From contig ONHA01000021.1 in NCBI GenBank assembly GCA_900317515.1, forward strand, positions 1 to 64,000: a stretch of 64,000 nucleotides of DNA, read 5' to 3'. Under the pieces are notes generated by a model. It did not search any database and was not told the origin of the DNA. It was given only the letters and a program-made list of their open reading frames with translations. Shown here one piece after another: positions 1-64,000 of this stretch (the first letter of the stretch is position 1; every line of letters begins with the position of its first letter). The translations under genes and the position numbers were made by a program. The stretch comes from an uncultured Eubacteriales bacterium (GTDB taxonomy: Bacteria; Bacillota; Clostridia; Lachnospirales; Lachnospiraceae).

Positions 1-40
1 AAAACAGGCAGGAATCCTTTCGGATACCTGCCTGTTTAGG
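1..40 (-). terminator. Hairpin terminator downstream of malQ
   Basis: An inverted repeat (AAACAGGCAGG...CCTGCCTGTTT) reads on the minus strand as a stem followed by a T run. It lies just past the malQ stop. The left side touches the window edge, so a shared role with a gene outside cannot be excluded. Confidence 0.7.
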
Positions 41-97
41 AAGGGGAGAACACCAATCATGGTATGAATAAAAGTCATATGCTGTTTTGTCGCTGTA

Positions 98-1630
98 CTA
101 GAATTCCAGAATTTCGGAATTGTCCCAGTTGAGACGACCGTACTGAAGGGTGTTGACAAGGATCTCCTTCTTCAGTTCTTCAGTGAGTTTGGACTTGGTG
201 ACGCGCCAGCACCAGTTGCCGCTGTCGGTACCTGGTACGTTGTTGCGGGCCTTGTTGTCCAGTCCCAGGTAATCCTGGATTGGGATGACACAGGTGTCTG
301 CGGTTGAGCGGAGTGCCATGGCTACGAAGCTCTTGTAGATCTTATCGTCCGGAGTGTAGAAGTCGTTCAGATAATTGCGAACCAGGTGGTGCATCTCTTC
401 GTCTAAGCCCTGGTACCAGCCAACGATGGTCTCGTTGTCATGGGTTCCGGTGTATACGACGCAATTGTGGCCGTAATTGTGTGGCAGATGGTCATTGCCG
501 TATCCGATGTCACCCTTATCAAAGCCAAACTGCAGAACCTTCATATTTGGATAACCGGTTTCATTTACCAGCTGGCGAACAGTGTTGGTCATGAGACCAA
601 GATCCTCCGCTACAACCTGCTTGCGGCCCAGACGCCATTCGATGGTGCGGAAGAAATCCATGCCAGGTCCTTTTTCCCAGTGACCATCTGCTGCAGAATT
701 GCTGCCGTAAGGTACGGAGAAGTACTCGTCAAATGCACGGAAATGGTCGATACGAACCACATCATACATCTGAAACATATACCAGAGACGGGAAGACCAC
801 CACTCGTAGCCGGTGCTTCTGTGATAATCCCAGTTGTAAAGGGTGTTCCACCAAACCTGTCCATCTGCAGCGAATGCATCAGGAGGGCAGCCGGCGGTTG
901 CTGTTGGCACATGATACTCATCTAACTGGAAAAGCTCCGGATGAGCCCATACATCGGTACTGTTGACAGATACATAGATCGGGATGTCACCGATGATCTG
1001 GATATGGCGGCTGTTGGCATAGGCCTTCAGCTTAGTCCACTGCTGCGTGAACTTGAACTGCATGTATTTCTGGAATTCGATTTCAAAGTAGAGCTCGCGG
1101 TTGTAATAATCAACAGCAAAATCCCAGTGCATGCGGATATCCTCCGGCCATTCCATCCAGGTCTTGCCCTCGAAGAAATCGTGAAGCGCCATGAAAAGAG
1201 CATAGTCATTTAACCACCAGCCATTGTTGGTTAAGAACTCCTGATAAGCAGGATCTTCATTTACGTGGCTTCTCTGGTAAGCCTTGCGAAGGATAGCATA
1301 ACGATTGTCGTTTAATTTTTTATAATGAATGGTGCCAGGAAGCTTGCCAAAATCACCGTTTTCCACCTCAGATGCCGTCAGCACACCTTCCTCCACCAGC
1401 ACATCCAGACTGATGAAATATGGGTTGCCTGCGAATGCTGAATAGGACTGATAAGGTGAGTTGTCGGACTTGCCAAAGCTGGTAGGACTGAGTGGCAGAA
1501 TCTGCCAGTAGGTCTGGCCGGCCTCAGTCAGATAGTCAACAAAATCATAGGCAGCCTGATCAAAACATCCAATTCCATACTTGGATGGCAGACTGAAGAT
1601 TGGCATTAAAACGCCTGCTTTACGGTTCAT
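98..1630 (-). CDS. malQ: 4-alpha-glucanotransferase (amylomaltase)
   Basis: This is a 510-residue GH77 enzyme that transfers alpha-1,4-glucan segments between maltodextrins in the cytoplasm. Signature parts are visible: the N-terminal PIFSLPSKYGIGCFG-like stretch (here GIGCFD), the nucleophile region VVRIDHFRAF, the acid/base region VVAEDLG, and the third carboxylate in GTHDNET. Length is normal for the bacterial family. I place the start at 1630 because AGGAGGG lies five bases before that ATG; an upstream in-frame ATG at 1657 has no such site. It is transcribed away from an AraC-type regulator that may control it. Codon use is more AT-rich than in genes beyond 4.1 kb. Confidence 0.95.
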   Translation of the reverse strand: MNRKAGVLMPIFSLPSKYGIGCFDQAAYDFVDYLTEAGQTYWQILPLSPTSFGKSDNSPYQSYSAFAGNPYFISLDVLVEEGVLTASEVENGDFGKLPGTIHYKKLNDNRYAILRKAYQRSHVNEDPAYQEFLTNNGWWLNDYALFMALHDFFEGKTWMEWPEDIRMHWDFAVDYYNRELYFEIEFQKYMQFKFTQQWTKLKAYANSRHIQIIGDIPIYVSVNSTDVWAHPELFQLDEYHVPTATAGCPPDAFAADGQVWWNTLYNWDYHRSTGYEWWSSRLWYMFQMYDVVRIDHFRAFDEYFSVPYGSNSAADGHWEKGPGMDFFRTIEWRLGRKQVVAEDLGLMTNTVRQLVNETGYPNMKVLQFGFDKGDIGYGNDHLPHNYGHNCVVYTGTHDNETIVGWYQGLDEEMHHLVRNYLNDFYTPDDKIYKSFVAMALRSTADTCVIPIQDYLGLDNKARNNVPGTDSGNWCWRVTKSKLTEELKKEILVNTLQYGRLNWDNSEILEF

Positions 1631-1664
1631 GGGTTCCCTCCTGGATTTGATAATCAAAAGTTAC

Positions 1665-1706
1665 AGGAGGGTTCCACCGGTGCTCCGGCGTTCCCCGAAC
1701 CCTCCT
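1665..1706 (-). other. Hairpin in the malQ 5' leader
   Basis: A perfect 10-bp stem (AGGAGGGTTC / GAACCCTCCT) with a loop of about 22 bases sits some 35 bases upstream of the malQ start. The loop contains ACCGGTG and GGTTCC words like those of the larger inverted repeat at 1792-1901, so it may belong to the same repeat family. A regulatory role is not shown. Confidence 0.5.
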
Positions 1707-1791
1707 CACTACATACAATAAAGTAGCATAAACGAGGCTTGCAATCTTGCACGATATCCTCAGAAAATCACACAATCCTAGCATGATTTGA

Positions 1792-1901
1792 GCCAGAGGG
1801 TCGGTTCCGGTGGCACACTTTTTTTAATGAAAAATTAATAAATTGACCAGTTTATAAACAAATTATAAAGAAAAAGGTGCCACCGGAACCGACCCCCTGG
1901 C
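1792..1901. repeat. Large inverted repeat flanking the AraC promoter region
   Basis: Two arms of about 31 bases, 1792-1823 and 1870-1901, are near-perfect reverse complements. The core GGTCGGTTCCGGTGGCAC is exact and there are a few mismatches near the ends. The AT-rich loop of about 46 bases holds TTGACC and TATAAA-like words. The right arm occupies the leader of the AraC gene, where a ribosome site would be expected. The core resembles the GGGACGGTTC palindromes at 16041, 20531 and 24437. Confidence 0.8.
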
Positions 1902-1911
1902 CCGCCCACAC

Positions 1912-2790
1912 ATGGTGAACAAAATGCAAAATGATAAAATCATAACCAATTACGAAAACTACAGAGAGAACAAATCGCACGGAGAGCACAGCTACCCTTT
2001 CAGTATCTATTCCTGTGTTATTCCGGATCTCTTCTCAGAGGTCCTGCCCCACTGGCATGAGGAGATGGAGATCATATTAATTAAAGAAGGAAAGGGGATT
2101 GTGAGTGTGGATTTTGAGAAGCGGGTGCTGACGGCACCGGCTATAATGTTCATTTTGCCCGGGCAGCTGCATGGCATATGCCAATACGAGAAGGAGAGGA
2201 TGGAGTACGAGAATATCATTTTTCATCCAAGGCTGCTGCAATCCCATGATAATGACATATTTGATCAGCAGTATCTGACACCGCTTCTGGATGGGATGAT
2301 ACAGATGCCGACCTTCCTGGAAGAGGTGGATACGGGCTTTTCTTTGCTTTATGCACCCCTCAAGGAATGCGAGGAGACAGACAGTCCTCTTATGGTAAAA
2401 AGCCTTCTTTTTCTCTTGTGCAGCAGACTGCTGGAGCTTTATCCGGAGAGAACCGAAAGGGCAGCCAGAAGAGATGCCCTGGAACGGGTGAAGCCGGTGC
2501 TGGTTTACGTGCAGGATCATTATCAGGAGGTTATTACCGTGGCAGATGCGGCAGCACAGGTGGATTTCTCGGAGGCTCATTTCATGCGTTTCTTCAAGCA
2601 GACGCTGGGAATGTCCTTTGTCACTTATCTGAAAAATTATCGTCTGGCGAAAGCGGAGGAGATGCTGCGGACAAGGGATGCCAGCGTGCTGGACATCGCG
2701 CAGGACAATGGCTTCCCAAACGTGTCATATTTCATCAGAGAATTCAAGGCTAGGTATGGGATGACGCCACTGAAGTATCGAAGCAGGTAA
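1912..2790 (+). CDS. AraC family transcriptional regulator
   Basis: This 292-residue regulator has an N-terminal cupin-like sensing domain (HWHEEMEIILIKEGKG near residues 47-62, typical of the AraC ligand-binding jelly roll). Its C-terminal double helix-turn-helix covers roughly residues 190-290 (ADAAAQVDFSEAHFMRFFKQ and the closing FIREFKARYGMTPLKYR motif). It is divergent from malQ, which suggests control of glucan use, though this is inference. ATG 1912 has no clear Shine-Dalgarno because the right arm of an inverted repeat lies there. ATG 1924, preceded by GGTGA, is an alternative start. Confidence 0.93.
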   Translation: MVNKMQNDKIITNYENYRENKSHGEHSYPFSIYSCVIPDLFSEVLPHWHEEMEIILIKEGKGIVSVDFEKRVLTAPAIMFILPGQLHGICQYEKERMEYENIIFHPRLLQSHDNDIFDQQYLTPLLDGMIQMPTFLEEVDTGFSLLYAPLKECEETDSPLMVKSLLFLLCSRLLELYPERTERAARRDALERVKPVLVYVQDHYQEVITVADAAAQVDFSEAHFMRFFKQTLGMSFVTYLKNYRLAKAEEMLRTRDASVLDIAQDNGFPNVSYFIREFKARYGMTPLKYRSR

Positions 2791-2980
2791 GGGAAGAACA
2801 ATAATCTGGTCATATGACGATGATTTGTTGTCGTTTTCGCCGTCTGGATTTTGGGAAAACAATACTTGCTGGAATTTGCCCTTACTTTGTTGTAAATTTG
2901 CATCCTTTTGCAGAGCCATTTACAATAAAAGAGAAGGTGATTGAGGAATTCATTGTGTTTTCCCTTCTGTATCTCACTAA

Positions 2981-3045
2981 AACAACAAGTTATCAGCTGA
3001 TGATATGGAAAAGATAGCAACTTTGGATAAAGAACAGAGTGCATT
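2981..3045 (+). pseudogene. Aldo/keto reductase C-terminal remnant
   Basis: Reading in frame from 2981 gives about 21 codons, [20 protein letters not shown], which matches the common C-terminal pattern of aldo/keto reductases (F-x-LS-xx-DM-xx-IA-x-LD). A stop codon lies directly upstream in that frame and the rest of the gene is absent. It runs straight into the Hcp remnant in another frame. From 2791 to 2980 I see no other recognisable coding content. Confidence 0.5.
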
Positions 3046-3294
3046 GCAGCAGCTCTGGCAGAAGCGTTTGGATGTGGTGTAAATGACCTTCCGCTTCATT
3101 TCGTGCTTTCCTGGTATGAACAGAAAGCCGTATGTATTCTGCTGACGCTTTTGCATCTCGGTATTAAGAATATTCACCTTGGACCGAGTCTTCCGGCGTT
3201 TATTTCGGAGAATATCCTGAAGTTCTTAGTCGAAAACTATGGCATTGCACCTATCAGTACACCGGAAGCTGACATGGCGAAGTTTATCGGATGA
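3031..3294 (+). pseudogene. hcp: Hybrid-cluster protein (hydroxylamine reductase) C-terminal remnant
   Basis: The frame ending at 3294 encodes the last 80 or so residues of Hcp: [20 protein letters not shown], then [20 protein letters not shown], then [20 protein letters not shown]. Full Hcp is about 530-550 residues, and the cluster-binding cysteines upstream are missing. The frame closes at a stop at 3028, and no start codon with a ribosome site precedes it. It is best read as a truncated relic whose 5' part was lost by deletion. The two small genes that follow look intact. Confidence 0.85.
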
Positions 3295-3306
3295 CAGGAG
3301 GCCTGT

Positions 3307-3492
3307 ATGTTATATGATCCACAAAACTGTCCTTGCCTGAATGTTGATTGTGATTTATATATGAACTGTGAGGAGTGTATAAATCGACATCATTCCTCGC
3401 GGAAGTATCCACTTACAGCTTGCGAGATATGCAAGCCGGAAGGCTGTGAGAAAGCAGATCCACGTGGATTTAGAAAGGAAAAGGATAAATGA
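3307..3492 (+). CDS. Small cysteine-rich protein, probable metal binding
   Basis: This 61-residue protein has eight cysteines (8, 10, 15, 21, 24, 39, 42 and 47) arranged as CPC, C-x2-C and CEIC pairs, which suggests a zinc or iron-sulfur site. No named family is certain. It has a strong AGGAGG site and an ATG start, and its stop overlaps the next start by four bases (ATGA), so it is translated with the Nim-like flavoprotein. Its position after an hcp relic suggests a former redox or nitrosative-stress operon. Confidence 0.75.
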   Translation: MLYDPQNCPCLNVDCDLYMNCEECINRHHSSRKYPLTACEICKPEGCEKADPRGFRKEKDK

Positions 3493-3962
3493 GACAAAAG
3501 AACAGAGAAGTATCTAATCGTGAAGAACTATTGGAGATCATGCGCAGATGTGATGTTTGCAGGCTGGCATTGAATAATGAGGGCTACCCTTATATTGTAC
3601 CGATGAATTTCGGATTATCAGTTGATGAAGATAAGATTTCACTGATCTTTCACAGTGCATTAGAAGGAATGAAGCTGGACCTTATTCGCAAGGATAACCG
3701 CGCATCTTTTGAGATGGATGGAAAGCATCAGCTTCAGTATTTTGAGGAGCAGGGTTACTGTACCATGGCTTATGAAAGTGTCATTGGCAGTGGCACAATT
3801 CGTTTTCTGAGTGATAAAGAGAAGGAACAGGCACTGCGAGCACTTATGGATCAATATCATCCTGGGAAAAATGCTTATTTTAATCCGGCAGCAATCTCCA
3901 GAACGGCGGTTTATGTTCTTGAAGTTGAGAGTATTACCGGAAAAAGGAAGCTGCCAAAGTGA
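3489..3962 (+). CDS. Pyridoxamine 5'-phosphate oxidase-like flavoprotein (NimA-type)
   Basis: This 157-residue protein has the FMN-binding split-barrel fold. Recognisable parts are the N-terminal helix with CDVCRLALNNEGYPYIVPMN, then SLIFHSALEGMKLDLIRKDN, and the later YESVIGSGTIRFLSD strand pair. This is the pattern of the 5-nitroimidazole reductase (Nim) family common in anaerobes. Actual nitroimidazole reduction cannot be told from sequence; many relatives are general flavin-dependent reductases. It overlaps the Cys-rich gene by four bases. Confidence 0.85.
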   Translation: MRQKNREVSNREELLEIMRRCDVCRLALNNEGYPYIVPMNFGLSVDEDKISLIFHSALEGMKLDLIRKDNRASFEMDGKHQLQYFEEQGYCTMAYESVIGSGTIRFLSDKEKEQALRALMDQYHPGKNAYFNPAAISRTAVYVLEVESITGKRKLPK

Positions 3963-4031
3963 TACTGCGGCGTTACAATACGAAATTTTAGTTTACTCTC
4001 TCGATGGTAGTTGCCGGTACGGCAATAAGTA

Positions 4032-4080
4032 AAAATACCGAGTACTGTGGGGGTGTGATCCCATAGTACTCGGTATTTTA
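4032..4080 (+). terminator. Rho-independent terminator after the Nim-like gene
   Basis: A long stem (AAATACCGAGTACTGTGGG / CCCATAGTACTCGGTATTT) is followed by a T-rich run. It closes the AT-rich block at the left of the window and faces the end of rpe. Confidence 0.85.
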
Positions 4081-4163
4081 TTTCATTTTCGCCAATCCAT
4101 TAGTGACAGTGCTCATTGTTCAGTCTCTACTGTTTTATGAACACTGCCCTAATCTTTTTTGCC

Positions 4164-4832
4164 TTAGTGTGCCGCCTCCCACTCTTTAAAGTGGTCGGCA
4201 AACGCCTTTGTGTTTTCGTAGACGTCGCCGGAGTAGACCGCGGAGCCGGCCACGATGACCGTGGCTCCTGCATTCAGGACGATGTCCACGTTGTCGCGCT
4301 TGATCCCGCCGTCGACCTCGATATCGGTGTCAAGGCCGTACTCGTCGAACATCCTGCGGGCCTCCGCTATACGGCGCGTGGAAGCCGGAATGTACTTCTG
4401 GCCGCCGAAGCCCGGTTCGACCGTCATGACAAGGAGCATGTCGAGGCGGTGCATGAAAGGCTTGATGACCTCCACCGGAGTGCCCGGCTTTATGGCCATG
4501 CCGACCTTCTTGCCGGTTTCCTCGATGGCCGCGATGCAGGCGCCCGGATCGTCGGTCGCCTCGTAGTGGAACGTGATCATGTCCGCGCCGCTGTCGGCGA
4601 AGGATCGAATCTTTTGCTCCGGATTCACGACCATGAGGTGCACATCCAGGAAGAGGTCTGTATTTTTCCGGAGTGACTTCAAAACGGGATTTCCGAAGGA
4701 AATCTGCGGAACGAAGCTGCCGTCCATGACGTCAAAGTGAGCCCACGCTGCGCCGGCCCGCTTCGTTTCCGCCATCTGGTCACCCAGAATGTTGAAATCG
4801 GCGGAAAGGATAGACGGTGCGAGTTTGATCAT
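4164..4832 (-). CDS. rpe: Ribulose-phosphate 3-epimerase
   Basis: This 222-residue TIM-barrel enzyme interconverts D-ribulose 5-phosphate and D-xylulose 5-phosphate. Visible motifs are LAPSILSADF at the N-terminus, HFDVMDGSFVP, HLMVVNPE, the VMTVEPGFGGQ loop and EVDGGI near the C-terminus. Its start overlaps the stop of the transketolase C-subunit by four bases, so it is the last gene of the ulaF-tkt-rpe operon. Here it would feed pentose phosphates from sugar-acid breakdown into central metabolism. Confidence 0.96.
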   Translation of the reverse strand: MIKLAPSILSADFNILGDQMAETKRAGAAWAHFDVMDGSFVPQISFGNPVLKSLRKNTDLFLDVHLMVVNPEQKIRSFADSGADMITFHYEATDDPGACIAAIEETGKKVGMAIKPGTPVEVIKPFMHRLDMLLVMTVEPGFGGQKYIPASTRRIAEARRMFDEYGLDTDIEVDGGIKRDNVDIVLNAGATVIVAGSAVYSGDVYENTKAFADHFKEWEAAH

Positions 4833-5779
4833 TTTGTCACGAACTCCTTAACCTGCTTGTAGACGCCTTCGCCGTCCAGCATGTACTTGTGGAGCAGCTC
4901 GCCTGCAGGGCCGGACTCGCCGAAGCGGTCGCGGACGCCGATGCGGTACATCGGAGTCGGGCACTTCTCGGCAAGGCACTCTGCGACAGCGCCGCCGAGA
5001 CCGCCGATGATGCTGTGCTCTTCAGCGGTGACGACCTTGCCGGTCTTCTTCGCGGAGGCGACGATGAGATCGTCATCGAGCGGCTTGATCGTGCAGATGT
5101 TGATGACTTCGGCGCTGATGCCGTCGGCGGCGAGCTTGTCGGCTGCCTCGAGGGCGGAAGCGACGCAGAGACCGTTGGCAACCAGGGTCACATCCGTGCC
5201 TTCGCGGAGGATCGCGCCTTTGCCGATCTCGAACTTGTAGTTCTCGTCAAAGACAACCGGGACAGCCGCGCGGCCGAAGCGGATGTAGACCGGGCCGACA
5301 TAGTCGAGCGCAGCCTTGATGGCCATTCTGGCTTCGGTGTCATCGGCCGGGCACATGACGACCATGCCCGGGATCATGCGCATGAGGGCAAGATCCTCAA
5401 GGCACTGATGGGAAGCGCCGTCCTCACCGACGGAAATGCCGGCATGGGTAGCGCCGATTTTGACATTGAGGTGCGGGTAGCCGATGGAGTTGCGGACCTG
5501 CTCATAGGCGCGGCCGGCAGCAAACATGGCGAATGTGGAAGCGAACGGAATCAGGCCTGTTGTGGAGAGGCCGGCCGCGATGCTCATCATGTTGGACTCG
5601 GCGATGCCGCAGTTGATGAAGCGGTCCGGATATGCCTTCTTGAAGGTGCCGGTCTTGGTCGCGTTGGAGAGGTCGGCATCGAGAACGACCAGATTCGGGT
5701 ATTCTTCGGCAAAGTCGCGGAGGGATTCGCCGTAGCTCTGTCTTGTTGCGATTTTCTTAACGTCAGCCAATTTCTTCAC
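4829..5779 (-). CDS. Transketolase, C-terminal subunit
   Basis: This 316-residue protein carries the pyrimidine-binding and C-terminal domains of transketolase (VVLDADLSNATKTGTF, NCGIAESNMMSIAAGLS, MPTFAxFA-like region, EDGASHQCLEDLALMR). It pairs with the N-terminal subunit encoded just upstream, as in many Firmicutes and Archaea with split transketolases. The start is GTG at 5779 and overlaps the upstream gene, which suggests coupled translation. The complex moves two-carbon units between ketoses and aldoses using thiamine diphosphate. Confidence 0.94.
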   Translation of the reverse strand: MKKLADVKKIATRQSYGESLRDFAEEYPNLVVLDADLSNATKTGTFKKAYPDRFINCGIAESNMMSIAAGLSTTGLIPFASTFAMFAAGRAYEQVRNSIGYPHLNVKIGATHAGISVGEDGASHQCLEDLALMRMIPGMVVMCPADDTEARMAIKAALDYVGPVYIRFGRAAVPVVFDENYKFEIGKGAILREGTDVTLVANGLCVASALEAADKLAADGISAEVINICTIKPLDDDLIVASAKKTGKVVTAEEHSIIGGLGGAVAECLAEKCPTPMYRIGVRDRFGESGPAGELLHKYMLDGEGVYKQVKEFVTK

Positions 5780-6593
5780 CGATCCTTTCCAGATCTTTCA
5801 TAGCGATCTCAAACTGTTCATCGTTCGGAGCGACACCGTGCCATGCAACCTGATTCTCCATGAAGGAGACGCCCTTGCCCTTAGTGGTCTTTGCGACGAT
5901 GCAGGTCGGCATGCCCTTGGTCTCACGCGCTTCCTTCATGGCTGCGCGGATCTCGTCGAAGTCGTTTCCGTTGATATTGATGACATGGAAATTGAAAGCC
6001 TCAAACTTCTTGTCAATCGGGTAGGGGTTGTTGACCTCGCTGATCGGTCCGTCGATCTGCAGGTTGTTGTTGTCGACGATGACGACAAGGTTGTCAAGCT
6101 TCTTGGCGCCTGCGAACATCGCGGCTTCCCAGACCTGGCCTTCTTCGAGCTCACCGTCGCCGAGGAGCGTGTAGACGCGGAAGTCCTTGTTCTGAAGCTT
6201 TGCGCCGAGAGCCATACCGCAGGCGGCGGAGATGCCCTGGCCTAAGGAACCAGAGGACATGTCGAGACCCGGCAGATACTGGATGGACGGATGTCCCTGG
6301 AGACGGGCTCCCGTGTGGCGGAGCGTCGGGATCTCTTCCTTCGGGAAATAGCCTCTCTCGGCCATCGCGCCGTAGAGACCCGGAGCTGTGTGGCCCTTGG
6401 AGAGAACGAAGCGGTCGCGGTCCGGATTCTTCGGGTCGGCGGGGTCGATGTTCATTTCTTCAAAGTAGAGATACGTAAAGATGTCTGCTGCGGAAAGAGA
6501 TCCGCCCGGATGTCCTGCTTTTGCGGAGTGCGTGCCGATGATGATCATCTTGCGCACTTCATTTGCATGCTGCATGAGTTCTTTGTTGTTCAC
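5763..6593 (-). CDS. Transketolase, N-terminal subunit
   Basis: This 276-residue subunit binds the diphosphate of thiamine diphosphate through [18 protein letters not shown] and the following [22 protein letters not shown] near the N-terminus is the classical transketolase start. A GTG start at 6593 overlaps the ulaF stop and follows a GGGAGG site. It lies between ulaF and the C-terminal subunit, so xylulose 5-phosphate made by UlaF is its direct substrate. Confidence 0.94.
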
Positions 6594-7294
6594 TTTGCAC
6601 CTCCCTGGCCATAATAAGCGTTTGCGCCATGTTTCCTGTAGTAATGTTTGTCCTGAAGGAACTGCGGAGCCGGAGCAACCTTCGGGTTGATGAGCTCGCA
6701 GCGGAACGCCATCTTGGCGACCTCCTCGAGGACGACTGCGGAGTGAACCGCATCCACGCCGTTCTTGCCCCAGCAGAACGGGCCGTGGTTCTTGCAGAGC
6801 GTTGCCGAAACGGCTTCGTAGTCGATTCCGAGACGGGCAAATTCGTTGACGATCAGGTGGCCCGTGTTTTCCTCATAGCCTGCGTCGATCTCCTCGGCAG
6901 TCAGGCAGCGAAGGCACGGAACCGGTCCGTAGTAGTAGTCTGCATGCGTTGTACCGTAGCAGGGGATGTCACGGCCGGACTGAGCCCAGCTTGTCGCGTA
7001 AGATGAGTGTGTGTGTACCACGCCGCCGATCTTCGGGAAGGCTTTGTAGAGTTCAACGTGGGTGGCTGTGTCGGACGAGGGTCTGTAGTGGCCTTCGACA
7101 ACGTTGCCGGAAAGGTCGACAAGAACCATGTCTTCCGGCTTTAAGAGATCATAATCGACGCCGCTCGGCTTGATGGCGAAGATCCCGGTCTCCCGGTCGA
7201 TCTCGGAAACGTTGCCCCAGGTAAATGTGACAAGATTGTACTTCGGAAGGAGCATGTTGGCTTCATAGACTCTTTCTTTCAGTTTTTCAAGCAT
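6590..7294 (-). CDS. ulaF: L-ribulose-5-phosphate 4-epimerase
   Basis: This 234-residue class II aldolase-fold enzyme converts L-ribulose 5-phosphate to D-xylulose 5-phosphate. Zinc ligands are visible in [21 protein letters not shown] and the later KNHGPFCWG histidine. I call it ulaF rather than araD from its neighbours (ulaG, ulaE, PTS genes); sequence alone cannot separate AraD, UlaF and SgbE. The start at 7294 is chosen because AGGAGA lies six bases upstream; the open frame extends eleven codons further without a site. It is the first gene of an operon with transketolase and rpe. Confidence 0.93.
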
Positions 7295-7335
7295 TGTAAT
7301 TCTCCTTTTGAAAGATAAAGTGTTCAACTGTTTTT

Positions 7336-7374
7336 ATTGTATCATGCCGACGAAAATCCGACAATGATTGTTTT
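7336..7374 (-). promoter_or_regulatory. Promoter and candidate operator of the ulaF-tkt-rpe operon
   Basis: On the minus strand, TTGTCG (7359-7364) and TACAAT (7336-7341) are 17 bases apart. The word ATGATTGTTTT (7364-7374, plus-strand reading) abuts the -35 box. A near-identical word recurs upstream of ulaG (12786) and, in reverse orientation, of the propeller gene (13017), making it a candidate regulator site. Confidence 0.65.
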
Positions 7375-7392
7375 GCTGTCCGATTAGACTAT

Positions 7393-8208
7393 TTAAAGGA
7401 CTGAAAGGATGCTGGCCCCGGCGAGCACTCCGACCGCAAGAAGCGCGATCCCGAGGATGAGGAAGAATTTGTTTGCATTTCGCTCAAAGACAGTTTTGAG
7501 GCTCGGATCGTAGTAGAGGGTGAGCGTGTCGCCCACTTTGAAGGACTTCTCATTGCTCGAGTTGACAGAGCATTTGCGAATGTTCTCGCGCCCGTCAGCC
7601 GTGTATTTTACGACCGGGTAGTAGGTGAACTTGTCGCCCTTTACGATTTTGGTGCCTCTCGAGATCTGCCGCGTGTATACGCGGATGACCTCGCCGGTGA
7701 CCGATTCGAGGTTCCTTCTGCTTAGGGAAACGTAGTCAAAGATGAGAGCCGCGCCGGCGCCTGCAAGGACGAGGGCGAGGCAGATCATGGCCGGGACCTG
7801 TTTCCCCTGATTCGTGAACAGGGCGAGGAGGATCAGGAGAGCGCCGCCGACCATCATCTCCCAGGGGTTGATGACGAAGGAGGTCTCGTTCTCGATGATC
7901 TCGTAATTCCCGGTCCTTTTTTCGGAGAAGACCTGCACCTGCTGGCCCTCCGCGAACTCCGAGGCGGATTTGACCGCATGGCGTTCTTTGTGGTGAGTCT
8001 CCGGGTTTGTGTACTCGACCGTCACGTTGTAGTAGTTGTAGATCTCGCGGTCCTTTTTGTCCTTTTTAACGATGTGCTGGCAGCTCACCACGTCCCCGTA
8101 AACCGTTCCGTTTCGTTTCAGGGCGAGATAGCGGCGGACCTGGCCGCTCCCGACCAGAAAAATGATGATGCCGGGAATGTAAAGCAGGAGATTGGAAAGC
8201 TGGGACAT
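7393..8208 (-). CDS. DUF3592-type membrane protein
   Basis: This 271-residue protein has an N-terminal transmembrane segment (LLLYIPGIIIFLVGSG), two central hydrophobic helices around residues 115-155, and a C-terminal one (FFLILGIALLAVGVLAGASI). Between them lie two similar soluble stretches, YYNVTVEYTNPETHHKERHA and YYPVVKYTADGRENIRKCSV, typical of DUF3592 proteins. The function is unknown. It follows the DeoR regulator and may be co-transcribed with it. Nothing in it points to sugar transport. Confidence 0.75.
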   Translation of the reverse strand: MSQLSNLLLYIPGIIIFLVGSGQVRRYLALKRNGTVYGDVVSCQHIVKKDKKDREIYNYYNVTVEYTNPETHHKERHAVKSASEFAEGQQVQVFSEKRTGNYEIIENETSFVINPWEMMVGGALLILLALFTNQGKQVPAMICLALVLAGAGAALIFDYVSLSRRNLESVTGEVIRVYTRQISRGTKIVKGDKFTYYPVVKYTADGRENIRKCSVNSSNEKSFKVGDTLTLYYDPSLKTVFERNANKFFLILGIALLAVGVLAGASILSVL

Positions 8209-8232
8209 TGGTTCTTCCTCCGGAAAATGAAA

Positions 8233-9015
8233 TTACGCGGTCGGCACCAGGATGACCCTGACGCCGCTGCGGCGCAGTGAGGCGACGATCATGGGATCGG
8301 CCTTGTCGTCGGTGATGAGCGTGACGCCGTCCTCGTAGACGCAGCCGCCGTAGACGACCGTCTGGTCGCTGTTTCTCTTTAACTTGGTGTGGTCCGCCAG
8401 GACGTAGAGATCCCCGCGGGTCCGGCTGATCATGGCCTCGTTGATGCCGATCTCGGTCGGGATATCGTAGCAGAACTCCCCGTTGGCGTAGACGGACGCG
8501 CATCCGATGAACGTGTTGTCGGCCCTGAGCTCGAGAATGTTCTTCATGACGTACTCGCCGACGAACACGTGGTAGCGGAGTTCTCCGCCCGTGAGCGTGA
8601 TGGTGACGCCCTCCGAAAACTTGCGGTCGATCGCTCTTCCGTTGTTCGTGAAGACATGGACTTTTTTGCTGCCTGTGTAATCCAGCATGTCGAGAGCGGT
8701 CATGCTGCCGTTGATGAAAATGCGGGATCCGTCGCCGATGAACCGCGACGCGTATTTTGAAATGGCCTTGCGGCAGAGGTCGACATCGATCTCGGCCGGG
8801 GTCTTTAAGGCGTCGGCTTTTTCTCTTGAGACGGCACCTCCGTGTACGCGCTTTAAGAGGTTCTGCTGCTCTAAAAGCTGCAGATCGCGCCTTACGGTGA
8901 TCACGGAGATCTGGAACATTTCTGCCAGCTTTTCGACGGTGATCTCACCGGATTGCTGTACGGCAGTCAGGATGTCGGTCTGCCGTTTCATAACGGCTTC
9001 TTTTGAGTTTTTCAT
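8233..9015 (-). CDS. DeoR/GlpR family repressor of sugar metabolism
   Basis: This 260-residue regulator has an N-terminal winged helix (KRQTDILTAVQQSGEITVEKLAEMF then QISVITVRRDLQLLEQQNLL) and a C-terminal sugar-phosphate sensing domain (FINGSMTALDM, VFTNN, LTGGELR, FIGCASVY). DeoR proteins sense phosphosugars. Its position inside the ula-like region makes it the likely regulator of the PTS, ulaG and ulaE genes, comparable to UlaR of E. coli. It has its own promoter and AAGGA site. Confidence 0.9.
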   Translation of the reverse strand: MKNSKEAVMKRQTDILTAVQQSGEITVEKLAEMFQISVITVRRDLQLLEQQNLLKRVHGGAVSREKADALKTPAEIDVDLCRKAISKYASRFIGDGSRIFINGSMTALDMLDYTGSKKVHVFTNNGRAIDRKFSEGVTITLTGGELRYHVFVGEYVMKNILELRADNTFIGCASVYANGEFCYDIPTEIGINEAMISRTRGDLYVLADHTKLKRNSDQTVVYGGCVYEDGVTLITDDKADPMIVASLRRSGVRVILVPTA

Positions 9016-9051
9016 GGTCAGGCTTCCTTCTAATAGTATTGCGTTTCATCC

Positions 9052-9080
9052 AGTATAACCTGCCCGCCGTGCAGCCGCAA
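9052..9080 (-). promoter_or_regulatory. Promoter of the DeoR-family gene
   Basis: Minus-strand TTGCGG (9075-9080) and TATACT (9052-9057) are 17 bases apart, about 35 bases upstream of the DeoR start. It lies after the terminator of the PTS operon, so the repressor can be expressed on its own. Confidence 0.65.
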
Positions 9081-9111
9081 GATAATATTGGGGGAACCTG
9101 CTTTTTATAAG

Positions 9112-9153
9112 AAAGACCGGGCCGGCACAAAAGTGTTACGGTCCCGGTCTTTG
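9112..9153 (-). terminator. Terminator after the ulaG-PTS operon
   Basis: A stem AAAGACCGGG...CCCGGTCTTT with a loop of about 18 bases is followed on the minus strand by a T-rich tail. It separates the PTS IIB gene from the repressor gene. Confidence 0.8.
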
Positions 9154-9168
9154 ATTCAAAAGCCGTTA

Positions 9169-9477
9169 TCAGTCAAGCAGGCCTTCTGCTTTGAGGGCAT
9201 CCTCGATCTCCTTGGCGGACATGACGTTCTTCAGCGGGATGATGACGGTTCCTGCCTTCTGGGCATCGTCGAAGTTCTTGGCGAAGGTGCGTGCGCAGAG
9301 GACGACATCGTAGTTGCGGGCAGCGGACTTGCCTTCGGAAACCGGGCAGTGGCGAAGCTCAGCGACCTTGACGTTATATTTTTTGAGGACTTTGTCGACC
9401 GCCTTTTCCATCATGAGGGAGGAACCGGCGCCGTTTGCGCAGCAGGCGAGCATTTTCTTGTTATCAAGTTTGGACAT
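9169..9477 (-). CDS. ulaB: PTS ascorbate-type IIB component
   Basis: This 102-residue phosphocarrier has the lactose/ascorbate IIB P-loop pattern (KMLACCANGAGSSLMM, with a conserved active-site Cys near residue 10-11). The start at 9477 follows AAGGAG; the longer open frame has no ribosome site. It accepts phosphate from IIA and passes it to the sugar bound by IIC. It is the last gene of the operon ulaG-IIA-IIC-IIB. Confidence 0.92.
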   Translation of the reverse strand: MSKLDNKKMLACCANGAGSSLMMEKAVDKVLKKYNVKVAELRHCPVSEGKSAARNYDVVLCARTFAKNFDDAQKAGTVIIPLKNVMSAKEIEDALKAEGLLD

Positions 9478-9548
9478 AATTCTTTCTCCTTTACTTTTTT
9501 GCGTGGGGCGGAGCCGCACACGGCAGCTCCGCCGGGGTTTCATTTTAC

Positions 9549-11030
9549 TTATTTAGCCTTTTTTGCTTCCATGTGCTCAACATACGCATCGTAGTCTTCG
9601 GTGATCAGGAAGTAGCCTTCCGGATCCATACGGTACTCGATCTGCGGGATAGCGAGGAGCGCCACAACGACGATCGCGACACCGGCATAGCCGAGGAACT
9701 TCATGACGACGGTCATGATCGGCCATACTGTATCCCAGTCGAACATGCCGAGGTAGCCGCCGTAGTTGGCAAGGCCGACCCATCCGGAGATGAGGGCTGC
9801 GCCGAAAACCTGGATCAGGCCGGAGAGGAACGGGATGATCAGGCAGGCTTTGAGGCCGCCCTTTTCATTCGCAACAAGGCCGATCGTAGCGTTGTCGAAG
9901 AAGACCGGAACGAATCCGCAGATGATGATCGTCGGAGAACCGATGACGATGAGGATGATGATCGCGATGATCTGGCCGACAAGACCTGCAAGGAAGCCGA
10001 AGGTGACAGCGTTGGAATCGCCGAAACCGAAGCAGACTGCGCAGTCGACGCCCGGGATCGAGGACGGAAGAAGCTTGTCAGCGATACCCTGGAAGGAAGC
10101 GGTCAGCTCGGTAACGAATGTGCGGACGCCGAGCTGCAGGATTGCCAGATAAACAGCGAAGTTGAGGGACTTGTCGAAGCACCACCATACGAAGTTTGTG
10201 CTCTCGGTCAGGTTGCCCGACTCGACAAAGTACGGCTTGCCGATGATGGCCATGATGACGCCGAAGAAGACGGTCATGAGGATGGCTGTGCAGACCATGT
10301 TCTCGTTGAAAATGGAGAAGAAGCCCGGCATTTCCATCTCGCCGACTTTCTTGATCTTCCTGCCTTTCTTCTCGCCGAAGAACTTGTCGGCTGCCCAGTA
10401 ACCGATACGGATACCGAACATCTGCTGATGAGCGATCGCGAAGCCCGCGCCTTCGGAGAGCTCCTGCATCGGCTTAACGGTGAGGTTGGAGCCGACAGCC
10501 CAGTAAGCGCCGAGGATGACCGCCATGACAGCCAGAAGCGCCATGTCGTTCTTGAGGCCCGGAAGAGCGAACATGATCAGCCAGTAAGCGGTAGCAGCCT
10601 GCTGAACCTGAACGTGACCGGTTGTGAACAGGGTGCGGCACTTTGTGATCTTGTTGAAGCGGACCAGAAGGATGTTGACGATGAAGGCGATGAGCAGGAG
10701 CTGCATGGCCATGGAGAAGCCTTTTCCGAAGACTTCCTCAACACCTTCCTGAACGGCGTTCTGTCCGTAGTACGGATCGATGACGGCCGCGGTCAGGTTG
10801 AAGCGGTCCTTAAGACCTGCAAGGATCGGACGGAAGTTGGAAGTCAGTCCGCCGGAACCTGCATTCAGGATGAGCATGCCGATGATGGCCTTTAATGTGC
10901 CGGCCAGGGTGTCATACCACTTCTTGCCCATCAGGCAGTAGCCGAGCAGTGTCAGGAAACCGACCATGTACGGAGCCTTCTGCAGAATGTAGGTCGCGAA
11001 GAAACTCCAGATTGAAAATAAAATATTCAT
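9549..11030 (-). CDS. ulaA: PTS ascorbate-specific IIC permease
   Basis: This 493-residue multi-pass protein resembles UlaA/SgaT permeases. It starts with a hydrophobic helix and the segment APYMVGFLTLLGYCLMGKKW, and contains GLTSNFRPILAGLKDRF and IPGVDCAVCFGFGDSNAVTF. It imports a sugar acid, by family L-ascorbate, and phosphorylates it during transport. The ATG at 11030 follows GAGGGG. The preceding IIA and following IIB genes complete the transporter. Confidence 0.93.
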   Translation of the reverse strand: MNILFSIWSFFATYILQKAPYMVGFLTLLGYCLMGKKWYDTLAGTLKAIIGMLILNAGSGGLTSNFRPILAGLKDRFNLTAAVIDPYYGQNAVQEGVEEVFGKGFSMAMQLLLIAFIVNILLVRFNKITKCRTLFTTGHVQVQQAATAYWLIMFALPGLKNDMALLAVMAVILGAYWAVGSNLTVKPMQELSEGAGFAIAHQQMFGIRIGYWAADKFFGEKKGRKIKKVGEMEMPGFFSIFNENMVCTAILMTVFFGVIMAIIGKPYFVESGNLTESTNFVWWCFDKSLNFAVYLAILQLGVRTFVTELTASFQGIADKLLPSSIPGVDCAVCFGFGDSNAVTFGFLAGLVGQIIAIIILIVIGSPTIIICGFVPVFFDNATIGLVANEKGGLKACLIIPFLSGLIQVFGAALISGWVGLANYGGYLGMFDWDTVWPIMTVVMKFLGYAGVAIVVVALLAIPQIEYRMDPEGYFLITEDYDAYVEHMEAKKAK

Positions 11031-11065
11031 TTTTTTCCCCTCATAATGAATTTTTTAAAATGAGA

Positions 11066-11548
11066 TTATTCCTCTTCCTCACATGGGAACTCCGCTTCGG
11101 CCTTCAGGATATCCTCGCCGGACTCTGCCTTTGCGAGCGCCTCAAGGAGCGGGATGTTCGTGAAGATGGAAGTGAGCTGCACGATGTTGTCGATGTGCTC
11201 GCTCGGGTTGCAGGCTGCCAGCGTGAAGAAGAGCTTGGCTTCCTTCTTGTCGCCGAATTCGTCCTCGCCGAAGTCCACGATCTTTTTGGAGATCATGAGG
11301 CCGACGGAGGTCTTCTTGACACCTTCGGCGTTCTCCTGGGTGTGAGGCATTGCTACATAATCGTCAAAGACAATGTAGGGCCCGTATTTCTCGACGCACT
11401 CGATGATCTGCTTGTAGTAGTCGGGATCGACGCACCCGTCCTCGACGAGCGGGATGCAGCCGCGGCGGATGGCTTCTTTCCAGTCCATTTCCTCATCTAC
11501 AAAGCAGTAGCGGTGATTTTCGACGATTTTCTGTAAGACAGTTGCCAT
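11066..11548 (-). CDS. ulaC: PTS IIA component (fructose/ascorbate type)
   Basis: This 160-residue IIA domain has the phosphorylated histidine in DDYVAMPHTQ near residue 69, as in type-2 IIA domains. The C-terminal tail is acidic. It takes phosphate from HPr and gives it to IIB. A strong AAAGGAGG site precedes the ATG. It lies between ulaG and the IIC gene. Confidence 0.92.
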   Translation of the reverse strand: MATVLQKIVENHRYCFVDEEMDWKEAIRRGCIPLVEDGCVDPDYYKQIIECVEKYGPYIVFDDYVAMPHTQENAEGVKKTSVGLMISKKIVDFGEDEFGDKKEAKLFFTLAACNPSEHIDNIVQLTSIFTNIPLLEALAKAESGEDILKAEAEFPCEEEE

Positions 11549-11563
11549 GTCAATCCTCCTTTA

Positions 11564-12670
11564 TTACAGGCAGGAACGGTACGGAATGTTCTGTGGAGCC
11601 TCGAAACAGTCCTCGAAACCTCTTCTGTGGTGGTAGTAGATCTTGTCCTTATCCTGCGGATAGGTGTACTTGCCGCCGACCTGCCAGAAGAACGGGTGGA
11701 ACTTGTACTCGTTGCGGTCTTTCTTGAAATCGTAGAGGAGCTTGATCTCCTCCTGATCGGCCTGGAAGTTGGTCCAGACGTCCCAGTGGATCGGGATAAC
11801 GACCTTGCACTGAAGGTTCTCGGCCATGCGGAGAACGTCGATGGAGGTCATCTTGTCCTGCATACCGATCGGGTTCTCGCCGAAGCTGCCGAACGCGACG
11901 TCGATCGGGTAATCCTTGCCGTGCTTTGCGAAGTAGATCGAGAAATGAGAATCGCCGGAGTGGTAAATGTTGCCGCCCGGAGTCTTGATCAGGTAGTTGA
12001 CTGCCTTCTCATCCATGTCGGTCGGGCACTTGCCGGTCAGCTCTTCGCGGTCCGGGCCTGTGGAGTCGGTGGTGACGATGCAGGTACGGTCAAAGCTGTC
12101 GAGGCAGACGATCTCGAGATCCTTCTTGATCTTGATGATGTCGCCCGGCTTTACAACGGTGCAGCGCTCTCTCGGAACACCCCAGTTAACCCAGGTGTCA
12201 ACGGACTTCTGCGGGCCGATGAACGGAACCGGAATTTCATTTCCGTCGCCGTCGGTGGTGGTCATGCCGCTGTGGAGAACGTGGGCTGCCCACTCGGCGG
12301 ACATGTGGTCCTGATGATAGTGCGTCGCAAGAACGGCATCGACATGCTTGAAAGCGAACGGATCGATGACGAACGGGACGTTGCGGAGATTCGGCTGCAT
12401 CGCGCGGCCGCCGCACATGTTGGCCATCTGGTGGCCGACAGCCATCTTGCCGTTGCCGTGGGTGCGCTTGCCGTTGCCGCACCAGAGGTCGATTGTGATG
12501 TTGGTGTTGTCCGGGGTCTTAAACCAGATACCGGTGCAGCCGAGCCACCACATGGAGATGTTTCCCTCCGGAACGACGGCGTTCTCGATGTCCTCGACGA
12601 GCCAGGTGCCCCATTCCGGGAAGGTGCTCATGATCCATTTCTCTCTGGTCATTTCAGAGATCTTGCTCAT
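11564..12670 (-). CDS. ulaG: L-ascorbate-6-phosphate lactonase
   Basis: This 368-residue metallo-beta-lactamase-fold enzyme opens L-ascorbate 6-phosphate to 3-keto-L-gulonate 6-phosphate. The metal-binding motif THYHQDHMS, the later GDSHFSIYFA and the HWDVW motif near the C-terminus are typical of UlaG. Length fits the family (about 355 residues). It is the first gene of the PTS operon, preceded by a promoter with operator-like words. Confidence 0.93.
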   Translation of the reverse strand: MSKISEMTREKWIMSTFPEWGTWLVEDIENAVVPEGNISMWWLGCTGIWFKTPDNTNITIDLWCGNGKRTHGNGKMAVGHQMANMCGGRAMQPNLRNVPFVIDPFAFKHVDAVLATHYHQDHMSAEWAAHVLHSGMTTTDGDGNEIPVPFIGPQKSVDTWVNWGVPRERCTVVKPGDIIKIKKDLEIVCLDSFDRTCIVTTDSTGPDREELTGKCPTDMDEKAVNYLIKTPGGNIYHSGDSHFSIYFAKHGKDYPIDVAFGSFGENPIGMQDKMTSIDVLRMAENLQCKVVIPIHWDVWTNFQADQEEIKLLYDFKKDRNEYKFHPFFWQVGGKYTYPQDKDKIYYHHRRGFEDCFEAPQNIPYRSCL

Positions 12671-12715
12671 AACTATTACCTCCTTTTTTTATGGTACAGT
12701 AGTTTTTCGAACAGT

Positions 12716-12796
12716 CGGAAGACGGGTCTTCTTCCGAAAGCTATATTTACTATACTCTCTTTATGAATTATTTTCAATATCAAAATTGATTGTTTT
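12716..12796 (-). promoter_or_regulatory. ulaG-PTS operon promoter with leader hairpin and upstream operator word
   Basis: Minus-strand TTGAAA (12772-12777) and TATAGT (12749-12754) are 17 bases apart. Upstream lies TTGATTGTTTT (12786-12796), a word shared with the ulaF promoter. The leader carries a small hairpin at 12716-12736 (CGGAAGA...TCTTCCG type). Confidence 0.65.
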
Positions 12797-12820
12797 ATGA
12801 TTTTATGAAAAATAAAAAAA

Positions 12821-13027
12821 TGAACGTTTCCTCTTGAAACCGTTCATATATTTGTATATAATGACAAATACAGAACATATAATGAACAGAAAAATGAAAA
12901 ATGTGAAAAAAGTTCAAATAATTTAAATACATGTATAGGCAAATATATTTAAATAAAATTATTTATATGTGGTGCGGATATGAACGCTAGCAACGAAGAA
13001 CGTTCATTTAAATTATAAAAACAATCA
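12821..13027 (+). promoter_or_regulatory. Promoter with paired palindromic operators in the divergent ula control region
   Basis: Plus-strand TTGAAA (12834-12839) and TATAAT (12857-12862) are 17 bases apart. A palindrome TGAACG-N14-CGTTCA (12821-12846) overlaps the -35 box. A second palindrome of exactly the same format lies at 12981-13006, 160 bases away. The word AAAACAATCAT occurs at 13017-13027. The whole 12671-13069 gap is AT-rich and holds these control sites; I see no gene in it. In E. coli UlaR represses divergent ula operons by looping, which this layout resembles. Confidence 0.6.
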
Positions 13028-13069
13028 TAAACGCAAGCATTATGCACAAAAAGTCAAAGGAGGTTTTGT

Positions 13070-14134
13070 ATGAAAGTAACAAAGAAAGTGATCTCTAATT
13101 TAAACAAGTGCTATTCAATCGCACCGATCACCGTGGAGGGAAAGCCCTGCTTCCTGGTCGCGGCGGAGAAGAAGGATCCCTGCTACCTCTTCTCGGAGGA
13201 CGGCGAGCAGCTCGAGACCGTATGGACCGAGCCGGGCGGCGTCATGACGATGGTTCAGGTCCCGGGCGTCGACGGCCAGTTCCTTGCGACCCACAAATTC
13301 TATTCGCCGAATGACTCTCTCGAGGCGAAGATCGTGATCGTGACCCGCAGGGGCAAGGATGACTGGGAAGTCAGAACGCTCTGCAATGCCCCGTTCGTCC
13401 ACCGTTTCGGCATCTTAAAGCGCGGCGGCACAAACTACCTCATCGTCTGCTGCCTGAAGACCGGCCATGAGTACAAAAATGACTGGCGCTTCCCGGGCGC
13501 CTGCTTCGGCGCGGAGCTCCCGAAGGATCTTTCTTCCTATAATGAAGACAACACCCTTCCGCTCACCCTCATCATGGAAGGCATGCTGAAGAACCACGGC
13601 TACTCGATGACGAAGCACGGCGGCCACGACGCGGCTCTGGTCGGCTGCGAGGAGGGCTCCTTCCTCTTCGATCCGCCCGCAGTGAAGGGCGGCGACTGGG
13701 AGGTCACCCAGATCCTCGATATCCCGACCAGCGATTCAGTTCTCTGTGACTTTGACGGCGACGGCAAGCCGGAGCTGGGTGTCATTTCCCCGTTCCACGG
13801 CAACTCCCTGACCATCTATCACCTGGACGAGCACGGCAACTATGTCCCGCAGTGGAAGTACGGCGTGCCCGAGAAGGAGACCGAGATGCTGCACGCGACC
13901 TGGGCGGACACGATCCTCGGCAAGCCGTCCTGGATCGTCGGCTGGCGCAAGGGCACGAAGAACACGATCATCATCACATGGGACGCGGAAGCGGGCGATT
14001 ACAGGACCGAGTTCATCGACAAGAACACGGGCTGCGCGAACGCGATGCATTTTGTGAACTCGAAGGGACAGGATGTCGTCGTCGGAACGAACCGCGAGAT
14101 CGACGAGGCGGCGCTCTATATCCTTGAAGAATGA
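13070..14134 (+). CDS. Cytoplasmic FG-GAP/VCBS-like beta-propeller protein of unknown function
   Basis: This 354-residue protein has no signal peptide. It is rich in beta strands with blade-like repeats. The clearest is VLCDFDGDGKPELGVISPFH near residues 224-243, an Asp-rich calcium loop of the FG-GAP/VCBS type; KHGGHDAALVGCEEGSFLF and KGQDVVVGTNREID look like related blades. I do not recognise a named family. A strong AGGAGG site precedes the ATG, and the ulaE ribosome site overlaps its stop, so the two are one operon under the paired operators. An enzymatic lactonase or epimerase role is possible but unproven. Confidence 0.7.
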   Translation: MKVTKKVISNLNKCYSIAPITVEGKPCFLVAAEKKDPCYLFSEDGEQLETVWTEPGGVMTMVQVPGVDGQFLATHKFYSPNDSLEAKIVIVTRRGKDDWEVRTLCNAPFVHRFGILKRGGTNYLIVCCLKTGHEYKNDWRFPGACFGAELPKDLSSYNEDNTLPLTLIMEGMLKNHGYSMTKHGGHDAALVGCEEGSFLFDPPAVKGGDWEVTQILDIPTSDSVLCDFDGDGKPELGVISPFHGNSLTIYHLDEHGNYVPQWKYGVPEKETEMLHATWADTILGKPSWIVGWRKGTKNTIIITWDAEAGDYRTEFIDKNTGCANAMHFVNSKGQDVVVGTNREIDEAALYILEE

Positions 14135-14144
14135 GGAGCTGAAA

Positions 14145-14987
14145 ATGAAAAAATATTATCTCGGCGTATACGAAAAAGCGATCCCGGGGAACCTCTCCTG
14201 GCGGGAGAAGCTGGAAGCCGCAAAGGCGGCAGGGTATGATTTCCTCGAGATCAGCATCGATGAGACGGACGCGAAGCTCGCGCGCCTCGAGTGGACTAAG
14301 GAGGAGCGTGCCGAGCTGGTGAAAACCATGCAGGAGGTCGGCGTGCCGATCCGCAGCATGTGCCTCTCCGGCCACAGAAAGTACCCGCTCGGGTCGGGCG
14401 ACCCGGCCACGGAGGCGCGCGGCATGGAGATCATGGAGAAGGCGATCCAGCTTGCGGACGATCTGGGCGTTCGGATCATCCAGCTGGCGGGCTACGACGT
14501 CTACTACGAGGAGGGCAATGAGGAGACCAGGGCCCGCTTCGAGCGGAACCTTAAGAAGGCGACACTGATGGCCGCGACCGCAGGCGTCGTCATGGGCTTT
14601 GAGACCATGGAGACGGAGTTCATGAACACCGTCGAGAAGTCCATGTACTATGTGAACAAGGTGAATAACCCCTACCTCGGGGTCTATCCGGACATGGGAA
14701 ATATCACCAACGCGGCGGTTTCCTACGGGAAGAACGTGCTCGACGACATCAAGACCGGCGAGGGACACATGTTCGCGGCCCATCTCAAGGAGACCGTGCC
14801 GGGCGTGTTCCGCGAGGTGCCGTTCGGGACCGGGCATGTTGATTTTCCGGCGGTGATCAAAGGCTGCTGGGATGCCGGCATCCGCCGCTATGTCACGGAG
14901 ATGTGGTACATCGGGAATCCGGAGTGGCGGAAGGACCTCGACGAGGCGGTCGGGATGATGAGGCCGATTCTGGATTCGATGGAATAA
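14145..14987 (+). CDS. ulaE: L-ribulose-5-phosphate 3-epimerase (L-xylulose-5-phosphate 3-epimerase)
   Basis: This 280-residue TIM-barrel enzyme of the UlaE/SgaU family converts L-xylulose 5-phosphate to L-ribulose 5-phosphate, the substrate of UlaF. Visible family features are the start YYLGVYEKAIP, AAGYDFLEISIDE, IRSMCLSGHRKYPLGS, metal-ligand stretches GFETMETEF and YPDMGN, and HLKETVPGVFREVPFGTGHVD. The ATG at 14145 has GAGGAG overlapping the previous stop. Confidence 0.93.
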   Translation: MKKYYLGVYEKAIPGNLSWREKLEAAKAAGYDFLEISIDETDAKLARLEWTKEERAELVKTMQEVGVPIRSMCLSGHRKYPLGSGDPATEARGMEIMEKAIQLADDLGVRIIQLAGYDVYYEEGNEETRARFERNLKKATLMAATAGVVMGFETMETEFMNTVEKSMYYVNKVNNPYLGVYPDMGNITNAAVSYGKNVLDDIKTGEGHMFAAHLKETVPGVFREVPFGTGHVDFPAVIKGCWDAGIRRYVTEMWYIGNPEWRKDLDEAVGMMRPILDSME

Positions 14988-15000
14988 GAAGTGAGAGACG

Positions 15001-15036
15001 AAAAAGCCATGCGGGGCGTGCCTCGCATGGCTTTCT
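15001..15036 (+). terminator. Terminator after ulaE
   Basis: The stem AAAGCCATGCG...CGCATGGCTTT lies directly after the ulaE stop and is followed by a short T-containing tail. Confidence 0.75.
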
Positions 15037-15037
15037 G

Positions 15038-15202
15038 TAATTATTCAGCACCTTATAAAAAGGTGTGGTTTGAAGGGCGAAACGCTTGCGTTTCGAGCAA
15101 GAACCATGCCTTTTTATGAGGCGGCCAAGGCGCGAAGCGCCTCTGACCGCCTACATGAGCAAGCCGCTTTAAGCGGCTGCGAATGGGGGTGCTGAATAGT
15201 TA
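15038..15202 (-). repeat. Three-hairpin palindromic repeat, copy A
   Basis: This element of about 165 bp is bounded by TAATTATTCAGCACC and its near-perfect inverse. Read on the minus strand it forms three hairpins: AGCCGCTT/AAGCGGCT, a GGCGG...CCGCC stem capped by AGGCGC-TTC-GCGCCT, and a long stem (ATAAAAAGG/CCTTTTTAT) capped by CGAAACG-CAA-CGTTTCG-like bases. It aligns with copy B at 43203-43355, with compensatory stem changes. It lies between the convergent ends of ulaE and the HAD gene. Confidence 0.8.
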
Positions 15203-15207
15203 CGGCT

Positions 15208-15921
15208 TCAACGCGCGAAACTGACATCGCCGAGGCGGATCCCGTCGGCGGTGAGGCACTCGCGGAAGTCGCGGATCACGCCGACGCCCGGGGCGGAAGC
15301 GGCCTCTTTTGCGGTGTACCAGACCCCGTGCATCCCCTCGCGGGATGCGGCCTGCGCGTCCTTCCTCAGGCTGTCCCCGATGAAGACGCACTCGGAGGGC
15401 TCCGCCTGCGCCTTTTCTTTCAGGACCTCGAAGAACCGTGGCTCCGGCTTCTCGGCCCCCGTCTCCTCGGAGATCACAAGAAAATCAATGTAATCGGAAA
15501 GATCCAGCCGTTCGAGCTTCTCGTACTGGATGTGGCCGGTCATGTTGGTGCCGATCCCGATGCGGATCCCGGCAGCCTTGAGGGCCCTGATCAGCTCGAT
15601 GACCCCGGGCTCGGGCTTCATGACGGAGAGCAGGGTCTCCCAGTAGAGGTCGTTCATGACGCGGGCGTGGGGGAGGATGGGGAGGTTTTCATTTTCAAGC
15701 AGGATCTGGTAGCGGATCAGGCGGTCGTGGATCGCGGCCGTGGCGGACCCGATGCGGGCCTCCTGCTCGCGCTGGGCGGCCGTGATCGCGGCCTCGGAGT
15801 AAGCCGGTTTAAGGCCGAAGTGCTGTTCAAGGTAGGCGGTGACGGCGGCTGTGCCGGCGATGTTTCCTTCCTTATAGTTATAGAGGGTGTCGTCGATATC
15901 GAAAATGACAGTGCGTATCAT
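15208..15921 (-). CDS. HAD-superfamily hydrolase (subfamily IA)
   Basis: This 237-residue phosphatase-like protein has motif I FDIDDTLYN (residues 7-15, nucleophile Asp8), a motif II Thr in GIGTNMTG, the motif III lysine in GAEKPEPRFFE and motif IV GDSLRKDAQAA. A helical cap of type C1 sits between motifs I and II. The substrate cannot be told; relatives dephosphorylate small phosphosugars or nucleotides. It is a single gene, with its 3' end next to the three-hairpin repeat. Confidence 0.9.
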   Translation of the reverse strand: MIRTVIFDIDDTLYNYKEGNIAGTAAVTAYLEQHFGLKPAYSEAAITAAQREQEARIGSATAAIHDRLIRYQILLENENLPILPHARVMNDLYWETLLSVMKPEPGVIELIRALKAAGIRIGIGTNMTGHIQYEKLERLDLSDYIDFLVISEETGAEKPEPRFFEVLKEKAQAEPSECVFIGDSLRKDAQAASREGMHGVWYTAKEAASAPGVGVIRDFRECLTADGIRLGDVSFAR

Positions 15922-16006
15922 GGAATGTGCCTTTCGTGAAAAATGATGGCGTCATTATAGCAGGGGAAAATGAAAGACGTCAATAAAAAGGATATGAAAA
16001 CACATG

Positions 16007-16066
16007 TTGTGAAAACGGGAGGTTCTGTATTATAATCGGCGGGGACAGTTCGTAAGAACCGTCCCG
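16007..16066 (+). promoter_or_regulatory. Promoter and leader palindrome of the MATE gene
   Basis: TTGTGA (16007-16012) and TATAAT (16031-16036) are 18 bases apart. The leader starts with a palindrome GGGGACAGTTC-gtaa-GAACCGTCCC (16041-16066), a member of the GGGACGGTTC family seen elsewhere in the window. Confidence 0.65.
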
Positions 16067-16099
16067 CAGCAGTAACCGATTTAATAAGGAGTAAGCAGT

Positions 16100-17458
16100 A
16101 TGGCAGCACAAGCCGACAGAAAAATCTTTTACGGGAAGCTCGCGGCGATCGCCGCGCCGATCGCCTTCCAGAGCCTCATGCTCTCGCTGGTGGCGGCGTG
16201 CGACGCGTTCATGCTCGGGCAGGTCGAGCAGAACCAGATGACCGCGGTATCCCTGGCCTCCCAGATCCAGTTCGTCCAGAACATGATCCTCATGGCGATC
16301 ACCGGGGCGGGCTCGATCCTGGGCGCCCAGTACTGGGGCAAGGGAGACAGGGAGACGATGCAGAAGCTCTTTCACCTGATGCTGCGGTTTGCGGGGTTAC
16401 TCTCGATCCTCTTTTTCGCTCTCTGCGAGCTGGTTCCGGGGATCCTCATGATGCTCTTTACGGGGGACGCGGAGCTCATCGCGATCGGGAGCAGCTACCT
16501 TCGGATCGCCGGCTGGTCCTACCTCATCACGGGAATCTCCCAATGCTACATCGCGATGATGAAGGTCACGGACCATGTGACGCCGAGCGCCTGGATCAGC
16601 GCGGCGGCGGTCATACTGAACATCGTGTTTAATGCGGTTTTCATTTTCGGAATGCTCGGAGCGCCGAGAATGGAAGCGCGGGGCGCCGCGCTCGCGACGA
16701 CGATCGCCCGCGTCATCGAGCTCCTTCTGTGTCTCATGATTTCGGCCGGGGCGGGCTACATACGGCCGGCGCTCACGAGGCTCTTTGAGGGCAGCCGGCA
16801 GCTGACGCTCGATTTCGGGCGGCAGTGTCTGCCGCTTCTGGGCGGGTCTCTCCTCTGGGGCGTCGGCTTCACCTCCTACACGGCGATCATCGGCCACATG
16901 GGGACGGACGCGGCTGCGGCCAACTCGGTCGCCGCGGTCATCCGCGACCTCATCTGCTGCGCCTGCAACGGCATCGGCAGCGCCGCGGGGATCATGGTCG
17001 GCAATGCGCTCGGCGCGGGAGACCTTGAGCGCGGAAAAGAGTACGGGATCCGGCTGGTGAAAATCTCCTATGTGATCGGCTTTGCCTCCACGGCGCTCGT
17101 GCTCGCGGTCACGCCGCTGGTTGTCCGGATGGTGATCCTCACGGACGAGGCCCGCGGGTATCTGACCGGGATGATGGTCATCATGGCATTTTATATGATC
17201 GGGCGGTGCGTCAACACGATCACGATCAACGGGGTGCTGGATGGCGGCGGAGATACGATTTTCGATATGTACAGCCTCGCGGTCTGCATGTGGGGCATCG
17301 CGATCCCGCTCGCGCTTTTAGGCGCGTTTGTCTTCCACTGGCATGTGCTTTTGGTTTACGCCTGCACCTGCCTCGACGAGGTGGGCAAGATCCCGTGGGT
17401 CATGCTCCGCTTCAGAAAATACAAGTGGCTCAGGAACCTGACCCGGGACACGGAATAA
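16100..17458 (+). CDS. MATE family multidrug/cation efflux protein
   Basis: This 452-residue membrane protein has about 12 hydrophobic segments in two similar halves. The first half contains ADAFMLG-like ACDAFMLGQVEQNQMTAVSL and GAGSILGAQYWGKGD; the second contains SVAAVIRDLICCACNGIGSA and MVGNALGAGDLERGKEYG. These are the standard MATE motifs. It likely exports organic cations using Na+ or H+. AAGGAG precedes the ATG. It stands alone and is closed by a strong bidirectional terminator. Confidence 0.93.
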   Translation: MAAQADRKIFYGKLAAIAAPIAFQSLMLSLVAACDAFMLGQVEQNQMTAVSLASQIQFVQNMILMAITGAGSILGAQYWGKGDRETMQKLFHLMLRFAGLLSILFFALCELVPGILMMLFTGDAELIAIGSSYLRIAGWSYLITGISQCYIAMMKVTDHVTPSAWISAAAVILNIVFNAVFIFGMLGAPRMEARGAALATTIARVIELLLCLMISAGAGYIRPALTRLFEGSRQLTLDFGRQCLPLLGGSLLWGVGFTSYTAIIGHMGTDAAAANSVAAVIRDLICCACNGIGSAAGIMVGNALGAGDLERGKEYGIRLVKISYVIGFASTALVLAVTPLVVRMVILTDEARGYLTGMMVIMAFYMIGRCVNTITINGVLDGGGDTIFDMYSLAVCMWGIAIPLALLGAFVFHWHVLLVYACTCLDEVGKIPWVMLRFRKYKWLRNLTRDTE

Positions 17459-17500
17459 AAAGCGGCCGGCCTCTCAGATTGAGAGAAGCCGGCCGTTTTC
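17457..17500. terminator. Bidirectional terminator between MATE and dipeptide epimerase genes
   Basis: The stem CGGCCGGC...GCCGGCCG has A-rich and T-rich flanks on both sides, serving both convergent genes. Confidence 0.8.
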
Positions 17501-18568
17501 GAAGCCTTCGATGCCCATTCCGGGGGCATCGGAGACCGTGATGGTCTTTTCGTTGAATACGGCGCCGCCGTACACCGGATCCTCCCGGCAAAGGACGGGG
17601 CCGTCGAGATCGATCTTTGTGATGATTTTCTTTGCGCAGGCAAGCTCGACCGCCGCGTTGACGGACACCTTGCCCTCGAGCATGCAGCCCAGCATGCACT
17701 CCACGCCGTAGATCTCGGCTGCGGAGACGATCTTCAGGGCGTTGTAGAGGCCGCCGCATTTCATGAGCTTGATGTTGATGTAGTCCGCGGCGTGCATCTG
17801 CATGATCCGGAGGGCGTCCTCCGGGGAGAATACGCTCTCGTCCGCGAGCACCGGCACGTAGCTGCGCTCGGTGACATACTTAAGGCCCTCGATGTCGGCC
17901 GCCTTGACCGGCTGCTCGACGAGCTCGATCTTAAGGCCCTTCTCCTGCATCTCGTTGAGGATCCGGACAGCCTGCTTGGGCGTCCAGGCCTGATTCGCGT
18001 CGATGCGGATGAGGACGTCGTCCCCGGCGGCCTCGCGGACCGCGGAGAGGCGGGCGACGTCGAGCTCGGGGCTCACGCCGACCTTGACCTTGAGGCAGTC
18101 GTAGCCGCGCCGGATCGCATCCCGGGTGTCGGCGGCCATCTGCTCGGGCGGATTTACGCTGATGGTGATGTCCGTCGTGATTTCTTTTCTGGCTCCTCCG
18201 AGGAGCTTGTGCACCGGGACGCCGTAGAGCTTCCCGTAGAGGTCCCACACGGCCATGTCGACCGCGGCCTTGGCGCTCGTGTTGTGGACGATGCACCGCT
18301 GGATGGTCTGAAGAACATCCTCGAGAGCGTCGATGTCCATGCCGATGATGGACTTTCCGATGTGGTCCCTGATTGCGCCGACGATGGCACCGGTCGTGTC
18401 GCCGGTGATGACGCCGGTCGGCGGGGCCTCGCCGAAGCCCCGCTCGCCCGTGTCGGTGATGATCTCGACGATCACGTCCTCCACGCTGTCAACGCTCCGG
18501 AGCGCCGTTTTGAAGGGCACCCGGAGAGGAATGGATATTCTGTAGAGTTTTACGTCTGTGATTTTCAT
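17474..18568 (-). CDS. Dipeptide epimerase (enolase superfamily, L-Ala-D/L-Glu type)
   Basis: This 364-residue enolase-superfamily enzyme has the capping domain at residues 1-120 and a barrel carrying the dipeptide epimerase pattern: LKVKVG (acid/base Lys), RIDANQAW (metal Asp), ELVEQPV (Glu), LADESVF (Asp) and the second Lys in NIKLMKCGG. It would epimerise L-Ala-D-Glu from peptidoglycan or related dipeptides. AAGGAG precedes the ATG. It is followed on the same strand, upstream, by a DUF819 membrane protein that could import the dipeptide; that link is inference. Confidence 0.9.
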   Translation of the reverse strand: MKITDVKLYRISIPLRVPFKTALRSVDSVEDVIVEIITDTGERGFGEAPPTGVITGDTTGAIVGAIRDHIGKSIIGMDIDALEDVLQTIQRCIVHNTSAKAAVDMAVWDLYGKLYGVPVHKLLGGARKEITTDITISVNPPEQMAADTRDAIRRGYDCLKVKVGVSPELDVARLSAVREAAGDDVLIRIDANQAWTPKQAVRILNEMQEKGLKIELVEQPVKAADIEGLKYVTERSYVPVLADESVFSPEDALRIMQMHAADYINIKLMKCGGLYNALKIVSAAEIYGVECMLGCMLEGKVSVNAAVELACAKKIITKIDLDGPVLCREDPVYGGAVFNEKTITVSDAPGMGIEGFENGRLLSI

Positions 18569-18583
18569 GTTAAGCTCCTTTTA

Positions 18584-19750
18584 TCAGCCGGCCAGCATCT
18601 CCATGATGCGGGCGACCATGATGCCGCAGGGCGTGCCGATGACGTAGCCGAGGAGCGCCATCAGGATGCCGACGGGAACCAGCGAGCCGGAGTAGGATCC
18701 GGCCAGGACCGGCGCGGAGGCGGTGCCGCCGATGTTGGCGAGGGACGCGACCGAGGCGGTGAAGAGGTCGATCTTGAGAAGCTTGCATAGTGCGACCATG
18801 AGAACCGCGTGGATCGCGAGGATGATGAAGCCCGTAAGGATCCAGGCGGGGGCGTCAGCGAGCTCAAGAAGGCTTGCGCGGGAGGCGAGCAGGGCGACGA
18901 CGCTGTAGAGAAGCAGGTTGGAGACTTCCTGGGAGCCTTTTATTTTCCCGAGCGGGGAGACCGCGCCGATGAGGCCAAGGACCGTGATGAGCAGGATCGT
19001 CCAGGTCGCCTTGTCGAGGAACGGCAGCGCGCTGTTTATGGCGGCGCCGATATTCTGGGCGATCGCCGAGACGATGAGAGAGGTTCCGATCAGGAAAATG
19101 AGACCCTGGAACTCGATCGTCTGCTTATTCGCCTTTGCCTCCTCCTCGAGACGGCTAGAGACCTCGTCCAGGGCGCGGACGTCGGCTTTGGTCCATTTGT
19201 TGAAGCGGGGCGCCATCTGGACGAACCAGAGCAGGAACATGACCCAGATGGAGTAGTCGATGGAGTCGATGACGAGCGCGTAGCCCATGTCGGCCTCACT
19301 GATGTCGAGCGCGGCCTGGACCGCGACCATGTTGCCGGAGCCGCCGAGCCAGCTGCCGCAGAGGGCGCCGAGGCCCTTCCAGGAGTCGGCACCGATGACG
19401 CCCTTCATGAGCAGGAAGGCGAGCACGAAGCCGAGCATGATGGTGAGCGAGGCGGAGAAGAAGCCGATGAGCATCCGGGGTCCGAGCTTAATGACCTTGC
19501 GGATGTCGCAGCGGAGCAGCATCGCAAAGACCATCGCGTAGGTGAATGGATTCTTAAGGGCGCTGTAAGCGGGCTTTGTGGCGTCCATGTCCCAGACTTT
19601 GAGCGTGCATAAGAGCATGGCGATGAGATAGAGAAGAACGACGGCGGGGATGAATTTGAAGAATTTCCAGCCTGTCTTCTTCTCGAGCGTCACCAGCACG
19701 CCGGCCAGGAAGACCAGCAGGGCGACATAGGTGAAACCGTTGGTGATCAT
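18584..19750 (-). CDS. DUF819 family integral membrane protein
   Basis: This 388-residue protein has about 10-11 transmembrane segments and typical DUF819 features such as GALCGSWLGGSGNMVAVQ near residue 130 and the mirrored ANIGGTASAPVLAGSYSGS near residue 345. The paired glycine-rich re-entrant motifs resemble those of transporter folds. The function is unknown. Its stop is only 15 bases from the epimerase start, so they form an operon. GAGGAGG precedes the ATG. Transport of a peptidoglycan dipeptide is a reasonable guess from the neighbour. Confidence 0.85.
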   Translation of the reverse strand: MITNGFTYVALLVFLAGVLVTLEKKTGWKFFKFIPAVVLLYLIAMLLCTLKVWDMDATKPAYSALKNPFTYAMVFAMLLRCDIRKVIKLGPRMLIGFFSASLTIMLGFVLAFLLMKGVIGADSWKGLGALCGSWLGGSGNMVAVQAALDISEADMGYALVIDSIDYSIWVMFLLWFVQMAPRFNKWTKADVRALDEVSSRLEEEAKANKQTIEFQGLIFLIGTSLIVSAIAQNIGAAINSALPFLDKATWTILLITVLGLIGAVSPLGKIKGSQEVSNLLLYSVVALLASRASLLELADAPAWILTGFIILAIHAVLMVALCKLLKIDLFTASVASLANIGGTASAPVLAGSYSGSLVPVGILMALLGYVIGTPCGIMVARIMEMLAG

Positions 19751-20031
19751 TTTATTTTCCTCCTCATAAGAAAAGATTTATAAGATGCACATCAGATGGT
19801 ATAATAAAATGCAGTGCTTTTCAAGCATTTTTTTTGGCATATATGCTGTAACCGCTGCGGAGAGGGACTCTTATTATGGCAAAAATGACAACGATGCGAG
19901 TGCTCTTTCGGCTTCTCATGGCGGGGGCGGTCGTGTATCCGATCTGTCGCGCCGCGACGAGCCCCTATGCGGCGAGGCCGTCGGAGGGCGGGAAGACATC
20001 GGTTTCATTGGATTCATTATCGGAGGAAATT

Positions 20032-20526
20032 ATGGAAAATGCACACATCATCTATCTCGCGGGAGGGTGCTTCTGGGGAACACAGAAATTCTTTGACCAG
20101 TTTGACGGCGTGCTCGGAACCGAGGTGGGCTACGCGAACGGGAACACGGAGGCGCCGACCTACCACGAGGTCTGTGCGGGCAGCGGCCACGCGGAGACCG
20201 TGAAGATCGTCTATGACCCGGGGAGGATCACGCTCACGGAGCTCCTTGAGTACTATTTCATGGTGATCGACCCGACGTCGGTGAACCGGCAGGGGAACGA
20301 CCGGGGGATCCAGTACCGGACCGGGATCTACTATGAGGACGAGGCGCTTCTGCCGGAGATCGAGGAGGCATACGCCGCGGAGGAGAAGAAGGTCGGGGAG
20401 AAGCTCGCGGTGGAGGTGCTGCCGCTTGAGAACTACTATACGGCGGAGGAGTACCACCAGAAGTACCTCGACAAGAACCCGGGAGGGTACTGCCACATTC
20501 CGGGGAAGTATATGCATCTGACATGA
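20032..20526 (+). CDS. msrA: Peptide-methionine (S)-S-oxide reductase
   Basis: This 164-residue enzyme reduces methionine S-sulfoxide. The active site GGCFWGTQKFFD is at residues 10-21, and GYANGNTEAPTYHEVCAGSG and YHQKYLDKNPGGYC follow as in the family. I start it at 20032, where GGAGGA stands four bases before the ATG. The frame stays open back to 19876 with a hydrophobic stretch (MRVLFRLLMAGAVVYPICRA) that could be a signal or anchor, so a 216-residue exported form is possible. Confidence 0.92.
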   Translation: MENAHIIYLAGGCFWGTQKFFDQFDGVLGTEVGYANGNTEAPTYHEVCAGSGHAETVKIVYDPGRITLTELLEYYFMVIDPTSVNRQGNDRGIQYRTGIYYEDEALLPEIEEAYAAEEKKVGEKLAVEVLPLENYYTAEEYHQKYLDKNPGGYCHIPGKYMHLT

Positions 20527-20621
20527 GAGGGACGGTTCTTCGCAGAGGGGGACGGTTCTTCGCGGAGGGGGACGGTTCTCCGCAGAGGAGAACCGTCCCC
20601 CTCCGCGAAGAACCGTCCCCG
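20527..20621. repeat. Nested GGGACGGTTCT palindromic repeat
   Basis: The unit GGGGACGGTTCT occurs three times with 20-base spacing (20531, 20551 and 20571), then twice in inverse form (20591 and 20611). The second to fifth units fold into a long, nearly perfect hairpin (20548-20620) with a four-base loop near GCAG. It lies directly after msrA and may also end transcription, though there is no T run. Confidence 0.85.
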
Positions 20622-20704
20622 GCTTTCCCTCTTGCATTTCCGGGGAAATATGTGTAAAATATATAGATTAAGGCACATTGAAGGCTGCCTCGAAAGGATA
20701 TGAC

Positions 20705-21706
20705 ATGGCGAAACCCGGATTCGCGGCCGTCTACGGCCACCAAGACATCATAGCGCACATGAAGAAGGCCGTGCAGACCGGAAGGGTCTCGCACGCTTAT
20801 CTTCTCGCGGGCGAAAAAGGATCCGGGAAGAAAATGCTCGCCGGCCTCTTCGCCGCCGCGCTCCTCTGCGAGAGCGACCGGAACGAGCCCTGCGGGCGCT
20901 GCCTCTCCTGCCGGAAGGCGAAGGACGGGAACCACCCGGACATCATCTGGGTGAAGCACGAGAAGCCGGAGCTCATTAAGATCGATGAGATCCGCGACCA
21001 GGTCGTCGGAACGGTTGACATAAAACCCTATGAGAGCCGCTTCAAGATCTACATCATCCCGGACGCGGACAAGATGAATCCGCAGGCGCAGAATGCATTT
21101 TTAAAGACGATCGAGGAGCCGCCGTCCTACGCGGTGATCATGCTCCTCGCGGACAACCCGGACGCACTCCTTGAGACCGTCAGGTCCCGCTGCGTGCGGC
21201 TCGACCTCCGGGCGGTCCCGGATGCGGAGGTGAAGGAGTATCTCACGGAGGAGCTTCACTGCTCCGCCGGCGAGGCTGCCCTCCTTGCCGCCTTCGGCCA
21301 GGGCAACATCGGGCGTGCGCGCGCCGCGGCCCGGGATGAGGTCTTCCGGGAGATGCTGGACACCGCGATCCGCCTCATGAAGAGCATTCACGACATGCCG
21401 GTCGTCGAGATCGTGACGACGGTGAAGATCCTGGCAGAACAGAAGGAGCGCATTTACGATTTCCTCGATATCCTGCTCCTGTGGTTCAGGGACGTCCTTC
21501 TGTACAAGGCCACACGGGATCTCGACGGTCTTATTTTCAGAAATGAAGCCAGCGAGATCCGGCGCGAGTCGTCCGCCTGCTCCTACGAGGGGCTGGAGGA
21601 GATCCTTTCCTCCATCGAGAAAGCGAAGACGCGTCTTCGCGCAAATGTTAATTTTGAACTCGCGGTCGAGCTCCTTACGCTCACGATCCGCGATAACCTG
21701 TCCTGA
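20705..21706 (+). CDS. holB: DNA polymerase III delta-prime subunit
   Basis: This 333-residue clamp-loader subunit has the AAA+ fold: GHQDIIAHMKKAVQTGRVSH near the start, the P-loop AGEKGSGKKM, four cysteines of the zinc module (CGRCLSC with the earlier Cys), IPDADKMNPQAQNAFLKTIE and the RSRC arginine-finger motif. A start at 20705 is preferred because AAAGGA precedes that ATG. It opens the holB-ricT-trmN6-rsmI set, as in Bacillus. Confidence 0.93.
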   Translation: MAKPGFAAVYGHQDIIAHMKKAVQTGRVSHAYLLAGEKGSGKKMLAGLFAAALLCESDRNEPCGRCLSCRKAKDGNHPDIIWVKHEKPELIKIDEIRDQVVGTVDIKPYESRFKIYIIPDADKMNPQAQNAFLKTIEEPPSYAVIMLLADNPDALLETVRSRCVRLDLRAVPDAEVKEYLTEELHCSAGEAALLAAFGQGNIGRARAAARDEVFREMLDTAIRLMKSIHDMPVVEIVTTVKILAEQKERIYDFLDILLLWFRDVLLYKATRDLDGLIFRNEASEIRRESSACSYEGLEEILSSIEKAKTRLRANVNFELAVELLTLTIRDNLS

Positions 21707-21730
21707 CGGGCGGGCTTTGGGAGTTTATGT

Positions 21731-22846
21731 ATGACGAGAGTTGTTGGCGTTAAGTTTAAGAATGTTAGTAAAATTTATTATTTTGATCCCATGTCCTTTG
21801 AGATCCACTACGATGACCGGGTGATCGTCGAGACCGCCCGCGGCATCGAGTACGGCCAGGTGGTCATCGCTCCGATGGAGTTTCCGGATGAGCGGGTCCC
21901 GCAGCCGCTGAAGCCGATCCTCCGGATGGCGACGGCGGACGACCGGGAGCGGGCAGCGGAGAACCACCGGAAGGAGCGGGAGGCCTACTGGATCTGCAAG
22001 AGCAAGATCGCCGAGCGGGAGCTCGACATGAAGCTGATCAAGGCGGAGTACACATTTGACAACAGCAAGGTGCTCTTTTATTTCACGGCGGACGGAAGAA
22101 TCGATTTCCGCGATCTCGTGAAGGATCTGGCGGGCATCTTCAAGACCAGGATCGAGCTTAGGCAGATCGGCGTGCGCGACGAGACCAAGCTGCTCGGCGG
22201 CATGGGCGTCTGCGGGCGGCCGCTCTGCTGCCACACGTTCCTCACCGAGTTCGCGCCGGTCTCCATCAAAATGGCCAAGGAGCAGAACCTCTCGCTCAAC
22301 CCGACCAAGATCTCCGGCAGCTGCGGCCGGCTTATGTGCTGCCTCAAAAACGAGTCCGACATGTACGCCGAGCTCTCGAAGAACCTGCCGAACAAGGGCG
22401 ACCAGATGACCGCCCCGGACGGCCGGCACGGCGAGGTCCAGTCCGTGGACATCCTTCGGCAGCGGGTGAAGTGCATCGTCGACATGGAGAACGACGAGAG
22501 GGAGCTTCAGGAGTACCATATCGACGAGATCACCTTCATCCCGCACTCGAAGCGGCCGAAGAACCAGCAGCCGAAGGCGGAGAAAGCCGCAAAGAAGGCT
22601 GAAAATGAAGGAAACGAGCCGAAAGAGAAGGGAAATGAAAAGAAAAACCCCGAAAAGCGGCCCGAGAAGCGCTCCGGCGAAAAGCCCGTGAAGGGAAAAC
22701 CCGAGAAGGAGAACGCCGGCGGTGAAAAAGAACCGGCCGGAAAGCGCGAGCACGAGCGCCCGAAGAACAGGCGTCCGAAGCGGAAGAAGGGCGATTTCCA
22801 GCGCAGGGACGGCGAGTCCGCCCGGAAGGAAGCGGACGCGACATGA
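21731..22846 (+). CDS. ricT: PSP1-domain protein RicT (YaaT)
   Basis: The first 270 or so of 371 residues match the PSP1/RicT family: VVGVKFKNVSKIYYFDP, the VETARGIEYGQVV strand, LGGMGVCGRPLCCHTFL and GSCGRLMCCLKNE, which carry the conserved cysteines that bind Fe-S clusters in the RicAFT complex. In Bacillus this complex controls RNase Y-dependent RNA processing. The last 100 residues are a low-complexity Lys/Glu/Pro tail (KPEKENAGGEKEPAGKREHE style) not essential to the domain. Its stop overlaps trmN6 by four bases. Confidence 0.92.
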   Translation: MTRVVGVKFKNVSKIYYFDPMSFEIHYDDRVIVETARGIEYGQVVIAPMEFPDERVPQPLKPILRMATADDRERAAENHRKEREAYWICKSKIAERELDMKLIKAEYTFDNSKVLFYFTADGRIDFRDLVKDLAGIFKTRIELRQIGVRDETKLLGGMGVCGRPLCCHTFLTEFAPVSIKMAKEQNLSLNPTKISGSCGRLMCCLKNESDMYAELSKNLPNKGDQMTAPDGRHGEVQSVDILRQRVKCIVDMENDERELQEYHIDEITFIPHSKRPKNQQPKAEKAAKKAENEGNEPKEKGNEKKNPEKRPEKRSGEKPVKGKPEKENAGGEKEPAGKREHERPKNRRPKRKKGDFQRRDGESARKEADAT

Positions 22847-23571
22847 TCCGGAAAGACGACCTTCTGAACGGGAATTTCATTTTCCAGGATACCGAAGGCT
22901 TCCTCTTCGGGATGGACGCGGTGCTGCTGGCCCACTATCCGGTTCTGCGGCGGTGCGACAACGTGCTTGACCTCTGCACCGGGAACGGCGCGGTGCCGCT
23001 CATCATGGAGCCGGCGGGGCGGAGTATGGGGGTTCATTTTACGGGACTTGAGATCCAGAAAAGCGCGGTATCCCTCGCGGAAAAGTCCGTGGCTTATAAC
23101 GGCCTTGGCGAAAGCATCCGCATCATAGAAGGCGACGTGAAGGAAGCGGCGCGGCTTTTGCCGGCGGCTTCCTTTTCTCTTGTGACGGTGAACCCGCCTT
23201 ACATGAAGGGCGGACACGGGCTCGCGGGGGAGAGTGAGGCGCGGACGATCGCGCGGCACGAGGTGCTCCTTACGCTCGCGGATGTGGCCCGGGAGGGCTC
23301 CCGCATGCTCAAAATGCACGGGCGGCTTGCCATGGTGCACCGGCCGGAGCGGCTGCCGGAGATATTTGCGGAGCTTTCGAAGAATCACCTGGAGCCGAAG
23401 CGGATGCGGCTTGTGTATCCGACGGCGGACAAGGCCCCGAATATGGTGCTCATCGAGGCGGTGAAGGGCGGCAACCCGGGCCTTAAGATCGATCCGCCGC
23501 TTGTCGTCTACAATGAGGACAGGAGCTATACAGAGGAACTTAAACGCATTTACGGGATAAAGGAGGTATAG
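22843..23571 (+). CDS. trmN6: tRNA1(Val) adenine-N6-methyltransferase family protein
   Basis: This 242-residue SAM-dependent methyltransferase has motif I VLDLCTGNGAVPLIM, FTGLEIQKSAVSLAEKSVAY and the catalytic NPPYMKGG motif. These are features of the TrmN6/YabB family that modifies A37 of tRNA1(Val). It overlaps ricT by four bases, and rsmI starts one base after its stop. The substrate assignment is by family and gene order. Confidence 0.88.
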   Translation: MIRKDDLLNGNFIFQDTEGFLFGMDAVLLAHYPVLRRCDNVLDLCTGNGAVPLIMEPAGRSMGVHFTGLEIQKSAVSLAEKSVAYNGLGESIRIIEGDVKEAARLLPAASFSLVTVNPPYMKGGHGLAGESEARTIARHEVLLTLADVAREGSRMLKMHGRLAMVHRPERLPEIFAELSKNHLEPKRMRLVYPTADKAPNMVLIEAVKGGNPGLKIDPPLVVYNEDRSYTEELKRIYGIKEV

Positions 23572-24417
23572 ATGACCGGCACACTCTATCTCATCGGGAC
23601 GCCGATCGGCAATCTGGAGGACATGACGTACCGCGCGGTGCGGGTCCTTGGTGAGGCGGACCTCATCGCCTGCGAGGACACGCGGACCTCGGGGGTGCTC
23701 CTTAAGCACTTTGACATTCACACGCCGCTCATAAGCTACCACAAATTCAACGAAAATGAGCGCGGCGAGGAGCTCGTCGACAAGCTCCTTGCCGGGCAGA
23801 ACATCGCCCTCATCACGGATGCGGGCATGCCGGGGATCTCGGATCCCGGGGAGGTGCTCGTCAGAATGTGCCACGAGGCGGGGATCACGGTCACGGCGGT
23901 GCCGGGCCCGTCCGCGGTGGTGACGGCCCTCGCGCTCTCAGGCCGGGATACGAGGCGGTTTTCATTTGAGGGATTTCTCCCGCAGGAGAAGAAGGAGCGC
24001 GATCAGGTCCTCATGGAAATGAAAACCGAGACCCGCACGATGATCCTCTATGAGGCTCCCCACCGGCTTGCAAAGACACTGGGGGTCCTTAAGGAGACGC
24101 TCGGCGGAGAGCGGAAGATCTCGCTCTGCCGGGAACTGACGAAGAAGTTTGAGACGGTCACGGACACGACGATCGATGAGGCGATGGAGGCGCTCGAACT
24201 GACGCCGGCCCGCGGGGAGTACGTGCTGGTCCTTGCCGGGCGGGACCCGGGCGAGGCCGAGGCGGAGCGGGCGGCGTCCTTTGCGGAGATTCCGCTCGCG
24301 GACCATGTGGCGTCCTACGAGGCGCAGGGCATGAGCCGCAAGGAGGCCATGAAGGCGGCGGCGAAGGACCGCGGGATAAGCCGGCGGGAGGTGTACCAGG
24401 CGCTGCTTGGGGAGTGA
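23572..24417 (+). CDS. rsmI: 16S rRNA (cytidine(1402)-2'-O)-methyltransferase
   Basis: This 281-residue member of the tetrapyrrole methylase fold begins LYLIGTPIGNLEDMTYRAVR, followed by ACEDTRTSGVLL, ISYHKFNEN, LITDAGMPGISDPGEVLV and VPGPSAVVTALALSG, the standard RsmI sequence. It 2'-O-methylates C1402 in the ribosomal decoding centre. AAAGGAGG precedes the ATG. It ends the operon and is followed by a long hairpin. Confidence 0.95.
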   Translation: MTGTLYLIGTPIGNLEDMTYRAVRVLGEADLIACEDTRTSGVLLKHFDIHTPLISYHKFNENERGEELVDKLLAGQNIALITDAGMPGISDPGEVLVRMCHEAGITVTAVPGPSAVVTALALSGRDTRRFSFEGFLPQEKKERDQVLMEMKTETRTMILYEAPHRLAKTLGVLKETLGGERKISLCRELTKKFETVTDTTIDEAMEALELTPARGEYVLVLAGRDPGEAEAERAASFAEIPLADHVASYEAQGMSRKEAMKAAAKDRGISRREVYQALLGE

Positions 24418-24426
24418 AGGCTTTTA

Positions 24427-24480
24427 AACGCAATAAGGGACGATTCTCCGAAGAGGAGAATCGTCCCTTGCTTATGCGTT
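24427..24480. repeat. Long hairpin after rsmI (GGGACGATTCT family)
   Basis: The arms AACGCA + AAGGGACGATTCTCC and GGAGAATCGTCCCTT + GCGTT pair around a loop of about five bases. The core differs by one base from the GGGACGGTTCT repeats. It sits between the convergent rsmI and cytidylate-kinase-like genes and may terminate both. Confidence 0.75.
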
Positions 24481-24489
24481 GCGTTTTGA

Positions 24490-25104
24490 TTATCTCTCGA
24501 GATACCCGAGTCTCTCCAGGAAGTCCTCGATGAACTTCACGGACTCCTCGAGCCCCAGGGCGGAAGAGTTCAGCATGAGGTCCTTGTTCTCCGGGGAGCC
24601 CCACTTCTGGTCCGTGTAGAACTGGTAGTAGGCGCGGCGGGTCTTGTCGATCCGGCGGACGATCTTGTCGGCGGCCAGATTGTCGGCGATGCCCTCGACG
24701 ACCATGATCCGTTTGATACGGTCAAGGCGCGGCGCATAGATGAAAATGTTCACGAGGCACGGATAATTCTGCAGCACATCGTCCGCGCAGCGGCCGACGA
24801 AGATCGCGGAGCCCTTGTTGGCCTCCTCGCGGATGATCTGGGCCTGGAGCGCATAGAGCCTGGACGAGCGGGACGCCGTGTCCACGCCGTAGGCGATGTA
24901 GGGTTCAAAGAACGGATTGGAGAGTCTCTCGTCGTCGGATTCGAGGTCTGCCTCGTCGAATCCGTGTTTTTCGGCGATCATGGTAATCATGTTCTTGTCG
25001 AAGACCGGGATATCGAGATCCTTGCCGAGCGCTTCGGCGATCATACGTCCGCCGCTCCCGTATTCACGGCCGATGGTGATCAGGACTTTTTGTGTGAGCT
25101 TCAT
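24490..25104 (-). CDS. Cytidylate kinase-like family protein
   Basis: This 204-residue P-loop protein has ITIGREYGSGGRMIAEALGK, the variant phosphate-binding loop of this family, then PVFDKNMI and SAIFVGRCADDVL, the later LID-like arginine region RLDRIKRIMVVEG and RRIDKTRRAYYQFYTDQKWG. Such proteins are common in clostridia and distinct from the housekeeping Cmk; their substrate is not firmly known. AAAGGAGG precedes the ATG. It stands alone. Confidence 0.88.
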   Translation of the reverse strand: MKLTQKVLITIGREYGSGGRMIAEALGKDLDIPVFDKNMITMIAEKHGFDEADLESDDERLSNPFFEPYIAYGVDTASRSSRLYALQAQIIREEANKGSAIFVGRCADDVLQNYPCLVNIFIYAPRLDRIKRIMVVEGIADNLAADKIVRRIDKTRRAYYQFYTDQKWGSPENKDLMLNSSALGLEESVKFIEDFLERLGYLER

Positions 25105-25209
25105 GGTATCGCCTCCTTTGGGGTATTTCTTTATGAGTATTTTAGCACAAATTGACGGAAAAATAAATAGATAATCGTGGAAGATTGTGAAAAATTACGA
25201 GCACGGTTC

Positions 25210-26733
25210 TCAGTGCGTCTCGACGAACGCGCGGATCTCGTCGAGAAAGTAACGCCCGAAGCGGAGGGAGCGGAGGAGCCCTGCATTTTCCATGAGAAGG
25301 AGGTCCGGCAGTGTGGTCGGGCGGACGAGCGCCAGATCGTGCAGGGTCCGGTCGGAGAAGATCTTCCATGGAGGCGTGCCGGTCTCCTTTGAAAGGCGCT
25401 TTCGGAGGGCGACGAGCTCCCTGTGGAGCGCGGCGTTCTCGGTATCCGGCTGCACCCTGCGGGCGGAAAGCCCGGGGTCGGGCAGGCGGAGGCAGACCGA
25501 GCATTTTCCGCAGAAGGCCGGGGCGGCCTCACCGAAGGAGGTCAGCATGGCCTGCCGGAGGCAGGTCTTCCCGGCGGCGTAGCGCTGCATGTTCCGGAGC
25601 TTTCGAAGGCGGTAGTCCCGGAAGGTATTTTCGGGCCCGCGGGCTGTCAGAAAATGAAACTTCCGTATTTTTCCGCCGTCCTCGAGCTCTCCAGGGTGGT
25701 CAAGAAAGAAGCGGCAGACCGGCAGGTCCTTATCGTTCGTGAGAAGGATGCACTCCGAGGGCTTTCCGTCGCGCCCGGCGCGGCCGGCTTCCTGGTAGTA
25801 ATTTTCCATGTCCATCGGGAGATTGTAGTGGATGACAAAGCGCACGTCGGGCTTATCGATCCCCATGCCGAAGGCGTTGGTCGCGACCATGAGGAGGACG
25901 CGGCCGGCGAGCCAGTCCTCCTGGTTCTCCCGGCGGACCTTCTCGGGGAGGCCGGCGTGGTAGGGCCGGCAGGCGATCCCCCGACAGGCGAGCCGCTTTG
26001 CGAGGGCGTCCACGGTGCGGCGGGTCATGCAGTAGACGATCCCGCAGCTTCCCTTATATTTATGAAGAAATCCAAGGAGAGCCTGCCACTTGTCGGACGG
26101 GTGCTGCACCGTGAAGAAGAGATTCGGCCGGTCGAAGCCGGTCGTAAGGCAGAAGGGGGCCCTGAGGCCGAGATTCCCGATGATATCTTCCTTTACCTCC
26201 CTTGTCGCGGTGGCGGTCAGGGCCAGAATGACCGGGCGTGTCTTGAGACGGGCGGCAAAATCGCCGATCCTCCGGTAGGAGGGGCGGAACTCGCGGCCCC
26301 AGTGGGAGATGCAGTGGGCTTCGTCGACGACAAGGAGGGAGATGTCTGCATTTTCCGCATATGAAAGAAACCGGGGCGAGGCGAGTCTCTCCGGGGAGAC
26401 GTAGAGAAGGCGGAGTGCGCCTTTTGCGGCGAGGGTGAGAACCTCCTCCCGCTCGGACCGCGGCATTGCCGAGTTGATGAAGCGGGCGGGAATGCGGCGG
26501 CCCCGCAGCGATCCTGTCTGATCCTCCATGAGGGAGATGAGGGGCGTCACGACGAGGGTGAGGCCCGGAAAAATGAGCGCGGGGATCTGGTAGCAGAGGG
26601 ATTTGCCGGCGCCGGTCGGCATGATGCCGAGCGCATCGCGCCCGGAGAGGACGGCGCGGATGAGAGACTCCTGGCCGGTGCGGAAGGAGTCGTAGCCGAA
26701 ATAGGTCTTTAAAACGTTGTAAGCATCCTGCAT
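25210..26733 (-). CDS. recQ: RecQ family ATP-dependent DNA helicase
   Basis: This 507-residue superfamily-2 helicase has PTGAGKSLCYQIPAL (motif I), VTPLISLMEDQ (Ia), VVDEAHCISHWGREFRPSYR (II with the aromatic-rich loop), ALTATAT (III), ATNAFGMGIDKPDVRFVIHY (V) and QEAGRAGRDG (VI). Four cysteines follow in the zinc region (CLRQAML, CGKCSVC). An HRDC-like domain (ELVALRKRLSKETGTPPWKI) ends the protein. The winged-helix part of the RQC region appears short or absent. No clear ribosome site is seen; the start ATG sits in a hairpin. Confidence 0.92.
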   Translation of the reverse strand: MQDAYNVLKTYFGYDSFRTGQESLIRAVLSGRDALGIMPTGAGKSLCYQIPALIFPGLTLVVTPLISLMEDQTGSLRGRRIPARFINSAMPRSEREEVLTLAAKGALRLLYVSPERLASPRFLSYAENADISLLVVDEAHCISHWGREFRPSYRRIGDFAARLKTRPVILALTATATREVKEDIIGNLGLRAPFCLTTGFDRPNLFFTVQHPSDKWQALLGFLHKYKGSCGIVYCMTRRTVDALAKRLACRGIACRPYHAGLPEKVRRENQEDWLAGRVLLMVATNAFGMGIDKPDVRFVIHYNLPMDMENYYQEAGRAGRDGKPSECILLTNDKDLPVCRFFLDHPGELEDGGKIRKFHFLTARGPENTFRDYRLRKLRNMQRYAAGKTCLRQAMLTSFGEAAPAFCGKCSVCLRLPDPGLSARRVQPDTENAALHRELVALRKRLSKETGTPPWKIFSDRTLHDLALVRPTTLPDLLLMENAGLLRSLRFGRYFLDEIRAFVETH

Positions 26734-26747
26734 GGTTTTATGCAGGT
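26727..26747 (-). other. Hairpin enclosing the recQ start codon
   Basis: A perfect 7-bp stem, CCTGCAT-aaaacc-ATGCAGG on the minus strand, contains the recQ ATG in its 3' arm. No Shine-Dalgarno is visible. It may keep translation low; no test is possible from sequence. Confidence 0.45.
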
Positions 26748-26862
26748 GCGGCGCTTCTTGTATTATAGCACAAAAAGCGCGGGAAAGAGGGGCTGATTTT
26801 CGACTTGTTAGGTTTCGCCGGATAGTATAAGATGAAGGCAGGAAAAAGAGGGAGGTTATTGC

Positions 26863-27717
26863 ATGGCAAAGATCCTTAAGGGGGCGCCCGTCGCGGCGGC
26901 CATGACAGAGAAAATGAAAACCGACTCGGACCGGCTGCGTAAGGCGGGCATTGTCCCGACGCTCGCGATCCTGCGCGTCGGCGAGAGGGATGACGACCTC
27001 TCCTACGAGCGGGGCGCCATGAAGCGGGCGGAGAAGGCCGGCATCGAGGTGAAAAATGTGGTTTTTCCGGCGAACGTCTCCGGCGAAACATTTTTTAAGG
27101 CGCTCGAGGATTTAAACGAAGACCCTCAAGTCCACGGGATCCTCATGTTCCGGCCGCTCTCGAAGCACCTTGACGGGGAGAAGGCGAGAAAGATGCTGGC
27201 CCCGGAGAAGGACGTGGACGGCTGCACCGACGGGTCGCTTGCCGGTGTTTTCACCAACACGCCGCTGGGATTTCCGCCCTGCACGGCCGAGGCGGTCATG
27301 GAGATCCTGCATTTTTATGATATTGACATCAGGGGAAAGAGCGCGGCTGTAATCGGCCGCTCGCTCGTCATCGGCCGTCCGGTCGCGATGATGCTCATGC
27401 ATGAAAACGCGACCGTCACGATCTGCCACACAAAAACGCCGGATGTGCCGGCGGTGACGCGGGAGGCGGACATCGTGATCGCGGCCTCCGGGCAGATGCT
27501 GAGCGTGGGAAAAGAGTATCTTAAGGCCGGACAGACCGTCATCGACGTCGGGATCGGCTGGAATGAGGAACTCGGGAAGCTCTGCGGCGATGTGAAATTC
27601 GAGGAGGCGGAAACGATCGTGGACGGAATCACCCCGGTGCCGGGCGGCGTCGGCGCGGTGACGACCGCGGTTTTGTGCCGGCATGTCATCATGGCGGCGG
27701 AAAGGAGTTTATCATGA
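26863..27717 (+). CDS. folD: Methylene-tetrahydrofolate dehydrogenase/cyclohydrolase FolD, variant active site
   Basis: This 284-residue FolD-fold protein interconverts methylene- and methenyl-THF. Conserved parts are KDVDGC, the NADP-loop VIGRSLVIGRPVAMML, IDVGIG and the C-terminal ITPVPGGVGAVTTAVL. The catalytic region is unusual. In YERGAMKRAEKAGI, Tyr48 is present but the lysine normally four residues later is Ala52. The usual VQLPLP glutamine segment reads ILMFRPLS, with Phe96. In E. coli and human enzymes that Lys and Gln serve the cyclohydrolase step, so this protein may be dehydrogenase-only. It overlaps the FNT gene. Confidence 0.9.
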   Translation: MAKILKGAPVAAAMTEKMKTDSDRLRKAGIVPTLAILRVGERDDDLSYERGAMKRAEKAGIEVKNVVFPANVSGETFFKALEDLNEDPQVHGILMFRPLSKHLDGEKARKMLAPEKDVDGCTDGSLAGVFTNTPLGFPPCTAEAVMEILHFYDIDIRGKSAAVIGRSLVIGRPVAMMLMHENATVTICHTKTPDVPAVTREADIVIAASGQMLSVGKEYLKAGQTVIDVGIGWNEELGKLCGDVKFEEAETIVDGITPVPGGVGAVTTAVLCRHVIMAAERSLS

Positions 27718-28340
27718 GTTATCCGAAAACATTTGTGTCAGGAATTCTTGCCGGGATCGCGATCGCGCTCGGCGGCGTGATCTTTCTCTCGGTCGAGAAT
27801 AAAATGCTGGGGGCCTTCCTCTTCACGGTCGGGCTCTTCTCGGTGTGCGGCTTCGGCTTTCACCTCTTCACCGGCAAGGTGTGCTACGTCTTCCGGAATG
27901 ACCGGGAGTACGCGCTGCGCCTGCCCGTGATCTGGGTCGGAAACCTCCTCGGCACCGGCCTTGTCGCCGGAGCGGCAGCCCTGACAAGGTCGGGCGCGGC
28001 CCTCTCCGAGAAGGCGGCGGCGCTCGCGGCCGTAAAGAACGGCGACAGCCTCGTGAGCCTTTTCTTCCTGGGGCTCCTCTGCAATATTTTCATTTACATC
28101 GCGGTGGAGGGCTACGGCAAGCTGCCCCATGAGGTCGGAAAATACATGGCTCTCGTCTTCGGCGTCATGGGCTTTATCCTGTGCGGGACGGAGCACTGCG
28201 TCGCGGACATGTTCTACTTCTGGATGGGCGGCGCCTGGAGCGGCCGTGCGGTGCTCTCGATCCTTGTGATCACGGCGGGCAACTGCGCGGGCGGCGTGAT
28301 TCTGCCGCTGCTTCGCTCCTACACGGGGAGCAAAAAGTGA
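27714..28340 (+). CDS. Formate/nitrite transporter (FNT) family channel
   Basis: This 208-residue protein has six hydrophobic segments and FNT-type sequence: KTFVSGILAGIAIALGGVIF, LFTGKVCYVFRND (the omega-loop region) and LCGTEHCVADMFYFWMGG with the conserved His of the second half. Its start at 27714 overlaps the folD stop and follows AAAGGAG. It is shorter than FocA (about 285). Sitting between folD and formyl-THF cyclo-ligase, it probably moves formate for one-carbon metabolism; nitrite or hydrosulfide are alternatives. Confidence 0.88.
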   Translation: MSYPKTFVSGILAGIAIALGGVIFLSVENKMLGAFLFTVGLFSVCGFGFHLFTGKVCYVFRNDREYALRLPVIWVGNLLGTGLVAGAAALTRSGAALSEKAAALAAVKNGDSLVSLFFLGLLCNIFIYIAVEGYGKLPHEVGKYMALVFGVMGFILCGTEHCVADMFYFWMGGAWSGRAVLSILVITAGNCAGGVILPLLRSYTGSKK

Positions 28341-28882
28341 AAAACAAGCTTCGCCGCGAGAAGATCGCGGCCCGGGAGGCTCTCTCAGCCGGGGAACGGC
28401 AGGCAAAATCGGAGGAGATCGCCCGGCATATAGCGGCCCTGCCGGAGTTTCAGGCGGCCCGGACAGTGATGCTCTATCGGGGGATAAAAGGCGAGGTCCG
28501 GCTGGATCATCTCACCTGCCTTGCCCCGGAAAAGCGTTACGCCTACCCGCTGTGCCGGGACGGAGGGGAGATGCTTGCGCTTATCCCTGAGGACGAGACG
28601 GCGTTTAAGCCGGGTCCGTTCGGAATCCCGGAACCGGATTCCTCCCGGTCGGAGGAGGCTGAGCCGGAAGAGATCGATCTTGTGATCTGCCCCTGCACTT
28701 CCTTTGACGATGCGGGCCGAAGGCTCGGAATGGGCGGCGGCTATTACGACCGGTTTCTCCCGAGGTGCAACCGCGCGCACGTGATTGCGGCGGCCTTTGC
28801 CTGCCAGAGGGCGGAGGAGCTGCCCGAGGAGCCGCACGACGTGCGGATGGAGCTGGTGGTGACGGAAGAGGGAGTATTTTAA
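28337..28882 (+). CDS. fau: 5-formyltetrahydrofolate cyclo-ligase
   Basis: This 181-residue enzyme converts 5-formyl-THF to methenyl-THF using ATP. It has the N-terminal KNKLRREKIAAREALS, VMLYRGIKGEV, the central YPLCRDGGEM and the C-terminal GRRLGMGGGYYDRFL phosphate loop. The GTG start overlaps the FNT stop, with GGGGAG upstream. With folD and the FNT channel it makes a folate/formate operon. Confidence 0.92.
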   Translation: MKNKLRREKIAAREALSAGERQAKSEEIARHIAALPEFQAARTVMLYRGIKGEVRLDHLTCLAPEKRYAYPLCRDGGEMLALIPEDETAFKPGPFGIPEPDSSRSEEAEPEEIDLVICPCTSFDDAGRRLGMGGGYYDRFLPRCNRAHVIAAAFACQRAEELPEEPHDVRMELVVTEEGVF

Positions 28883-28895
28883 CTAAACCTGATTA

Positions 28896-28945
28896 AAAAG
28901 GCAGGGTGAAATGTACAAACAGTTTCACCCTGCCTTTTATTTTTT
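28896..28945. terminator. Terminator after the folD operon
   Basis: The stem AAAGGCAGGGTGAAA / TTTCACCCTGCCTTT is followed by a long T-rich tail on the plus strand. A-rich sequence on the other side lets it serve the convergent CotH gene as well. Confidence 0.9.
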
Positions 28946-28950
28946 TATGC

Positions 28951-31839
28951 TTACGCCGCGGTAAGCAGCCACTTCTGGGCCTTCGTCCCATTCGGTGTGT
29001 AGATCTGTACATTGGCGCCGTTTGCGTTCCTGCCGCCGGAGATGTCGAGAGCGAGTCCCGAGCAGACGCTGTAGATCGTCACGGTGTCGTCGGAACCTTT
29101 GACGAGGACCCACTTCTGGGCGGGCTTGCCCTTTCCGAACATGAACTGCTGTACGTTGGTGCCGGGCTTCGTCCCTGTGTTCTGGACGTCGAGGACGCGG
29201 CCGGACCAGGCGCTTTTTATGATGCAGCTGCCGTCGGAATTCTGCTCAATCGTCCAGAGGGCGGTCTTGGAGACGTTCGCCGTCCAGATAAGGATATTGG
29301 CGTTGTTTGCCTTGCTCGATCCGGCGATGGAGAGACCCTTGTCACGGTTTCCCAGGTCGCTCACGATCCTGTAGGTGCCGGAGACATCCGGAATGGTGCC
29401 GACAGCTTCCGGTACCCAGCACTGGGCCTTCGTGCCGTTCGGGGCATAGAGCTGTACGTTGGACCCGTCCGCTGTTCTTGCCCCGGCGACATCCAGCGCT
29501 TTGCCGCTGTTTGGATTGATGATCTCGATCGAACCGTCGGCATTCCTGCTTACCGTGAAGCGCTGTGCCCGGGTTCCGTTGCCGGTATACTGGCGGATGT
29601 TGGTCCCGTTTGTCTTTTTGCCGCCCTCCGCGTCGAGCACCTTGCCGGAGCGCAGGTTCCTGATCGTGTAGGTTCCGTCGTCGTTGCGTTCAAAGCGCCA
29701 GAGGTCCTCGAGGTAGGGGCTTGCCGTCTCGATCTGGGCATTTCCCTTGTCGGAGAGAGAGCCGCCTTTGATGGTGAGCAGTTTATTTGTATTCAGCATA
29801 GATCTCAGCCGGTAGACGGCCGACGTATCAAGCATCGGGTCGGTTGTGATCTTTGTACGGGCGACAAGTGTTCCGGTGAACTCGCCGATCCCCGAGAAGA
29901 TGTATGTGACAGAGGATTCGGAGACGGAAGTCTCGAGCGTATAGTCGATTCCCTCGCGGAGAGCCGTGCCGTCAATATAGAGAGAGGGAACCGGCGGCTC
30001 TTCACTGTCCTTGATCGCCTCGGGAGCGTCCGTGGTCCCGTCGGAAACGCTCACGGCGGTTTTTGAGAGCGTGAAGGTCTGCGCGGAGACCGGTTTCCCG
30101 TTTGCGCCGATGTCGGCATAGCAGATGGAAAGTGAACCGTCCCCGGCCTGGGTCAGGAAAAGACCGGTCTCTTTCGAGACGATCGCTCCGTTCTCGAGCG
30201 GGAGCCATTTCTGCGCATCGGTATTATTACGGGTGGCGTACCAGCGCACCGCAGCTCCCGAGGTTTTGCGTGCACCCGCTACGTCAAGGACATATCCCTT
30301 AAGGTTTGTGAGGACGTAGAAACCGTCGTCCGTGCGCTCCGCCCGCACAGGCTCGCTTTTGTAGGGACCTTTCAGGAGAGAGAGACCCTCCGAGACATAC
30401 GGAGTGCCGTAGAGGAGGTCGAAATATGCGGTACGGGAGCGCATATAGGATTGAACCGTGAGAGCTCTGTCGTAGCCGGACACACCGGGGTGCCATTTGT
30501 CGTGGTCTCTTGTGACGGCATCGTCCATTGAGGCTTCGCGGTACACGATATAGTCGTCAATGGCATCAAATGAGGAGCGGACAGAGCCTGTATAAAGGCT
30601 TCTTACGAGCTCCCGAAACTCCGGTATGTTCATAAGATACTCGTAGAGGGGGAACCAGTTTTTCGGCTCAATGGCGTTCGGCGCCTCCCGGGGATCCATA
30701 TAAGCCCAGGTGCGGAGCGGGTTGGAAGATTCCGGTGCGAACTTGCTCCAGGTGTTTCCGAGCGACATATCGAAATCCCACATCGGACCGGCGTGGATCA
30801 CGTCGTCATTGCCGTCCCTGAACATATAGCAGGAGCTTCCGAACATATCCTGGTCGCCGGAGAAATCGGAGAGCAGGAAGAATTTTGCAAATGAAACCAC
30901 ATCGGAAACCGCCTGTACCGTCTCCCAGTCCTTATCGCGGGCTGCATTTTCCAGCTGATTGTAGGCAGCCATGAAGTTATCGAGGACGGCCTGCTGTTCT
31001 GCGGGGTCATCGGAGTCGATGACGGTCTCCTTCAGCATGACCGTGCTTCCGTTGTCGGACTTCACATAGAGGTCGTCCGGGGTGTGCACCTGCTCGATCT
31101 CGACAAGGATGCCGTTATCATCCTGAAGCGGCACGGTGCCGACTTCTACCTTCCGGGTCAGGTAGTAGAGACCCTCGTAGACGCCGTCGAAGCAGACTTC
31201 GATGAAGCGGCCCTGCGGGAGGGTGCCCGGCATCCCGTTCTGGACAGCCAGACGGAGGGCAGCGTCATTGCGGATGTGCGAGAGGTCCGCGTAGTTGGCG
31301 AGAAGGATCCACTTTTTTGCCTTTCCCTGTCCGAAGAGCTCCTGCTTTTTGCTGAATTTGATCTGGAAGGGCTTTTTCGGCTTTCCCGCCCAGGTGGAGT
31401 TGCCCCGGCCCTTTACGGTTGCGTCCTCGTAGGAAGATGCGGAGCTTCCGTCGGAGATCTCGACGCCCGTACCTTCATATTTTGTTTCCTTGGAGCCGGC
31501 CTTGATCTCGTCCAGCGTCACCCCGTTCAGCGTGATATTGAGGACCGGCAGCCCGTTCGTGCCGTTCTCCAGGGCAACCCCGACGAGGGAAGCGTTTTCG
31601 GCCTCTTCGCCGGTAAGGAGCTCCTCGTCACTGTCGGTAAAACCGAGTTCGGCCTCGCCGACCGAACCGACTTCCCAGGGGGTATCGAGCTCCTCAAGTT
31701 CCTCGAGGATCTCTTCCTCGGTGGTCGGAACGGAGATCGCAATATCACTGTCTGCCGGAATTTCATCCGCAAGAAGGGGCGTCGTGCCTGTGAACAACAA
31801 AGATGCAAGTAACGTGACAGCCAGAAGATTTTTTTTCAT
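28951..31839 (-). CDS. Secreted CotH-kinase-like protein with ricin-type lectin repeats
   Basis: This 962-residue protein has a signal peptide (MKKNLLAVTLLASLLFTGTT), an acidic linker, then a CotH domain at about residues 85-480 with RGNSTWAGKPKKPFQIKF and the metal-binding GPMWDFDMSLGNTWS. Ricin B-like (RICIN) repeats occupy about residues 505-600 and 690-962, each with GxVLDVxGA and NGTxAQxW signatures. CotH relatives are atypical protein kinases; the repeats probably bind carbohydrate. AAAGGA precedes the ATG. It likely acts at the cell surface or outside. The target is unknown. Confidence 0.85.
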   Translation of the reverse strand: MKKNLLAVTLLASLLFTGTTPLLADEIPADSDIAISVPTTEEEILEELEELDTPWEVGSVGEAELGFTDSDEELLTGEEAENASLVGVALENGTNGLPVLNITLNGVTLDEIKAGSKETKYEGTGVEISDGSSASSYEDATVKGRGNSTWAGKPKKPFQIKFSKKQELFGQGKAKKWILLANYADLSHIRNDAALRLAVQNGMPGTLPQGRFIEVCFDGVYEGLYYLTRKVEVGTVPLQDDNGILVEIEQVHTPDDLYVKSDNGSTVMLKETVIDSDDPAEQQAVLDNFMAAYNQLENAARDKDWETVQAVSDVVSFAKFFLLSDFSGDQDMFGSSCYMFRDGNDDVIHAGPMWDFDMSLGNTWSKFAPESSNPLRTWAYMDPREAPNAIEPKNWFPLYEYLMNIPEFRELVRSLYTGSVRSSFDAIDDYIVYREASMDDAVTRDHDKWHPGVSGYDRALTVQSYMRSRTAYFDLLYGTPYVSEGLSLLKGPYKSEPVRAERTDDGFYVLTNLKGYVLDVAGARKTSGAAVRWYATRNNTDAQKWLPLENGAIVSKETGLFLTQAGDGSLSICYADIGANGKPVSAQTFTLSKTAVSVSDGTTDAPEAIKDSEEPPVPSLYIDGTALREGIDYTLETSVSESSVTYIFSGIGEFTGTLVARTKITTDPMLDTSAVYRLRSMLNTNKLLTIKGGSLSDKGNAQIETASPYLEDLWRFERNDDGTYTIRNLRSGKVLDAEGGKKTNGTNIRQYTGNGTRAQRFTVSRNADGSIEIINPNSGKALDVAGARTADGSNVQLYAPNGTKAQCWVPEAVGTIPDVSGTYRIVSDLGNRDKGLSIAGSSKANNANILIWTANVSKTALWTIEQNSDGSCIIKSAWSGRVLDVQNTGTKPGTNVQQFMFGKGKPAQKWVLVKGSDDTVTIYSVCSGLALDISGGRNANGANVQIYTPNGTKAQKWLLTAA

Positions 31840-31974
31840 ATATTCCTTTTTCCTTTAGGTGTTGTGAATGTTTTGGAAGGGATACATTAAATGAAGTTCC
31901 TTTATTATGCCCCATCCGGTCCTTAATTACAAGAGCAAAAAAGAAGCGGTCCTGACGGACCGGCTGCAGGGACA

Positions 31975-32010
31975 TAAAAAAGACCGGCGCTCCCTCACGC
32001 CGGTCTCTTT
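31975..32010 (-). terminator. Terminator after the 27-residue ORF
   Basis: The stem GACCGGCG...CGCCGGTC reads on the minus strand into TTTTTT. It isolates the small ORF from the CotH gene that follows. From 31840 to 31974 I see nothing else. Confidence 0.75.
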
Positions 32011-32038
32011 CACGTTTATTTACCCTTCTTTTCAGGTA

Positions 32039-32122
32039 TTATTTCAGTCTGTAGTCGTAGATGTGATACCTCTCGACGTAGTCGAAATACTCCTGAAGAA
32101 TTCTCATAAGTTTCTTTTTCAT
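32039..32122 (-). CDS. Candidate 27-residue peptide, aromatic and basic
   Basis: An ATG at 32122 with GGGGAG seven bases upstream opens a 27-codon frame ending in TAA. The peptide begins MKKKLMRILQEYFDYVER and ends in YDYRLK, with six aromatic residues and basic ends. A terminator follows about 28 bases after the stop. Ribosome site, short frame and terminator together suggest a real mini-gene, too short for normal gene finders. I know no family for it. The upstream 32123-32263 holds no clear promoter on this strand. Confidence 0.5.
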   Translation of the reverse strand: MKKKLMRILQEYFDYVERYHIYDYRLK

Positions 32123-32263
32123 AATGTTACTCCCCTTTCTGTCCGGCGGGATTTCTTTCGTTCCCTTCGGACAAGCAGTGTTATACATCAAACGCCCCCG
32201 CCTGTCCCGCCAAATGGAAACAAAAAGTGGTCAAATCTTGCAAACCGGTTCGGCTCTTTAGGC

Positions 32264-32292
32264 TTGCCTTTTGGGGCCGCAGGGTGTATAAA
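32264..32292 (+). promoter_or_regulatory. pncB promoter
   Basis: TTGCCT (32264-32269) and TATAAA (32287-32292) are 17 bases apart, about 38 bases before the pncB ATG. Confidence 0.65.
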
Positions 32293-32329
32293 TTTCTTAA
32301 TAACCTTATAAAAATGAAAGGAGGCAGCC

Positions 32330-33805
32330 ATGAGAGCTTCAAATCTCACGCTTCTCACCGATCTCTACGAACTGACCATGATGCAGGGCTATTTTAAGAA
32401 TCCGACCGATCAGGTCGTCGTCTTTGACGCATTTTACCGCAAGAATCCCTGCGACGGCGGGTACGCGATCTGCTGTGGGCTGAACGACGTCATTGATTAC
32501 ATCAAGAATCTGCATTTTACATATGAGGATATCCAGTACTTAAAGAGCCTCAATATGTTTGAGGAGGATTTCCTCGAGTATCTGAAAGGGTTTCATTTTA
32601 CGGGAGACATCTGGGGAATCCCGGAAGGCACGGTCATTTTCCCGCGTGAGCCCATGCTGAAGGTCATCGCGCCGATCAGCGAGGCCCAGCTCATCGAGAC
32701 GGCTGTTCTGAACCTTTTAAACCACCAGTCCCTGATCGCGACCAAGGCCGCCCGCGTCTGCTATGCGGCCAAGGGCGACGGCGTCATGGAGTTCGGACTC
32801 CGGCGCGCCCAGGGGCCGGACGCGGGTATCTACGGTGCGCGGGCCGCGGTCATCGCGGGCTGCGTCGGCACCTCCAACGTCCTTGCCGGCACGATGTTCA
32901 ACATCCCGGTGCTCGGGACCCACGCCCACAGCTGGATCATGAGCTTCCCGAGCGAGTACGAGGCTTTCAAGGCCTACGCAAAGATCTATCCGAATGCCTG
33001 CACGCTGCTCGTGGACACCTACGATGTCTTAGGTTCCGGCGTCCCGAACGCGATCCGGGTCTTTAAGGAAATGCGCGAGGAAGGCATCAAGCTGACTAAA
33101 TACGGCATCCGCATCGACTCGGGCGACCTTGCCTACCTCTCGAAGCAGGCCTACAGGATGCTGTGCGATGCGGGCTTCCCGGATGCGATCATCTCCGCGT
33201 CCTCGGACCTCGACGAGTACCTCATCGACTCCCTGAAGCAGCAGGGCGCGAAGATCAATTCCTGGGGCGTCGGCACCAACCTGATCACGGCCAAGGACAA
33301 CCCTGCGTTCGGCGGCGTCTACAAGCTGGCGGCGGTCAAAAACAGCGGCGATAAGGAGTTCACCCCGAAGATCAAGCTCTCGGAGAACACCGAGAAGGTC
33401 ACGAATCCGGGAAATAAAAAGATCGTCCGAATCTACGACAAGGAGAGCGGCAAGATCCGCGCCGACCTCATCTGCCTCGACGAGGAGACCTTCGATGAAA
33501 ATGAAGACATGATCATCTTCGATCCGATCGAGACCTGGAAGAAGACCAGGATCAAAGCCGGCACCTACACGCTCCGCGAGATCATGGTGCAGGTCTTCAG
33601 GCACGGCGAGTGCGTCTACGAGGAGACCGCCTCGACGATGGAGATCCGCAAACGGTGCCTTGAGGAGCAGGATACGCTCTGGGACGAGACCCGGAGACTT
33701 GTGAACCCGCACCAGATGTACGTGGACCTTTCGGATGAGCTTTATAAGATGAAGAGCGAGCTCCTCGAGAGGCTCAGCATGGAGCAGCTGGACAGAGAAG
33801 AGTAA
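32330..33805 (+). CDS. pncB: Nicotinate phosphoribosyltransferase
   Basis: This 491-residue enzyme makes nicotinate mononucleotide from nicotinate and PRPP, the first step of NAD salvage. It has LLTDLYELTMMQGYF at the start, EFGLRRAQGPDAGIYGARAA with the substrate-binding arginines, the autophosphorylated His region GTHAHSWIM and GIRIDSGDLAYLS. AGGAGG lies before the ATG. The last 54 bases before its final codons are repeated perfectly at 34237. Confidence 0.95.
   Translation: MRASNLTLLTDLYELTMMQGYFKNPTDQVVVFDAFYRKNPCDGGYAICCGLNDVIDYIKNLHFTYEDIQYLKSLNMFEEDFLEYLKGFHFTGDIWGIPEGTVIFPREPMLKVIAPISEAQLIETAVLNLLNHQSLIATKAARVCYAAKGDGVMEFGLRRAQGPDAGIYGARAAVIAGCVGTSNVLAGTMFNIPVLGTHAHSWIMSFPSEYEAFKAYAKIYPNACTLLVDTYDVLGSGVPNAIRVFKEMREEGIKLTKYGIRIDSGDLAYLSKQAYRMLCDAGFPDAIISASSDLDEYLIDSLKQQGAKINSWGVGTNLITAKDNPAFGGVYKLAAVKNSGDKEFTPKIKLSENTEKVTNPGNKKIVRIYDKESGKIRADLICLDEETFDENEDMIIFDPIETWKKTRIKAGTYTLREIMVQVFRHGECVYEETASTMEIRKRCLEEQDTLWDETRRLVNPHQMYVDLSDELYKMKSELLERLSMEQLDREE
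33741..33794 (+). repeat. 54-bp direct repeat, copy 1 (pncB 3' end)
   Basis: This stretch, from TTTATAAGATGAAGAG to GCAGCTGGACA, is identical base for base to 34237-34290. It encodes the C-terminal YKMKSELLERLSMEQLD of PncB. Confidence 0.95.
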
Positions 33806-33821
33806 AAAGGAGGAGACAGCT

Positions 33822-34145
33822 ATGCTGACCGTGAACCTTCGCTACACCGGAAAAGACGGGGCTGCCCGCAGGTTCGCCGAGGAGATGACCTCCTCCGGCA
33901 CCGTGGCGGCGATCCGGGCCGAGGCCGGAAACCTGCGCTATGAGTACTATCTCTCCATGGAGGATCCGGAGACGGTTCTCCTCATTGACAGCTGGGAAAA
34001 CCAGGAGGCCATCGACGTGCATCACGCGAGCCCGATGATGGGGACGATTGCGCGCCTGCGCGAAAAGTACGATCTTCACATGACGGTGGAGCGCTTCACC
34101 GGGATCGAGGATAACCCGGAGGATGCGAAATTCATCAGAAAGTAA
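33822..34145 (+). CDS. Antibiotic biosynthesis monooxygenase (ABM)-domain protein
   Basis: This 107-residue protein of the dimeric ferredoxin-like ABM fold resembles YgiN/LsrG-type small monooxygenases. It has an N-terminal beta strand MLTVNLRYTG, central NLRYEYYLSMEDPETVLLID, SWENQEAIDVHHASPMM and a closing MTVERFTG strand. Its role may be quinol oxidation or detoxification; the substrate is unknown. It lies between two copies of a 54-bp repeat, which suggests it was inserted after pncB. Confidence 0.85.
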   Translation: MLTVNLRYTGKDGAARRFAEEMTSSGTVAAIRAEAGNLRYEYYLSMEDPETVLLIDSWENQEAIDVHHASPMMGTIARLREKYDLHMTVERFTGIEDNPEDAKFIRK

Positions 34146-34167
34146 TTAAAAAAGGATTCTTCAGTCA

Positions 34168-34214
34168 AAAAGCCGACCTTGCGTGACAAAAAAGCAGCAG
34201 TCGGCTTTGTTTTG
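34168..34214 (+). terminator. Terminator after the ABM gene
   Basis: AAAGCCGAC and GTCGGCTTT form a stem with a loop of about 20 bases, followed by GTTTTG. Confidence 0.65.
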
Positions 34215-34236
34215 TTATCCGTGAGAAAAATGAAAA

Positions 34237-34290
34237 TTTATAAGATGAAGAGCGAGCTCCTCGAGAGGCTCAGCATGGAGCAGCTGGACA
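34237..34290 (+). repeat. 54-bp direct repeat, copy 2 (pncB tail relic)
   Basis: A perfect copy of 33741-33794 ends in a different last codon (AAACAGTAA) and is followed by a strong terminator. It is the relic of a second pncB 3' end, with no coding role of its own. Confidence 0.95.
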
Positions 34291-34312
34291 AACAGTAAAT
34301 GCTGACAAAAGA

Positions 34313-34340
34313 GAACTGCCGCGGTGTGCGGCAGTTTTTT
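34313..34340 (+). terminator. Terminator, probably the original pncB one
   Basis: AACTGCCGC-ggtgt-GCGGCAGTT is followed by TTTT. It stands just after the duplicated pncB tail. Confidence 0.85.
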
Positions 34341-34441
34341 GATACGCGGCAAAGAAGTATTTCCGATTACGTTCGGTTTCACATAAAGCCTTGGCAATTC
34401 GGAAATTCCCGCTTGCGGCTGTAAAAAACTGCCATATGGTA

Positions 34442-34450
34442 TGGTATAAT
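34442..34450 (+). promoter_or_regulatory. Extended -10 promoter of the double-HTH regulator
   Basis: TGGTATAAT fits an extended -10 element, 44 bases before the GTG start. No good -35 box is seen at normal spacing. Confidence 0.45.
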
Positions 34451-34493
34451 CAAATCGCATTTGTGATAATTTGACTTAAATGAGGATACAGCC

Positions 34494-36218
34494 GTGCATT
34501 TTCAAGAGCAATTAAACGCCTACCTTGCGGAAATAAGGGCAAGCCAGAAGAGTCTGGCTGCCGCTTCGGGTCTCAGCCCCGCTACGGTCAGCCGGTATGT
34601 ATCCGGTGTGCGTGAGCCGGAGCGGGACTCCCTGAAAATCCGCCAGCTGGCGGAGGGAATCGCTTCTCTTTCGGGCGGGACGCTTTCCGCGGAGACCGTC
34701 CTTGGCAAACTGAACGAAACCGTGAGAAAAGGACCGGTCAGCGACTACGACTGCTTTCTGTCCAATCTAAATGCGCTCCTTGCAAAGACCGGCATGCGCG
34801 GCAGCGAGCTCGCGCGGGCGCTCAACTACGATGCCTCGCACATCTCAAAGATCCTGTCGGGTGCGCGCCGGCCGGGAAATGTGCGGCAGTTCGCGGAGGA
34901 CACCGCGGCCGCCATCACGCTGAAGTTAGCCGGCAGCCGCGAGAGCGGCAGCATTGCGGACCTTATCGGTTTGGAGGAGGCTGAGAGCGGCAGTCTGGCG
35001 GTCCTGAGGGAGCGTATTATCGACTGGCTCGGTGCGGGCAGCACGCCGAAGAAAGAGGAGCCGGTCCCGCATTTTCTGAAAAAGCTGGATAATTTTGATT
35101 TAAATGAATATCTCACGGCGATTCGCTTCAACGAGATCCGCCTGCCGGCAGCCGGGGAGCCGCTGCCGTTGACACGATCCTACTACGGGATCCGTGAAAT
35201 GATGGAGGCTGAGCTGGATTTCATGCGGGCGACCCTCCTGTCCGACTCGGCGGAGGATCTGATCCTCTACAGCGACATGCCGCTTGCGGAGATGGCGGCC
35301 GATCCGGAATTTCCGAAACAATGGCTGCTTGGCCTTGCCATGCTGCTCAGGAAAGGCCTTCGTCTCCATATCATCCACGATGTGAACCGGCCTTTCGATG
35401 AGATGATGTTCGGACTCGAAAGTTACATCCCCCTGTATATGACCGGACAGATCGTTCCGTACTGCCTGCAGGTCCCGCAGGGATCCGTCTTCATGCACCT
35501 TCTGAAAGTTTCGGGGGCTGCCGCCCTGGAGGGTTCGGCCATCGCCGGCCGGCAGGAGGGCGGAAGATATTTCCTCTGCCGCGGAAAGGCAGAGGTGAAG
35601 CACTATATGCGGCGCGCGAAGGACCTGATTCGTAAAGCCAGGCCGCTGATGCGGATCTATCGCAGGGAGCAGAAGGAGGAATTTTATGAGATGCTCGGCA
35701 ATCTCCCCGGCGAAGAGGTCCTGACAATCGCTTCGTGTCTGCCGCTCTCGGCAATTTCGGGCGGGCTTCTGGAACGGATACTTGCGCGGACGGAGCTGCC
35801 GGATGCGGATAAGGACGCGGTCAGGGCTTTCCGCAAGACAGGCAGGGAGAGGATGTTTTCATTTTTAGAGAGAGGCCTGCCGGTCACGGTTGCGCTGCCG
35901 GAGCTTTCCGCGGAGACATTTGCGGAGGCGGGCGTGCGTCTTGCCCTCTCCGGCCTCTTCCTGGAAAGCGAGATCCTCTGTACCCGTGAGGAATATCTGG
36001 CTTATCTGGAGGATGTGCGGGTGCTTGCTGCGGAGCATCCGGGGTTCAGCGTCATCATGAATCCATCCCAGATCTTCCGCGGCATCAACTACACGATCTT
36101 CGGTGAAAAGATGGTGATCGTGTCGAAGGAGAAGTGCCCGGCGATCCATTTTGAGATCTGTCACGGGAGAATGGTGCAGGCGTTCAGGAATTTTATACCG
36201 CCGATCACAGAGATGTGA
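34494..36218 (+). CDS. Regulator-like protein with two XRE-type helix-turn-helix domains
   Basis: This 574-residue protein starts at GTG 34494 after AGGA. Two HTH domains are visible: residues 7-55 (KSLAAASGLSPATVSRYVSG) and about 85-130 (RGSELARALNYDASHISKIL). The remaining 400 or so residues are a mixed alpha/beta region with no family I can name. The C-terminus (INYTIFGEKMVIVSKEKCPA) looks conserved. It probably binds DNA and senses a signal through the long C-terminal part. The membrane protein gene begins about 40 bases downstream, so they may be co-transcribed. Confidence 0.75.
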   Translation: MHFQEQLNAYLAEIRASQKSLAAASGLSPATVSRYVSGVREPERDSLKIRQLAEGIASLSGGTLSAETVLGKLNETVRKGPVSDYDCFLSNLNALLAKTGMRGSELARALNYDASHISKILSGARRPGNVRQFAEDTAAAITLKLAGSRESGSIADLIGLEEAESGSLAVLRERIIDWLGAGSTPKKEEPVPHFLKKLDNFDLNEYLTAIRFNEIRLPAAGEPLPLTRSYYGIREMMEAELDFMRATLLSDSAEDLILYSDMPLAEMAADPEFPKQWLLGLAMLLRKGLRLHIIHDVNRPFDEMMFGLESYIPLYMTGQIVPYCLQVPQGSVFMHLLKVSGAAALEGSAIAGRQEGGRYFLCRGKAEVKHYMRRAKDLIRKARPLMRIYRREQKEEFYEMLGNLPGEEVLTIASCLPLSAISGGLLERILARTELPDADKDAVRAFRKTGRERMFSFLERGLPVTVALPELSAETFAEAGVRLALSGLFLESEILCTREEYLAYLEDVRVLAAEHPGFSVIMNPSQIFRGINYTIFGEKMVIVSKEKCPAIHFEICHGRMVQAFRNFIPPITEM

Positions 36219-36258
36219 ACCGGCCGGGAAAATCTGTAAAGAATGCGGGAAAATGCAA

Positions 36259-38439
36259 ATGCTTGAAGTAAACAATCAATATCCGGAATTTGCGGAACCT
36301 AACGAGCCCGTCAAGGGCGGAAAACATCATAAAGGACTCTACGGAGCGGGCGGAAAGAACCCGATGTTCTTTCTGTTCCGCTTTTTTATGCTCGCGGGAC
36401 TCCTTCTGATTATCATGGCCATTCGGATACCGCGGCTGCAGCTGAAAAACCCGGCAGGAGAAGGGGCTCCTCCGCCCAGTCCTGTCGTGACGGAGATGCC
36501 GGCAGAGCCGACAGTACCGCCGGTTGTCTCCCCGGGGCCGGAAAAAGGCCCCGATCCTGTCATACCGGAAGCGACGGAGACACCGACGCCGGAACCGACC
36601 GTGACAGTGACGCCGGAACCGACCGTGACAGTGACGCCGACACCGACGGCAACCCCGAGGCCGACGGCAACCCCGAGGCCGACGGCAACCCCGAGGCCGA
36701 CGGCAACTCCGAGGCCGACGGCAACCCCGAGGCCGACGGCAACCCCGAGGCCGACGGCAACCCCGAGGCCGACGGCAACCCCGAGGCCGACAAGTACCCC
36801 GCGACCGACGGCAACGCCGACGCCGACCGTGACGCCGACGCCGACCGTGACGCCGACACCGACCGTGACGCCGACACCGACGCCGGTGATTTACCGGAAT
36901 CCGACGGCTTCCGTCTCCCACGTCTACTACTGGCCGTGCCTTAATCACATCGAAGTTGAGTATACGATCACGGCCAACGACGCGAAAAATATCACCTCGT
37001 CGGGGACGATCGCTTCCGTGGCGTTTCCGGACCTGATGTCGGATCTGCCGGGCAAGTCCGGCGCGGGGACGATCGATGCCAACATCGACGCCACCGACAA
37101 GATGTACCTGTTTAGCCTCGACAGTTGGAAGACGGACATTACGCTGAACTACACCCTCAACGGGGCAGCGAAGACGCTCAAAGTGAGCGATACTCGCAGA
37201 CCGGAGATCAAGGGGCGCCTCAATTACTCGGACCTTGGCACGGGTGCCTTCGAGGACGCGGGAGAGAAATTCGTCTTCTCGAAGACAGCGTTCACCTATC
37301 CGAAGGATGACCGGCACACCTACGACGTCGAGGTCACCGGCCTTTCCATCGGCTGGATGATCGAGCGAGAGGATTCGGGCAGCTACACCTATGAGAAGGT
37401 CGGAAGCACCCGGGTGCTCTGGGACGGCACGGGGGAGAGCCCGATCGAAGCGATGAAGCCCATGGAAGACGAAGATGAGATGGAGATCGTCTTCCTGTAC
37501 GAGCACATGACGGACATCACGCCGCTGGATGATGCCGCGGACGCGACACATTTCTATCTCATCTACGAGATCGAGGGCACTGGAACCGACACGGACGGGA
37601 CGGTCTACAGGATTGCGGACCCGACCGGCACGGAGACGTCGCCGGCATGGATCGAGGAGCCGAGCTACACCGAGCCGACGGTTTCCATTTCCGGCGTATA
37701 CTTGTATACAAGCCTTCGGCATGCGGAGGTGCGGTATTCGATCACCGCGAACGACGCGACCAACATCAAGTCGCAGGCTGAGATCTCGTGCGAATGGGGC
37801 AGTTATTATAAATCTAAGTGCACGCTGCCGGAAATGACGGGCAGCGGCGATTTCACCGCCGACGCGAATTACGGAGACAACTTGCAGGGTGCCAGCGGCT
37901 CTACATGGGAAACCACGATCTATATGAGCTACAATCTCGGTTCTTCGAGCCGGACAAGGACGTTCTCCATATCCGGGCGTCCGGAGATACGGTACTGCTA
38001 CCTCGACTTCGCTTCCGATTACTATGTAAGCGATGACATCACCGATATGAGCATCGGACGTGAGCTGAAGCTGGTGTTTATGAACGACGACCCGCACAAA
38101 TACACCGCGGAGTTTAACAAGGTCGAGATCGAATGGTTCAAGTACGATTCCTACGGCAATGAAATCTCGGTCGGCAGGAGGGAGATCTGGGAGGGCAGCT
38201 TCACCGAGGGCGAAGGACCGGTCTTCTACGGGCCTTACGGGCCGATGACGGATACCGAGGACTCCTCGCAGCAGTGCTATGAGTACTCGTTCTGGTACAC
38301 GAACCTTAATGCGACACCGCCGGATCCGGAGGCCGTGCTCTTCCGTCTGCATTTCTACGGCAAGATCAGCGGCAACGATTCCTATGACACGTCGGATGAG
38401 CTTTACGCCTACACGGAGGAATACATGGAGCTTCCGTAA
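36259..38439 (+). CDS. Membrane-anchored surface protein with Pro/Thr repeat stalk and two homologous domains
   Basis: Of several in-frame ATGs I choose 36259, eight bases after GGGA, giving 726 residues. One transmembrane helix (FFLFRFFMLAGLLLIIMAIR) lies near residues 35-55 with a short cytoplasmic N-terminus. A stalk of TATPRP and TVTPTP repeats follows to about residue 210. Two related extracellular domains begin at SHVYYWPCLNHIEVEYTITA and SGVYLYTSLRHAEVRYSITA, each about 240 residues. No enzyme motif is seen. It could be an adhesin or a wall-spanning sensor. The stalk DNA is a minisatellite. Confidence 0.8.
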   Translation: MLEVNNQYPEFAEPNEPVKGGKHHKGLYGAGGKNPMFFLFRFFMLAGLLLIIMAIRIPRLQLKNPAGEGAPPPSPVVTEMPAEPTVPPVVSPGPEKGPDPVIPEATETPTPEPTVTVTPEPTVTVTPTPTATPRPTATPRPTATPRPTATPRPTATPRPTATPRPTATPRPTATPRPTSTPRPTATPTPTVTPTPTVTPTPTVTPTPTPVIYRNPTASVSHVYYWPCLNHIEVEYTITANDAKNITSSGTIASVAFPDLMSDLPGKSGAGTIDANIDATDKMYLFSLDSWKTDITLNYTLNGAAKTLKVSDTRRPEIKGRLNYSDLGTGAFEDAGEKFVFSKTAFTYPKDDRHTYDVEVTGLSIGWMIEREDSGSYTYEKVGSTRVLWDGTGESPIEAMKPMEDEDEMEIVFLYEHMTDITPLDDAADATHFYLIYEIEGTGTDTDGTVYRIADPTGTETSPAWIEEPSYTEPTVSISGVYLYTSLRHAEVRYSITANDATNIKSQAEISCEWGSYYKSKCTLPEMTGSGDFTADANYGDNLQGASGSTWETTIYMSYNLGSSSRTRTFSISGRPEIRYCYLDFASDYYVSDDITDMSIGRELKLVFMNDDPHKYTAEFNKVEIEWFKYDSYGNEISVGRREIWEGSFTEGEGPVFYGPYGPMTDTEDSSQQCYEYSFWYTNLNATPPDPEAVLFRLHFYGKISGNDSYDTSDELYAYTEEYMELP
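36643..36804 (+). repeat. 18-bp tandem repeat coding TATPRP units
   Basis: The unit CCGACGGCAACCCCGAGG starts at 36643 and recurs every 18 bases through 36786 (eight copies, one with a single change). A diverged copy follows at 36787. Shorter CCGACCGTGACGCC units continue after it. Copy number may vary by slippage. Confidence 0.95.
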
Positions 38440-38500
38440 GGAGTTGTGGAGAAGGCACTTTATTTTTAACAGTAGTTCATTTTTAAGGAGGGGATAAAAA

Positions 38501-39418
38501 ATGAAGAACACAAAGACACTGGTCGGAACGATCATCGCCGTCCTGCTCATCGTCCTGCTGCTTAACCCGCAGTGGCTGCCGCTCTCCGAGGCGACGAGGG
38601 AGAGCGTGCGGGAGCTGGAGAAGACATTTTTCCTGATCGAGCGGAGCGGCAGGATCACGCTGGCGCATATCCTGACGCTGCTCCTCATGATCGCGGTGCT
38701 CTGGATCGTCAATACCGCTGTCCGCGCGATCATCCGGTACTTCGGGCAGAAGGGCCGCCGGGCGGAGACCGTCGCGAACATGTTCGCGGGAGCCTTCAAT
38801 TATCTTATTGTGATCATCGGGGTGGTCTGGGGGCTTGCGATCCTCGGGGTCAACGCGACGGCGGTGCTGGCCGGCGTCGGGATCATCGGCCTGATCCTGG
38901 GCTTCGGCGCGCAGAGCCTGATCGAGGACATCATTACGGGGGCCTTCATCATTTTCGAGGGCCAGTACGAGATCGGAGACATCATCATCCTGGATGATTT
39001 CCGGGGTGTTGTGCGGAACATCGGCGTCCGCACAACGACGATCGAGGACGCCGGCGGCAACCTCAAGGTCGTCAACAACTCGGATATCCGGAATTTCCAG
39101 AACCGCTCGCGCAATCAGTCGCTCGCAATCTGCGAGTGCGCGGTGGCCTACGACACGGACCTTAAGAAGCTGGACGCGGTGCTCGCGGCAGGCCTTCCGG
39201 CCATGTACGAGGCGCACAAAGACCTGTACCTTGCACCGCCTCGCTGCCTCGGCGTCGAGACGCTGGCGGACAGCGGCGTGAACCTCAGGATCGTGGCGGA
39301 TGTGAAGGAGGAAAATGTTTTTGCCGCAAGACGGCAGCTCAACAGGGATGTCCTGGCGTTGTTCAACGGAAACGGAATCGAGATCCCGTTCCCGCAGGTG
39401 GTTGTGCACAAGGCTTAA
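38501..39418 (+). CDS. MscS family mechanosensitive ion channel
   Basis: This 305-residue small-conductance channel has an N-terminal helix, further transmembrane helices (LTLLLMIAVLWIVNTAVRAI; YLIVIIGVVWGLAILGVNAT) and the pore-lining VLAGVGIIGLILGFGAQSLI with its Gly/Ala pattern. The beta domain GAFIIFEGQYEIGDIIILDD and the C-terminal alpha/beta domain follow. It releases solutes on hypo-osmotic shock. AAGGAGG precedes the ATG. Confidence 0.93.
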   Translation: MKNTKTLVGTIIAVLLIVLLLNPQWLPLSEATRESVRELEKTFFLIERSGRITLAHILTLLLMIAVLWIVNTAVRAIIRYFGQKGRRAETVANMFAGAFNYLIVIIGVVWGLAILGVNATAVLAGVGIIGLILGFGAQSLIEDIITGAFIIFEGQYEIGDIIILDDFRGVVRNIGVRTTTIEDAGGNLKVVNNSDIRNFQNRSRNQSLAICECAVAYDTDLKKLDAVLAAGLPAMYEAHKDLYLAPPRCLGVETLADSGVNLRIVADVKEENVFAARRQLNRDVLALFNGNGIEIPFPQVVVHKA

Positions 39419-39429
39419 GGGAAGCATAT

Positions 39430-39465
39430 AATAAGGGGGCTGGTTTGAAACCAGCCCCCTTATTT
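39430..39465. terminator. Bidirectional terminator between MscS and amidase genes
   Basis: AATAAGGGGGCTGGTTT and its exact complement AAACCAGCCCCCTTATT form a 17-bp stem between the convergent genes. Confidence 0.9.
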
Positions 39466-39487
39466 GATTACCGCATTATTTAATTCT

Positions 39488-41128
39488 TTACTTGCCGAAG
39501 TAAGCGTCCACCCCGTTCGCCAGCCCGCGCGCAATCGCGCTCTGGCCGGCCTCGGAGGCCATGTAGAGGTCATCCTCCCGGTTGCTCATGAAGCCCATCT
39601 CGATGATGGATACCGGCATCGAGGCCCAGTTGATCCCGGTCATGTCGTCGCCGTCCAGGATCCCGCGGCTTAGGAACCCGGTCGCGGCACACTCGTTCGC
39701 AACGAGCAGCTCGGAGAGCCGCTGGGAATCCGCGATCACCGACGATGAGAGGTAACGGTTCGCGGAGGAGGGCTGGTAGGCCATGACACCCCGGACGGAG
39801 GGGCTGTCGGAGCTGTTGGCGTGGATGCGGATGAAGATATCCGCATGGGCAGCGGCGGCCATCTGCGCCCGCTCGGCATTGGAGAGGTCAACGTCGTGGG
39901 TCGTGCGGACCATGTAGACCGAGTAGCCGCGGGCTTCGAGCTCGGCTCTCAGCTTAAGGCCGACCCGGAGATTTAAGTCATACTCCTCGAGGCCGGACCA
40001 GAGGCCCTCGGTGCCGGAGGTCACCCGGGCCTTCATGACGGAAGAGCCCGGCGCGTTGGGCTCGAGGGCAGAGCTGCCGTGCCGCTGGTGGCCCGGATCG
40101 ATCGCGACGATGTACTGACGGCCCTGCGCAGGCGCCGGCGTATCCGCCGCAGTCGGTGCGGCCGGTATGACCGGCATAAATGAAAACCGCTGGGCCGCCG
40201 TGCCGTTTGCCGTATATGTCCGGATGTTGGTCCCGTTTTTCTGGCTTCCGCCGGCGATGTCCAGAGTTTTTCCGAGCGCGGAGACGATCGAGAAGGTGCC
40301 GCTTTCCCTTTCCTCAAAGCGCCATTTCTGGGCGGCTGTCTGATTGGAGGTGTAGAGCTGGATGTTGGCGCCGCTTGCGCGGGAGCCGCCGGCGACATCC
40401 AGAACTTTCTTTGCCTTCACGTTTGTGATCGTGTACCAGCCGTCGCCGAGGTAGGTGAGGGAGAACTGCTGGGCTGCCGTCCCGTTCGAGGAGTAGAGCT
40501 GCACGTTGGCCCCGTTTCGCGTGAGGCCCCCGTAAACGTCGATCACCTTCGAGGCGTTCAGCGCGGAGGTGAAGGTGAAGGTTCCGTCCGGCGCCACCCG
40601 CTGTCCGTCGATCTTTTCAAATGAAAACCGCTGGGCCGCCGTGCCGTTCCCCGCATAGATGCGGACGTTGGTCCCGTTTTTTCGGCTTGCCCCCGCGATG
40701 TCGAGGCGGAAGCCCGGGGCACAGACGGGTTCGATGCCGAAAGTCCCGTCCTCCGCGGGAATAAGGCGCCAGCGCTGGGCGCGTGTTCCGTTTGCGGTGT
40801 ACTGGCGGACGTTGGTGCCGCTCGCCGCTTTTGCCCCCTCGACGTCGAGGGCGAGGGCGGAGCACACGGGGGAGATGTGACAGGTTCCGTCGGAAAGGCG
40901 GGTCAGCGTGAACTGCTGGGCCGCCGAGGCGTTGCCTTCGTAGATCTGAAGATTTCCGCCGCTTTTTTTCGAGGCGCCGGCGATGTCGAGCACTTTATTT
41001 TCCGCAAGAGCGGAATGAATCACGTAGGTGCCGGAGGAGGGCAGCTCGTCGGCGGAGACGGTGCGGACGCGGCCGAAGGAGAGCAGAAAAACAAGCACTG
41101 TAAAAATAAATAAAAGTCTGCCTTTCAT
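39488..41128 (-). CDS. Secreted N-acetylmuramoyl-L-alanine amidase with ricin-type repeats
   Basis: This 546-residue protein has a signal peptide (MKGRLLFIFTVLVFLLSFGR). Three RICIN-like beta-trefoil blocks cover about residues 28-330, with repeated GKVLDIAGASxKxGxN and GNGTAAQRFSF. An Amidase_3 domain ends it: IDPGHQRHG (Zn His), EEYDLNLRV (Zn Glu), RIHANSSDS (Zn His) and the catalytic Glu in IIEMGFMSN. It cleaves the amide bond between MurNAc and L-Ala. The start at 41128 follows AAGGAGG; the longer frame is not supported. Confidence 0.93.
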   Translation of the reverse strand: MKGRLLFIFTVLVFLLSFGRVRTVSADELPSSGTYVIHSALAENKVLDIAGASKKSGGNLQIYEGNASAAQQFTLTRLSDGTCHISPVCSALALDVEGAKAASGTNVRQYTANGTRAQRWRLIPAEDGTFGIEPVCAPGFRLDIAGASRKNGTNVRIYAGNGTAAQRFSFEKIDGQRVAPDGTFTFTSALNASKVIDVYGGLTRNGANVQLYSSNGTAAQQFSLTYLGDGWYTITNVKAKKVLDVAGGSRASGANIQLYTSNQTAAQKWRFEERESGTFSIVSALGKTLDIAGGSQKNGTNIRTYTANGTAAQRFSFMPVIPAAPTAADTPAPAQGRQYIVAIDPGHQRHGSSALEPNAPGSSVMKARVTSGTEGLWSGLEEYDLNLRVGLKLRAELEARGYSVYMVRTTHDVDLSNAERAQMAAAAHADIFIRIHANSSDSPSVRGVMAYQPSSANRYLSSSVIADSQRLSELLVANECAATGFLSRGILDGDDMTGINWASMPVSIIEMGFMSNREDDLYMASEAGQSAIARGLANGVDAYFGK

Positions 41129-41160
41129 GGCGAAACCTCCTTGTAAGGAATCTATCAAAA

Positions 41161-41190
41161 AGTATAGCACAGGCAAAAGCATCTTTACAA
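41161..41190 (-). promoter_or_regulatory. Amidase promoter
   Basis: Minus-strand TTGTAA (41185-41190) and TATACT (41161-41166) are 18 bases apart. The -35 box overlaps the proposed -35 of the divergent queT promoter. Confidence 0.6.
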
Positions 41191-41213
41191 TCCCCCCGCC
41201 CTTATGGTAGTAT
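41184..41213 (+). promoter_or_regulatory. queT promoter (weak)
   Basis: TTTACA (41184-41189) and TAGTAT (41208-41213) are 18 bases apart. It is compatible with transcription of the structured leader that follows. Confidence 0.4.
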
Positions 41214-41221
41214 TGGCACCA

Positions 41222-41278
41222 GCAGGCAAAGCCTGCCGCGAGTTCGAAGTCCATCCTCGCGTAAATCAAAACCAGGAG
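41222..41278 (+). promoter_or_regulatory. Candidate preQ1 riboswitch upstream of queT
   Basis: A hairpin GCAGGC-aaa-GCCTGC (41222-41236) is followed by a second stem CGCGAG...CTCGCG (41237-41261). Its loop starts TTCGAAG and ends CCATC, and an A-rich tail TAAATCAAAACCAGGAG carries the ribosome site. The second stem, loop and A-rich tail match the plan of class I preQ1 riboswitches, and the gene is queT. The loop-tail pseudoknot pairing is not convincing by eye. Confidence 0.45.
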
Positions 41279-41286
41279 ATTTTTTT

Positions 41287-41784
41287 ATGTCCAAAAATAC
41301 TGCTTTTATCACACATGCGGCCGCGATCGCCGCGATCTATGTCGTCCTGACGCTCATCTTTGCGCCGATCTCCTACGGCGAGGTGCAGGTCCGTATATCC
41401 GAGGCGCTCACGATCCTGCCGTTCTTTACGCCGGCGGCGATTCCGGGGCTCTTCATCGGATGCCTCATCGCCAATTTCCTCGGCGGGAGCATCATTCTCG
41501 ACGTTATCTTCGGCAGCATCGCGACGCTCATCGGAGCGGCCGGCACCTATCTGCTTCGGAATAACCGCTGGCTTGCGCCGCTGCCGCCGATCATCTCCAA
41601 TACGATCATCGTGCCGCTCGTCCTTCGCTACGGCTACGGCGTGCCGCTTCCGATCCCGATGCTCATGCTCTTCATCGCGATCGGCGAGATCATCAGCTGC
41701 TATGTGCTGGGCGAGATCGTCCTTGCGGCGCTTCTCCGCTACAGAGAGTATATTTTCAGCAAAAAAGGTGCAAGCAGCATCTGA
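41287..41784 (+). CDS. queT: QueT family queuosine precursor transporter
   Basis: This 165-residue membrane protein has five to six helices. It begins with TAFITHAAAIAAIYVVLTLI and contains FAPISYGEVQVRISEALTIL and FIGCLIANFLGGSIILDVIF, the QueT (COG4708) pattern of ECF-type substrate-binding subunits. It takes up queuosine precursors, with the ECF module encoded elsewhere. AGGAG precedes the ATG inside the proposed riboswitch tail. Confidence 0.9.
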   Translation: MSKNTAFITHAAAIAAIYVVLTLIFAPISYGEVQVRISEALTILPFFTPAAIPGLFIGCLIANFLGGSIILDVIFGSIATLIGAAGTYLLRNNRWLAPLPPIISNTIIVPLVLRYGYGVPLPIPMLMLFIAIGEIISCYVLGEIVLAALLRYREYIFSKKGASSI

Positions 41785-41808
41785 CAGGTTTTTTATAAGG
41801 AGGTCACT

Positions 41809-43185
41809 ATGGAATACCGCATCGAACACGACTCCATGGGGGAAATGAAAGTCCCCGCCGACAGGTACTGGGCAGCCCAGACCGAGCGCAGCCACGAGAA
41901 TTTCAGGATCGGCGTCGGCATCGAAACCATGCCGGAGGAGATCGTGCGGGCGTTCGGTATCCTGAAGGAGGCCGCGGCGCGGGCCAACCACGCCTTAAAG
42001 CCCGAAAAAATGACCGATGAAAAACTCGCCGTAATCGGCAGGGCGGCCCGCGAGGTGGCGGAGGGGAAGCTGATGGACCACTTTCCTCTCGTCGTCTGGC
42101 AGACCGGCTCCGGCACCCAGTCCAACATGAACGCCAACGAGGTCATCGCGAACCGGGCCAACGAGATGGCGGGCAAAAAGCTCTGCCACCCGAACGACGA
42201 CATCAACATGAGCCAGTCCTCGAACGACACGTTCCCGACCGCGATGCACATCTCGGCGGTATGCGCGCTCGAGGATAAGCTTCTTCCGGCGGCGGAAGGA
42301 CTCATCGAGGTATTTAAGAGGCTCGAGAAGGAAAATGAAGGGATCGTAAAAAGCGGCAGGACTCACCTGCAGGATGCGGTGCCGATTGCATTTTCCCAGG
42401 AGATCTCCGGCTGGAGGGCCTCCCTCGAGAGAGACGTCGAGCTCGTGAAGCTCTCCATGAGACCCCTCTCCGAGCTCGCACTCGGCGGCACGGCGGTCGG
42501 AACCGGCTTAAACGCGCCGGCAGGCTTTGATGTGAAGGTCGCGGAGGAAGTCTCGGCGCTCACGGGGAAGCATTTTGTGACCGCGGGCAACAAGTTCCAT
42601 GCGCTGACCTCCAAGGACGAGATCGTCTTTGCCCACGGGGCGGTCAAGGCGATGGCGGCGGACATGCTGAAGATCGCGAACGACGTCCGGTGGCTTGCAA
42701 GCGGGCCCAGATGCGGCCTCGGCGAGATCCGCATTCCGGAAAATGAGCCCGGCTCCTCCATCATGCCCGGCAAGGTCAACCCGACCCAGTGCGAGCAGGT
42801 GACCATGGTGGCCGTCCAGGTGATGGGCAACGATGCGGCCATCGGCTTTGCCGCCTCCCAGGGCAACTTCGAACTCAACGTCTTCATGCCGGTGATCGCC
42901 TATAATTTCCTCCAGTCCGTGCGGCTCCTTGCCGAGTCGATCGTGTCCTTCACGGTCAACTGCGCGGTCGGGATCACGGCGGATGAGGAGAAGATGCGGC
43001 ACAACCTCATGAATTCTCTTATGCTGGTCACCGCCTTAAACCCCTACATCGGGTACGAGAACGCGGCGAAGACAGCAAAAAAGGCCTTCCGGGAAAATAT
43101 TTCCCTTAAGGAGGCCTGTGTCAAGCTCGGGTTCCTCACGGAGGAACGGTTTGATGAGGTGTTCCATCCGGAGAAGATGATCTGA
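41809..43185 (+). CDS. fumC: Fumarate hydratase, class II
   Basis: This 458-residue enzyme begins YRIEHDSMGEMKVPADRYWA and contains WQTGSGTQSNMNANEVIANR, SQSSNDTFPTAMHI, GRTHLQDAVPIAFSQEISGW and the signature GSSIMPGKVNPTQCEQ. It interconverts fumarate and L-malate. AAGGAGG precedes the ATG. It lies 24 bases after queT and could be read from the same transcript. A three-hairpin repeat follows it. Confidence 0.97.
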   Translation: MEYRIEHDSMGEMKVPADRYWAAQTERSHENFRIGVGIETMPEEIVRAFGILKEAAARANHALKPEKMTDEKLAVIGRAAREVAEGKLMDHFPLVVWQTGSGTQSNMNANEVIANRANEMAGKKLCHPNDDINMSQSSNDTFPTAMHISAVCALEDKLLPAAEGLIEVFKRLEKENEGIVKSGRTHLQDAVPIAFSQEISGWRASLERDVELVKLSMRPLSELALGGTAVGTGLNAPAGFDVKVAEEVSALTGKHFVTAGNKFHALTSKDEIVFAHGAVKAMAADMLKIANDVRWLASGPRCGLGEIRIPENEPGSSIMPGKVNPTQCEQVTMVAVQVMGNDAAIGFAASQGNFELNVFMPVIAYNFLQSVRLLAESIVSFTVNCAVGITADEEKMRHNLMNSLMLVTALNPYIGYENAAKTAKKAFRENISLKEACVKLGFLTEERFDEVFHPEKMI

Positions 43186-43202
43186 AAATTAGGTGATGCA
43201 GT

Positions 43203-43355
43203 GATTCAGACCCCCCATTCGCAGCCGCTTTGCGGCTTGCTCATGTGGTCGGACAGAGGTGCTTCGCACCTTGTCCGCCCCATGTGTGAAGCTAAAACCA
43301 GTCTGAAATGCAAGCATTTCATCCGTGGTTTTTCTTCACACATGGGGTGCTGATC
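43203..43355 (+). repeat. Three-hairpin palindromic repeat, copy B
   Basis: This element of about 153 bp shares its layout and much of its sequence with copy A (reverse strand, 15038-15202): CCATTCGCAGCCGCTT, then TGCTCATG, then CAGAGGTGCTTCGCACCTTG. Hairpins are AGCCGC/GCGGCT, CGGACA...TGTCCG capped by AGGTGC-TTC-GCACCT, and CATGTGTGAAG...CTTCACACATG capped by TGAAATG-CAAG-CATTTCA. It lies between the convergent fumC and CsoR-type genes. Confidence 0.8.
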
Positions 43356-43358
43356 CTT

Positions 43359-43655
43359 TTACAAGAATCGATCGATGGCGGACTTGAAGTCATCGATCGC
43401 TTTTTTATCTCCGTCCTCCGCCGCGTGGATGATGCAGTGGGAGATGTGCTCGCTGATGATGACCTTGCCGAGCGAGCGGATCGCGGCGCTGACGGCGGAG
43501 AGCTGGATGAGCACATCCGCGCAGTCCTCGTCCCGCTCGACCATGTCCTTCACCTTGTTTAAATGCCCGATGATCCGGGCCAGACGGTTGATAACACGCT
43601 TTTTGTGTTCCGGCGAGTGGTGATGGGCGTGCATTTTCTTAAGCTCTTCGTTCAT
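43359..43655 (-). CDS. CsoR/FrmR-type metal-sensing repressor
   Basis: This 98-residue all-helical DUF156 protein has HHSPEHKKRVINRLARIIGH at the start of the DNA-binding helix, then ERDEDCADVLIQLSAVSAAI and EHISHCIIHA. The Cys, His, Cys set (Cys in DEDC, His and Cys in HISHC) is the Cu(I)-binding arrangement of CsoR proteins. The start at 43655 follows AAGGA; the upstream extension has none. No copper ATPase or chaperone is next to it, so its targets lie elsewhere. Confidence 0.88.
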   Translation of the reverse strand: MNEELKKMHAHHHSPEHKKRVINRLARIIGHLNKVKDMVERDEDCADVLIQLSAVSAAIRSLGKVIISEHISHCIIHAAEDGDKKAIDDFKSAIDRFL

Positions 43656-43804
43656 AACGCATCCTTCCGTTTTCGTACAAACAGTGTAACACCGGGGAGG
43701 GAATCTGTAAAGATAATTGAATCTTTTCAGGTTCCCGCAGGCCCTCCGGCCATGTGGACACACAGGTGGACACCGAATAATTGGGAAAAGACACCTTTCG
43801 TTTA

Positions 43805-43904
43805 TTTACAGAAGTTTGCGAGAGGTGTATAATAATAAAACCCATGCTGACTTCATTATATTTAAAATTATTTAAGAGCCGAGAGCACAAAAGTATGTTA
43901 TACT
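43805..43904 (+). promoter_or_regulatory. Promoters of the polysaccharide locus
   Basis: TTTACA (43805-43810) and TATAAT (43828-43833) are 17 bases apart. A second, extended -10 element (TGTTATACT, ending 43904) lies closer to the gene. The 43656-43945 gap is otherwise AT-rich without a visible gene. Confidence 0.65.
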
Positions 43905-43945
43905 GTTAATATCAGCTTTTATGCAGAGGAAGGTAAACGTCTCCC

Positions 43946-45172
43946 ATGAAGATCCTAATGGTCAATAAATTTCATCATGTGGTCGGTGGTTCGGAGCGCT
44001 ATTTCTTCGGGCTTGGGGAGATGTTTTCCGCCATGGGAGATGAGGTTCTTACATTTTCCATGAAAGACGAGCAGAATGTCCCGTCTCCTCAGTCCAGGTA
44101 CTTTATCCGCCACATTGATTTCAACGAGCCGGCCGGGATTTTTACGCTTATTCACAACTCCATTCATGTACTCTATTCGTTCGAGGCGAAGAAGAATTTT
44201 TCAAGGCTCCTCGATGACGAAAAGCCCGATATCATCCATCTCAATATCTTCCAGAGCCAGCTGACCGCATCGATCGTCGACGCGGCGGTTTCCCGCGGGA
44301 TCCCGATCGTCTACACCGCGCACGAGATGAAGAGCATCTGTCCCAATTACCAGATGCTGAACCACGGCAGGATCTGCGAAAAATGCCTTGACGGCAACTA
44401 CTGGCACTGCTTCAGGGAAGGCTGCATGAAGGACTCCCGCGCAAAGAGTCTGCTGGCCTCCATGGAGGCTTATGTCTACAAGATCCGGCAGACGTACAAA
44501 AAGATGAATCTGGTGATTACCCCCTCGGATTTCTACAGGCGAAAGATCGAGCAGGCCGGTGTCATGCAGTGCCCGGTGCGCTACATGAGGAATTTCCTGC
44601 CCGAGGAGACCGCTTACGACGGTTCCGCAAAGGACGGCGGATATCTTCTCTATTTCGGGAGGCTCTCCCGCGAGAAGGGGATCCTCACGCTGATTCGGAG
44701 CTATGCGGTGTCCGGCACGTCCTTAAAGCTCTATATTGCGGGCCAGGGCGCGATGGAGGAGAAGATATTTGCGCTGATCGACGAGCTGGGGCTTCAGGAC
44801 CGGGTGATCGTGCTCGGATTTTTGTCCGGCGAGCGGCTCAGCGAGCTGGTTCGGGAGGCGACGGCCGTGTGTCTCACCAGCGAATGGTATGAGAACGGCC
44901 CCTACTCCATCATGGAAGCCCAGTCCTTCGGCCGGCCGGCGCTGGTGACGGACATCGGCGGTCTGCCGGAAGTTGTCGAGGACGGCAGGGACGGCGTGGT
45001 CTGCCGGATGGGCGATATCGCCTCCATCGCGGACGGAATTCGAAAGATCGAGGCGGGAAGACCCTGGGATACCATGGGGATCGCCGCGCGCGCCCGGGAA
45101 AAATACGATGCCCGCGCCTATGCGGAGGAACTTCGCAGACTCTATACGGAAATAATCGAGGCAGGTAAATGA
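43946..45172 (+). CDS. Glycosyltransferase family 4 protein
   Basis: This 408-residue GT-B enzyme begins MKILMVNKFHHVVGGSERYF, the usual GT4 acceptor-side start with a GGSE loop. The C-terminal domain has LYFGRLSREKGILTLIRSY, a central beta-alpha core and the donor-binding EWYENGPYSIMEAQSFGRPA with the E-x7-E motif. It transfers a sugar from a nucleotide donor to the growing repeat unit. It is the first gene of the locus; its stop overlaps the next start by four bases. Confidence 0.9.
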   Translation: MKILMVNKFHHVVGGSERYFFGLGEMFSAMGDEVLTFSMKDEQNVPSPQSRYFIRHIDFNEPAGIFTLIHNSIHVLYSFEAKKNFSRLLDDEKPDIIHLNIFQSQLTASIVDAAVSRGIPIVYTAHEMKSICPNYQMLNHGRICEKCLDGNYWHCFREGCMKDSRAKSLLASMEAYVYKIRQTYKKMNLVITPSDFYRRKIEQAGVMQCPVRYMRNFLPEETAYDGSAKDGGYLLYFGRLSREKGILTLIRSYAVSGTSLKLYIAGQGAMEEKIFALIDELGLQDRVIVLGFLSGERLSELVREATAVCLTSEWYENGPYSIMEAQSFGRPALVTDIGGLPEVVEDGRDGVVCRMGDIASIADGIRKIEAGRPWDTMGIAARAREKYDARAYAEELRRLYTEIIEAGK

Positions 45173-46140
45173 ACAGCACAAACGGTGAGAGAGCGGAAAA
45201 GACCCCGGCTGTCAGCATCGTCATCCCGACCTGCAAGCGGGATGAGACGCTCAGGCGGGCAATAGAGAGTGCCCTTTTTCAGACATATCCGAATATTGAG
45301 GTGATCGTGGTTGACGACAACCCGCCCGGTTCATCGTTTCGGGAGGCGGCGGAGAAGGTCTGCGCGGAGTTTCAGGCGGACCCGCGGCTTCGCATTGTCA
45401 AAAACGAGCGGAATCTCGGCGGCGCGCTCACCCGCAACGCGGGGATCCTGGCGTCAAAAAGCGAGTACATCGCCTTCCTCGACGATGATGACGAGTACTA
45501 CCCGGAGCGGATCGCGCATCAGCTTCCGGTTTTTCTCAACTCGAAAAATGAAAAACTGGCTCTTGTCTTTTGCGACGCCGAGATGACGGTCGGAAGAGAT
45601 GTTTTCATGTGCTTCTCGGAGCCCCGCTACAAAGGATGCTGCCTCTATGAGGCGATGCGGGACAACTGTCTGGCCGCGACCTCCCAGTGGATGGCGAAAA
45701 AGTCGGCGCTCATCAGCGTCGGCATGTTCTCGGACGTCCCCTCCAAGCAGGACTCGACCCTCATCTTAAAGCTCCTTGCGGCGGGGTATGAGGTGGACCA
45801 TGTGCCCGAAGTGCTCTCGAAATACTGCTTCTACGAGGGTCCGAAGATCTCGGAGGGAGGCCCGAAAAACTTAAGGGGCGAGCTTCTCTATTATAAGAAG
45901 TGCCGGAGGCTCTTTGACCGGCTTTCGGGGGAGGAGCAGCGGCAGGTCAGGTATTCATTTGCCGAAATATTCTATAAGCTTTGCAGCGCGAACGGGGAGA
46001 AGGAGAAAGCAGACGCCGCGATGCGCTACATGATGAGGACGCAGCCCGCAAGGACTGTCCGGAGCCTTGCGCGGAATGCCGCGCGGAAGGCCCGCTGGAC
46101 CCTCTTTCCGAACGGACTGCCGGGGAGCACACGGAGATAG
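45169..46140 (+). CDS. Glycosyltransferase family 2 protein
   Basis: This 323-residue GT-A enzyme has VSIVIPTCKRDETLRRAIES at the N-terminus, QTYPNIEVIVVDDNPP with the nucleotide-binding Asp residues and the DDDDEYYPERI metal motif near residue 105. The C-terminal part is helical and basic. It is translationally coupled to the upstream GT4 gene. Confidence 0.92.
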   Translation: MNSTNGERAEKTPAVSIVIPTCKRDETLRRAIESALFQTYPNIEVIVVDDNPPGSSFREAAEKVCAEFQADPRLRIVKNERNLGGALTRNAGILASKSEYIAFLDDDDEYYPERIAHQLPVFLNSKNEKLALVFCDAEMTVGRDVFMCFSEPRYKGCCLYEAMRDNCLAATSQWMAKKSALISVGMFSDVPSKQDSTLILKLLAAGYEVDHVPEVLSKYCFYEGPKISEGGPKNLRGELLYYKKCRRLFDRLSGEEQRQVRYSFAEIFYKLCSANGEKEKADAAMRYMMRTQPARTVRSLARNAARKARWTLFPNGLPGSTRR

Positions 46141-46142
46141 GT

Positions 46143-47357
46143 ATGGCAGAGAAAAAACTGACGAAAAATCTGATCTTTCTGATGTATTTTGTGACCATGA
46201 CCATCCTGCTTCTCAACTGCACGGACAATCTTCCGATCACATTCCAGCTCAGAAAAATAAAATACCTGTTTATCGCGCTTCTCATAGCGGATTTCATTTT
46301 CTCGGGTGATTATCTCGTCTCGAAGGTCTCGGCGTATGTGATCATCGGCTTCGCCGTCCATGCGCTGGTGTTCTGCCTGCTCTTTACCAATCAGAGGGTG
46401 GCCATGGACACCTATCTGCACCTCCGGGAGATGATCATCTATCTTGTCATGCTCTTTTTCCTGGTCAACGCGGTCGAGCGGTATCACGCGCTGACTCTCT
46501 TTACGGAGCTCACGGCCGTCTCGCTCATGGTCTTTCTTCTCTGGACCGGTTTCACCCACCTTCAGGATTTCGTCGCGCCCCGGTACTGGCTGCTCGTCTT
46601 TCTCCGGGACGCCCGCGTGCGGCACGAGTTCGGCCTGGTCCAGTACAACTACGCCGGTTTTTTCTGCACGGTCGGTCTCATCATCTTCTATACGGTATAC
46701 AGACTGCATGAGAGGGCGGGGCGCGTTACCTACGGGGAGGCGGCTGCATTTTTTGCGATGGAGCTCTACACGGGCGCCATCCTTCTTTCGACAGGCTCCC
46801 GCGGCTCCATTCTCATGGCGGCGGTCTTTTTTGCGACTGCGTTCGTGCGGAGCAGGACCTTCCGGGAGCTCGGCCGGCGGCGATACGTTGTCGTGCTCCT
46901 CATGCTCTTTTTCGCGGGCGTTATCCTGTATGCCAACCGGTCCTTCCTGAACGCCCAGGGCACCCGGCTTGAGAATTTCACGGTCAACTGGCCCTTCTTC
47001 CTTGAGGAGGGGCGCTACTTCACGGGGATGGGCTACATGGAGAGCTCGGCCTTCATCGACCAGTCCTACGGCTACGCGACCTGGCCGGTCGATATCTATT
47101 ACCTCTATATTTTCTTCTCGACGGGCATACTCGGTTTTCTTATGGTTATGGCGATCCTGCTCTTTCTCTTTGCAAGGCTTGCAAAGGACCACAGCTGGTT
47201 CATCTACAACATCAGCTTTCCGCTCTACCTCGCGTCGCTCGTGAGCGCGCTGGGCCAGGTCAATCTCTTTACCTACCGCTATATCGCGGCGCTCTTTACC
47301 GCGGTTCTGTTTCTTGCGCCCTTCGGCATTGAGGGCAGAAGGGAAGCCGGGCGATGA
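46143..47357 (+). CDS. Wzy-like polysaccharide polymerase (O-antigen ligase/polymerase family)
   Basis: This 404-residue membrane protein has about ten helices and a large polar loop around residues 265-305 (FLNAQGTRLENFTVNWPFFL, then EEGRYFTGMGYMESSAFID). Such loops and the preceding STGSRGSIL are typical of Wzy/WaaL proteins. It would polymerise lipid-linked repeat units outside the membrane. The start at 46143 has GGAG upstream; its stop overlaps the flippase start. Sequence in this family is poorly conserved, so the call rests on topology and context. Confidence 0.8.
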   Translation: MAEKKLTKNLIFLMYFVTMTILLLNCTDNLPITFQLRKIKYLFIALLIADFIFSGDYLVSKVSAYVIIGFAVHALVFCLLFTNQRVAMDTYLHLREMIIYLVMLFFLVNAVERYHALTLFTELTAVSLMVFLLWTGFTHLQDFVAPRYWLLVFLRDARVRHEFGLVQYNYAGFFCTVGLIIFYTVYRLHERAGRVTYGEAAAFFAMELYTGAILLSTGSRGSILMAAVFFATAFVRSRTFRELGRRRYVVVLLMLFFAGVILYANRSFLNAQGTRLENFTVNWPFFLEEGRYFTGMGYMESSAFIDQSYGYATWPVDIYYLYIFFSTGILGFLMVMAILLFLFARLAKDHSWFIYNISFPLYLASLVSALGQVNLFTYRYIAALFTAVLFLAPFGIEGRREAGR

Positions 47358-48874
47358 GTGAGTCAAGGACAACGAAGGCAATGCGGAACATCCGCTTCGG
47401 AATGGGTCTTATGCTGGTCACGACACTGCTCTCCTTTGCCGTGCGCACCGTGCTCATACGGGCGGTCGGCATCGAGCTTGTAGGCCTGAACGGGCTCTTC
47501 ACCGAGGTGATCGGAGCGCTCTCCTTAGCGGAGCTCGGGGTCGGCTCATCGATCGCCTACAGCCTCTATGCACCGCTCGCGGAGGGAAATGAAGAGCGTG
47601 TATCCCAGCTCATGCAGATCTACAGGCGGGCCTACACGGCGATTGCCGGGGTGACGCTTATTCTGGGCCTTGCCATCACGCCCTTTGTGCACCTCATGGT
47701 GCGAAAGGTGGACATCCCGGTATCCTACATCCGGATCGTCTACGTGCTCTTCGTAGTGCAGCTCTCGTCCTCCTACCTCTTTTCCTACAAGACGGCCCTC
47801 TTAAACGTCGACCAGAAGAACTACATCTTCTCCTTCGTGCAGGGGTGCGTGAAGATCGCGGGGACGATCCTGCAGCTGGTCCTGGTTGCCCTGACGAAGA
47901 ATTATCTCTTCTATGTGGCGGGGCTTATCTTCATTTCCCTCGCGACCAACGTGATCTGCGCGCGGATCGCCGACCGGCAGTATCCCTGCCTTGCCATGAA
48001 GACCGATCCGCTGCCTCCGGAGGAGAGAAAACACGTCTTTGCCAACATGCGGGACATCTTCATCAAGAGCGTCTCGGGAAAGATTACGGGCTCGACCGAT
48101 AATATTCTCATATCAACGTTGATTTCCACCGCACTTGTGGGGTATTATACCAACTATAATCTGGTATTTAATGTGGTGAGGACATTTGCCGCGCTCATCT
48201 ACGGCGGCGTGGTGAACAGCGTCGGCAACATGATGGCGACCGAGAGCGACGAGCGCTCGGAGGAGGTCTTCAGGAAGCTTTCCTGGTTCTTCTATGCGGC
48301 TGCCGCGGTGTGCTCGGCCTGCATTTTCACCTGCATGGAGCCGTTTGTCCGCCTCTGGCTCGGGGAGGATTTTCTTCTGCCGACCGGCGTTCTCTTTGTG
48401 ACATCGCTGGTCATCTTCCTCGAGGTCGCGACGAAGCCGCTCTGGCTCATCATGGAGGTTTCCGGGCTCTTTTCGAGGGATAAATACGCCTCGATCATCG
48501 GCTCGGCGGTCAACCTTGTCACGTCGATCGTGCTGGGACTTCGGATCGGGATGGCGGGCATCTTTATCGGGACCTGCCTCACCTACGCGATCCAGTTTGC
48601 CATGAAGGCGTACTTTCTATACCGCCTTAAGTGGAATAGATCCCCGATGCGGTACTGCCTGACATTTGCGGGGAGAACGGCGCTTCTTGTGGCCCTTATG
48701 CTGGCGGCGCGTGCGGTGACGGACCGCCTGCCCGTGACCGGCGATCTTCCGGCATTTCTGATAAACGGATGTCTTACGGCGGGGGCCGCAGCAGCGGTCC
48801 TCATCGGCACGAGTGCGGGAACGCCCGAATTTGCCTATGCGAAAGAACTGATCATTAAGAGACTGCGAGGATAG
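47354..48874 (+). CDS. Wzx-like polysaccharide flippase
   Basis: This 506-residue protein has 12-14 transmembrane helices and features of the PST/MATE-like exporters: LLSFAVRTVLIRAVGIELVG, LNGLFTEVIGALSLAELGVG and SYLFSYKTALLNVDQKNYIF. It would flip lipid-linked oligosaccharides across the membrane. It is coupled to the polymerase gene by a four-base overlap and followed after two bases by a glycosyltransferase. Confidence 0.9.
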   Translation: MSESRTTKAMRNIRFGMGLMLVTTLLSFAVRTVLIRAVGIELVGLNGLFTEVIGALSLAELGVGSSIAYSLYAPLAEGNEERVSQLMQIYRRAYTAIAGVTLILGLAITPFVHLMVRKVDIPVSYIRIVYVLFVVQLSSSYLFSYKTALLNVDQKNYIFSFVQGCVKIAGTILQLVLVALTKNYLFYVAGLIFISLATNVICARIADRQYPCLAMKTDPLPPEERKHVFANMRDIFIKSVSGKITGSTDNILISTLISTALVGYYTNYNLVFNVVRTFAALIYGGVVNSVGNMMATESDERSEEVFRKLSWFFYAAAAVCSACIFTCMEPFVRLWLGEDFLLPTGVLFVTSLVIFLEVATKPLWLIMEVSGLFSRDKYASIIGSAVNLVTSIVLGLRIGMAGIFIGTCLTYAIQFAMKAYFLYRLKWNRSPMRYCLTFAGRTALLVALMLAARAVTDRLPVTGDLPAFLINGCLTAGAAAAVLIGTSAGTPEFAYAKELIIKRLRG

Positions 48875-48876
48875 GG

Positions 48877-50724
48877 ATGGAGAAGATTCCCCATATAATC
48901 CATTACTGCTGGTTTGGTCCGAAAAAGCCGCCCCGGGTGGAGCGGTTTATCGCCGACTGGAAAAAGAAGCTTCCGGACTACACCTTCATGGAGTGGAATG
49001 AGGAGAATACGGATATAAGCGGGTGCGCCTACGCACGGGAGGCGCTTTCGGCGGGCAAATACGCCTTCGTCTCCGACTATGTGCGGGTGAAGCGCCTTGT
49101 CGAGTACGGCGGCGTCTACATGGACACCGACGTGAAGATCATCCGCCGGTTCGATGAGTTTCTTCAGGGTGCCGGCGCGGTCCTCTCCATGGAGCGGCCC
49201 GGGTGCCTTTCGACCGCCTTTATGGCGGCGGCCCCCGGACAGGCGCTTTTTGCGGAGTTTCTCGCCTCCTACGAGGAGCGGCACTTTATAAAAAGCGACG
49301 GGACGGAGGACCTCACGACGATCAATGACGCTCTGACCGCCCTCTTTGTGCGGCACGGCCTGATCGGCCGGGCACGGGAGACGGAGGTCCTGCCCGGAAA
49401 TGTATATATCTACCCGCCGGAATACTTCTCGGCGTTCGACATGGACTACTGGAACCCCGAGGTCACGGAGAACACGCGGACTGTGGAGACGGAGAAGCCG
49501 GGGGAGAACGAAAGCGTTGTCTTAAAGCTCCTCGGTCACCTGCTCTTTAAGGCTCCCTTTGAGGCGGAGGCAGGCACCGACTGGGCGGCGGTCTTCGGGG
49601 AAATGAAAAACCACGCGCTCGCCCTCCTTGCGGCGGACATGCTTTCCGATCTGCCCCTGCCCGAAGATGTCCGGCGCGATTTTGAGGATGAGTCGATGGC
49701 GGCCTTCGGCCGGAACGCGCTGATGCGGTACGGGCAGGATGATCTTGTGCGGGTGCTCTCAGATGCCGGGATCCGTTTTGCGATCCTCAAGGGGAACGCG
49801 GCGGGCATCTATTATCCGGTCCCCGAGTACCGGGTATCCGGCGACGTCGACGTGATCGTGTCCGGGGAGGATTTCGAGAGAGCCTGCGCCGTTCTCCGGG
49901 AGAACGGCTTCAGGGACGCCTTCACGGAGCAGAATACAGACCGCCACCTCAACTTTGAGAAGGACGGGATCCAGTTTGAGGTGCACAGGCGGTTTTCATT
50001 TGTCAACGACCCGAAGACGGCGCTGAGAATCGATGCGCTCATCGAGAGGGGACTTATGAAGACGAAGACCGTCCGGATCGGCGGCTCCGCGTTCCCGGTG
50101 CTCCCGGAGGCCCTGAACGGGCTTGTGCTGCTCCTCCATATCGGGCAGCACCTGGAGACGGGGCTCGGACTCCGGCAGATCCTGGACTATCTGATGTTTG
50201 TCCGCGCCAGAGTGGACGACTCCTTCTGGGAGCGGAAAATGAAGCCCCTGACCGAAGCCGTGGGCCTGACCGAACTCGCCGTCACCGTGACGAGGCTCGG
50301 ACAGCTCTATTTCTCCCTTCCGGAGGAGGGGCACGCGTTTGCCCTCTCCGGGGACGATAAGGCGGCCCGTGAGCTCATGAGGATCGTGCTCTCCGACGGA
50401 AATTTCGGGCGCAAGGACGCCGAGCGGGTCAATGCGGTCCGCATTTTAAGTGCCGGTCTTACGGTGAGGGGATTTTTCGGAAACCTTGAGAGCGCGGGTC
50501 TTGCCAACTGGAAGGCGGCCCGGCGGCATCATTTCTTAAGGCCGTTCGCGTGGATCTACCAGTTTTGCCGCTATGTCTCCCAGCTCATTGCCACGAGGCA
50601 TACGCCGGCGGGGTTCTTTGAGGAGATCAGGGAGACCGGAAGGCGGGCCGTGCTTCTTAAAAAGCTGCATGTCACCCGCAGGTCGAGAGGCATCGTATCT
50701 TCGAGAAGGGATAAGAGACTATGA
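48877..50724 (+). CDS. GT32-type glycosyltransferase fused to a nucleotidyltransferase-5 domain
   Basis: This 615-residue protein has two parts. Residues 1-235 are a DXD-containing GT32/OCH1-like transferase (PHIIHYCWFGPKKPPRVERF, VSDYVRVKRLVEYGGVYMDTD with DTD at 83-85). From about residue 285 to 480 lies a domain like uncharacterised nucleotidyltransferase family 5: ILKGNAAGIYYPVPEYRVSG with GDVDVIV near 322, and the later FEVHRRFSF and LVLLLHIGQHL. That family often sits beside PqqD and HprK-like genes, and here both lie downstream. The join has no frameshift. The product is likely cytoplasmic. Confidence 0.82.
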   Translation: MEKIPHIIHYCWFGPKKPPRVERFIADWKKKLPDYTFMEWNEENTDISGCAYAREALSAGKYAFVSDYVRVKRLVEYGGVYMDTDVKIIRRFDEFLQGAGAVLSMERPGCLSTAFMAAAPGQALFAEFLASYEERHFIKSDGTEDLTTINDALTALFVRHGLIGRARETEVLPGNVYIYPPEYFSAFDMDYWNPEVTENTRTVETEKPGENESVVLKLLGHLLFKAPFEAEAGTDWAAVFGEMKNHALALLAADMLSDLPLPEDVRRDFEDESMAAFGRNALMRYGQDDLVRVLSDAGIRFAILKGNAAGIYYPVPEYRVSGDVDVIVSGEDFERACAVLRENGFRDAFTEQNTDRHLNFEKDGIQFEVHRRFSFVNDPKTALRIDALIERGLMKTKTVRIGGSAFPVLPEALNGLVLLLHIGQHLETGLGLRQILDYLMFVRARVDDSFWERKMKPLTEAVGLTELAVTVTRLGQLYFSLPEEGHAFALSGDDKAARELMRIVLSDGNFGRKDAERVNAVRILSAGLTVRGFFGNLESAGLANWKAARRHHFLRPFAWIYQFCRYVSQLIATRHTPAGFFEEIRETGRRAVLLKKLHVTRRSRGIVSSRRDKRL

Positions 50725-51551
50725 AGTATTTGAGAATACTCCTTTTTGCGCTGCTTGCCGTGTCGATCGCGGCATTCGGCGTGGCAAAGGTACAGGAGAT
50801 TTCCGCGAGAAATGCCCATGTGCCGGTAATTGAGAGTGAGGATGGAACGCTGGAGCTCCCCTGTGATTACACGGAGGAGGAGCTTCTTGCCGGCGTGTCC
50901 GCCTTTGACGAGGAGGACGGCAACCTGACGGACAAGATCCTGGTCGGGTCATTTTCCCGTTTTGTCGAGCAGGGGACCTGCACGGTCACCTATGTCGTGT
51001 TTGACAGCGCAAATGCGGCGGCGACCTGCACGAGAAAGGTGCATTTTACGGATTACGAATCGCCGAGGATCCTCCTTTCTGAGCCGCTGGTCTTTACGGC
51101 CGGAAGCGGTTCCACCGATGAAGTGCGGGACCGCCTTCTCATCGAGGACAAACTGGACGGAAATCTGGCCGGGACGGCCCGGTTCTCCAACATCAGCGTC
51201 TACTATGATTATGAGGGCAGCTATTCCCTCACGGTGACCGCCTCGAACAGCTTCGGCGACACGGTGAGCGAGACGCTGCCGATCCATATCATCGACAAGC
51301 GGCTGACCGGTCTCATGATCTCCCTTTCCCAGCCGGTCGTCTACATCCCGAAGGGGAGCGGTTTTGAGCCGATGTCCTATGTGACCGGTGTCCGGGACCT
51401 GGGCGGGATCGCCTACACGGCGGAGGATCATGTGACGTGCGAGACGGACGTCGACACGTCGGTGCCCGGCGTCTACGAGGTTCGCTACGATGCGTCGAAT
51501 GCCGGCGGCTCGGTCGGCACAACCTGGCTGACAGTCATTGTGGAGGAGTGA
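50721..51551 (+). CDS. Exported protein with Ig-like (DUF5011-type) domains
   Basis: This 276-residue protein has an N-terminal signal or anchor (LRILLFALLAVSIAAFGVAK) followed by three tandem beta-sandwich repeats of about 80 residues. These show patterns such as GVSAFDEEDGNLTDKILV, TCTVTYVVFDSANAAATCTR and GVYEVRYDASNAGGS. These match bacterial Ig-like/DUF5011 domains of surface proteins. The start overlaps the previous gene's stop. It may hold or guide the polymer at the cell surface; the exact role is unknown. Confidence 0.78.
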   Translation: MKYLRILLFALLAVSIAAFGVAKVQEISARNAHVPVIESEDGTLELPCDYTEEELLAGVSAFDEEDGNLTDKILVGSFSRFVEQGTCTVTYVVFDSANAAATCTRKVHFTDYESPRILLSEPLVFTAGSGSTDEVRDRLLIEDKLDGNLAGTARFSNISVYYDYEGSYSLTVTASNSFGDTVSETLPIHIIDKRLTGLMISLSQPVVYIPKGSGFEPMSYVTGVRDLGGIAYTAEDHVTCETDVDTSVPGVYEVRYDASNAGGSVGTTWLTVIVEE

Positions 51552-51552
51552 G

Positions 51553-52920
51553 ATGAACCAGAGAATTACGGAAGGAAGCATGAGCCTCCGGGGATTTGTG
51601 AAGGATGTTCTCCGCAATTTCTGGATGGTGGTGCTCTCGGGCGTCATAGTGTTTTTCGGCCTGACGGGTGCGGCCGGGCTCACGGAGAAGCCGGTCTACG
51701 AATCGAAGGCTACGCTCGTCATCAGTTCAAAGGAGAGCTACAGCTCGCTGACATCCCTGCAGACCGCGGCCCAGATGGCGGCAGTCTTCAGCGAGGTGTT
51801 TCAGAGCGATTCACTGAAGAAAAATATCATGGAGACGGCAGGCGAGGAGATGAACGTGGATATCACCTGCCGGCAGGTCGAGGCGACCAACCTTCTCGCG
51901 CTCACGGCAGCCTCCGAGAATCCGCGCCACGCCTACCTCATGCTGCGCGCGGCCATCGAGAATTACGGGGAGGTGTCCGGCTACGTGTTCGGGCAGGCCG
52001 ACCTCGTCGTGCTCACACCGCCGGATGTCCCGACGGAGCCCGCCCAGCGGACGACGCTTCTTTCCTACCGGAAGATCCTGATCCCGGCCGCGATGCTCCT
52101 CATGGTATTCGTGATCGGCCTCTTTTATCTCTTCCGCTTCACGGTTAAGACTACCCGCGGGGCGAGACGGCAGCTGGAGGGGACGATCCTCGGGACGATC
52201 CCGTTTGAGAAGTCCGTCTTCGGCCGCGGCAGAAAGAACACGAGGCACCTGATCGGAGGGGCCTCCTCGACGATGGCATTTTCCGAATCCGTCCGCAGGG
52301 CGGCCCAGAACATCCAGCAGCACATGAACAAGAAGGAGGCGAAGGTCCTGCTGGTCACCTCGGCGACGCCGAACGAGGGCAAGACCATGACTGCCGCCAA
52401 TATCGCGGTCTCCCTGGCGGAGAAGAAGGCCAGAGTCCTCATCATCGACGGGGACTTCCTGAATCCCTCCCTGGGCAGGATCTTTGAGCCGGCTCCGGGA
52501 GCAGGCACGATCTCGGATATTCTCTCCGGGAAAATGAAACTCGGCGACGCGGTCTCCTACGACCGGAAATACCGCCTCTTCAAGCTCTACCAGGGCGACG
52601 GCCGGCAGGGACGAAACGCGGCGGGCGACCGGGACCGGATCGAGGCCATTGTGAACATCTGCAGGCGGGAGATGGACTACGTGATCATCGACAGCTCGCC
52701 CGTGACGGTCTCCGCGGACGCGGAGATGTGGATGGGCCTTTCCGACACGGCCCTCCTGGTCGTCCGGCAGGACTGGGCGGACGTCAGGATCATCAACGAT
52801 GCGGTCGACATGATCTGGACCAACACCGGCGATTTCACGGGGTTTGTCCTGAACGCGTTCGAACCCGAATGGGGAAGCGCGGGCAGATCGCAGCACTACG
52901 GTTATGAGAGCTACGCCTGA
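51553..52920 (+). CDS. Polysaccharide co-polymerase/BY-kinase fusion (first of two)
   Basis: This 455-residue protein has a Wzz-like region with two membrane helices (FWMVVLSGVIVFFGLTGAAG; ILIPAAMLLMVFVIGLFYLF) around an outside loop. A cytoplasmic tyrosine-kinase ATPase domain follows: Walker A TSATPNEGKTMTA, Walker A' VLIIDGDFLNPSLG and Walker B-like DYVIIDSSPV. The C-terminus has only a short Tyr group (YGYESYA). Such proteins set chain length through phosphorylation cycles. The start at 51553 follows GAGGAG. A second, related gene lies 21 bases downstream. Confidence 0.88.
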   Translation: MNQRITEGSMSLRGFVKDVLRNFWMVVLSGVIVFFGLTGAAGLTEKPVYESKATLVISSKESYSSLTSLQTAAQMAAVFSEVFQSDSLKKNIMETAGEEMNVDITCRQVEATNLLALTAASENPRHAYLMLRAAIENYGEVSGYVFGQADLVVLTPPDVPTEPAQRTTLLSYRKILIPAAMLLMVFVIGLFYLFRFTVKTTRGARRQLEGTILGTIPFEKSVFGRGRKNTRHLIGGASSTMAFSESVRRAAQNIQQHMNKKEAKVLLVTSATPNEGKTMTAANIAVSLAEKKARVLIIDGDFLNPSLGRIFEPAPGAGTISDILSGKMKLGDAVSYDRKYRLFKLYQGDGRQGRNAAGDRDRIEAIVNICRREMDYVIIDSSPVTVSADAEMWMGLSDTALLVVRQDWADVRIINDAVDMIWTNTGDFTGFVLNAFEPEWGSAGRSQHYGYESYA

Positions 52921-52941
52921 TTGGATACGGAAGGATAGGAC

Positions 52942-54423
52942 ATGGAGAGAGGAAGACAACACACGGAGGATGCGGGCCTTCGGGATTTCATAGATTTCGG
53001 CCAGCTGTTTCGGGACTTTCTGCGCTACCTGCGGAAATACTGGCACATCCTGCTCATTATGACCGTGCTTTGCGGCGCGGGCTACACGGCTTTCCGGATC
53101 GGCACGACGAAGCCTGTCTACCGGAGCGAGGCGACCTTCACGGTCGGCCTTGTCGGCGCGCAGAATTCAAATACATCCTATTATTATTCGACGACGGCTG
53201 CGGCCCAGATGTCGAGCACGTTCCCCTATATCCTGGAGAGTGATTATTTTAGGAGTCTTCTTCTGGAGGAGCTGGGGGAGAGCGAGCTCGGCGGCTCGAT
53301 CGGGGCTTCCGTGATCGAGAGCTCCAACATGGTCACCATGTCGGCGGAGGCGCCGACCGCGGAGGAGGCGGCGAGGATCCTGAAGGGGGCCATGGCGGTT
53401 TACCCGAAGGCGGCCTATTTCGTGCTCGGCAGCATTGAATTTTACGTGATCAACGCGCCGAACCTGCCCGAGACGCCCGTCAACGTGAGCTCTCCGGTGC
53501 GGCTGGCCGTGATCGGCGGGATCGCCGGCCTCTTTCTTGCCTGCTTTGTCATTCTGCTCCTCACGATCATCCGGCGCGATGTGCGCTCGGAGGAGGACGT
53601 GGCGAAAGTGTCGGATATGAAGCTTCTGGGTCAGCTTCCGCTCATCACCGGAAAGGCGAGGAGCACGGGGAGAGCCAGAAAGCTCTGGTCCGTGTTTGAT
53701 GAGCGGACCCCCTATGAGTACAGAGAGAGCATCCGTTCGCTGGCCGGACGTCTCCTCAACACGCTGCGTAGGATGGACGGCGAGGAAACGGAGAGCGGCG
53801 AGGGCAGAGTGATCCTCGTGACCGGCACGGCTCCGGGTGAAGGCAAATCGTCCCTGTCGGTCAATCTCGCGGAGGAGCTGACCCGCGAGGGCAAGAAGGT
53901 TGTCCTGGTGGATGCGGACCTCCGCAAGCAGGGCGATGCCGACCTCGTGGATGCCCCGGAGGATGCGATCGGCCTTGTGGATATCCTGTCCGGCGGTCGG
54001 GAGGTCTATGTAAAGAGGGCTCCGGCGGGGTTTGCATTTATCGGAAATGCACAGCGCGTCCTGAAGAACCCGGTCAGGCTCCTCTCCGACGAGCGCATGC
54101 ATGACGTGGTGGAGAGCCTCCGGAAGAGCGCCGACATCGTGATCTTCGACACACCGCCGGCGGGCGCTTTCCAGGATGCCTCCATTCTCGCACCTTACGC
54201 CGACGGGATCCTCTACGTGATCCGCTGCGGCGAGCTGACCCAGGACGAGCTCGGCGAGGCGCTCTACTCCCTCGCGGAATCGCCCGCCCCGCTTCTCGGC
54301 TACGTGCTGAACGCATGCCCGGAGTCGGAAGGCAGCTACGGCTACGGAAGGTACGGCTACGGCCGCTACGGTTATGGTTACGGGTACGGCTACGGGAAAA
54401 ACTACGGGTACGGAAAAGACTGA
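52942..54423 (+). CDS. Polysaccharide co-polymerase/BY-kinase fusion with Tyr-rich tail (second of two)
   Basis: This 493-residue protein has the same plan: two helices (YWHILLIMTVLCGAGYTAFR; LAVIGGIAGLFLACFVILLL), Walker A GTAPGEGKSSLSV, Walker A' VVLVDADLRKQGDADL and DIVIFDTPPAG. It ends in an extended Tyr/Gly tail (from about residue 465, many YGYG units), the autophosphorylated cluster of BY-kinases. Together with the first fusion it may form a mixed ring. The tail DNA is itself repetitive. It closes the first half of the locus. Confidence 0.9.
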   Translation: MERGRQHTEDAGLRDFIDFGQLFRDFLRYLRKYWHILLIMTVLCGAGYTAFRIGTTKPVYRSEATFTVGLVGAQNSNTSYYYSTTAAAQMSSTFPYILESDYFRSLLLEELGESELGGSIGASVIESSNMVTMSAEAPTAEEAARILKGAMAVYPKAAYFVLGSIEFYVINAPNLPETPVNVSSPVRLAVIGGIAGLFLACFVILLLTIIRRDVRSEEDVAKVSDMKLLGQLPLITGKARSTGRARKLWSVFDERTPYEYRESIRSLAGRLLNTLRRMDGEETESGEGRVILVTGTAPGEGKSSLSVNLAEELTREGKKVVLVDADLRKQGDADLVDAPEDAIGLVDILSGGREVYVKRAPAGFAFIGNAQRVLKNPVRLLSDERMHDVVESLRKSADIVIFDTPPAGAFQDASILAPYADGILYVIRCGELTQDELGEALYSLAESPAPLLGYVLNACPESEGSYGYGRYGYGRYGYGYGYGYGKNYGYGKD

Positions 54424-54463
54424 AAAAGTTTTTTAAAAATATATCGCATACTTGAAAAACATG

Positions 54464-54500
54464 TGCTATACTGACACTATCTGTAGGCAGGTGCCTGCAG
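54464..54500 (+). promoter_or_regulatory. Extended -10 promoter and leader hairpin of the PqqD-radical SAM operon
   Basis: TGCTATACT (54464-54472) is an extended -10 element. A hairpin CTGTAGGCA-gg-TGCCTGCAG follows at about 54481-54500. It gives the PqqD cassette its own start site within the polysaccharide locus. Confidence 0.5.
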
Positions 54501-54524
54501 TGTTTGGATTGCAGGCGGAGCGAT

Positions 54525-54791
54525 ATGAAGGTTAAAAGCGGATTTATACTTCGAAAGATAGGCTCAAAATACATGGCGGTCCCCGTCGGGGAGCGCACGC
54601 GGGACGTTCACGGCATGGTTGCCCTGAACGAGACGGGCGCATTTATCTGGCAGCTTCTTGAGGAGGATCGGACCGGGGAAGAGGTCATCGAAAAGATCCT
54701 TGAGGAGTACGATGTCGACCGTGAGACCGCAGCCGGAGCACTCGCCCGCTTTAAGGCGAAGCTGGCGGAGGAAGGGGTTCTCGGCGAATGA
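54525..54791 (+). CDS. PqqD-like peptide-recognition protein
   Basis: This 88-residue protein has the PqqD/RRE fold: an N-terminal beta hairpin (SGFILRKIGSKYMAVPVG), then VHGMVALNETGAFIWQLLEE with the family's N-x-T-(G/A)-x-x-(I/L)-W motif, and a closing helix with VDRETAAGALARFKAKLAEE. PqqD domains bind leader peptides and present them to radical SAM or other modifying enzymes. The ATG at 54525 has GGAG four bases upstream. Its stop overlaps the radical SAM start by four bases. Confidence 0.9.
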   Translation: MKVKSGFILRKIGSKYMAVPVGERTRDVHGMVALNETGAFIWQLLEEDRTGEEVIEKILEEYDVDRETAAGALARFKAKLAEEGVLGE

Positions 54792-55840
54792 GCGACTGTG
54801 ATTTTCTTGCGGGGACGCTGGATCATTTTACAGAGGAGCTTAAGGAGATTGCCCGGCGGGACGCGATCCCGGTGAACGGCATCTTCGAGCTCACCGCAAG
54901 ATGCAATTTCGACTGCCGCATGTGCTACGTGCACCTTACCCCCGACGAGATCCGGAAGCAGGGCCGCGAGCTCACGAATGCAGAGTGGCTTGCCATCGCC
55001 GAAAAGGCGAGGGAGCGCGGGATGCTCGAGCTCACGCTGACCGGCGGCGAGATCTTCGTCCGGAGGGACTTTCGGGAACTCTACACCGAGCTCAAGCAGA
55101 TGGGTTTTCTCATCAATCTCATGAGCAACGGGTATCTCGTCGATGAGCGGGTGATGGAATGGCTTGCCGAGGATCCGCCCTACGCGATGCGCTTTACGCT
55201 TTACGGCGCCTCCAACGAGACCTACCGGGCGGTGACCGGGATCCCGGACGGATTTGACCGCGTAAGCCATGCGATCGATCTTGTGAAAGAGGCTGATATC
55301 CCCTTCTATCTGATGGGGCTTATCATAAAGGAAAACAATGCGGACCTGCTGAAAATGTATGAGTTCGCAAGGGAAAAGAAGGTTTACTTCCGTCATTCCA
55401 TCGCGCTTGTGCCCCCGGTCAGGGGAGCGAAGCAGGACGCAGCGGCTCACCGGGTGGATTTCACAAAGTTTCCGAAGGAGGCTTTTAAGGATCTCCCGAA
55501 GGCGGAGAGGATCTACAGACATCATCCACGTCAGCTGCTTGACTGTGCACACTACCGGCGCGGGTTTGTCGTGACCTGGAACGGAAAGATGCAGCTCTGC
55601 AGCTTTCTCTCCGATCCGGCGGAGGATGTGAGGGAACTTGGCTTTGACAGGGCCTGGGAGAAGCTTCTTTCGGATCTTGAGCAGCTTCCCGAGCCGGAGA
55701 AATGCGGAACCTGCAGGTACGAAGGCTTCTGCAGACGATGTCCCGGGGTGCTGGCGGCGGAAAGCGGCAGTACCGGTCGGGTGACGGACTCTTACTGCAG
55801 GCAGGCAGAGTTTGTATATGGGATTTACCACAATGAGTAG
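54788..55840 (+). CDS. Radical SAM/SPASM peptide-modifying enzyme
   Basis: This 350-residue enzyme has the radical SAM motif at Cys39, Cys43 and Cys46 (ARCNFDCRMCYVH) and the TGGE SAM-binding strand at 85-88. Its SPASM domain has all seven cysteines: Cys253, then G-x4-Cys271, Cys306-x2-Cys309-x5-Cys315-x2-Cys318 and Cys337. Such enzymes carry auxiliary Fe-S clusters and make C-S, C-C or other links in peptides, or oxidise them. Overlap with PqqD shows they work together. The likely substrate is the next gene product. Confidence 0.92.
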   Translation: MSDCDFLAGTLDHFTEELKEIARRDAIPVNGIFELTARCNFDCRMCYVHLTPDEIRKQGRELTNAEWLAIAEKARERGMLELTLTGGEIFVRRDFRELYTELKQMGFLINLMSNGYLVDERVMEWLAEDPPYAMRFTLYGASNETYRAVTGIPDGFDRVSHAIDLVKEADIPFYLMGLIIKENNADLLKMYEFAREKKVYFRHSIALVPPVRGAKQDAAAHRVDFTKFPKEAFKDLPKAERIYRHHPRQLLDCAHYRRGFVVTWNGKMQLCSFLSDPAEDVRELGFDRAWEKLLSDLEQLPEPEKCGTCRYEGFCRRCPGVLAAESGSTGRVTDSYCRQAEFVYGIYHNE

Positions 55841-55852
55841 GAGGAGCAGATA

Positions 55853-56218
55853 ATGAAAAGAACATTTGAGGAGCCGGAAGTCAGGAAGATTCTGATCAAC
55901 CTCAGGGAGAGCATTGCCGACGGTTCCGGCGGTCCGGATGCCCATGTCTCCATCATTTTTGCGACCGTGCAGGCGATGGCAGGCTGCACCGACCTGATCA
56001 ATGACACGCTGCCGAATCCGGGTGTTATTTCCGGAAATACGCTCATGGATTGGATCATCGCAAATGCGGCCGCCCTTGCGAATTGCTCGACGATCGGCGT
56101 GGAGCCGGAGACGAACGTGCGGCTTTTCGCAGCGGCACCGGCGCAGACCGGCGGCAGGGGAACCGTGGTCTACGATGTGCCGAAGGATATCGCGGATACC
56201 TACGGCATGAAGTATTGA
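55853..56218 (+). CDS. Unknown 121-residue protein, candidate precursor or substrate of the radical SAM enzyme
   Basis: I recognise no family. The first residues, MKRTFEEPEVRKILINLRES, contain F-x-x-P-x-V, close to the Y-x-x-P-x-L leader motif bound by PqqD-like RREs. Then come a Gly-rich turn (ADGSGGPDAHV), a hydrophobic middle with two Cys (QAMAGCTDL; AALANCSTIGV) and a C-terminal part ending in YGMKY. It begins 13 bases after the radical SAM stop, with GGAG upstream, and is followed by a hairpin terminator. It is larger than usual RiPP precursors, so a partner protein is also possible. Confidence 0.65.
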   Translation: MKRTFEEPEVRKILINLRESIADGSGGPDAHVSIIFATVQAMAGCTDLINDTLPNPGVISGNTLMDWIIANAAALANCSTIGVEPETNVRLFAAAPAQTGGRGTVVYDVPKDIADTYGMKY

Positions 56219-56252
56219 TGCCGTCTTCAAAAGCTGAATATACCGACACCGT

Positions 56253-56294
56253 AAAGAATCCTGCTTTGACACTGGGCGGCAGGATTCTTTCTTG
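56253..56294 (+). terminator. Terminator or attenuator after the candidate precursor
   Basis: AAAGAATCCTGC and GCAGGATTCTTT form a 12-bp stem, followed by CTT and T-rich bases. It stands between the precursor-like gene and the ABC gene, where partial read-through would favour high precursor expression. Confidence 0.75.
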
Positions 56295-56319
56295 TGCTTA
56301 AGGGGTTGTAAGGCAAAGG

Positions 56320-58089
56320 ATGAACACAGCCGGGAAAATAAGAGGCAAACTGAACAGGGAAAAGACGGGGGCTTTCCTCTCGGAGATGCGCTGGCTTGCC
56401 GGCTACAGCTGGAAATACCGCCTTCGGATGGTCTGGTACGCCCTGTGCGGGCTCATCAGCACGGGCCTTGGCCTCGCCGGGTCGGTCATCAGCAAGCATA
56501 TCATCGATGCGGTGACCGGGGCTGACTCGGGAGGGCTTGTTCTGGCGGTTGCCTTCTACGTGTTCTCCCAGGTAACATCCATCGCGATGAATGCGGCCGG
56601 AAGCAGGATCTCCGCAAAGATCAGTATCGATGTCGAGCAGGAGATCCGGGCGGATGTCTATGACAAGGTCATGAACGCGGACTGGCAGGCGATGACCCGC
56701 TTCCACTCGGGCGACATCATCACCCGCGTCGAGGGGGATGTCGGAACCGTCTCGGGCACCGTGCTCACCTGGCTGCCGAACCTTGTGACAAGGCTGATCC
56801 AGCTTGCCGGCGCGTTCTTTATCATTTTTCGCTATGACCGCATGCTGGCGGTCCTGGCGCTCCTCACCGCGCCGATCTCCCTCCTGCTCTCGAGGGTCGT
56901 TCTCCCCCGCATGAAGCGCTACAACGAGGAGATGCGGCAGATGAACGCAGAGATGATGGTATTCAAGGAAGAGTCTTTCCACAACCTGGAGAGCCTGAAA
57001 TCCCTGGGACTCACCCGGGCTTACGGAGAGAAATTCCGTTCTGTCCAGAAAAAATACCGCACCATGCGGCTTGACTACAATGCATTTACGATCCTGACTC
57101 AGGCGCTCATGTCGGGAGCGGCCATGCTGGTCGGGCTCGTCTGCTTCATCTGGGGCGTCTACCGCCTCTGGAGCGGCGCGATCACCTACGGAACGATGAC
57201 GCTGTTCCTGCAGATGGCCTCCCAGCTCTCGTCCTCCTTCTCCGTCCTGGCCGGCATGGTTCCGGGCATGATCCAGGCGGCGACGGCGGCCGGCCGCATC
57301 ATCGCGGTCACGGAGCTGCCCGAGGAGAAAAATGAAGACCGCGAAGCCTCCGAAGAGCTCCTTCATGAGAACCCGGACGGCATGGCGGTCTTTATGCGCG
57401 GCGTGACATTTCGCTATGCGGGCGGCGGAACCGTATTTGAGCAGGCGGACCTTGAAGCCCGCCCGGGCCGGATCATCGGGGTCATAGGCCCTTCGGGCGG
57501 CGGCAAGACGACGCTTATGCGGCTGCTTCTCGGGATCGTTGCCCCCGAAAAAGGGGAACTGTACGCCGAGGGAGCGACAACCGGCGGAAGACTGACTGTT
57601 TCCGCATCGACGAGAAATTTATTTTCCTATGTACCCCAGGGCAACACCATGCTGACCGGAACCGTGGCGGAGAATCTCCGCGTCATGGATGGGAAGGCGG
57701 ATGAGGGCAGACTCATCGAGGTGCTCCGCCGGGCGGGTGCGTATGATTTTGTCGCGGCGAAGCCCGAGGGGCTTGACGCGAAGGTGAGGGAGCGCGGCGG
57801 CGGCTTCTCCGAGGGCCAGATCCAGCGGCTTGCGATCGCGCGGGCGCTGCTTTCCGACGCGCCGGTCCTGCTGCTCGACGAGGCGACCAGCGCGCTCGAC
57901 CCGGAGACGGAGCGGCTCGTGCTCGCGGGGATCCTCGGGTTTGACAGGACAAAGACCGTGATCGTGACGACCCATCGCCCGTCGGTCCTCGGCTCCTGCG
58001 ATGCGGTTTACCGGATCGCGGACGGGACGATACGGGAGATCGCAAGAGAGGAAGCTGTTCGGCTTATGGAGGGGCAGGAAGAAAAATGA
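56320..58089 (+). CDS. ABC exporter (fused permease and ATPase)
   Basis: This 589-residue protein has a six-helix type IV exporter permease (residues 20-310) and an ATPase domain: Walker A GPSGGGKTTLMRLL, signature FSEGQIQRLAIARAL and Walker B VLLLDEATSALDPE with a closing HRPSVL switch His. There is no C39 peptidase at the N-terminus, so any leader removal would need another protease. Its stop overlaps the kinase start by four bases. It probably exports the modified peptide or a lipid-linked product. Confidence 0.92.
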   Translation: MNTAGKIRGKLNREKTGAFLSEMRWLAGYSWKYRLRMVWYALCGLISTGLGLAGSVISKHIIDAVTGADSGGLVLAVAFYVFSQVTSIAMNAAGSRISAKISIDVEQEIRADVYDKVMNADWQAMTRFHSGDIITRVEGDVGTVSGTVLTWLPNLVTRLIQLAGAFFIIFRYDRMLAVLALLTAPISLLLSRVVLPRMKRYNEEMRQMNAEMMVFKEESFHNLESLKSLGLTRAYGEKFRSVQKKYRTMRLDYNAFTILTQALMSGAAMLVGLVCFIWGVYRLWSGAITYGTMTLFLQMASQLSSSFSVLAGMVPGMIQAATAAGRIIAVTELPEEKNEDREASEELLHENPDGMAVFMRGVTFRYAGGGTVFEQADLEARPGRIIGVIGPSGGGKTTLMRLLLGIVAPEKGELYAEGATTGGRLTVSASTRNLFSYVPQGNTMLTGTVAENLRVMDGKADEGRLIEVLRRAGAYDFVAAKPEGLDAKVRERGGGFSEGQIQRLAIARALLSDAPVLLLDEATSALDPETERLVLAGILGFDRTKTVIVTTHRPSVLGSCDAVYRIADGTIREIAREEAVRLMEGQEEK

Positions 58090-58952
58090 AAAGCTGGTTC
58101 CGTATCGCCGGAAAAAACATCCTCATAGAAGGCGCCGGCAGCAGGGCAAGACGTTTCTTCCGGGGCTTCGAGTCCGGGGAGGGCGAGCCGTTCATGACAT
58201 TTAAGGCAGAGCTTCCCGGTGAGGAAGCAATATCGAGCGGATCCGAGGAGGAGCTCCTCTTCGGCCTTCGGGTGACATACATGGAAGGTTCCTGGCCCTG
58301 GAGATTCGACGCCAGGCAAAGCTCCCGCGAGTATCTGCTCGCTTCCTCTGATTTTACATCCTGCCGGATCATTTCCAAACCGATCATCACGGGTGAGATG
58401 CCGGATGATCCCGCCGACGAGCCCCGCTGGAGGGGCCTCATCCTCGGCGCGATGGCGGCAAAGGGAGCGCTCTCCGGCATGCTCCTCGCCCATGCCTCCG
58501 CGGTGGAATACGAGGGGGAGGCAGTCATCTTTACGGCTCCGTCCGGGAGCGGCAAGACGACGCAGGCCGAGCTCTGGAACAGGTATCTTAAGGCGCGGAT
58601 CCTGAACGGGGACAAGGTGTTCATTTCCCGGGAGGAGGACGGATTTTACGCGTACGGCTCCCCCTGGGCGGGCTCATCGCCCTACCGGGAGAACCACGGG
58701 GCTCCGATGCGGGCCGTCATCGTCCTTCAAAAGGGGGAGAAAAATGAAATCCGGCGCCTTCGAGGCGAGGAGCTCCTCCGCTTCTTTGTTCCGAACATCT
58801 TTCTTCCCTACTGGGAGGGGACGCTTCTTGACGCGGCGCTCGGAACGCTGGACGCCCTTGTCTCAGCCGTTCCGGTGTACCTTCTCACCTGCCGCGCGGA
58901 CGAGGAGGCGGTCCTCCTCACAAAAAAGGCTGTTTTCGGGGATCAGATGTGA
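58086..58952 (+). CDS. HprK-like serine kinase family protein
   Basis: This 288-residue protein has the HPr-kinase core: MLLAHASAVEYEGEAVIFTA followed by the P-loop APSGSGKTT (151-159), then LNGDKVFIS with an acidic residue. The N-terminal 120 residues do not match true HprK. Relatives (HprK-related kinases) phosphorylate lasso peptides in paeninodin-type clusters or occur with PqqD in polysaccharide loci. Overlap with the ABC gene ties it to the export step. The substrate is unproven. Confidence 0.85.
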   Translation: MKSWFRIAGKNILIEGAGSRARRFFRGFESGEGEPFMTFKAELPGEEAISSGSEEELLFGLRVTYMEGSWPWRFDARQSSREYLLASSDFTSCRIISKPIITGEMPDDPADEPRWRGLILGAMAAKGALSGMLLAHASAVEYEGEAVIFTAPSGSGKTTQAELWNRYLKARILNGDKVFISREEDGFYAYGSPWAGSSPYRENHGAPMRAVIVLQKGEKNEIRRLRGEELLRFFVPNIFLPYWEGTLLDAALGTLDALVSAVPVYLLTCRADEEAVLLTKKAVFGDQM

Positions 58953-58972
58953 CCCCGCTGGAGATGTAAGCG

Positions 58973-59983
58973 ATGCATATTTCCGGTAAAATAAAAAAAT
59001 ATATGCGGCGAAGCGCCGACGAACTTCTTTTTTCGCGCGAGCTCGCCGAAAAGTATTCCCTGCGGGATTCGGCGGTCGTCCTCGCGGCCAAGGCCGATAT
59101 CCAGAGGAGTGTCCGCTCGGGCAACCTCGAGACGCCGGCCATGAGGCGGCGGCTCATGTACAAGCACAGGGTGATGAGCCGCTATTTTGCGGAGGAGTTC
59201 GGGGAATTCCTTCGGAGGTATGATTTCGGGAAGGCGCTCCCGCCGGCGGATCCGGCTTTTGAGGATACGATCTGGGTCCTCTGGTGGCAGGGAGAAGAAA
59301 ATGCCCCGGAGACCGTTAAAAAGTGCCTCGCCTCCGTGCGGCGCTGCGCGGGAGACCACCCGGTGGTCCTCCTTGACGAGCGGAACTTCCGCGATTACGT
59401 GACCGTACCGGACTGGGCCACGGAGAGACTTTCGGCCGGGTCGATCTCGGTCACGCATGTGTCGGATATCATCCGGATAACGCTTCTTGCGGAAAAAGGC
59501 GGGCTCTGGCTCGACTCGACGATCCTCTGCACCGGAAGCCTTGAGGAAGCATTTGCTCACCCGGTCTGGTCGATCCGCCGCCCGGGATATCTTCATCTTT
59601 CGCCCGCCTGCGGGCGGTTTGCCAATTATGCGCTCTCGGCCAGGGGCGAGGGGAGACGTTCATTTTCCATCATAAGAGACCTCCTTTATCACTACTGGGA
59701 GACGACGGCGAGGATGAACGACTATCTGTTCCTCGACTACCTGATCCTGCTTGCGCAGCACGCGGATGCGCGGACGCGGGAGCTCTTCCGGGCGATCCCG
59801 GCCAACAATCCGCGGTGCGACGACCTTCTCATAAACTTCGGACAGGCCTTTGACGCCGAAGCCTGGGAGGAAATGAAAAAAGACACGCAGCTCTTTAAAC
59901 TGACCTGGAAGCTGAATTTCAGGGAGGAAAAGCAGGGCAGAACCACATTCTGCGGGATGATGCGGAGAGGAGAACTGTTTTAA
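58973..59983 (+). CDS. Capsular polysaccharide synthesis glycosyltransferase (GT32-like)
   Basis: This 336-residue protein has the PF05704-type pattern: DTIWVLWWQGEENAPETVKK near residue 98, VTHVSDIIRITLLAEKGGLW and the DST motif in LDSTILCTG in place of DXD, as usual in this family. The C-terminus is basic. It probably adds a sugar to the glycan or to the modified peptide. It starts 20 bases after the kinase gene. Confidence 0.82.
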   Translation: MHISGKIKKYMRRSADELLFSRELAEKYSLRDSAVVLAAKADIQRSVRSGNLETPAMRRRLMYKHRVMSRYFAEEFGEFLRRYDFGKALPPADPAFEDTIWVLWWQGEENAPETVKKCLASVRRCAGDHPVVLLDERNFRDYVTVPDWATERLSAGSISVTHVSDIIRITLLAEKGGLWLDSTILCTGSLEEAFAHPVWSIRRPGYLHLSPACGRFANYALSARGEGRRSFSIIRDLLYHYWETTARMNDYLFLDYLILLAQHADARTRELFRAIPANNPRCDDLLINFGQAFDAEAWEEMKKDTQLFKLTWKLNFREEKQGRTTFCGMMRRGELF

Positions 59984-59984
59984 A

Positions 59985-60548
59985 ATGGGTAAGATAAGGC
60001 GCCTTAGCCGCAACCAGATGCGGGTACTTAAGGGGATTTGTTTTTTCGTGGACATGAGATTCCGGACAAAGCTGCTGAAAAAGCTGCATATCTTCGCCGG
60101 ATTCGGGGAGGACTGTGTCTACGGTTCCAGAAACATTCCGGAAGAGCCCTATATGATAAAGATTCACAATAACGTGTTCATCACGCCGGAGACGATCTTT
60201 CTGCCGCACGACAGCATTCCCGAGATGCTTGCCAGAATGAAGAATGTAAAGCCCGGCACGGTCTTTCCTGAGTATCACATGGGCACGATCGAGGTGTTTG
60301 ACAACGTCTTCATCGGCACGGGCAGCCTGATCCTGAACGGCGTGAAGATCGGGCCGAACGCGATCGTGGCCGCGGGCAGCGTGGTCACGAAGGACGTCCC
60401 CGAGGGGACGATCGTGGGCGGCAACCCGGCGAAGGTAATCGGAACGGTGGACAACTTCATCGAGAAGAGAAAGAAAATGATGGACCGTCCGATCGACCGG
60501 GATCCGCTCTCGAAGATCATGAAATATTACTGGGGTGAGAAGCACTGA
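59985..60548 (+). CDS. Hexapeptide-repeat acyltransferase
   Basis: This 187-residue left-handed beta-helix protein has turns such as IEVFDNVFIGTGSLILNGVK, IGPNAIVAAGSVVTKDVPEG and TIVGGNPAKVIG, the signature of O-acetyltransferases (the Maa/VatD/LbH group). An insertion at 70-90 carries HDSIPEMLARM. It would acetylate a sugar hydroxyl. It lies one base after the upstream stop and shares TGATG with the next gene. Confidence 0.88.
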   Translation: MGKIRRLSRNQMRVLKGICFFVDMRFRTKLLKKLHIFAGFGEDCVYGSRNIPEEPYMIKIHNNVFITPETIFLPHDSIPEMLARMKNVKPGTVFPEYHMGTIEVFDNVFIGTGSLILNGVKIGPNAIVAAGSVVTKDVPEGTIVGGNPAKVIGTVDNFIEKRKKMMDRPIDRDPLSKIMKYYWGEKH

Positions 60549-61600
60549 TGGCAGCGGCAGCGGTTCTTTTTGCGGCGGCAATCCTTCTTTCCGCAAGGAA
60601 AAAGACAGGGGGAGAGTGGCTTTCCAGGGAGGACACGTCGGCGCTTCGGGGCGTCATGGCGGTTTTTATCCTGTTTGTCCATCTCCCGGACGTATGCTCT
60701 TTCCTGAATGAAAACTATGCGGCGACGTTTGAGCCCTTTATATTCCAGGGGCACCTCGCCGTCGGTCTCTTCTTTGCGCTCTCCGGCTACGGACTGGCCC
60801 TCTCTGCGGAGAAAGGCTTCTCCGGGTTCTTCCGAAGACGGTTTTTCGAGGTGCTTCTGCCCTATTTTCTCTGCAATCTTGTCTTTCTCTTTGCCATCAG
60901 GGCCGGGGGAAAGGAGATCGGCATGCTTGACATGCTCGGTTCCTGGTTTACCGGGGACCCGATGGTCACCTACAGCTGGTACGTTGTCACCCAGCTTATT
61001 TTCTATGTGTTCTTTTATATAGCCTTCCGGTGCTTTAACGGCCGGGCGATGAAGATCGCCGCGCTCTACATATTCGTATCGGTCTATATGCGCTGGGCTC
61101 CGCACTTCGGATGGCCGCTGGTCACGACGCGGGGGTGCTTCTGCTTTGTCCTCGGGGCTTCTGTCGGCGCCTTGAAGAGAGAGATCGACATGATCCTGGC
61201 CCGGAGAAAGACCGGACTCATGCTGGCTGTTTCGGGAGTTCTCTTCCTGATCTCCCATGTTCTCTATTTTGCGGTTCCGCTTATTAAGGAGACTCCCCTT
61301 TTTGACGGCTCGTCCGTTTTCTTCGTGGTTTTCATTTTCCTCCTAAACCGTGTTTTTGTGCTTGCTCCGCCTTTCTTTCACGTGCTGGGAAAGTGCAGCC
61401 TCGAGATCTACCTCTACCAGAATCTTGCCTTTATCCTGATGAGAAGGGTCTTTGTCATGCTGGGGTCGGACAATGTGTTTGCCTACGCGTGCGCCTCGAT
61501 TGCGTTTGCGGCGGCGGGGGCGGCAGCGGTTCATTTTGCATACGGCACCGTGAAGGGGCTTCTTGTGAAATTTCCCGTTTTTCAGGATAAATCTGCCTGA
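60548..61600 (+). CDS. Acyltransferase 3 family membrane protein
   Basis: This 350-residue protein has about ten helices and the acyltransferase-3 features: EDTSALRGVMAVFILFVHLP with the conserved Arg and His of the catalytic R/H pair, GHLAVGLFFALSGYGLALSA and FFRRRFFEVLLPYFLCNLVF. It moves acyl groups across or at the membrane onto the polysaccharide. With the hexapeptide enzyme it indicates an acetylated polymer. It is the last gene of the locus. Confidence 0.88.
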   Translation: MAAAAVLFAAAILLSARKKTGGEWLSREDTSALRGVMAVFILFVHLPDVCSFLNENYAATFEPFIFQGHLAVGLFFALSGYGLALSAEKGFSGFFRRRFFEVLLPYFLCNLVFLFAIRAGGKEIGMLDMLGSWFTGDPMVTYSWYVVTQLIFYVFFYIAFRCFNGRAMKIAALYIFVSVYMRWAPHFGWPLVTTRGCFCFVLGASVGALKREIDMILARRKTGLMLAVSGVLFLISHVLYFAVPLIKETPLFDGSSVFFVVFIFLLNRVFVLAPPFFHVLGKCSLEIYLYQNLAFILMRRVFVMLGSDNVFAYACASIAFAAAGAAAVHFAYGTVKGLLVKFPVFQDKSA

Positions 61601-61631
61601 AAATTTAGCTTAATTTTTTAAAGAGTTTTCT

Positions 61632-61660
61632 TTGCCCGGAGGGGTAAGACAGTATATAAT
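61632..61660 (+). promoter_or_regulatory. carB promoter
   Basis: TTGCCC (61632-61637) and TATAAT (61655-61660) are 17 bases apart, 43 bases before the carB ATG. Confidence 0.7.
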
Positions 61661-61703
61661 AGTACGGATAAAGTAGTGAACCCGTGTTTTAAGGAGGTAG
61701 AAC

Positions 61704-64000
<2,297 letters not shown>

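Follow-up and report, generated by a model that had tools for sequence, protein, structure and literature searches.

The locus studied here raises the question of what a set of peptide-modification genes makes in the middle of a polysaccharide region, and whether its product has anything to do with the polysaccharide. In the window, meaning the whole 64,000 nt stretch analysed, an earlier note had described five adjacent genes as a candidate new peptide-modification system. The five plus strand ORFs, for a PqqD, a radical SAM/SPASM enzyme, a 121-aa ORF, an ABC exporter and an HprK-like protein, are all there, and so are both of the four-base overlaps described (ATGA, at PqqD/radical SAM and at ABC/HprK). 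The five genes lie within the proposed extent of 54464..58952, but the feature is larger, as the cassette unit reaches upstream over an Ig-Wzc1-Wzc2 block to a glycosyltransferase-NTP_transf_5 fusion and begins at least at 48877 (Table 1). The locus is likely a RiPP cassette that is related to the linear polyphosphorylated peptides (LPPs) and the paeninodin-type lasso peptides but carries a radical SAM enzyme, and it is likely to be functionally tied to one type of exopolysaccharide export.

Table 1. Positions of the cassette features in the window, with the evidence for each.
Feature	Position	Strand	Evidence or remark
Glycosyltransferase (DXD) fused to NTP_transf_5 nucleotidyltransferase domain	48877..50724	+	PF14907 1.1e-37, PF04488 3.4e-11
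Ig-like surface-type protein, opens Ig-Wzc1-Wzc2 block	50721..51551	+	PF16403 4.1e-16
Wzc1-like exopolysaccharide co-polymerase/autokinase	51538..52920	+	Wzz 5.7e-7, AAA_31 1.4e-7
Wzc2-like protein, Tyr-rich C-terminus	52942..54423	+	TIGR01007 109.7 bits, above cut-off
PqqD-fold RiPP recognition element (RRE), lasso/LPP-like	54525..54791	+	PF05402 9.1e-18; ATG start
Radical SAM/SPASM enzyme, proposed to modify core	54788..55840	+	PF04055 1.4e-21
121-aa precursor (predicted)	55853..56218	+	Genome's top match to leave-out leader model, E 2.4e-5; AGGAGG upstream
Precursor leader (residues 1-22)	approximately 55853-55918	+	Leader table of related precursors
Proposed phosphosite Ser25 of precursor	55925-55927	+	Position just after leader
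Hairpin, 12 perfect pairs, directly 3' of precursor gene	56253..56290	+	Possible attenuator or terminator
MsbA-type ABC exporter, without C39 peptidase domain	56320..58089	+	PF00664 2.1e-31, PF00005 3.5e-25
HprK-like kinase	58086..58952	+	P-loop residues, fold model

It should be noted that some gene starts are open to choice; the RRE gene has a mechanical TTG start at 54504 besides the ATG, and the Wzc1-like gene is listed from a TTG, the next ATG being at 51553. The Wzc1-like protein stays below the TIGR01007 cut-off (99.2 bits, 108.05 needed), and 11 of the final 40 characters of the Wzc2-like protein are Tyr. In the fusion protein PF04488 covers residues 18-96, with a DTD near residue 83, and PF14907 covers residues 234-479, with SGDVD near 323. 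The gene just upstream (47354-48874) matched no Pfam family, and no peptidase was found in the ABC exporter among the 13 Pfam families listed.

The 121-residue product had been listed as an unknown; its sequence makes it a very probable precursor peptide. Its RiPP-type leader, FEEPEVRKILINLRESIADGS, has the [F/Y/W]xxP pattern common to precursors in other genomes. When a leader model was built without the window ORF, this ORF nevertheless ranked first in the whole 2.7-Mb genome; the ORF of a second cassette came second (7.2e-4) and the next match was at 0.86. A simple motif scan over 32 sequences separates precursors less cleanly, as it matched 19 of 86 small ORFs near a radical SAM gene, at least two of them probably by chance, and 49 of 1712 elsewhere, about six of which resemble precursors adjoining other modules. 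The cores vary highly between loci, and compared with the others the window precursor has a tail of about 43 residues past its last Cys. A structure prediction for the precursor (pLDDT 42.9) was set aside. A Ser phosphosite as a universal rule is weakened: the position is Cys in 8 of 21 precursors, with HprK genes present at several of those loci, in a table where S/C at this site belonged to the selection criteria for most rows.

The protein called PqqD resembles, by sequence profile, the discrete RREs of lasso and LPP systems. A profile built from 12 relatives matched the lasso protein TbiB1 at 3.1e-10 and was closest to lasso B1 proteins and the entries 9x90 and 9x8z, while PqqD itself (3g2b) reached only 0.56; NF033536 stayed under its cut-off (34.6 bits, 80 needed). 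The seven-Cys SPASM assignment of the radical SAM enzyme is borne out by a CX3CX2C motif and seven SPASM cysteines invariant in 14/14 aligned sequences, with the Pfam SPASM model at 13.1 bits (cut-off 21.5), and the window holds this cysteine pattern, an RRE and a probable precursor with leader, as expected of a radical SAM RiPP locus. The HprK-like call is weak by sequence: the two Pfam matches are both P-loop families far below cut-off, and TIGR04352 gives 18.0 bits where 200 are required. The P-loop residues are nevertheless invariant in 8/8, and a predicted model (pLDDT 81.7) with structure matches to PEPCK and HprK/P supports an HprK/PEPCK-like fold. At one related locus (L019) a single fusion protein combines an HprK-like domain with PqqD.

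As the locus is rich in glycan genes, it might be argued that there is no peptide product, and that the radical SAM enzyme and the kinase-like protein modify exopolysaccharide sugars, with the 121-aa protein as an accessory subunit. We find this highly improbable given the lasso/LPP type of the RRE and the leader detected by the leave-out model. Further, many relatives have a small ORF in the equal position adjoining the radical SAM gene, and the two precursors at L072 have near-identical leaders (19/21 residues in common) and divergent cores (17/63).

The closest known system is that of the LPPs, from the lpp cluster of Paenibacillus alginolyticus (Popov et al. 2026, PMC13381572). Going by the text of that paper, the two share a discrete RRE, an HprK-like kinase, an NTP transferase (PF14907 in the window, six kb upstream), an MsbA-like transporter, an aromatic-xxP leader, a Ser near the core start and a setting in a capsular polysaccharide locus. 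They differ in that the window has a radical SAM/SPASM enzyme, a term absent from the main text of the LPP paper, and in that its NTP_transf_5 is fused to a glycosyltransferase, unlike in the LPP cluster as presented there. The window leader (FxxP...ESIA) does not match the LPP leader as given in the paper, YxxPxVLxHQxIxFETxxS; the two have in common just the aromatic-xxP, one acidic residue and a Ser close to the end. The LPP cluster is also described with an SpI-like peptidase, whereas none was found among the genes examined at the window locus; an S26-like one does occur at related loci, L010 and L071 among them. Phosphorylated lasso peptides of the paeninodin/pseudomycoidin type likewise have the RRE (B1), HprK-like kinase and nucleotidyltransferase (PMC9266682). 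The identity as a lasso peptide was rejected: as claimed before, no lasso (macrolactam) cyclase and no transglutaminase-like B2 protease is found among the genes between 43946 and 61600 put to Pfam, and the window has the radical SAM enzyme instead. In rumen Butyrivibrio and Lachnospira, genes for HPr kinase, PqqD and an uncharacterised nucleotidyltransferase recur in lasso clusters; unlike the window these encode lasso maturation enzymes, and the main text makes no mention of radical SAM (PMC7533575).

Two sets of NCBIfam names also come near. The SynChlorMet cassette and the HprK-related kinase A and B families combine PqqD-like and HprK-like proteins as the window does, and SynChlorMet in addition shares the radical SAM/SPASM enzyme, but the equivalogs score far below cut-off (ScmC 15.9 vs 125, HprK_rel_A 18.0 vs 200, ScmE 63.4 vs 400). 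The word new in the earlier claim is too strong, since the majority of the components have counterparts in the published LPP and paeninodin-type families. In our literature search, radical SAM core chemistry was not found described together with phosphate-sugar tagging by HprK and NTP transferase, two RiPP logics which this cassette is predicted to unite.

To follow the genes across genomes we counted 35 loci; of 40 fetched, two distant matches (L024, L025) and the duplicates L022, L080 and L081 (of L021, L011 and L012) were left out, as were three further loci from the window's own genome. Besides that genome, 24 had a radical SAM match, and loci were retrieved from 20 of these; L086 lies on a contig of 4.4 kb, and L077 and L080 end near the radical SAM gene. 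The genes are not scattered: RRE, radical SAM, small ORF, HprK and ABC recur together and co-diverge. The RRE lies within 3 kb of the radical SAM gene at 25/35 loci, HprK at 26/35, the ABC within 6 kb at 23/35 and the Ig-like homologue within 10 kb at 19/35; NTP_transf_5 (within 8 kb, 11/35) and S26-like genes (within 6 kb, 12/35) are rarer. At L072 and L090 the cassette genes are present and Ig and Wzc are absent from the stretch examined. Over the 18 loci having all seven genes, and with species history not factored out, co-divergence with the radical SAM enzyme reached r 0.93 for HprK, 0.90 for RRE, 0.79 for ABC and 0.73 for Wzc1. An assembly break would account for the split linkage in G428 and G230; it does not in G159, as there the 8 kb past HprK hold sugar-type genes and no ABC.

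The cassette is patchy within its genus (0/36 other genomes at 1e-50, 5/36 at 1e-30). This, together with the variable cores, the ABC-type exporter and the presence of several modules in the genome, would suit a secreted peptide with an antimicrobial or competitive role, whose genes simply happen to lie in a variable glycan island without a functional exopolysaccharide tie. We hold that to be possible but rather unlikely, as Wzc1 at equal threshold occurs in 22 of the 24 other family genomes with the radical SAM enzyme (2.3 expected), 14 of them with both on one contig within 12.5 kb, and the neighbouring Caps_synth gene at the same threshold had no match in 395 other genomes. With the correlated Wzc1 divergence, the tie is therefore not to the island at large. 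The strong genome-level co-occurrence links a RiPP cassette with exopolysaccharide machinery of one Wzc type in a large family of gut bacteria.

Another reading is a peptide pheromone governing exopolysaccharide expression through the LytTR regulators and GHKL sensor kinases that adjoin some relatives. LytTR-type regulators lie within 5 kb at 6 of 35 loci, and at L012 both a LytTR response regulator and a GHKL histidine kinase are borne out by Pfam; these loci are a minority, however, and no such regulator is found among the window genes examined (43946-61600). To our knowledge, Agr-type pheromones need less than an HprK, an NTP_transf_5 and a radical SAM enzyme, and we regard a pheromone as improbable. 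A link to anti-phage defence was rejected, as the viperin-like radical SAM matches (residues 33-127, best 4.3e-14) and the ABC/ATPase-type matches (best mad3 3.5e-27) reflect shared superfamily domains; tblastn gave no viral relatives (9 pattern matches).

Returning to the LPP-like RiPP cassette, the gene set, its co-conservation, the precursor leader, the RRE type, the kinase fold and the Wzc co-occurrence are supported at the sequence level, and from these we infer the chemical steps, their order and any exopolysaccharide role. The published chemistry of the LPPs and the published work on PsmK and PsmN also speak for this reading. The RRE would bind the FEEP leader and present the precursor to the radical SAM/SPASM enzyme, which would alter the core. 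The HprK-like kinase may then phosphorylate the Ser directly after the leader, and the glycosyltransferase-NTP_transf_5 fusion may put a sugar or nucleotide on the phosphate. The leader would be cleaved off, although no candidate peptidase was found among the genes examined at the locus, and the MsbA-type protein would export the product alongside the Ig-Wzc1-Wzc2 machinery. The peptide modification proposed earlier seems largely to hold, with a peptide-glycan conjugate only a possible product. The sugar step gains some support from a gene missing from the earlier note, the one that joins NTP_transf_5 to a glycosyltransferase. In pseudomycoidin a nucleotidyltransferase is reported to place hexoses on phospho-Ser (PMC9266682). 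Further, we speculate, as a quite unlikely extension, that the peptide becomes a covalent part of the exopolysaccharide: the fusion would glycosylate the phospho-Ser, and the phosphodiester-linked sugar of the resulting peptide-phospho-glycan would serve Ig-Wzc1-Wzc2 as glycan primer, terminator or cell-surface anchor. What LPPs do in capsule loci is left open by Popov et al. (2026, PMC13381572), who suspect that LppN depends on a partner from outside the core cluster; as far as that account goes, the fusion is a concrete candidate for such a partner and makes the question testable.

The genome of the window holds several such modules. NTP_transf_5 is found three times in it: in the window, adjoining a cassette on contig C73, and on contig C30, apparently a continuation of the other C73 cassette. 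PF00717 matches lie on C71 and C54, and S26-like proteins (phmmer) on C39 and C25.

The promoter of its own ascribed to the cassette did not find support, as a sigma-70 scan called none upstream and by eye we see only an extended -10-like TGCTATACT near 54464. The hairpin behind the precursor gene is absent from the terminator calls of the scan, and the folding of the whole segment is unremarkable (z -0.99), yet 12 pairs were reached in 0/2000 dinucleotide shuffles. Among 13 other precursor flanks, a clearly similar hairpin is seen only at L007, from the same genome as the window (9 bp then T5), and at L088 (11 bp then T3).

All five cassette genes, described as adjacent in the earlier note, are present, and both four-base overlaps claimed there were verified as ATGA. 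A sigma-70 scan called no promoter ahead of the cassette, so the proposal that it has its own was not borne out. A perfect-looking hairpin (CTGTAGGCAGGTGCCTGCAG) lies ahead of the gene for the PqqD-fold RiPP recognition element (RRE), and calls of this kind in the region are at chance level (5 found vs. 4.7 expected). The unit extends beyond what the earlier note gave, in a source genome of 2.7 Mb and 79 contigs.

Coordinates of features in the window and in fetched loci (L numbers; C numbers are contigs of the window's genome)
Sequence	Position	Strand	Feature
Window	43946-47357		Two glycosyltransferases and weak Wzy_C match, farther upstream of the cassette
Window	47354-48874		ORF without family match
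Window	48877-50724	+	Glycosyltransferase-NTP_transf_5 fusion, upstream of the cassette
Window	Between fusion gene and cassette	+	Ig-like protein (Ig) and two Wzc-like proteins (Wzc1, Wzc2)
Window	54481-54500		Hairpin
Window	54525-58952	+	Cassette: PqqD-fold protein, radical SAM/SPASM protein, 121-aa ORF, ABC exporter, HprK-like (kinase-like) protein
Window	Downstream of cassette		Caps_synth, hexapeptide protein, acyltransferase
L012	7178-9309		LytTR response regulator and GHKL histidine kinase
L013	316-7894		Tandem HprK-radical SAM pairs
L019	8196-8387		Precursor of the fourth type
L038 (C30)	4442-9374		Two large ABC-type ORFs
L039 (C39)	9665-13219		PqqD, HprK-like, S26-like and ABC genes
L040 (C25)	8957-10462		PqqD, HprK-like and S26-like genes

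Forty loci with radical SAM relatives were fetched in three rounds (16 + 20 + 4), and 35 were retained after removal of two distant matches and three duplicates; neighbours were labelled by phmmer with proteins of the window and its relatives. The homologues are not scattered, as the five genes recur together in relatives, and RRE, HprK and ABC co-diverge with the radical SAM gene over 18 loci. The RRE gene lies within 3 kb of the radical SAM gene in 25/35 loci and HprK in 26/35, an ABC gene within 6 kb in 23 and an S26-like peptidase in 12; at a limit of 8 kb NTP_transf_5 is seen in 11, and at 10 kb Ig in 19 and Wzc in 18. Several missing neighbours fall at contig ends. The S26-like label was given to proteins that resemble one another, 15 of 16 of them with a GxSMxP motif; against Pfam, the protein of L010 was above the S24 cut-off, that of L019 below it, and that of L071 had no match. 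In the 18 loci having all genes, co-divergence with radical SAM distances was 0.93 for HprK, 0.90 for RRE, 0.79 for ABC, 0.73 for Wzc1 and 0.70 for both Wzc2 and Ig; none of 2000 permutations reached any of these values, though shared species history is still within the correlations.

A LytTR-type regulator was seen within 5 kb in 6/35 loci. The pair in L012 (Pfam, this locus only) is immediately upstream of the RRE gene, the arrangement is similar in L011, L075 and L081, and a role in peptide signalling is possible. The two tandem pairs of L013 sit on a single contig that has small ORFs close by, and an RRE gene was not found there.

The 121-aa ORF, which has no family match in Pfam or NCBIfam, is very probably the precursor, judging from its sequence and that of its relatives. 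Many relatives have a small ORF beside their radical SAM gene, and a family search with ten of them gave nothing except three weak matches, all from L010. We collected 21 hand-picked precursors in a leader table, each with an aromatic-xxP motif; numbered from the aromatic residue, position 17 is I or V in all 21, E15 and A18 each occur in 16, and position 20 or 21 is S or C in all 21 (13 Ser, 8 Cys), aromatic-xxP and S/C being selection criteria for most rows. For a cleaner test, a leader model was built that excluded the two own-genome sequences and used seven precursors, all from other genomes. Run on the whole genome, it ranked the window ORF first (E 2.4e-5) and the ORF of the second cassette on C73 second (7.2e-4), with noise thereafter (0.86). 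The two precursors of L072 have leaders alike at 19/21 residues and cores at 17/63 (27%, against a mean of 20% and a maximum of 30% for shuffled cores); this pattern of conserved leader and divergent core is the usual mark of a RiPP.

Three further precursor types were observed. The second combines a core motif resembling W...GF.G.GW with a Cys close to the C-terminus, the Trp and Cys columns being invariant in 12/12 aligned, and adjoins the radical SAM gene in L011, L012, L073-L079, L082, L083, L085 and L095. The third (L084, L087-L090) carries NEYVA.C or similar after an aromatic-xxP leader, Cys replacing the Ser of others. The fourth (52-57 aa; L014, L016-L018, L019, L021) has a Y..P....EF.Y...V.AS-like leader and adjoins more distant radical SAM relatives, in some cases without HprK nearby.

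A profile of 12 PqqD-type proteins matched the lasso B1 proteins TbiB1 (3.1e-10) and TfuB1 (1.4e-6) along with PDB 9x90 (5e-6) and 9x8z (2.6e-5), both of which we assign by guess to the study of linear polyphosphorylated peptides (LPP), while PqqD itself (3g2b) reached just 0.56. In the radical SAM protein CX3CX2C and seven SPASM cysteines are invariant (14/14 aligned); among the best 25 of 72 NCBIfam models matched, none was above cut-off. P-loop residues of the kinase-like protein are invariant in 8/8, and its predicted structure (pLDDT 81.7) matched PEPCK (4.8e-7 at best) and HprK/P (6.3e-5 to 2.2e-4), with modest TM-scores; PEPCK and HprK/P share a fold. The fusion of a PqqD domain to an HprK-like domain in L019, with a similar one in L014 by phmmer labels, links kinase and RRE directly.

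The unit is closer to the published LPP-type family than the earlier note could tell; the note's observation was largely right, and its inference of a peptide-modification system good. By analogy with LPP, the RRE would hold the aromatic-xxP leader, the HprK-like kinase would place phosphates on Ser near the core start, and the NTP transferase may act at a later stage. With cleavage after IA, Ser25 would fall at core position 3, as the phosphorylated Ser of LPP does, a parallel that is at most suggestive. No candidate peptidase for leader removal turned up at the window locus, a task that the S26-like proteins encoded on C39 and C25 could perform in trans. What the cassette adds is the radical SAM enzyme, a term that the LPP paper does not use in its main text (PMC13381572); the presence of this enzyme makes a thioether, a carbon-carbon link or a similar bond in the core likely. 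This chemistry is proposed, as is a role in the exopolysaccharide. In the LPP study, LppN was without activity (Popov et al. 2026, PMC13381572). A review gives PsmN as required for the hexoses on phospho-Ser of pseudomycoidin, with nucleotidyl transfer and later action of a glycosyltransferase of the host as a possible alternative (PMC9266682). A rumen lasso survey describes lasso clusters accompanied by HPr kinase, PqqD and nucleotidyltransferase genes (PMC7533575). Our search of open-licence papers, excluding preprints, found no publication combining these parts, which is weak evidence of absence.

We searched 396 family genomes, own included, with the same set for each query. At E 1e-50 or better the radical SAM enzyme was found in at least 25 and Wzc1 in at least 39, lower bounds since just the best few candidates were scored per genome. 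With the own genome excluded, 22 of 24 radical SAM genomes were also Wzc1 genomes against 2.3 expected (hypergeometric p 8.6e-24, genome relatedness still being within the statistic), and the two genes share a contig in 14 of these 22, no more than 12.5 kb apart. Three Wzc contigs were fetched from the other eight; two (genomes G428 and G230) open with HprK and ABC, as if a contig end had cut the cassette. The third (G159) opens with ABC, and a simple cut does not fit there as its radical SAM contig continues 8 kb past HprK without ABC. A control search with Caps_synth, the gene immediately after HprK, matched none of the 395 other genomes at 1e-50. Since glycosyltransferases of this sort diverge rapidly, all that follows is that relatives do not share the island as a whole. 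A class-level search gave a match in 3/290 genomes, own apart, and in G484, of another family in the same class, both cassettes are again beside Ig-Wzc-Wzc. The cassette can also occur apart from these genes: the two radical SAM genomes that lack a Wzc1 match (G090, G188) carry cassette genes at L072 and L090, with neither Ig nor Wzc in the sequence examined at these loci. Its distribution is patchy, as 0 of 36 other genomes of the window's genus matched at 1e-50 (5 at 1e-30).

The window's genome has five PqqD loci above cut-off, three with a radical SAM gene (the window and two on C73). Those on C39 and C25 have HprK and an S26-like protein and lack the radical SAM gene, a layout similar to LPP modules, and a precursor was not recognised at either. 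C67 holds a fourth radical SAM relative with none of the cassette partners in the 16 kb examined. NTP_transf_5 was located three times, once in the window, once on C30 and once next to the first cassette of C73; none of 20 such ORF rows from the fetched loci (~14 distinct genes) has the glycosyltransferase half. C73 ends with an N-terminal HprK piece and C30 opens with a C-terminal one, from which we conclude that the second cassette of C73 probably runs on into C30. The large ABC-type ORFs on C30 lie downstream of the split HprK-ABC pair; the first has a C39-peptidase-like N-terminus by eye, and they are perhaps another peptide exporter.
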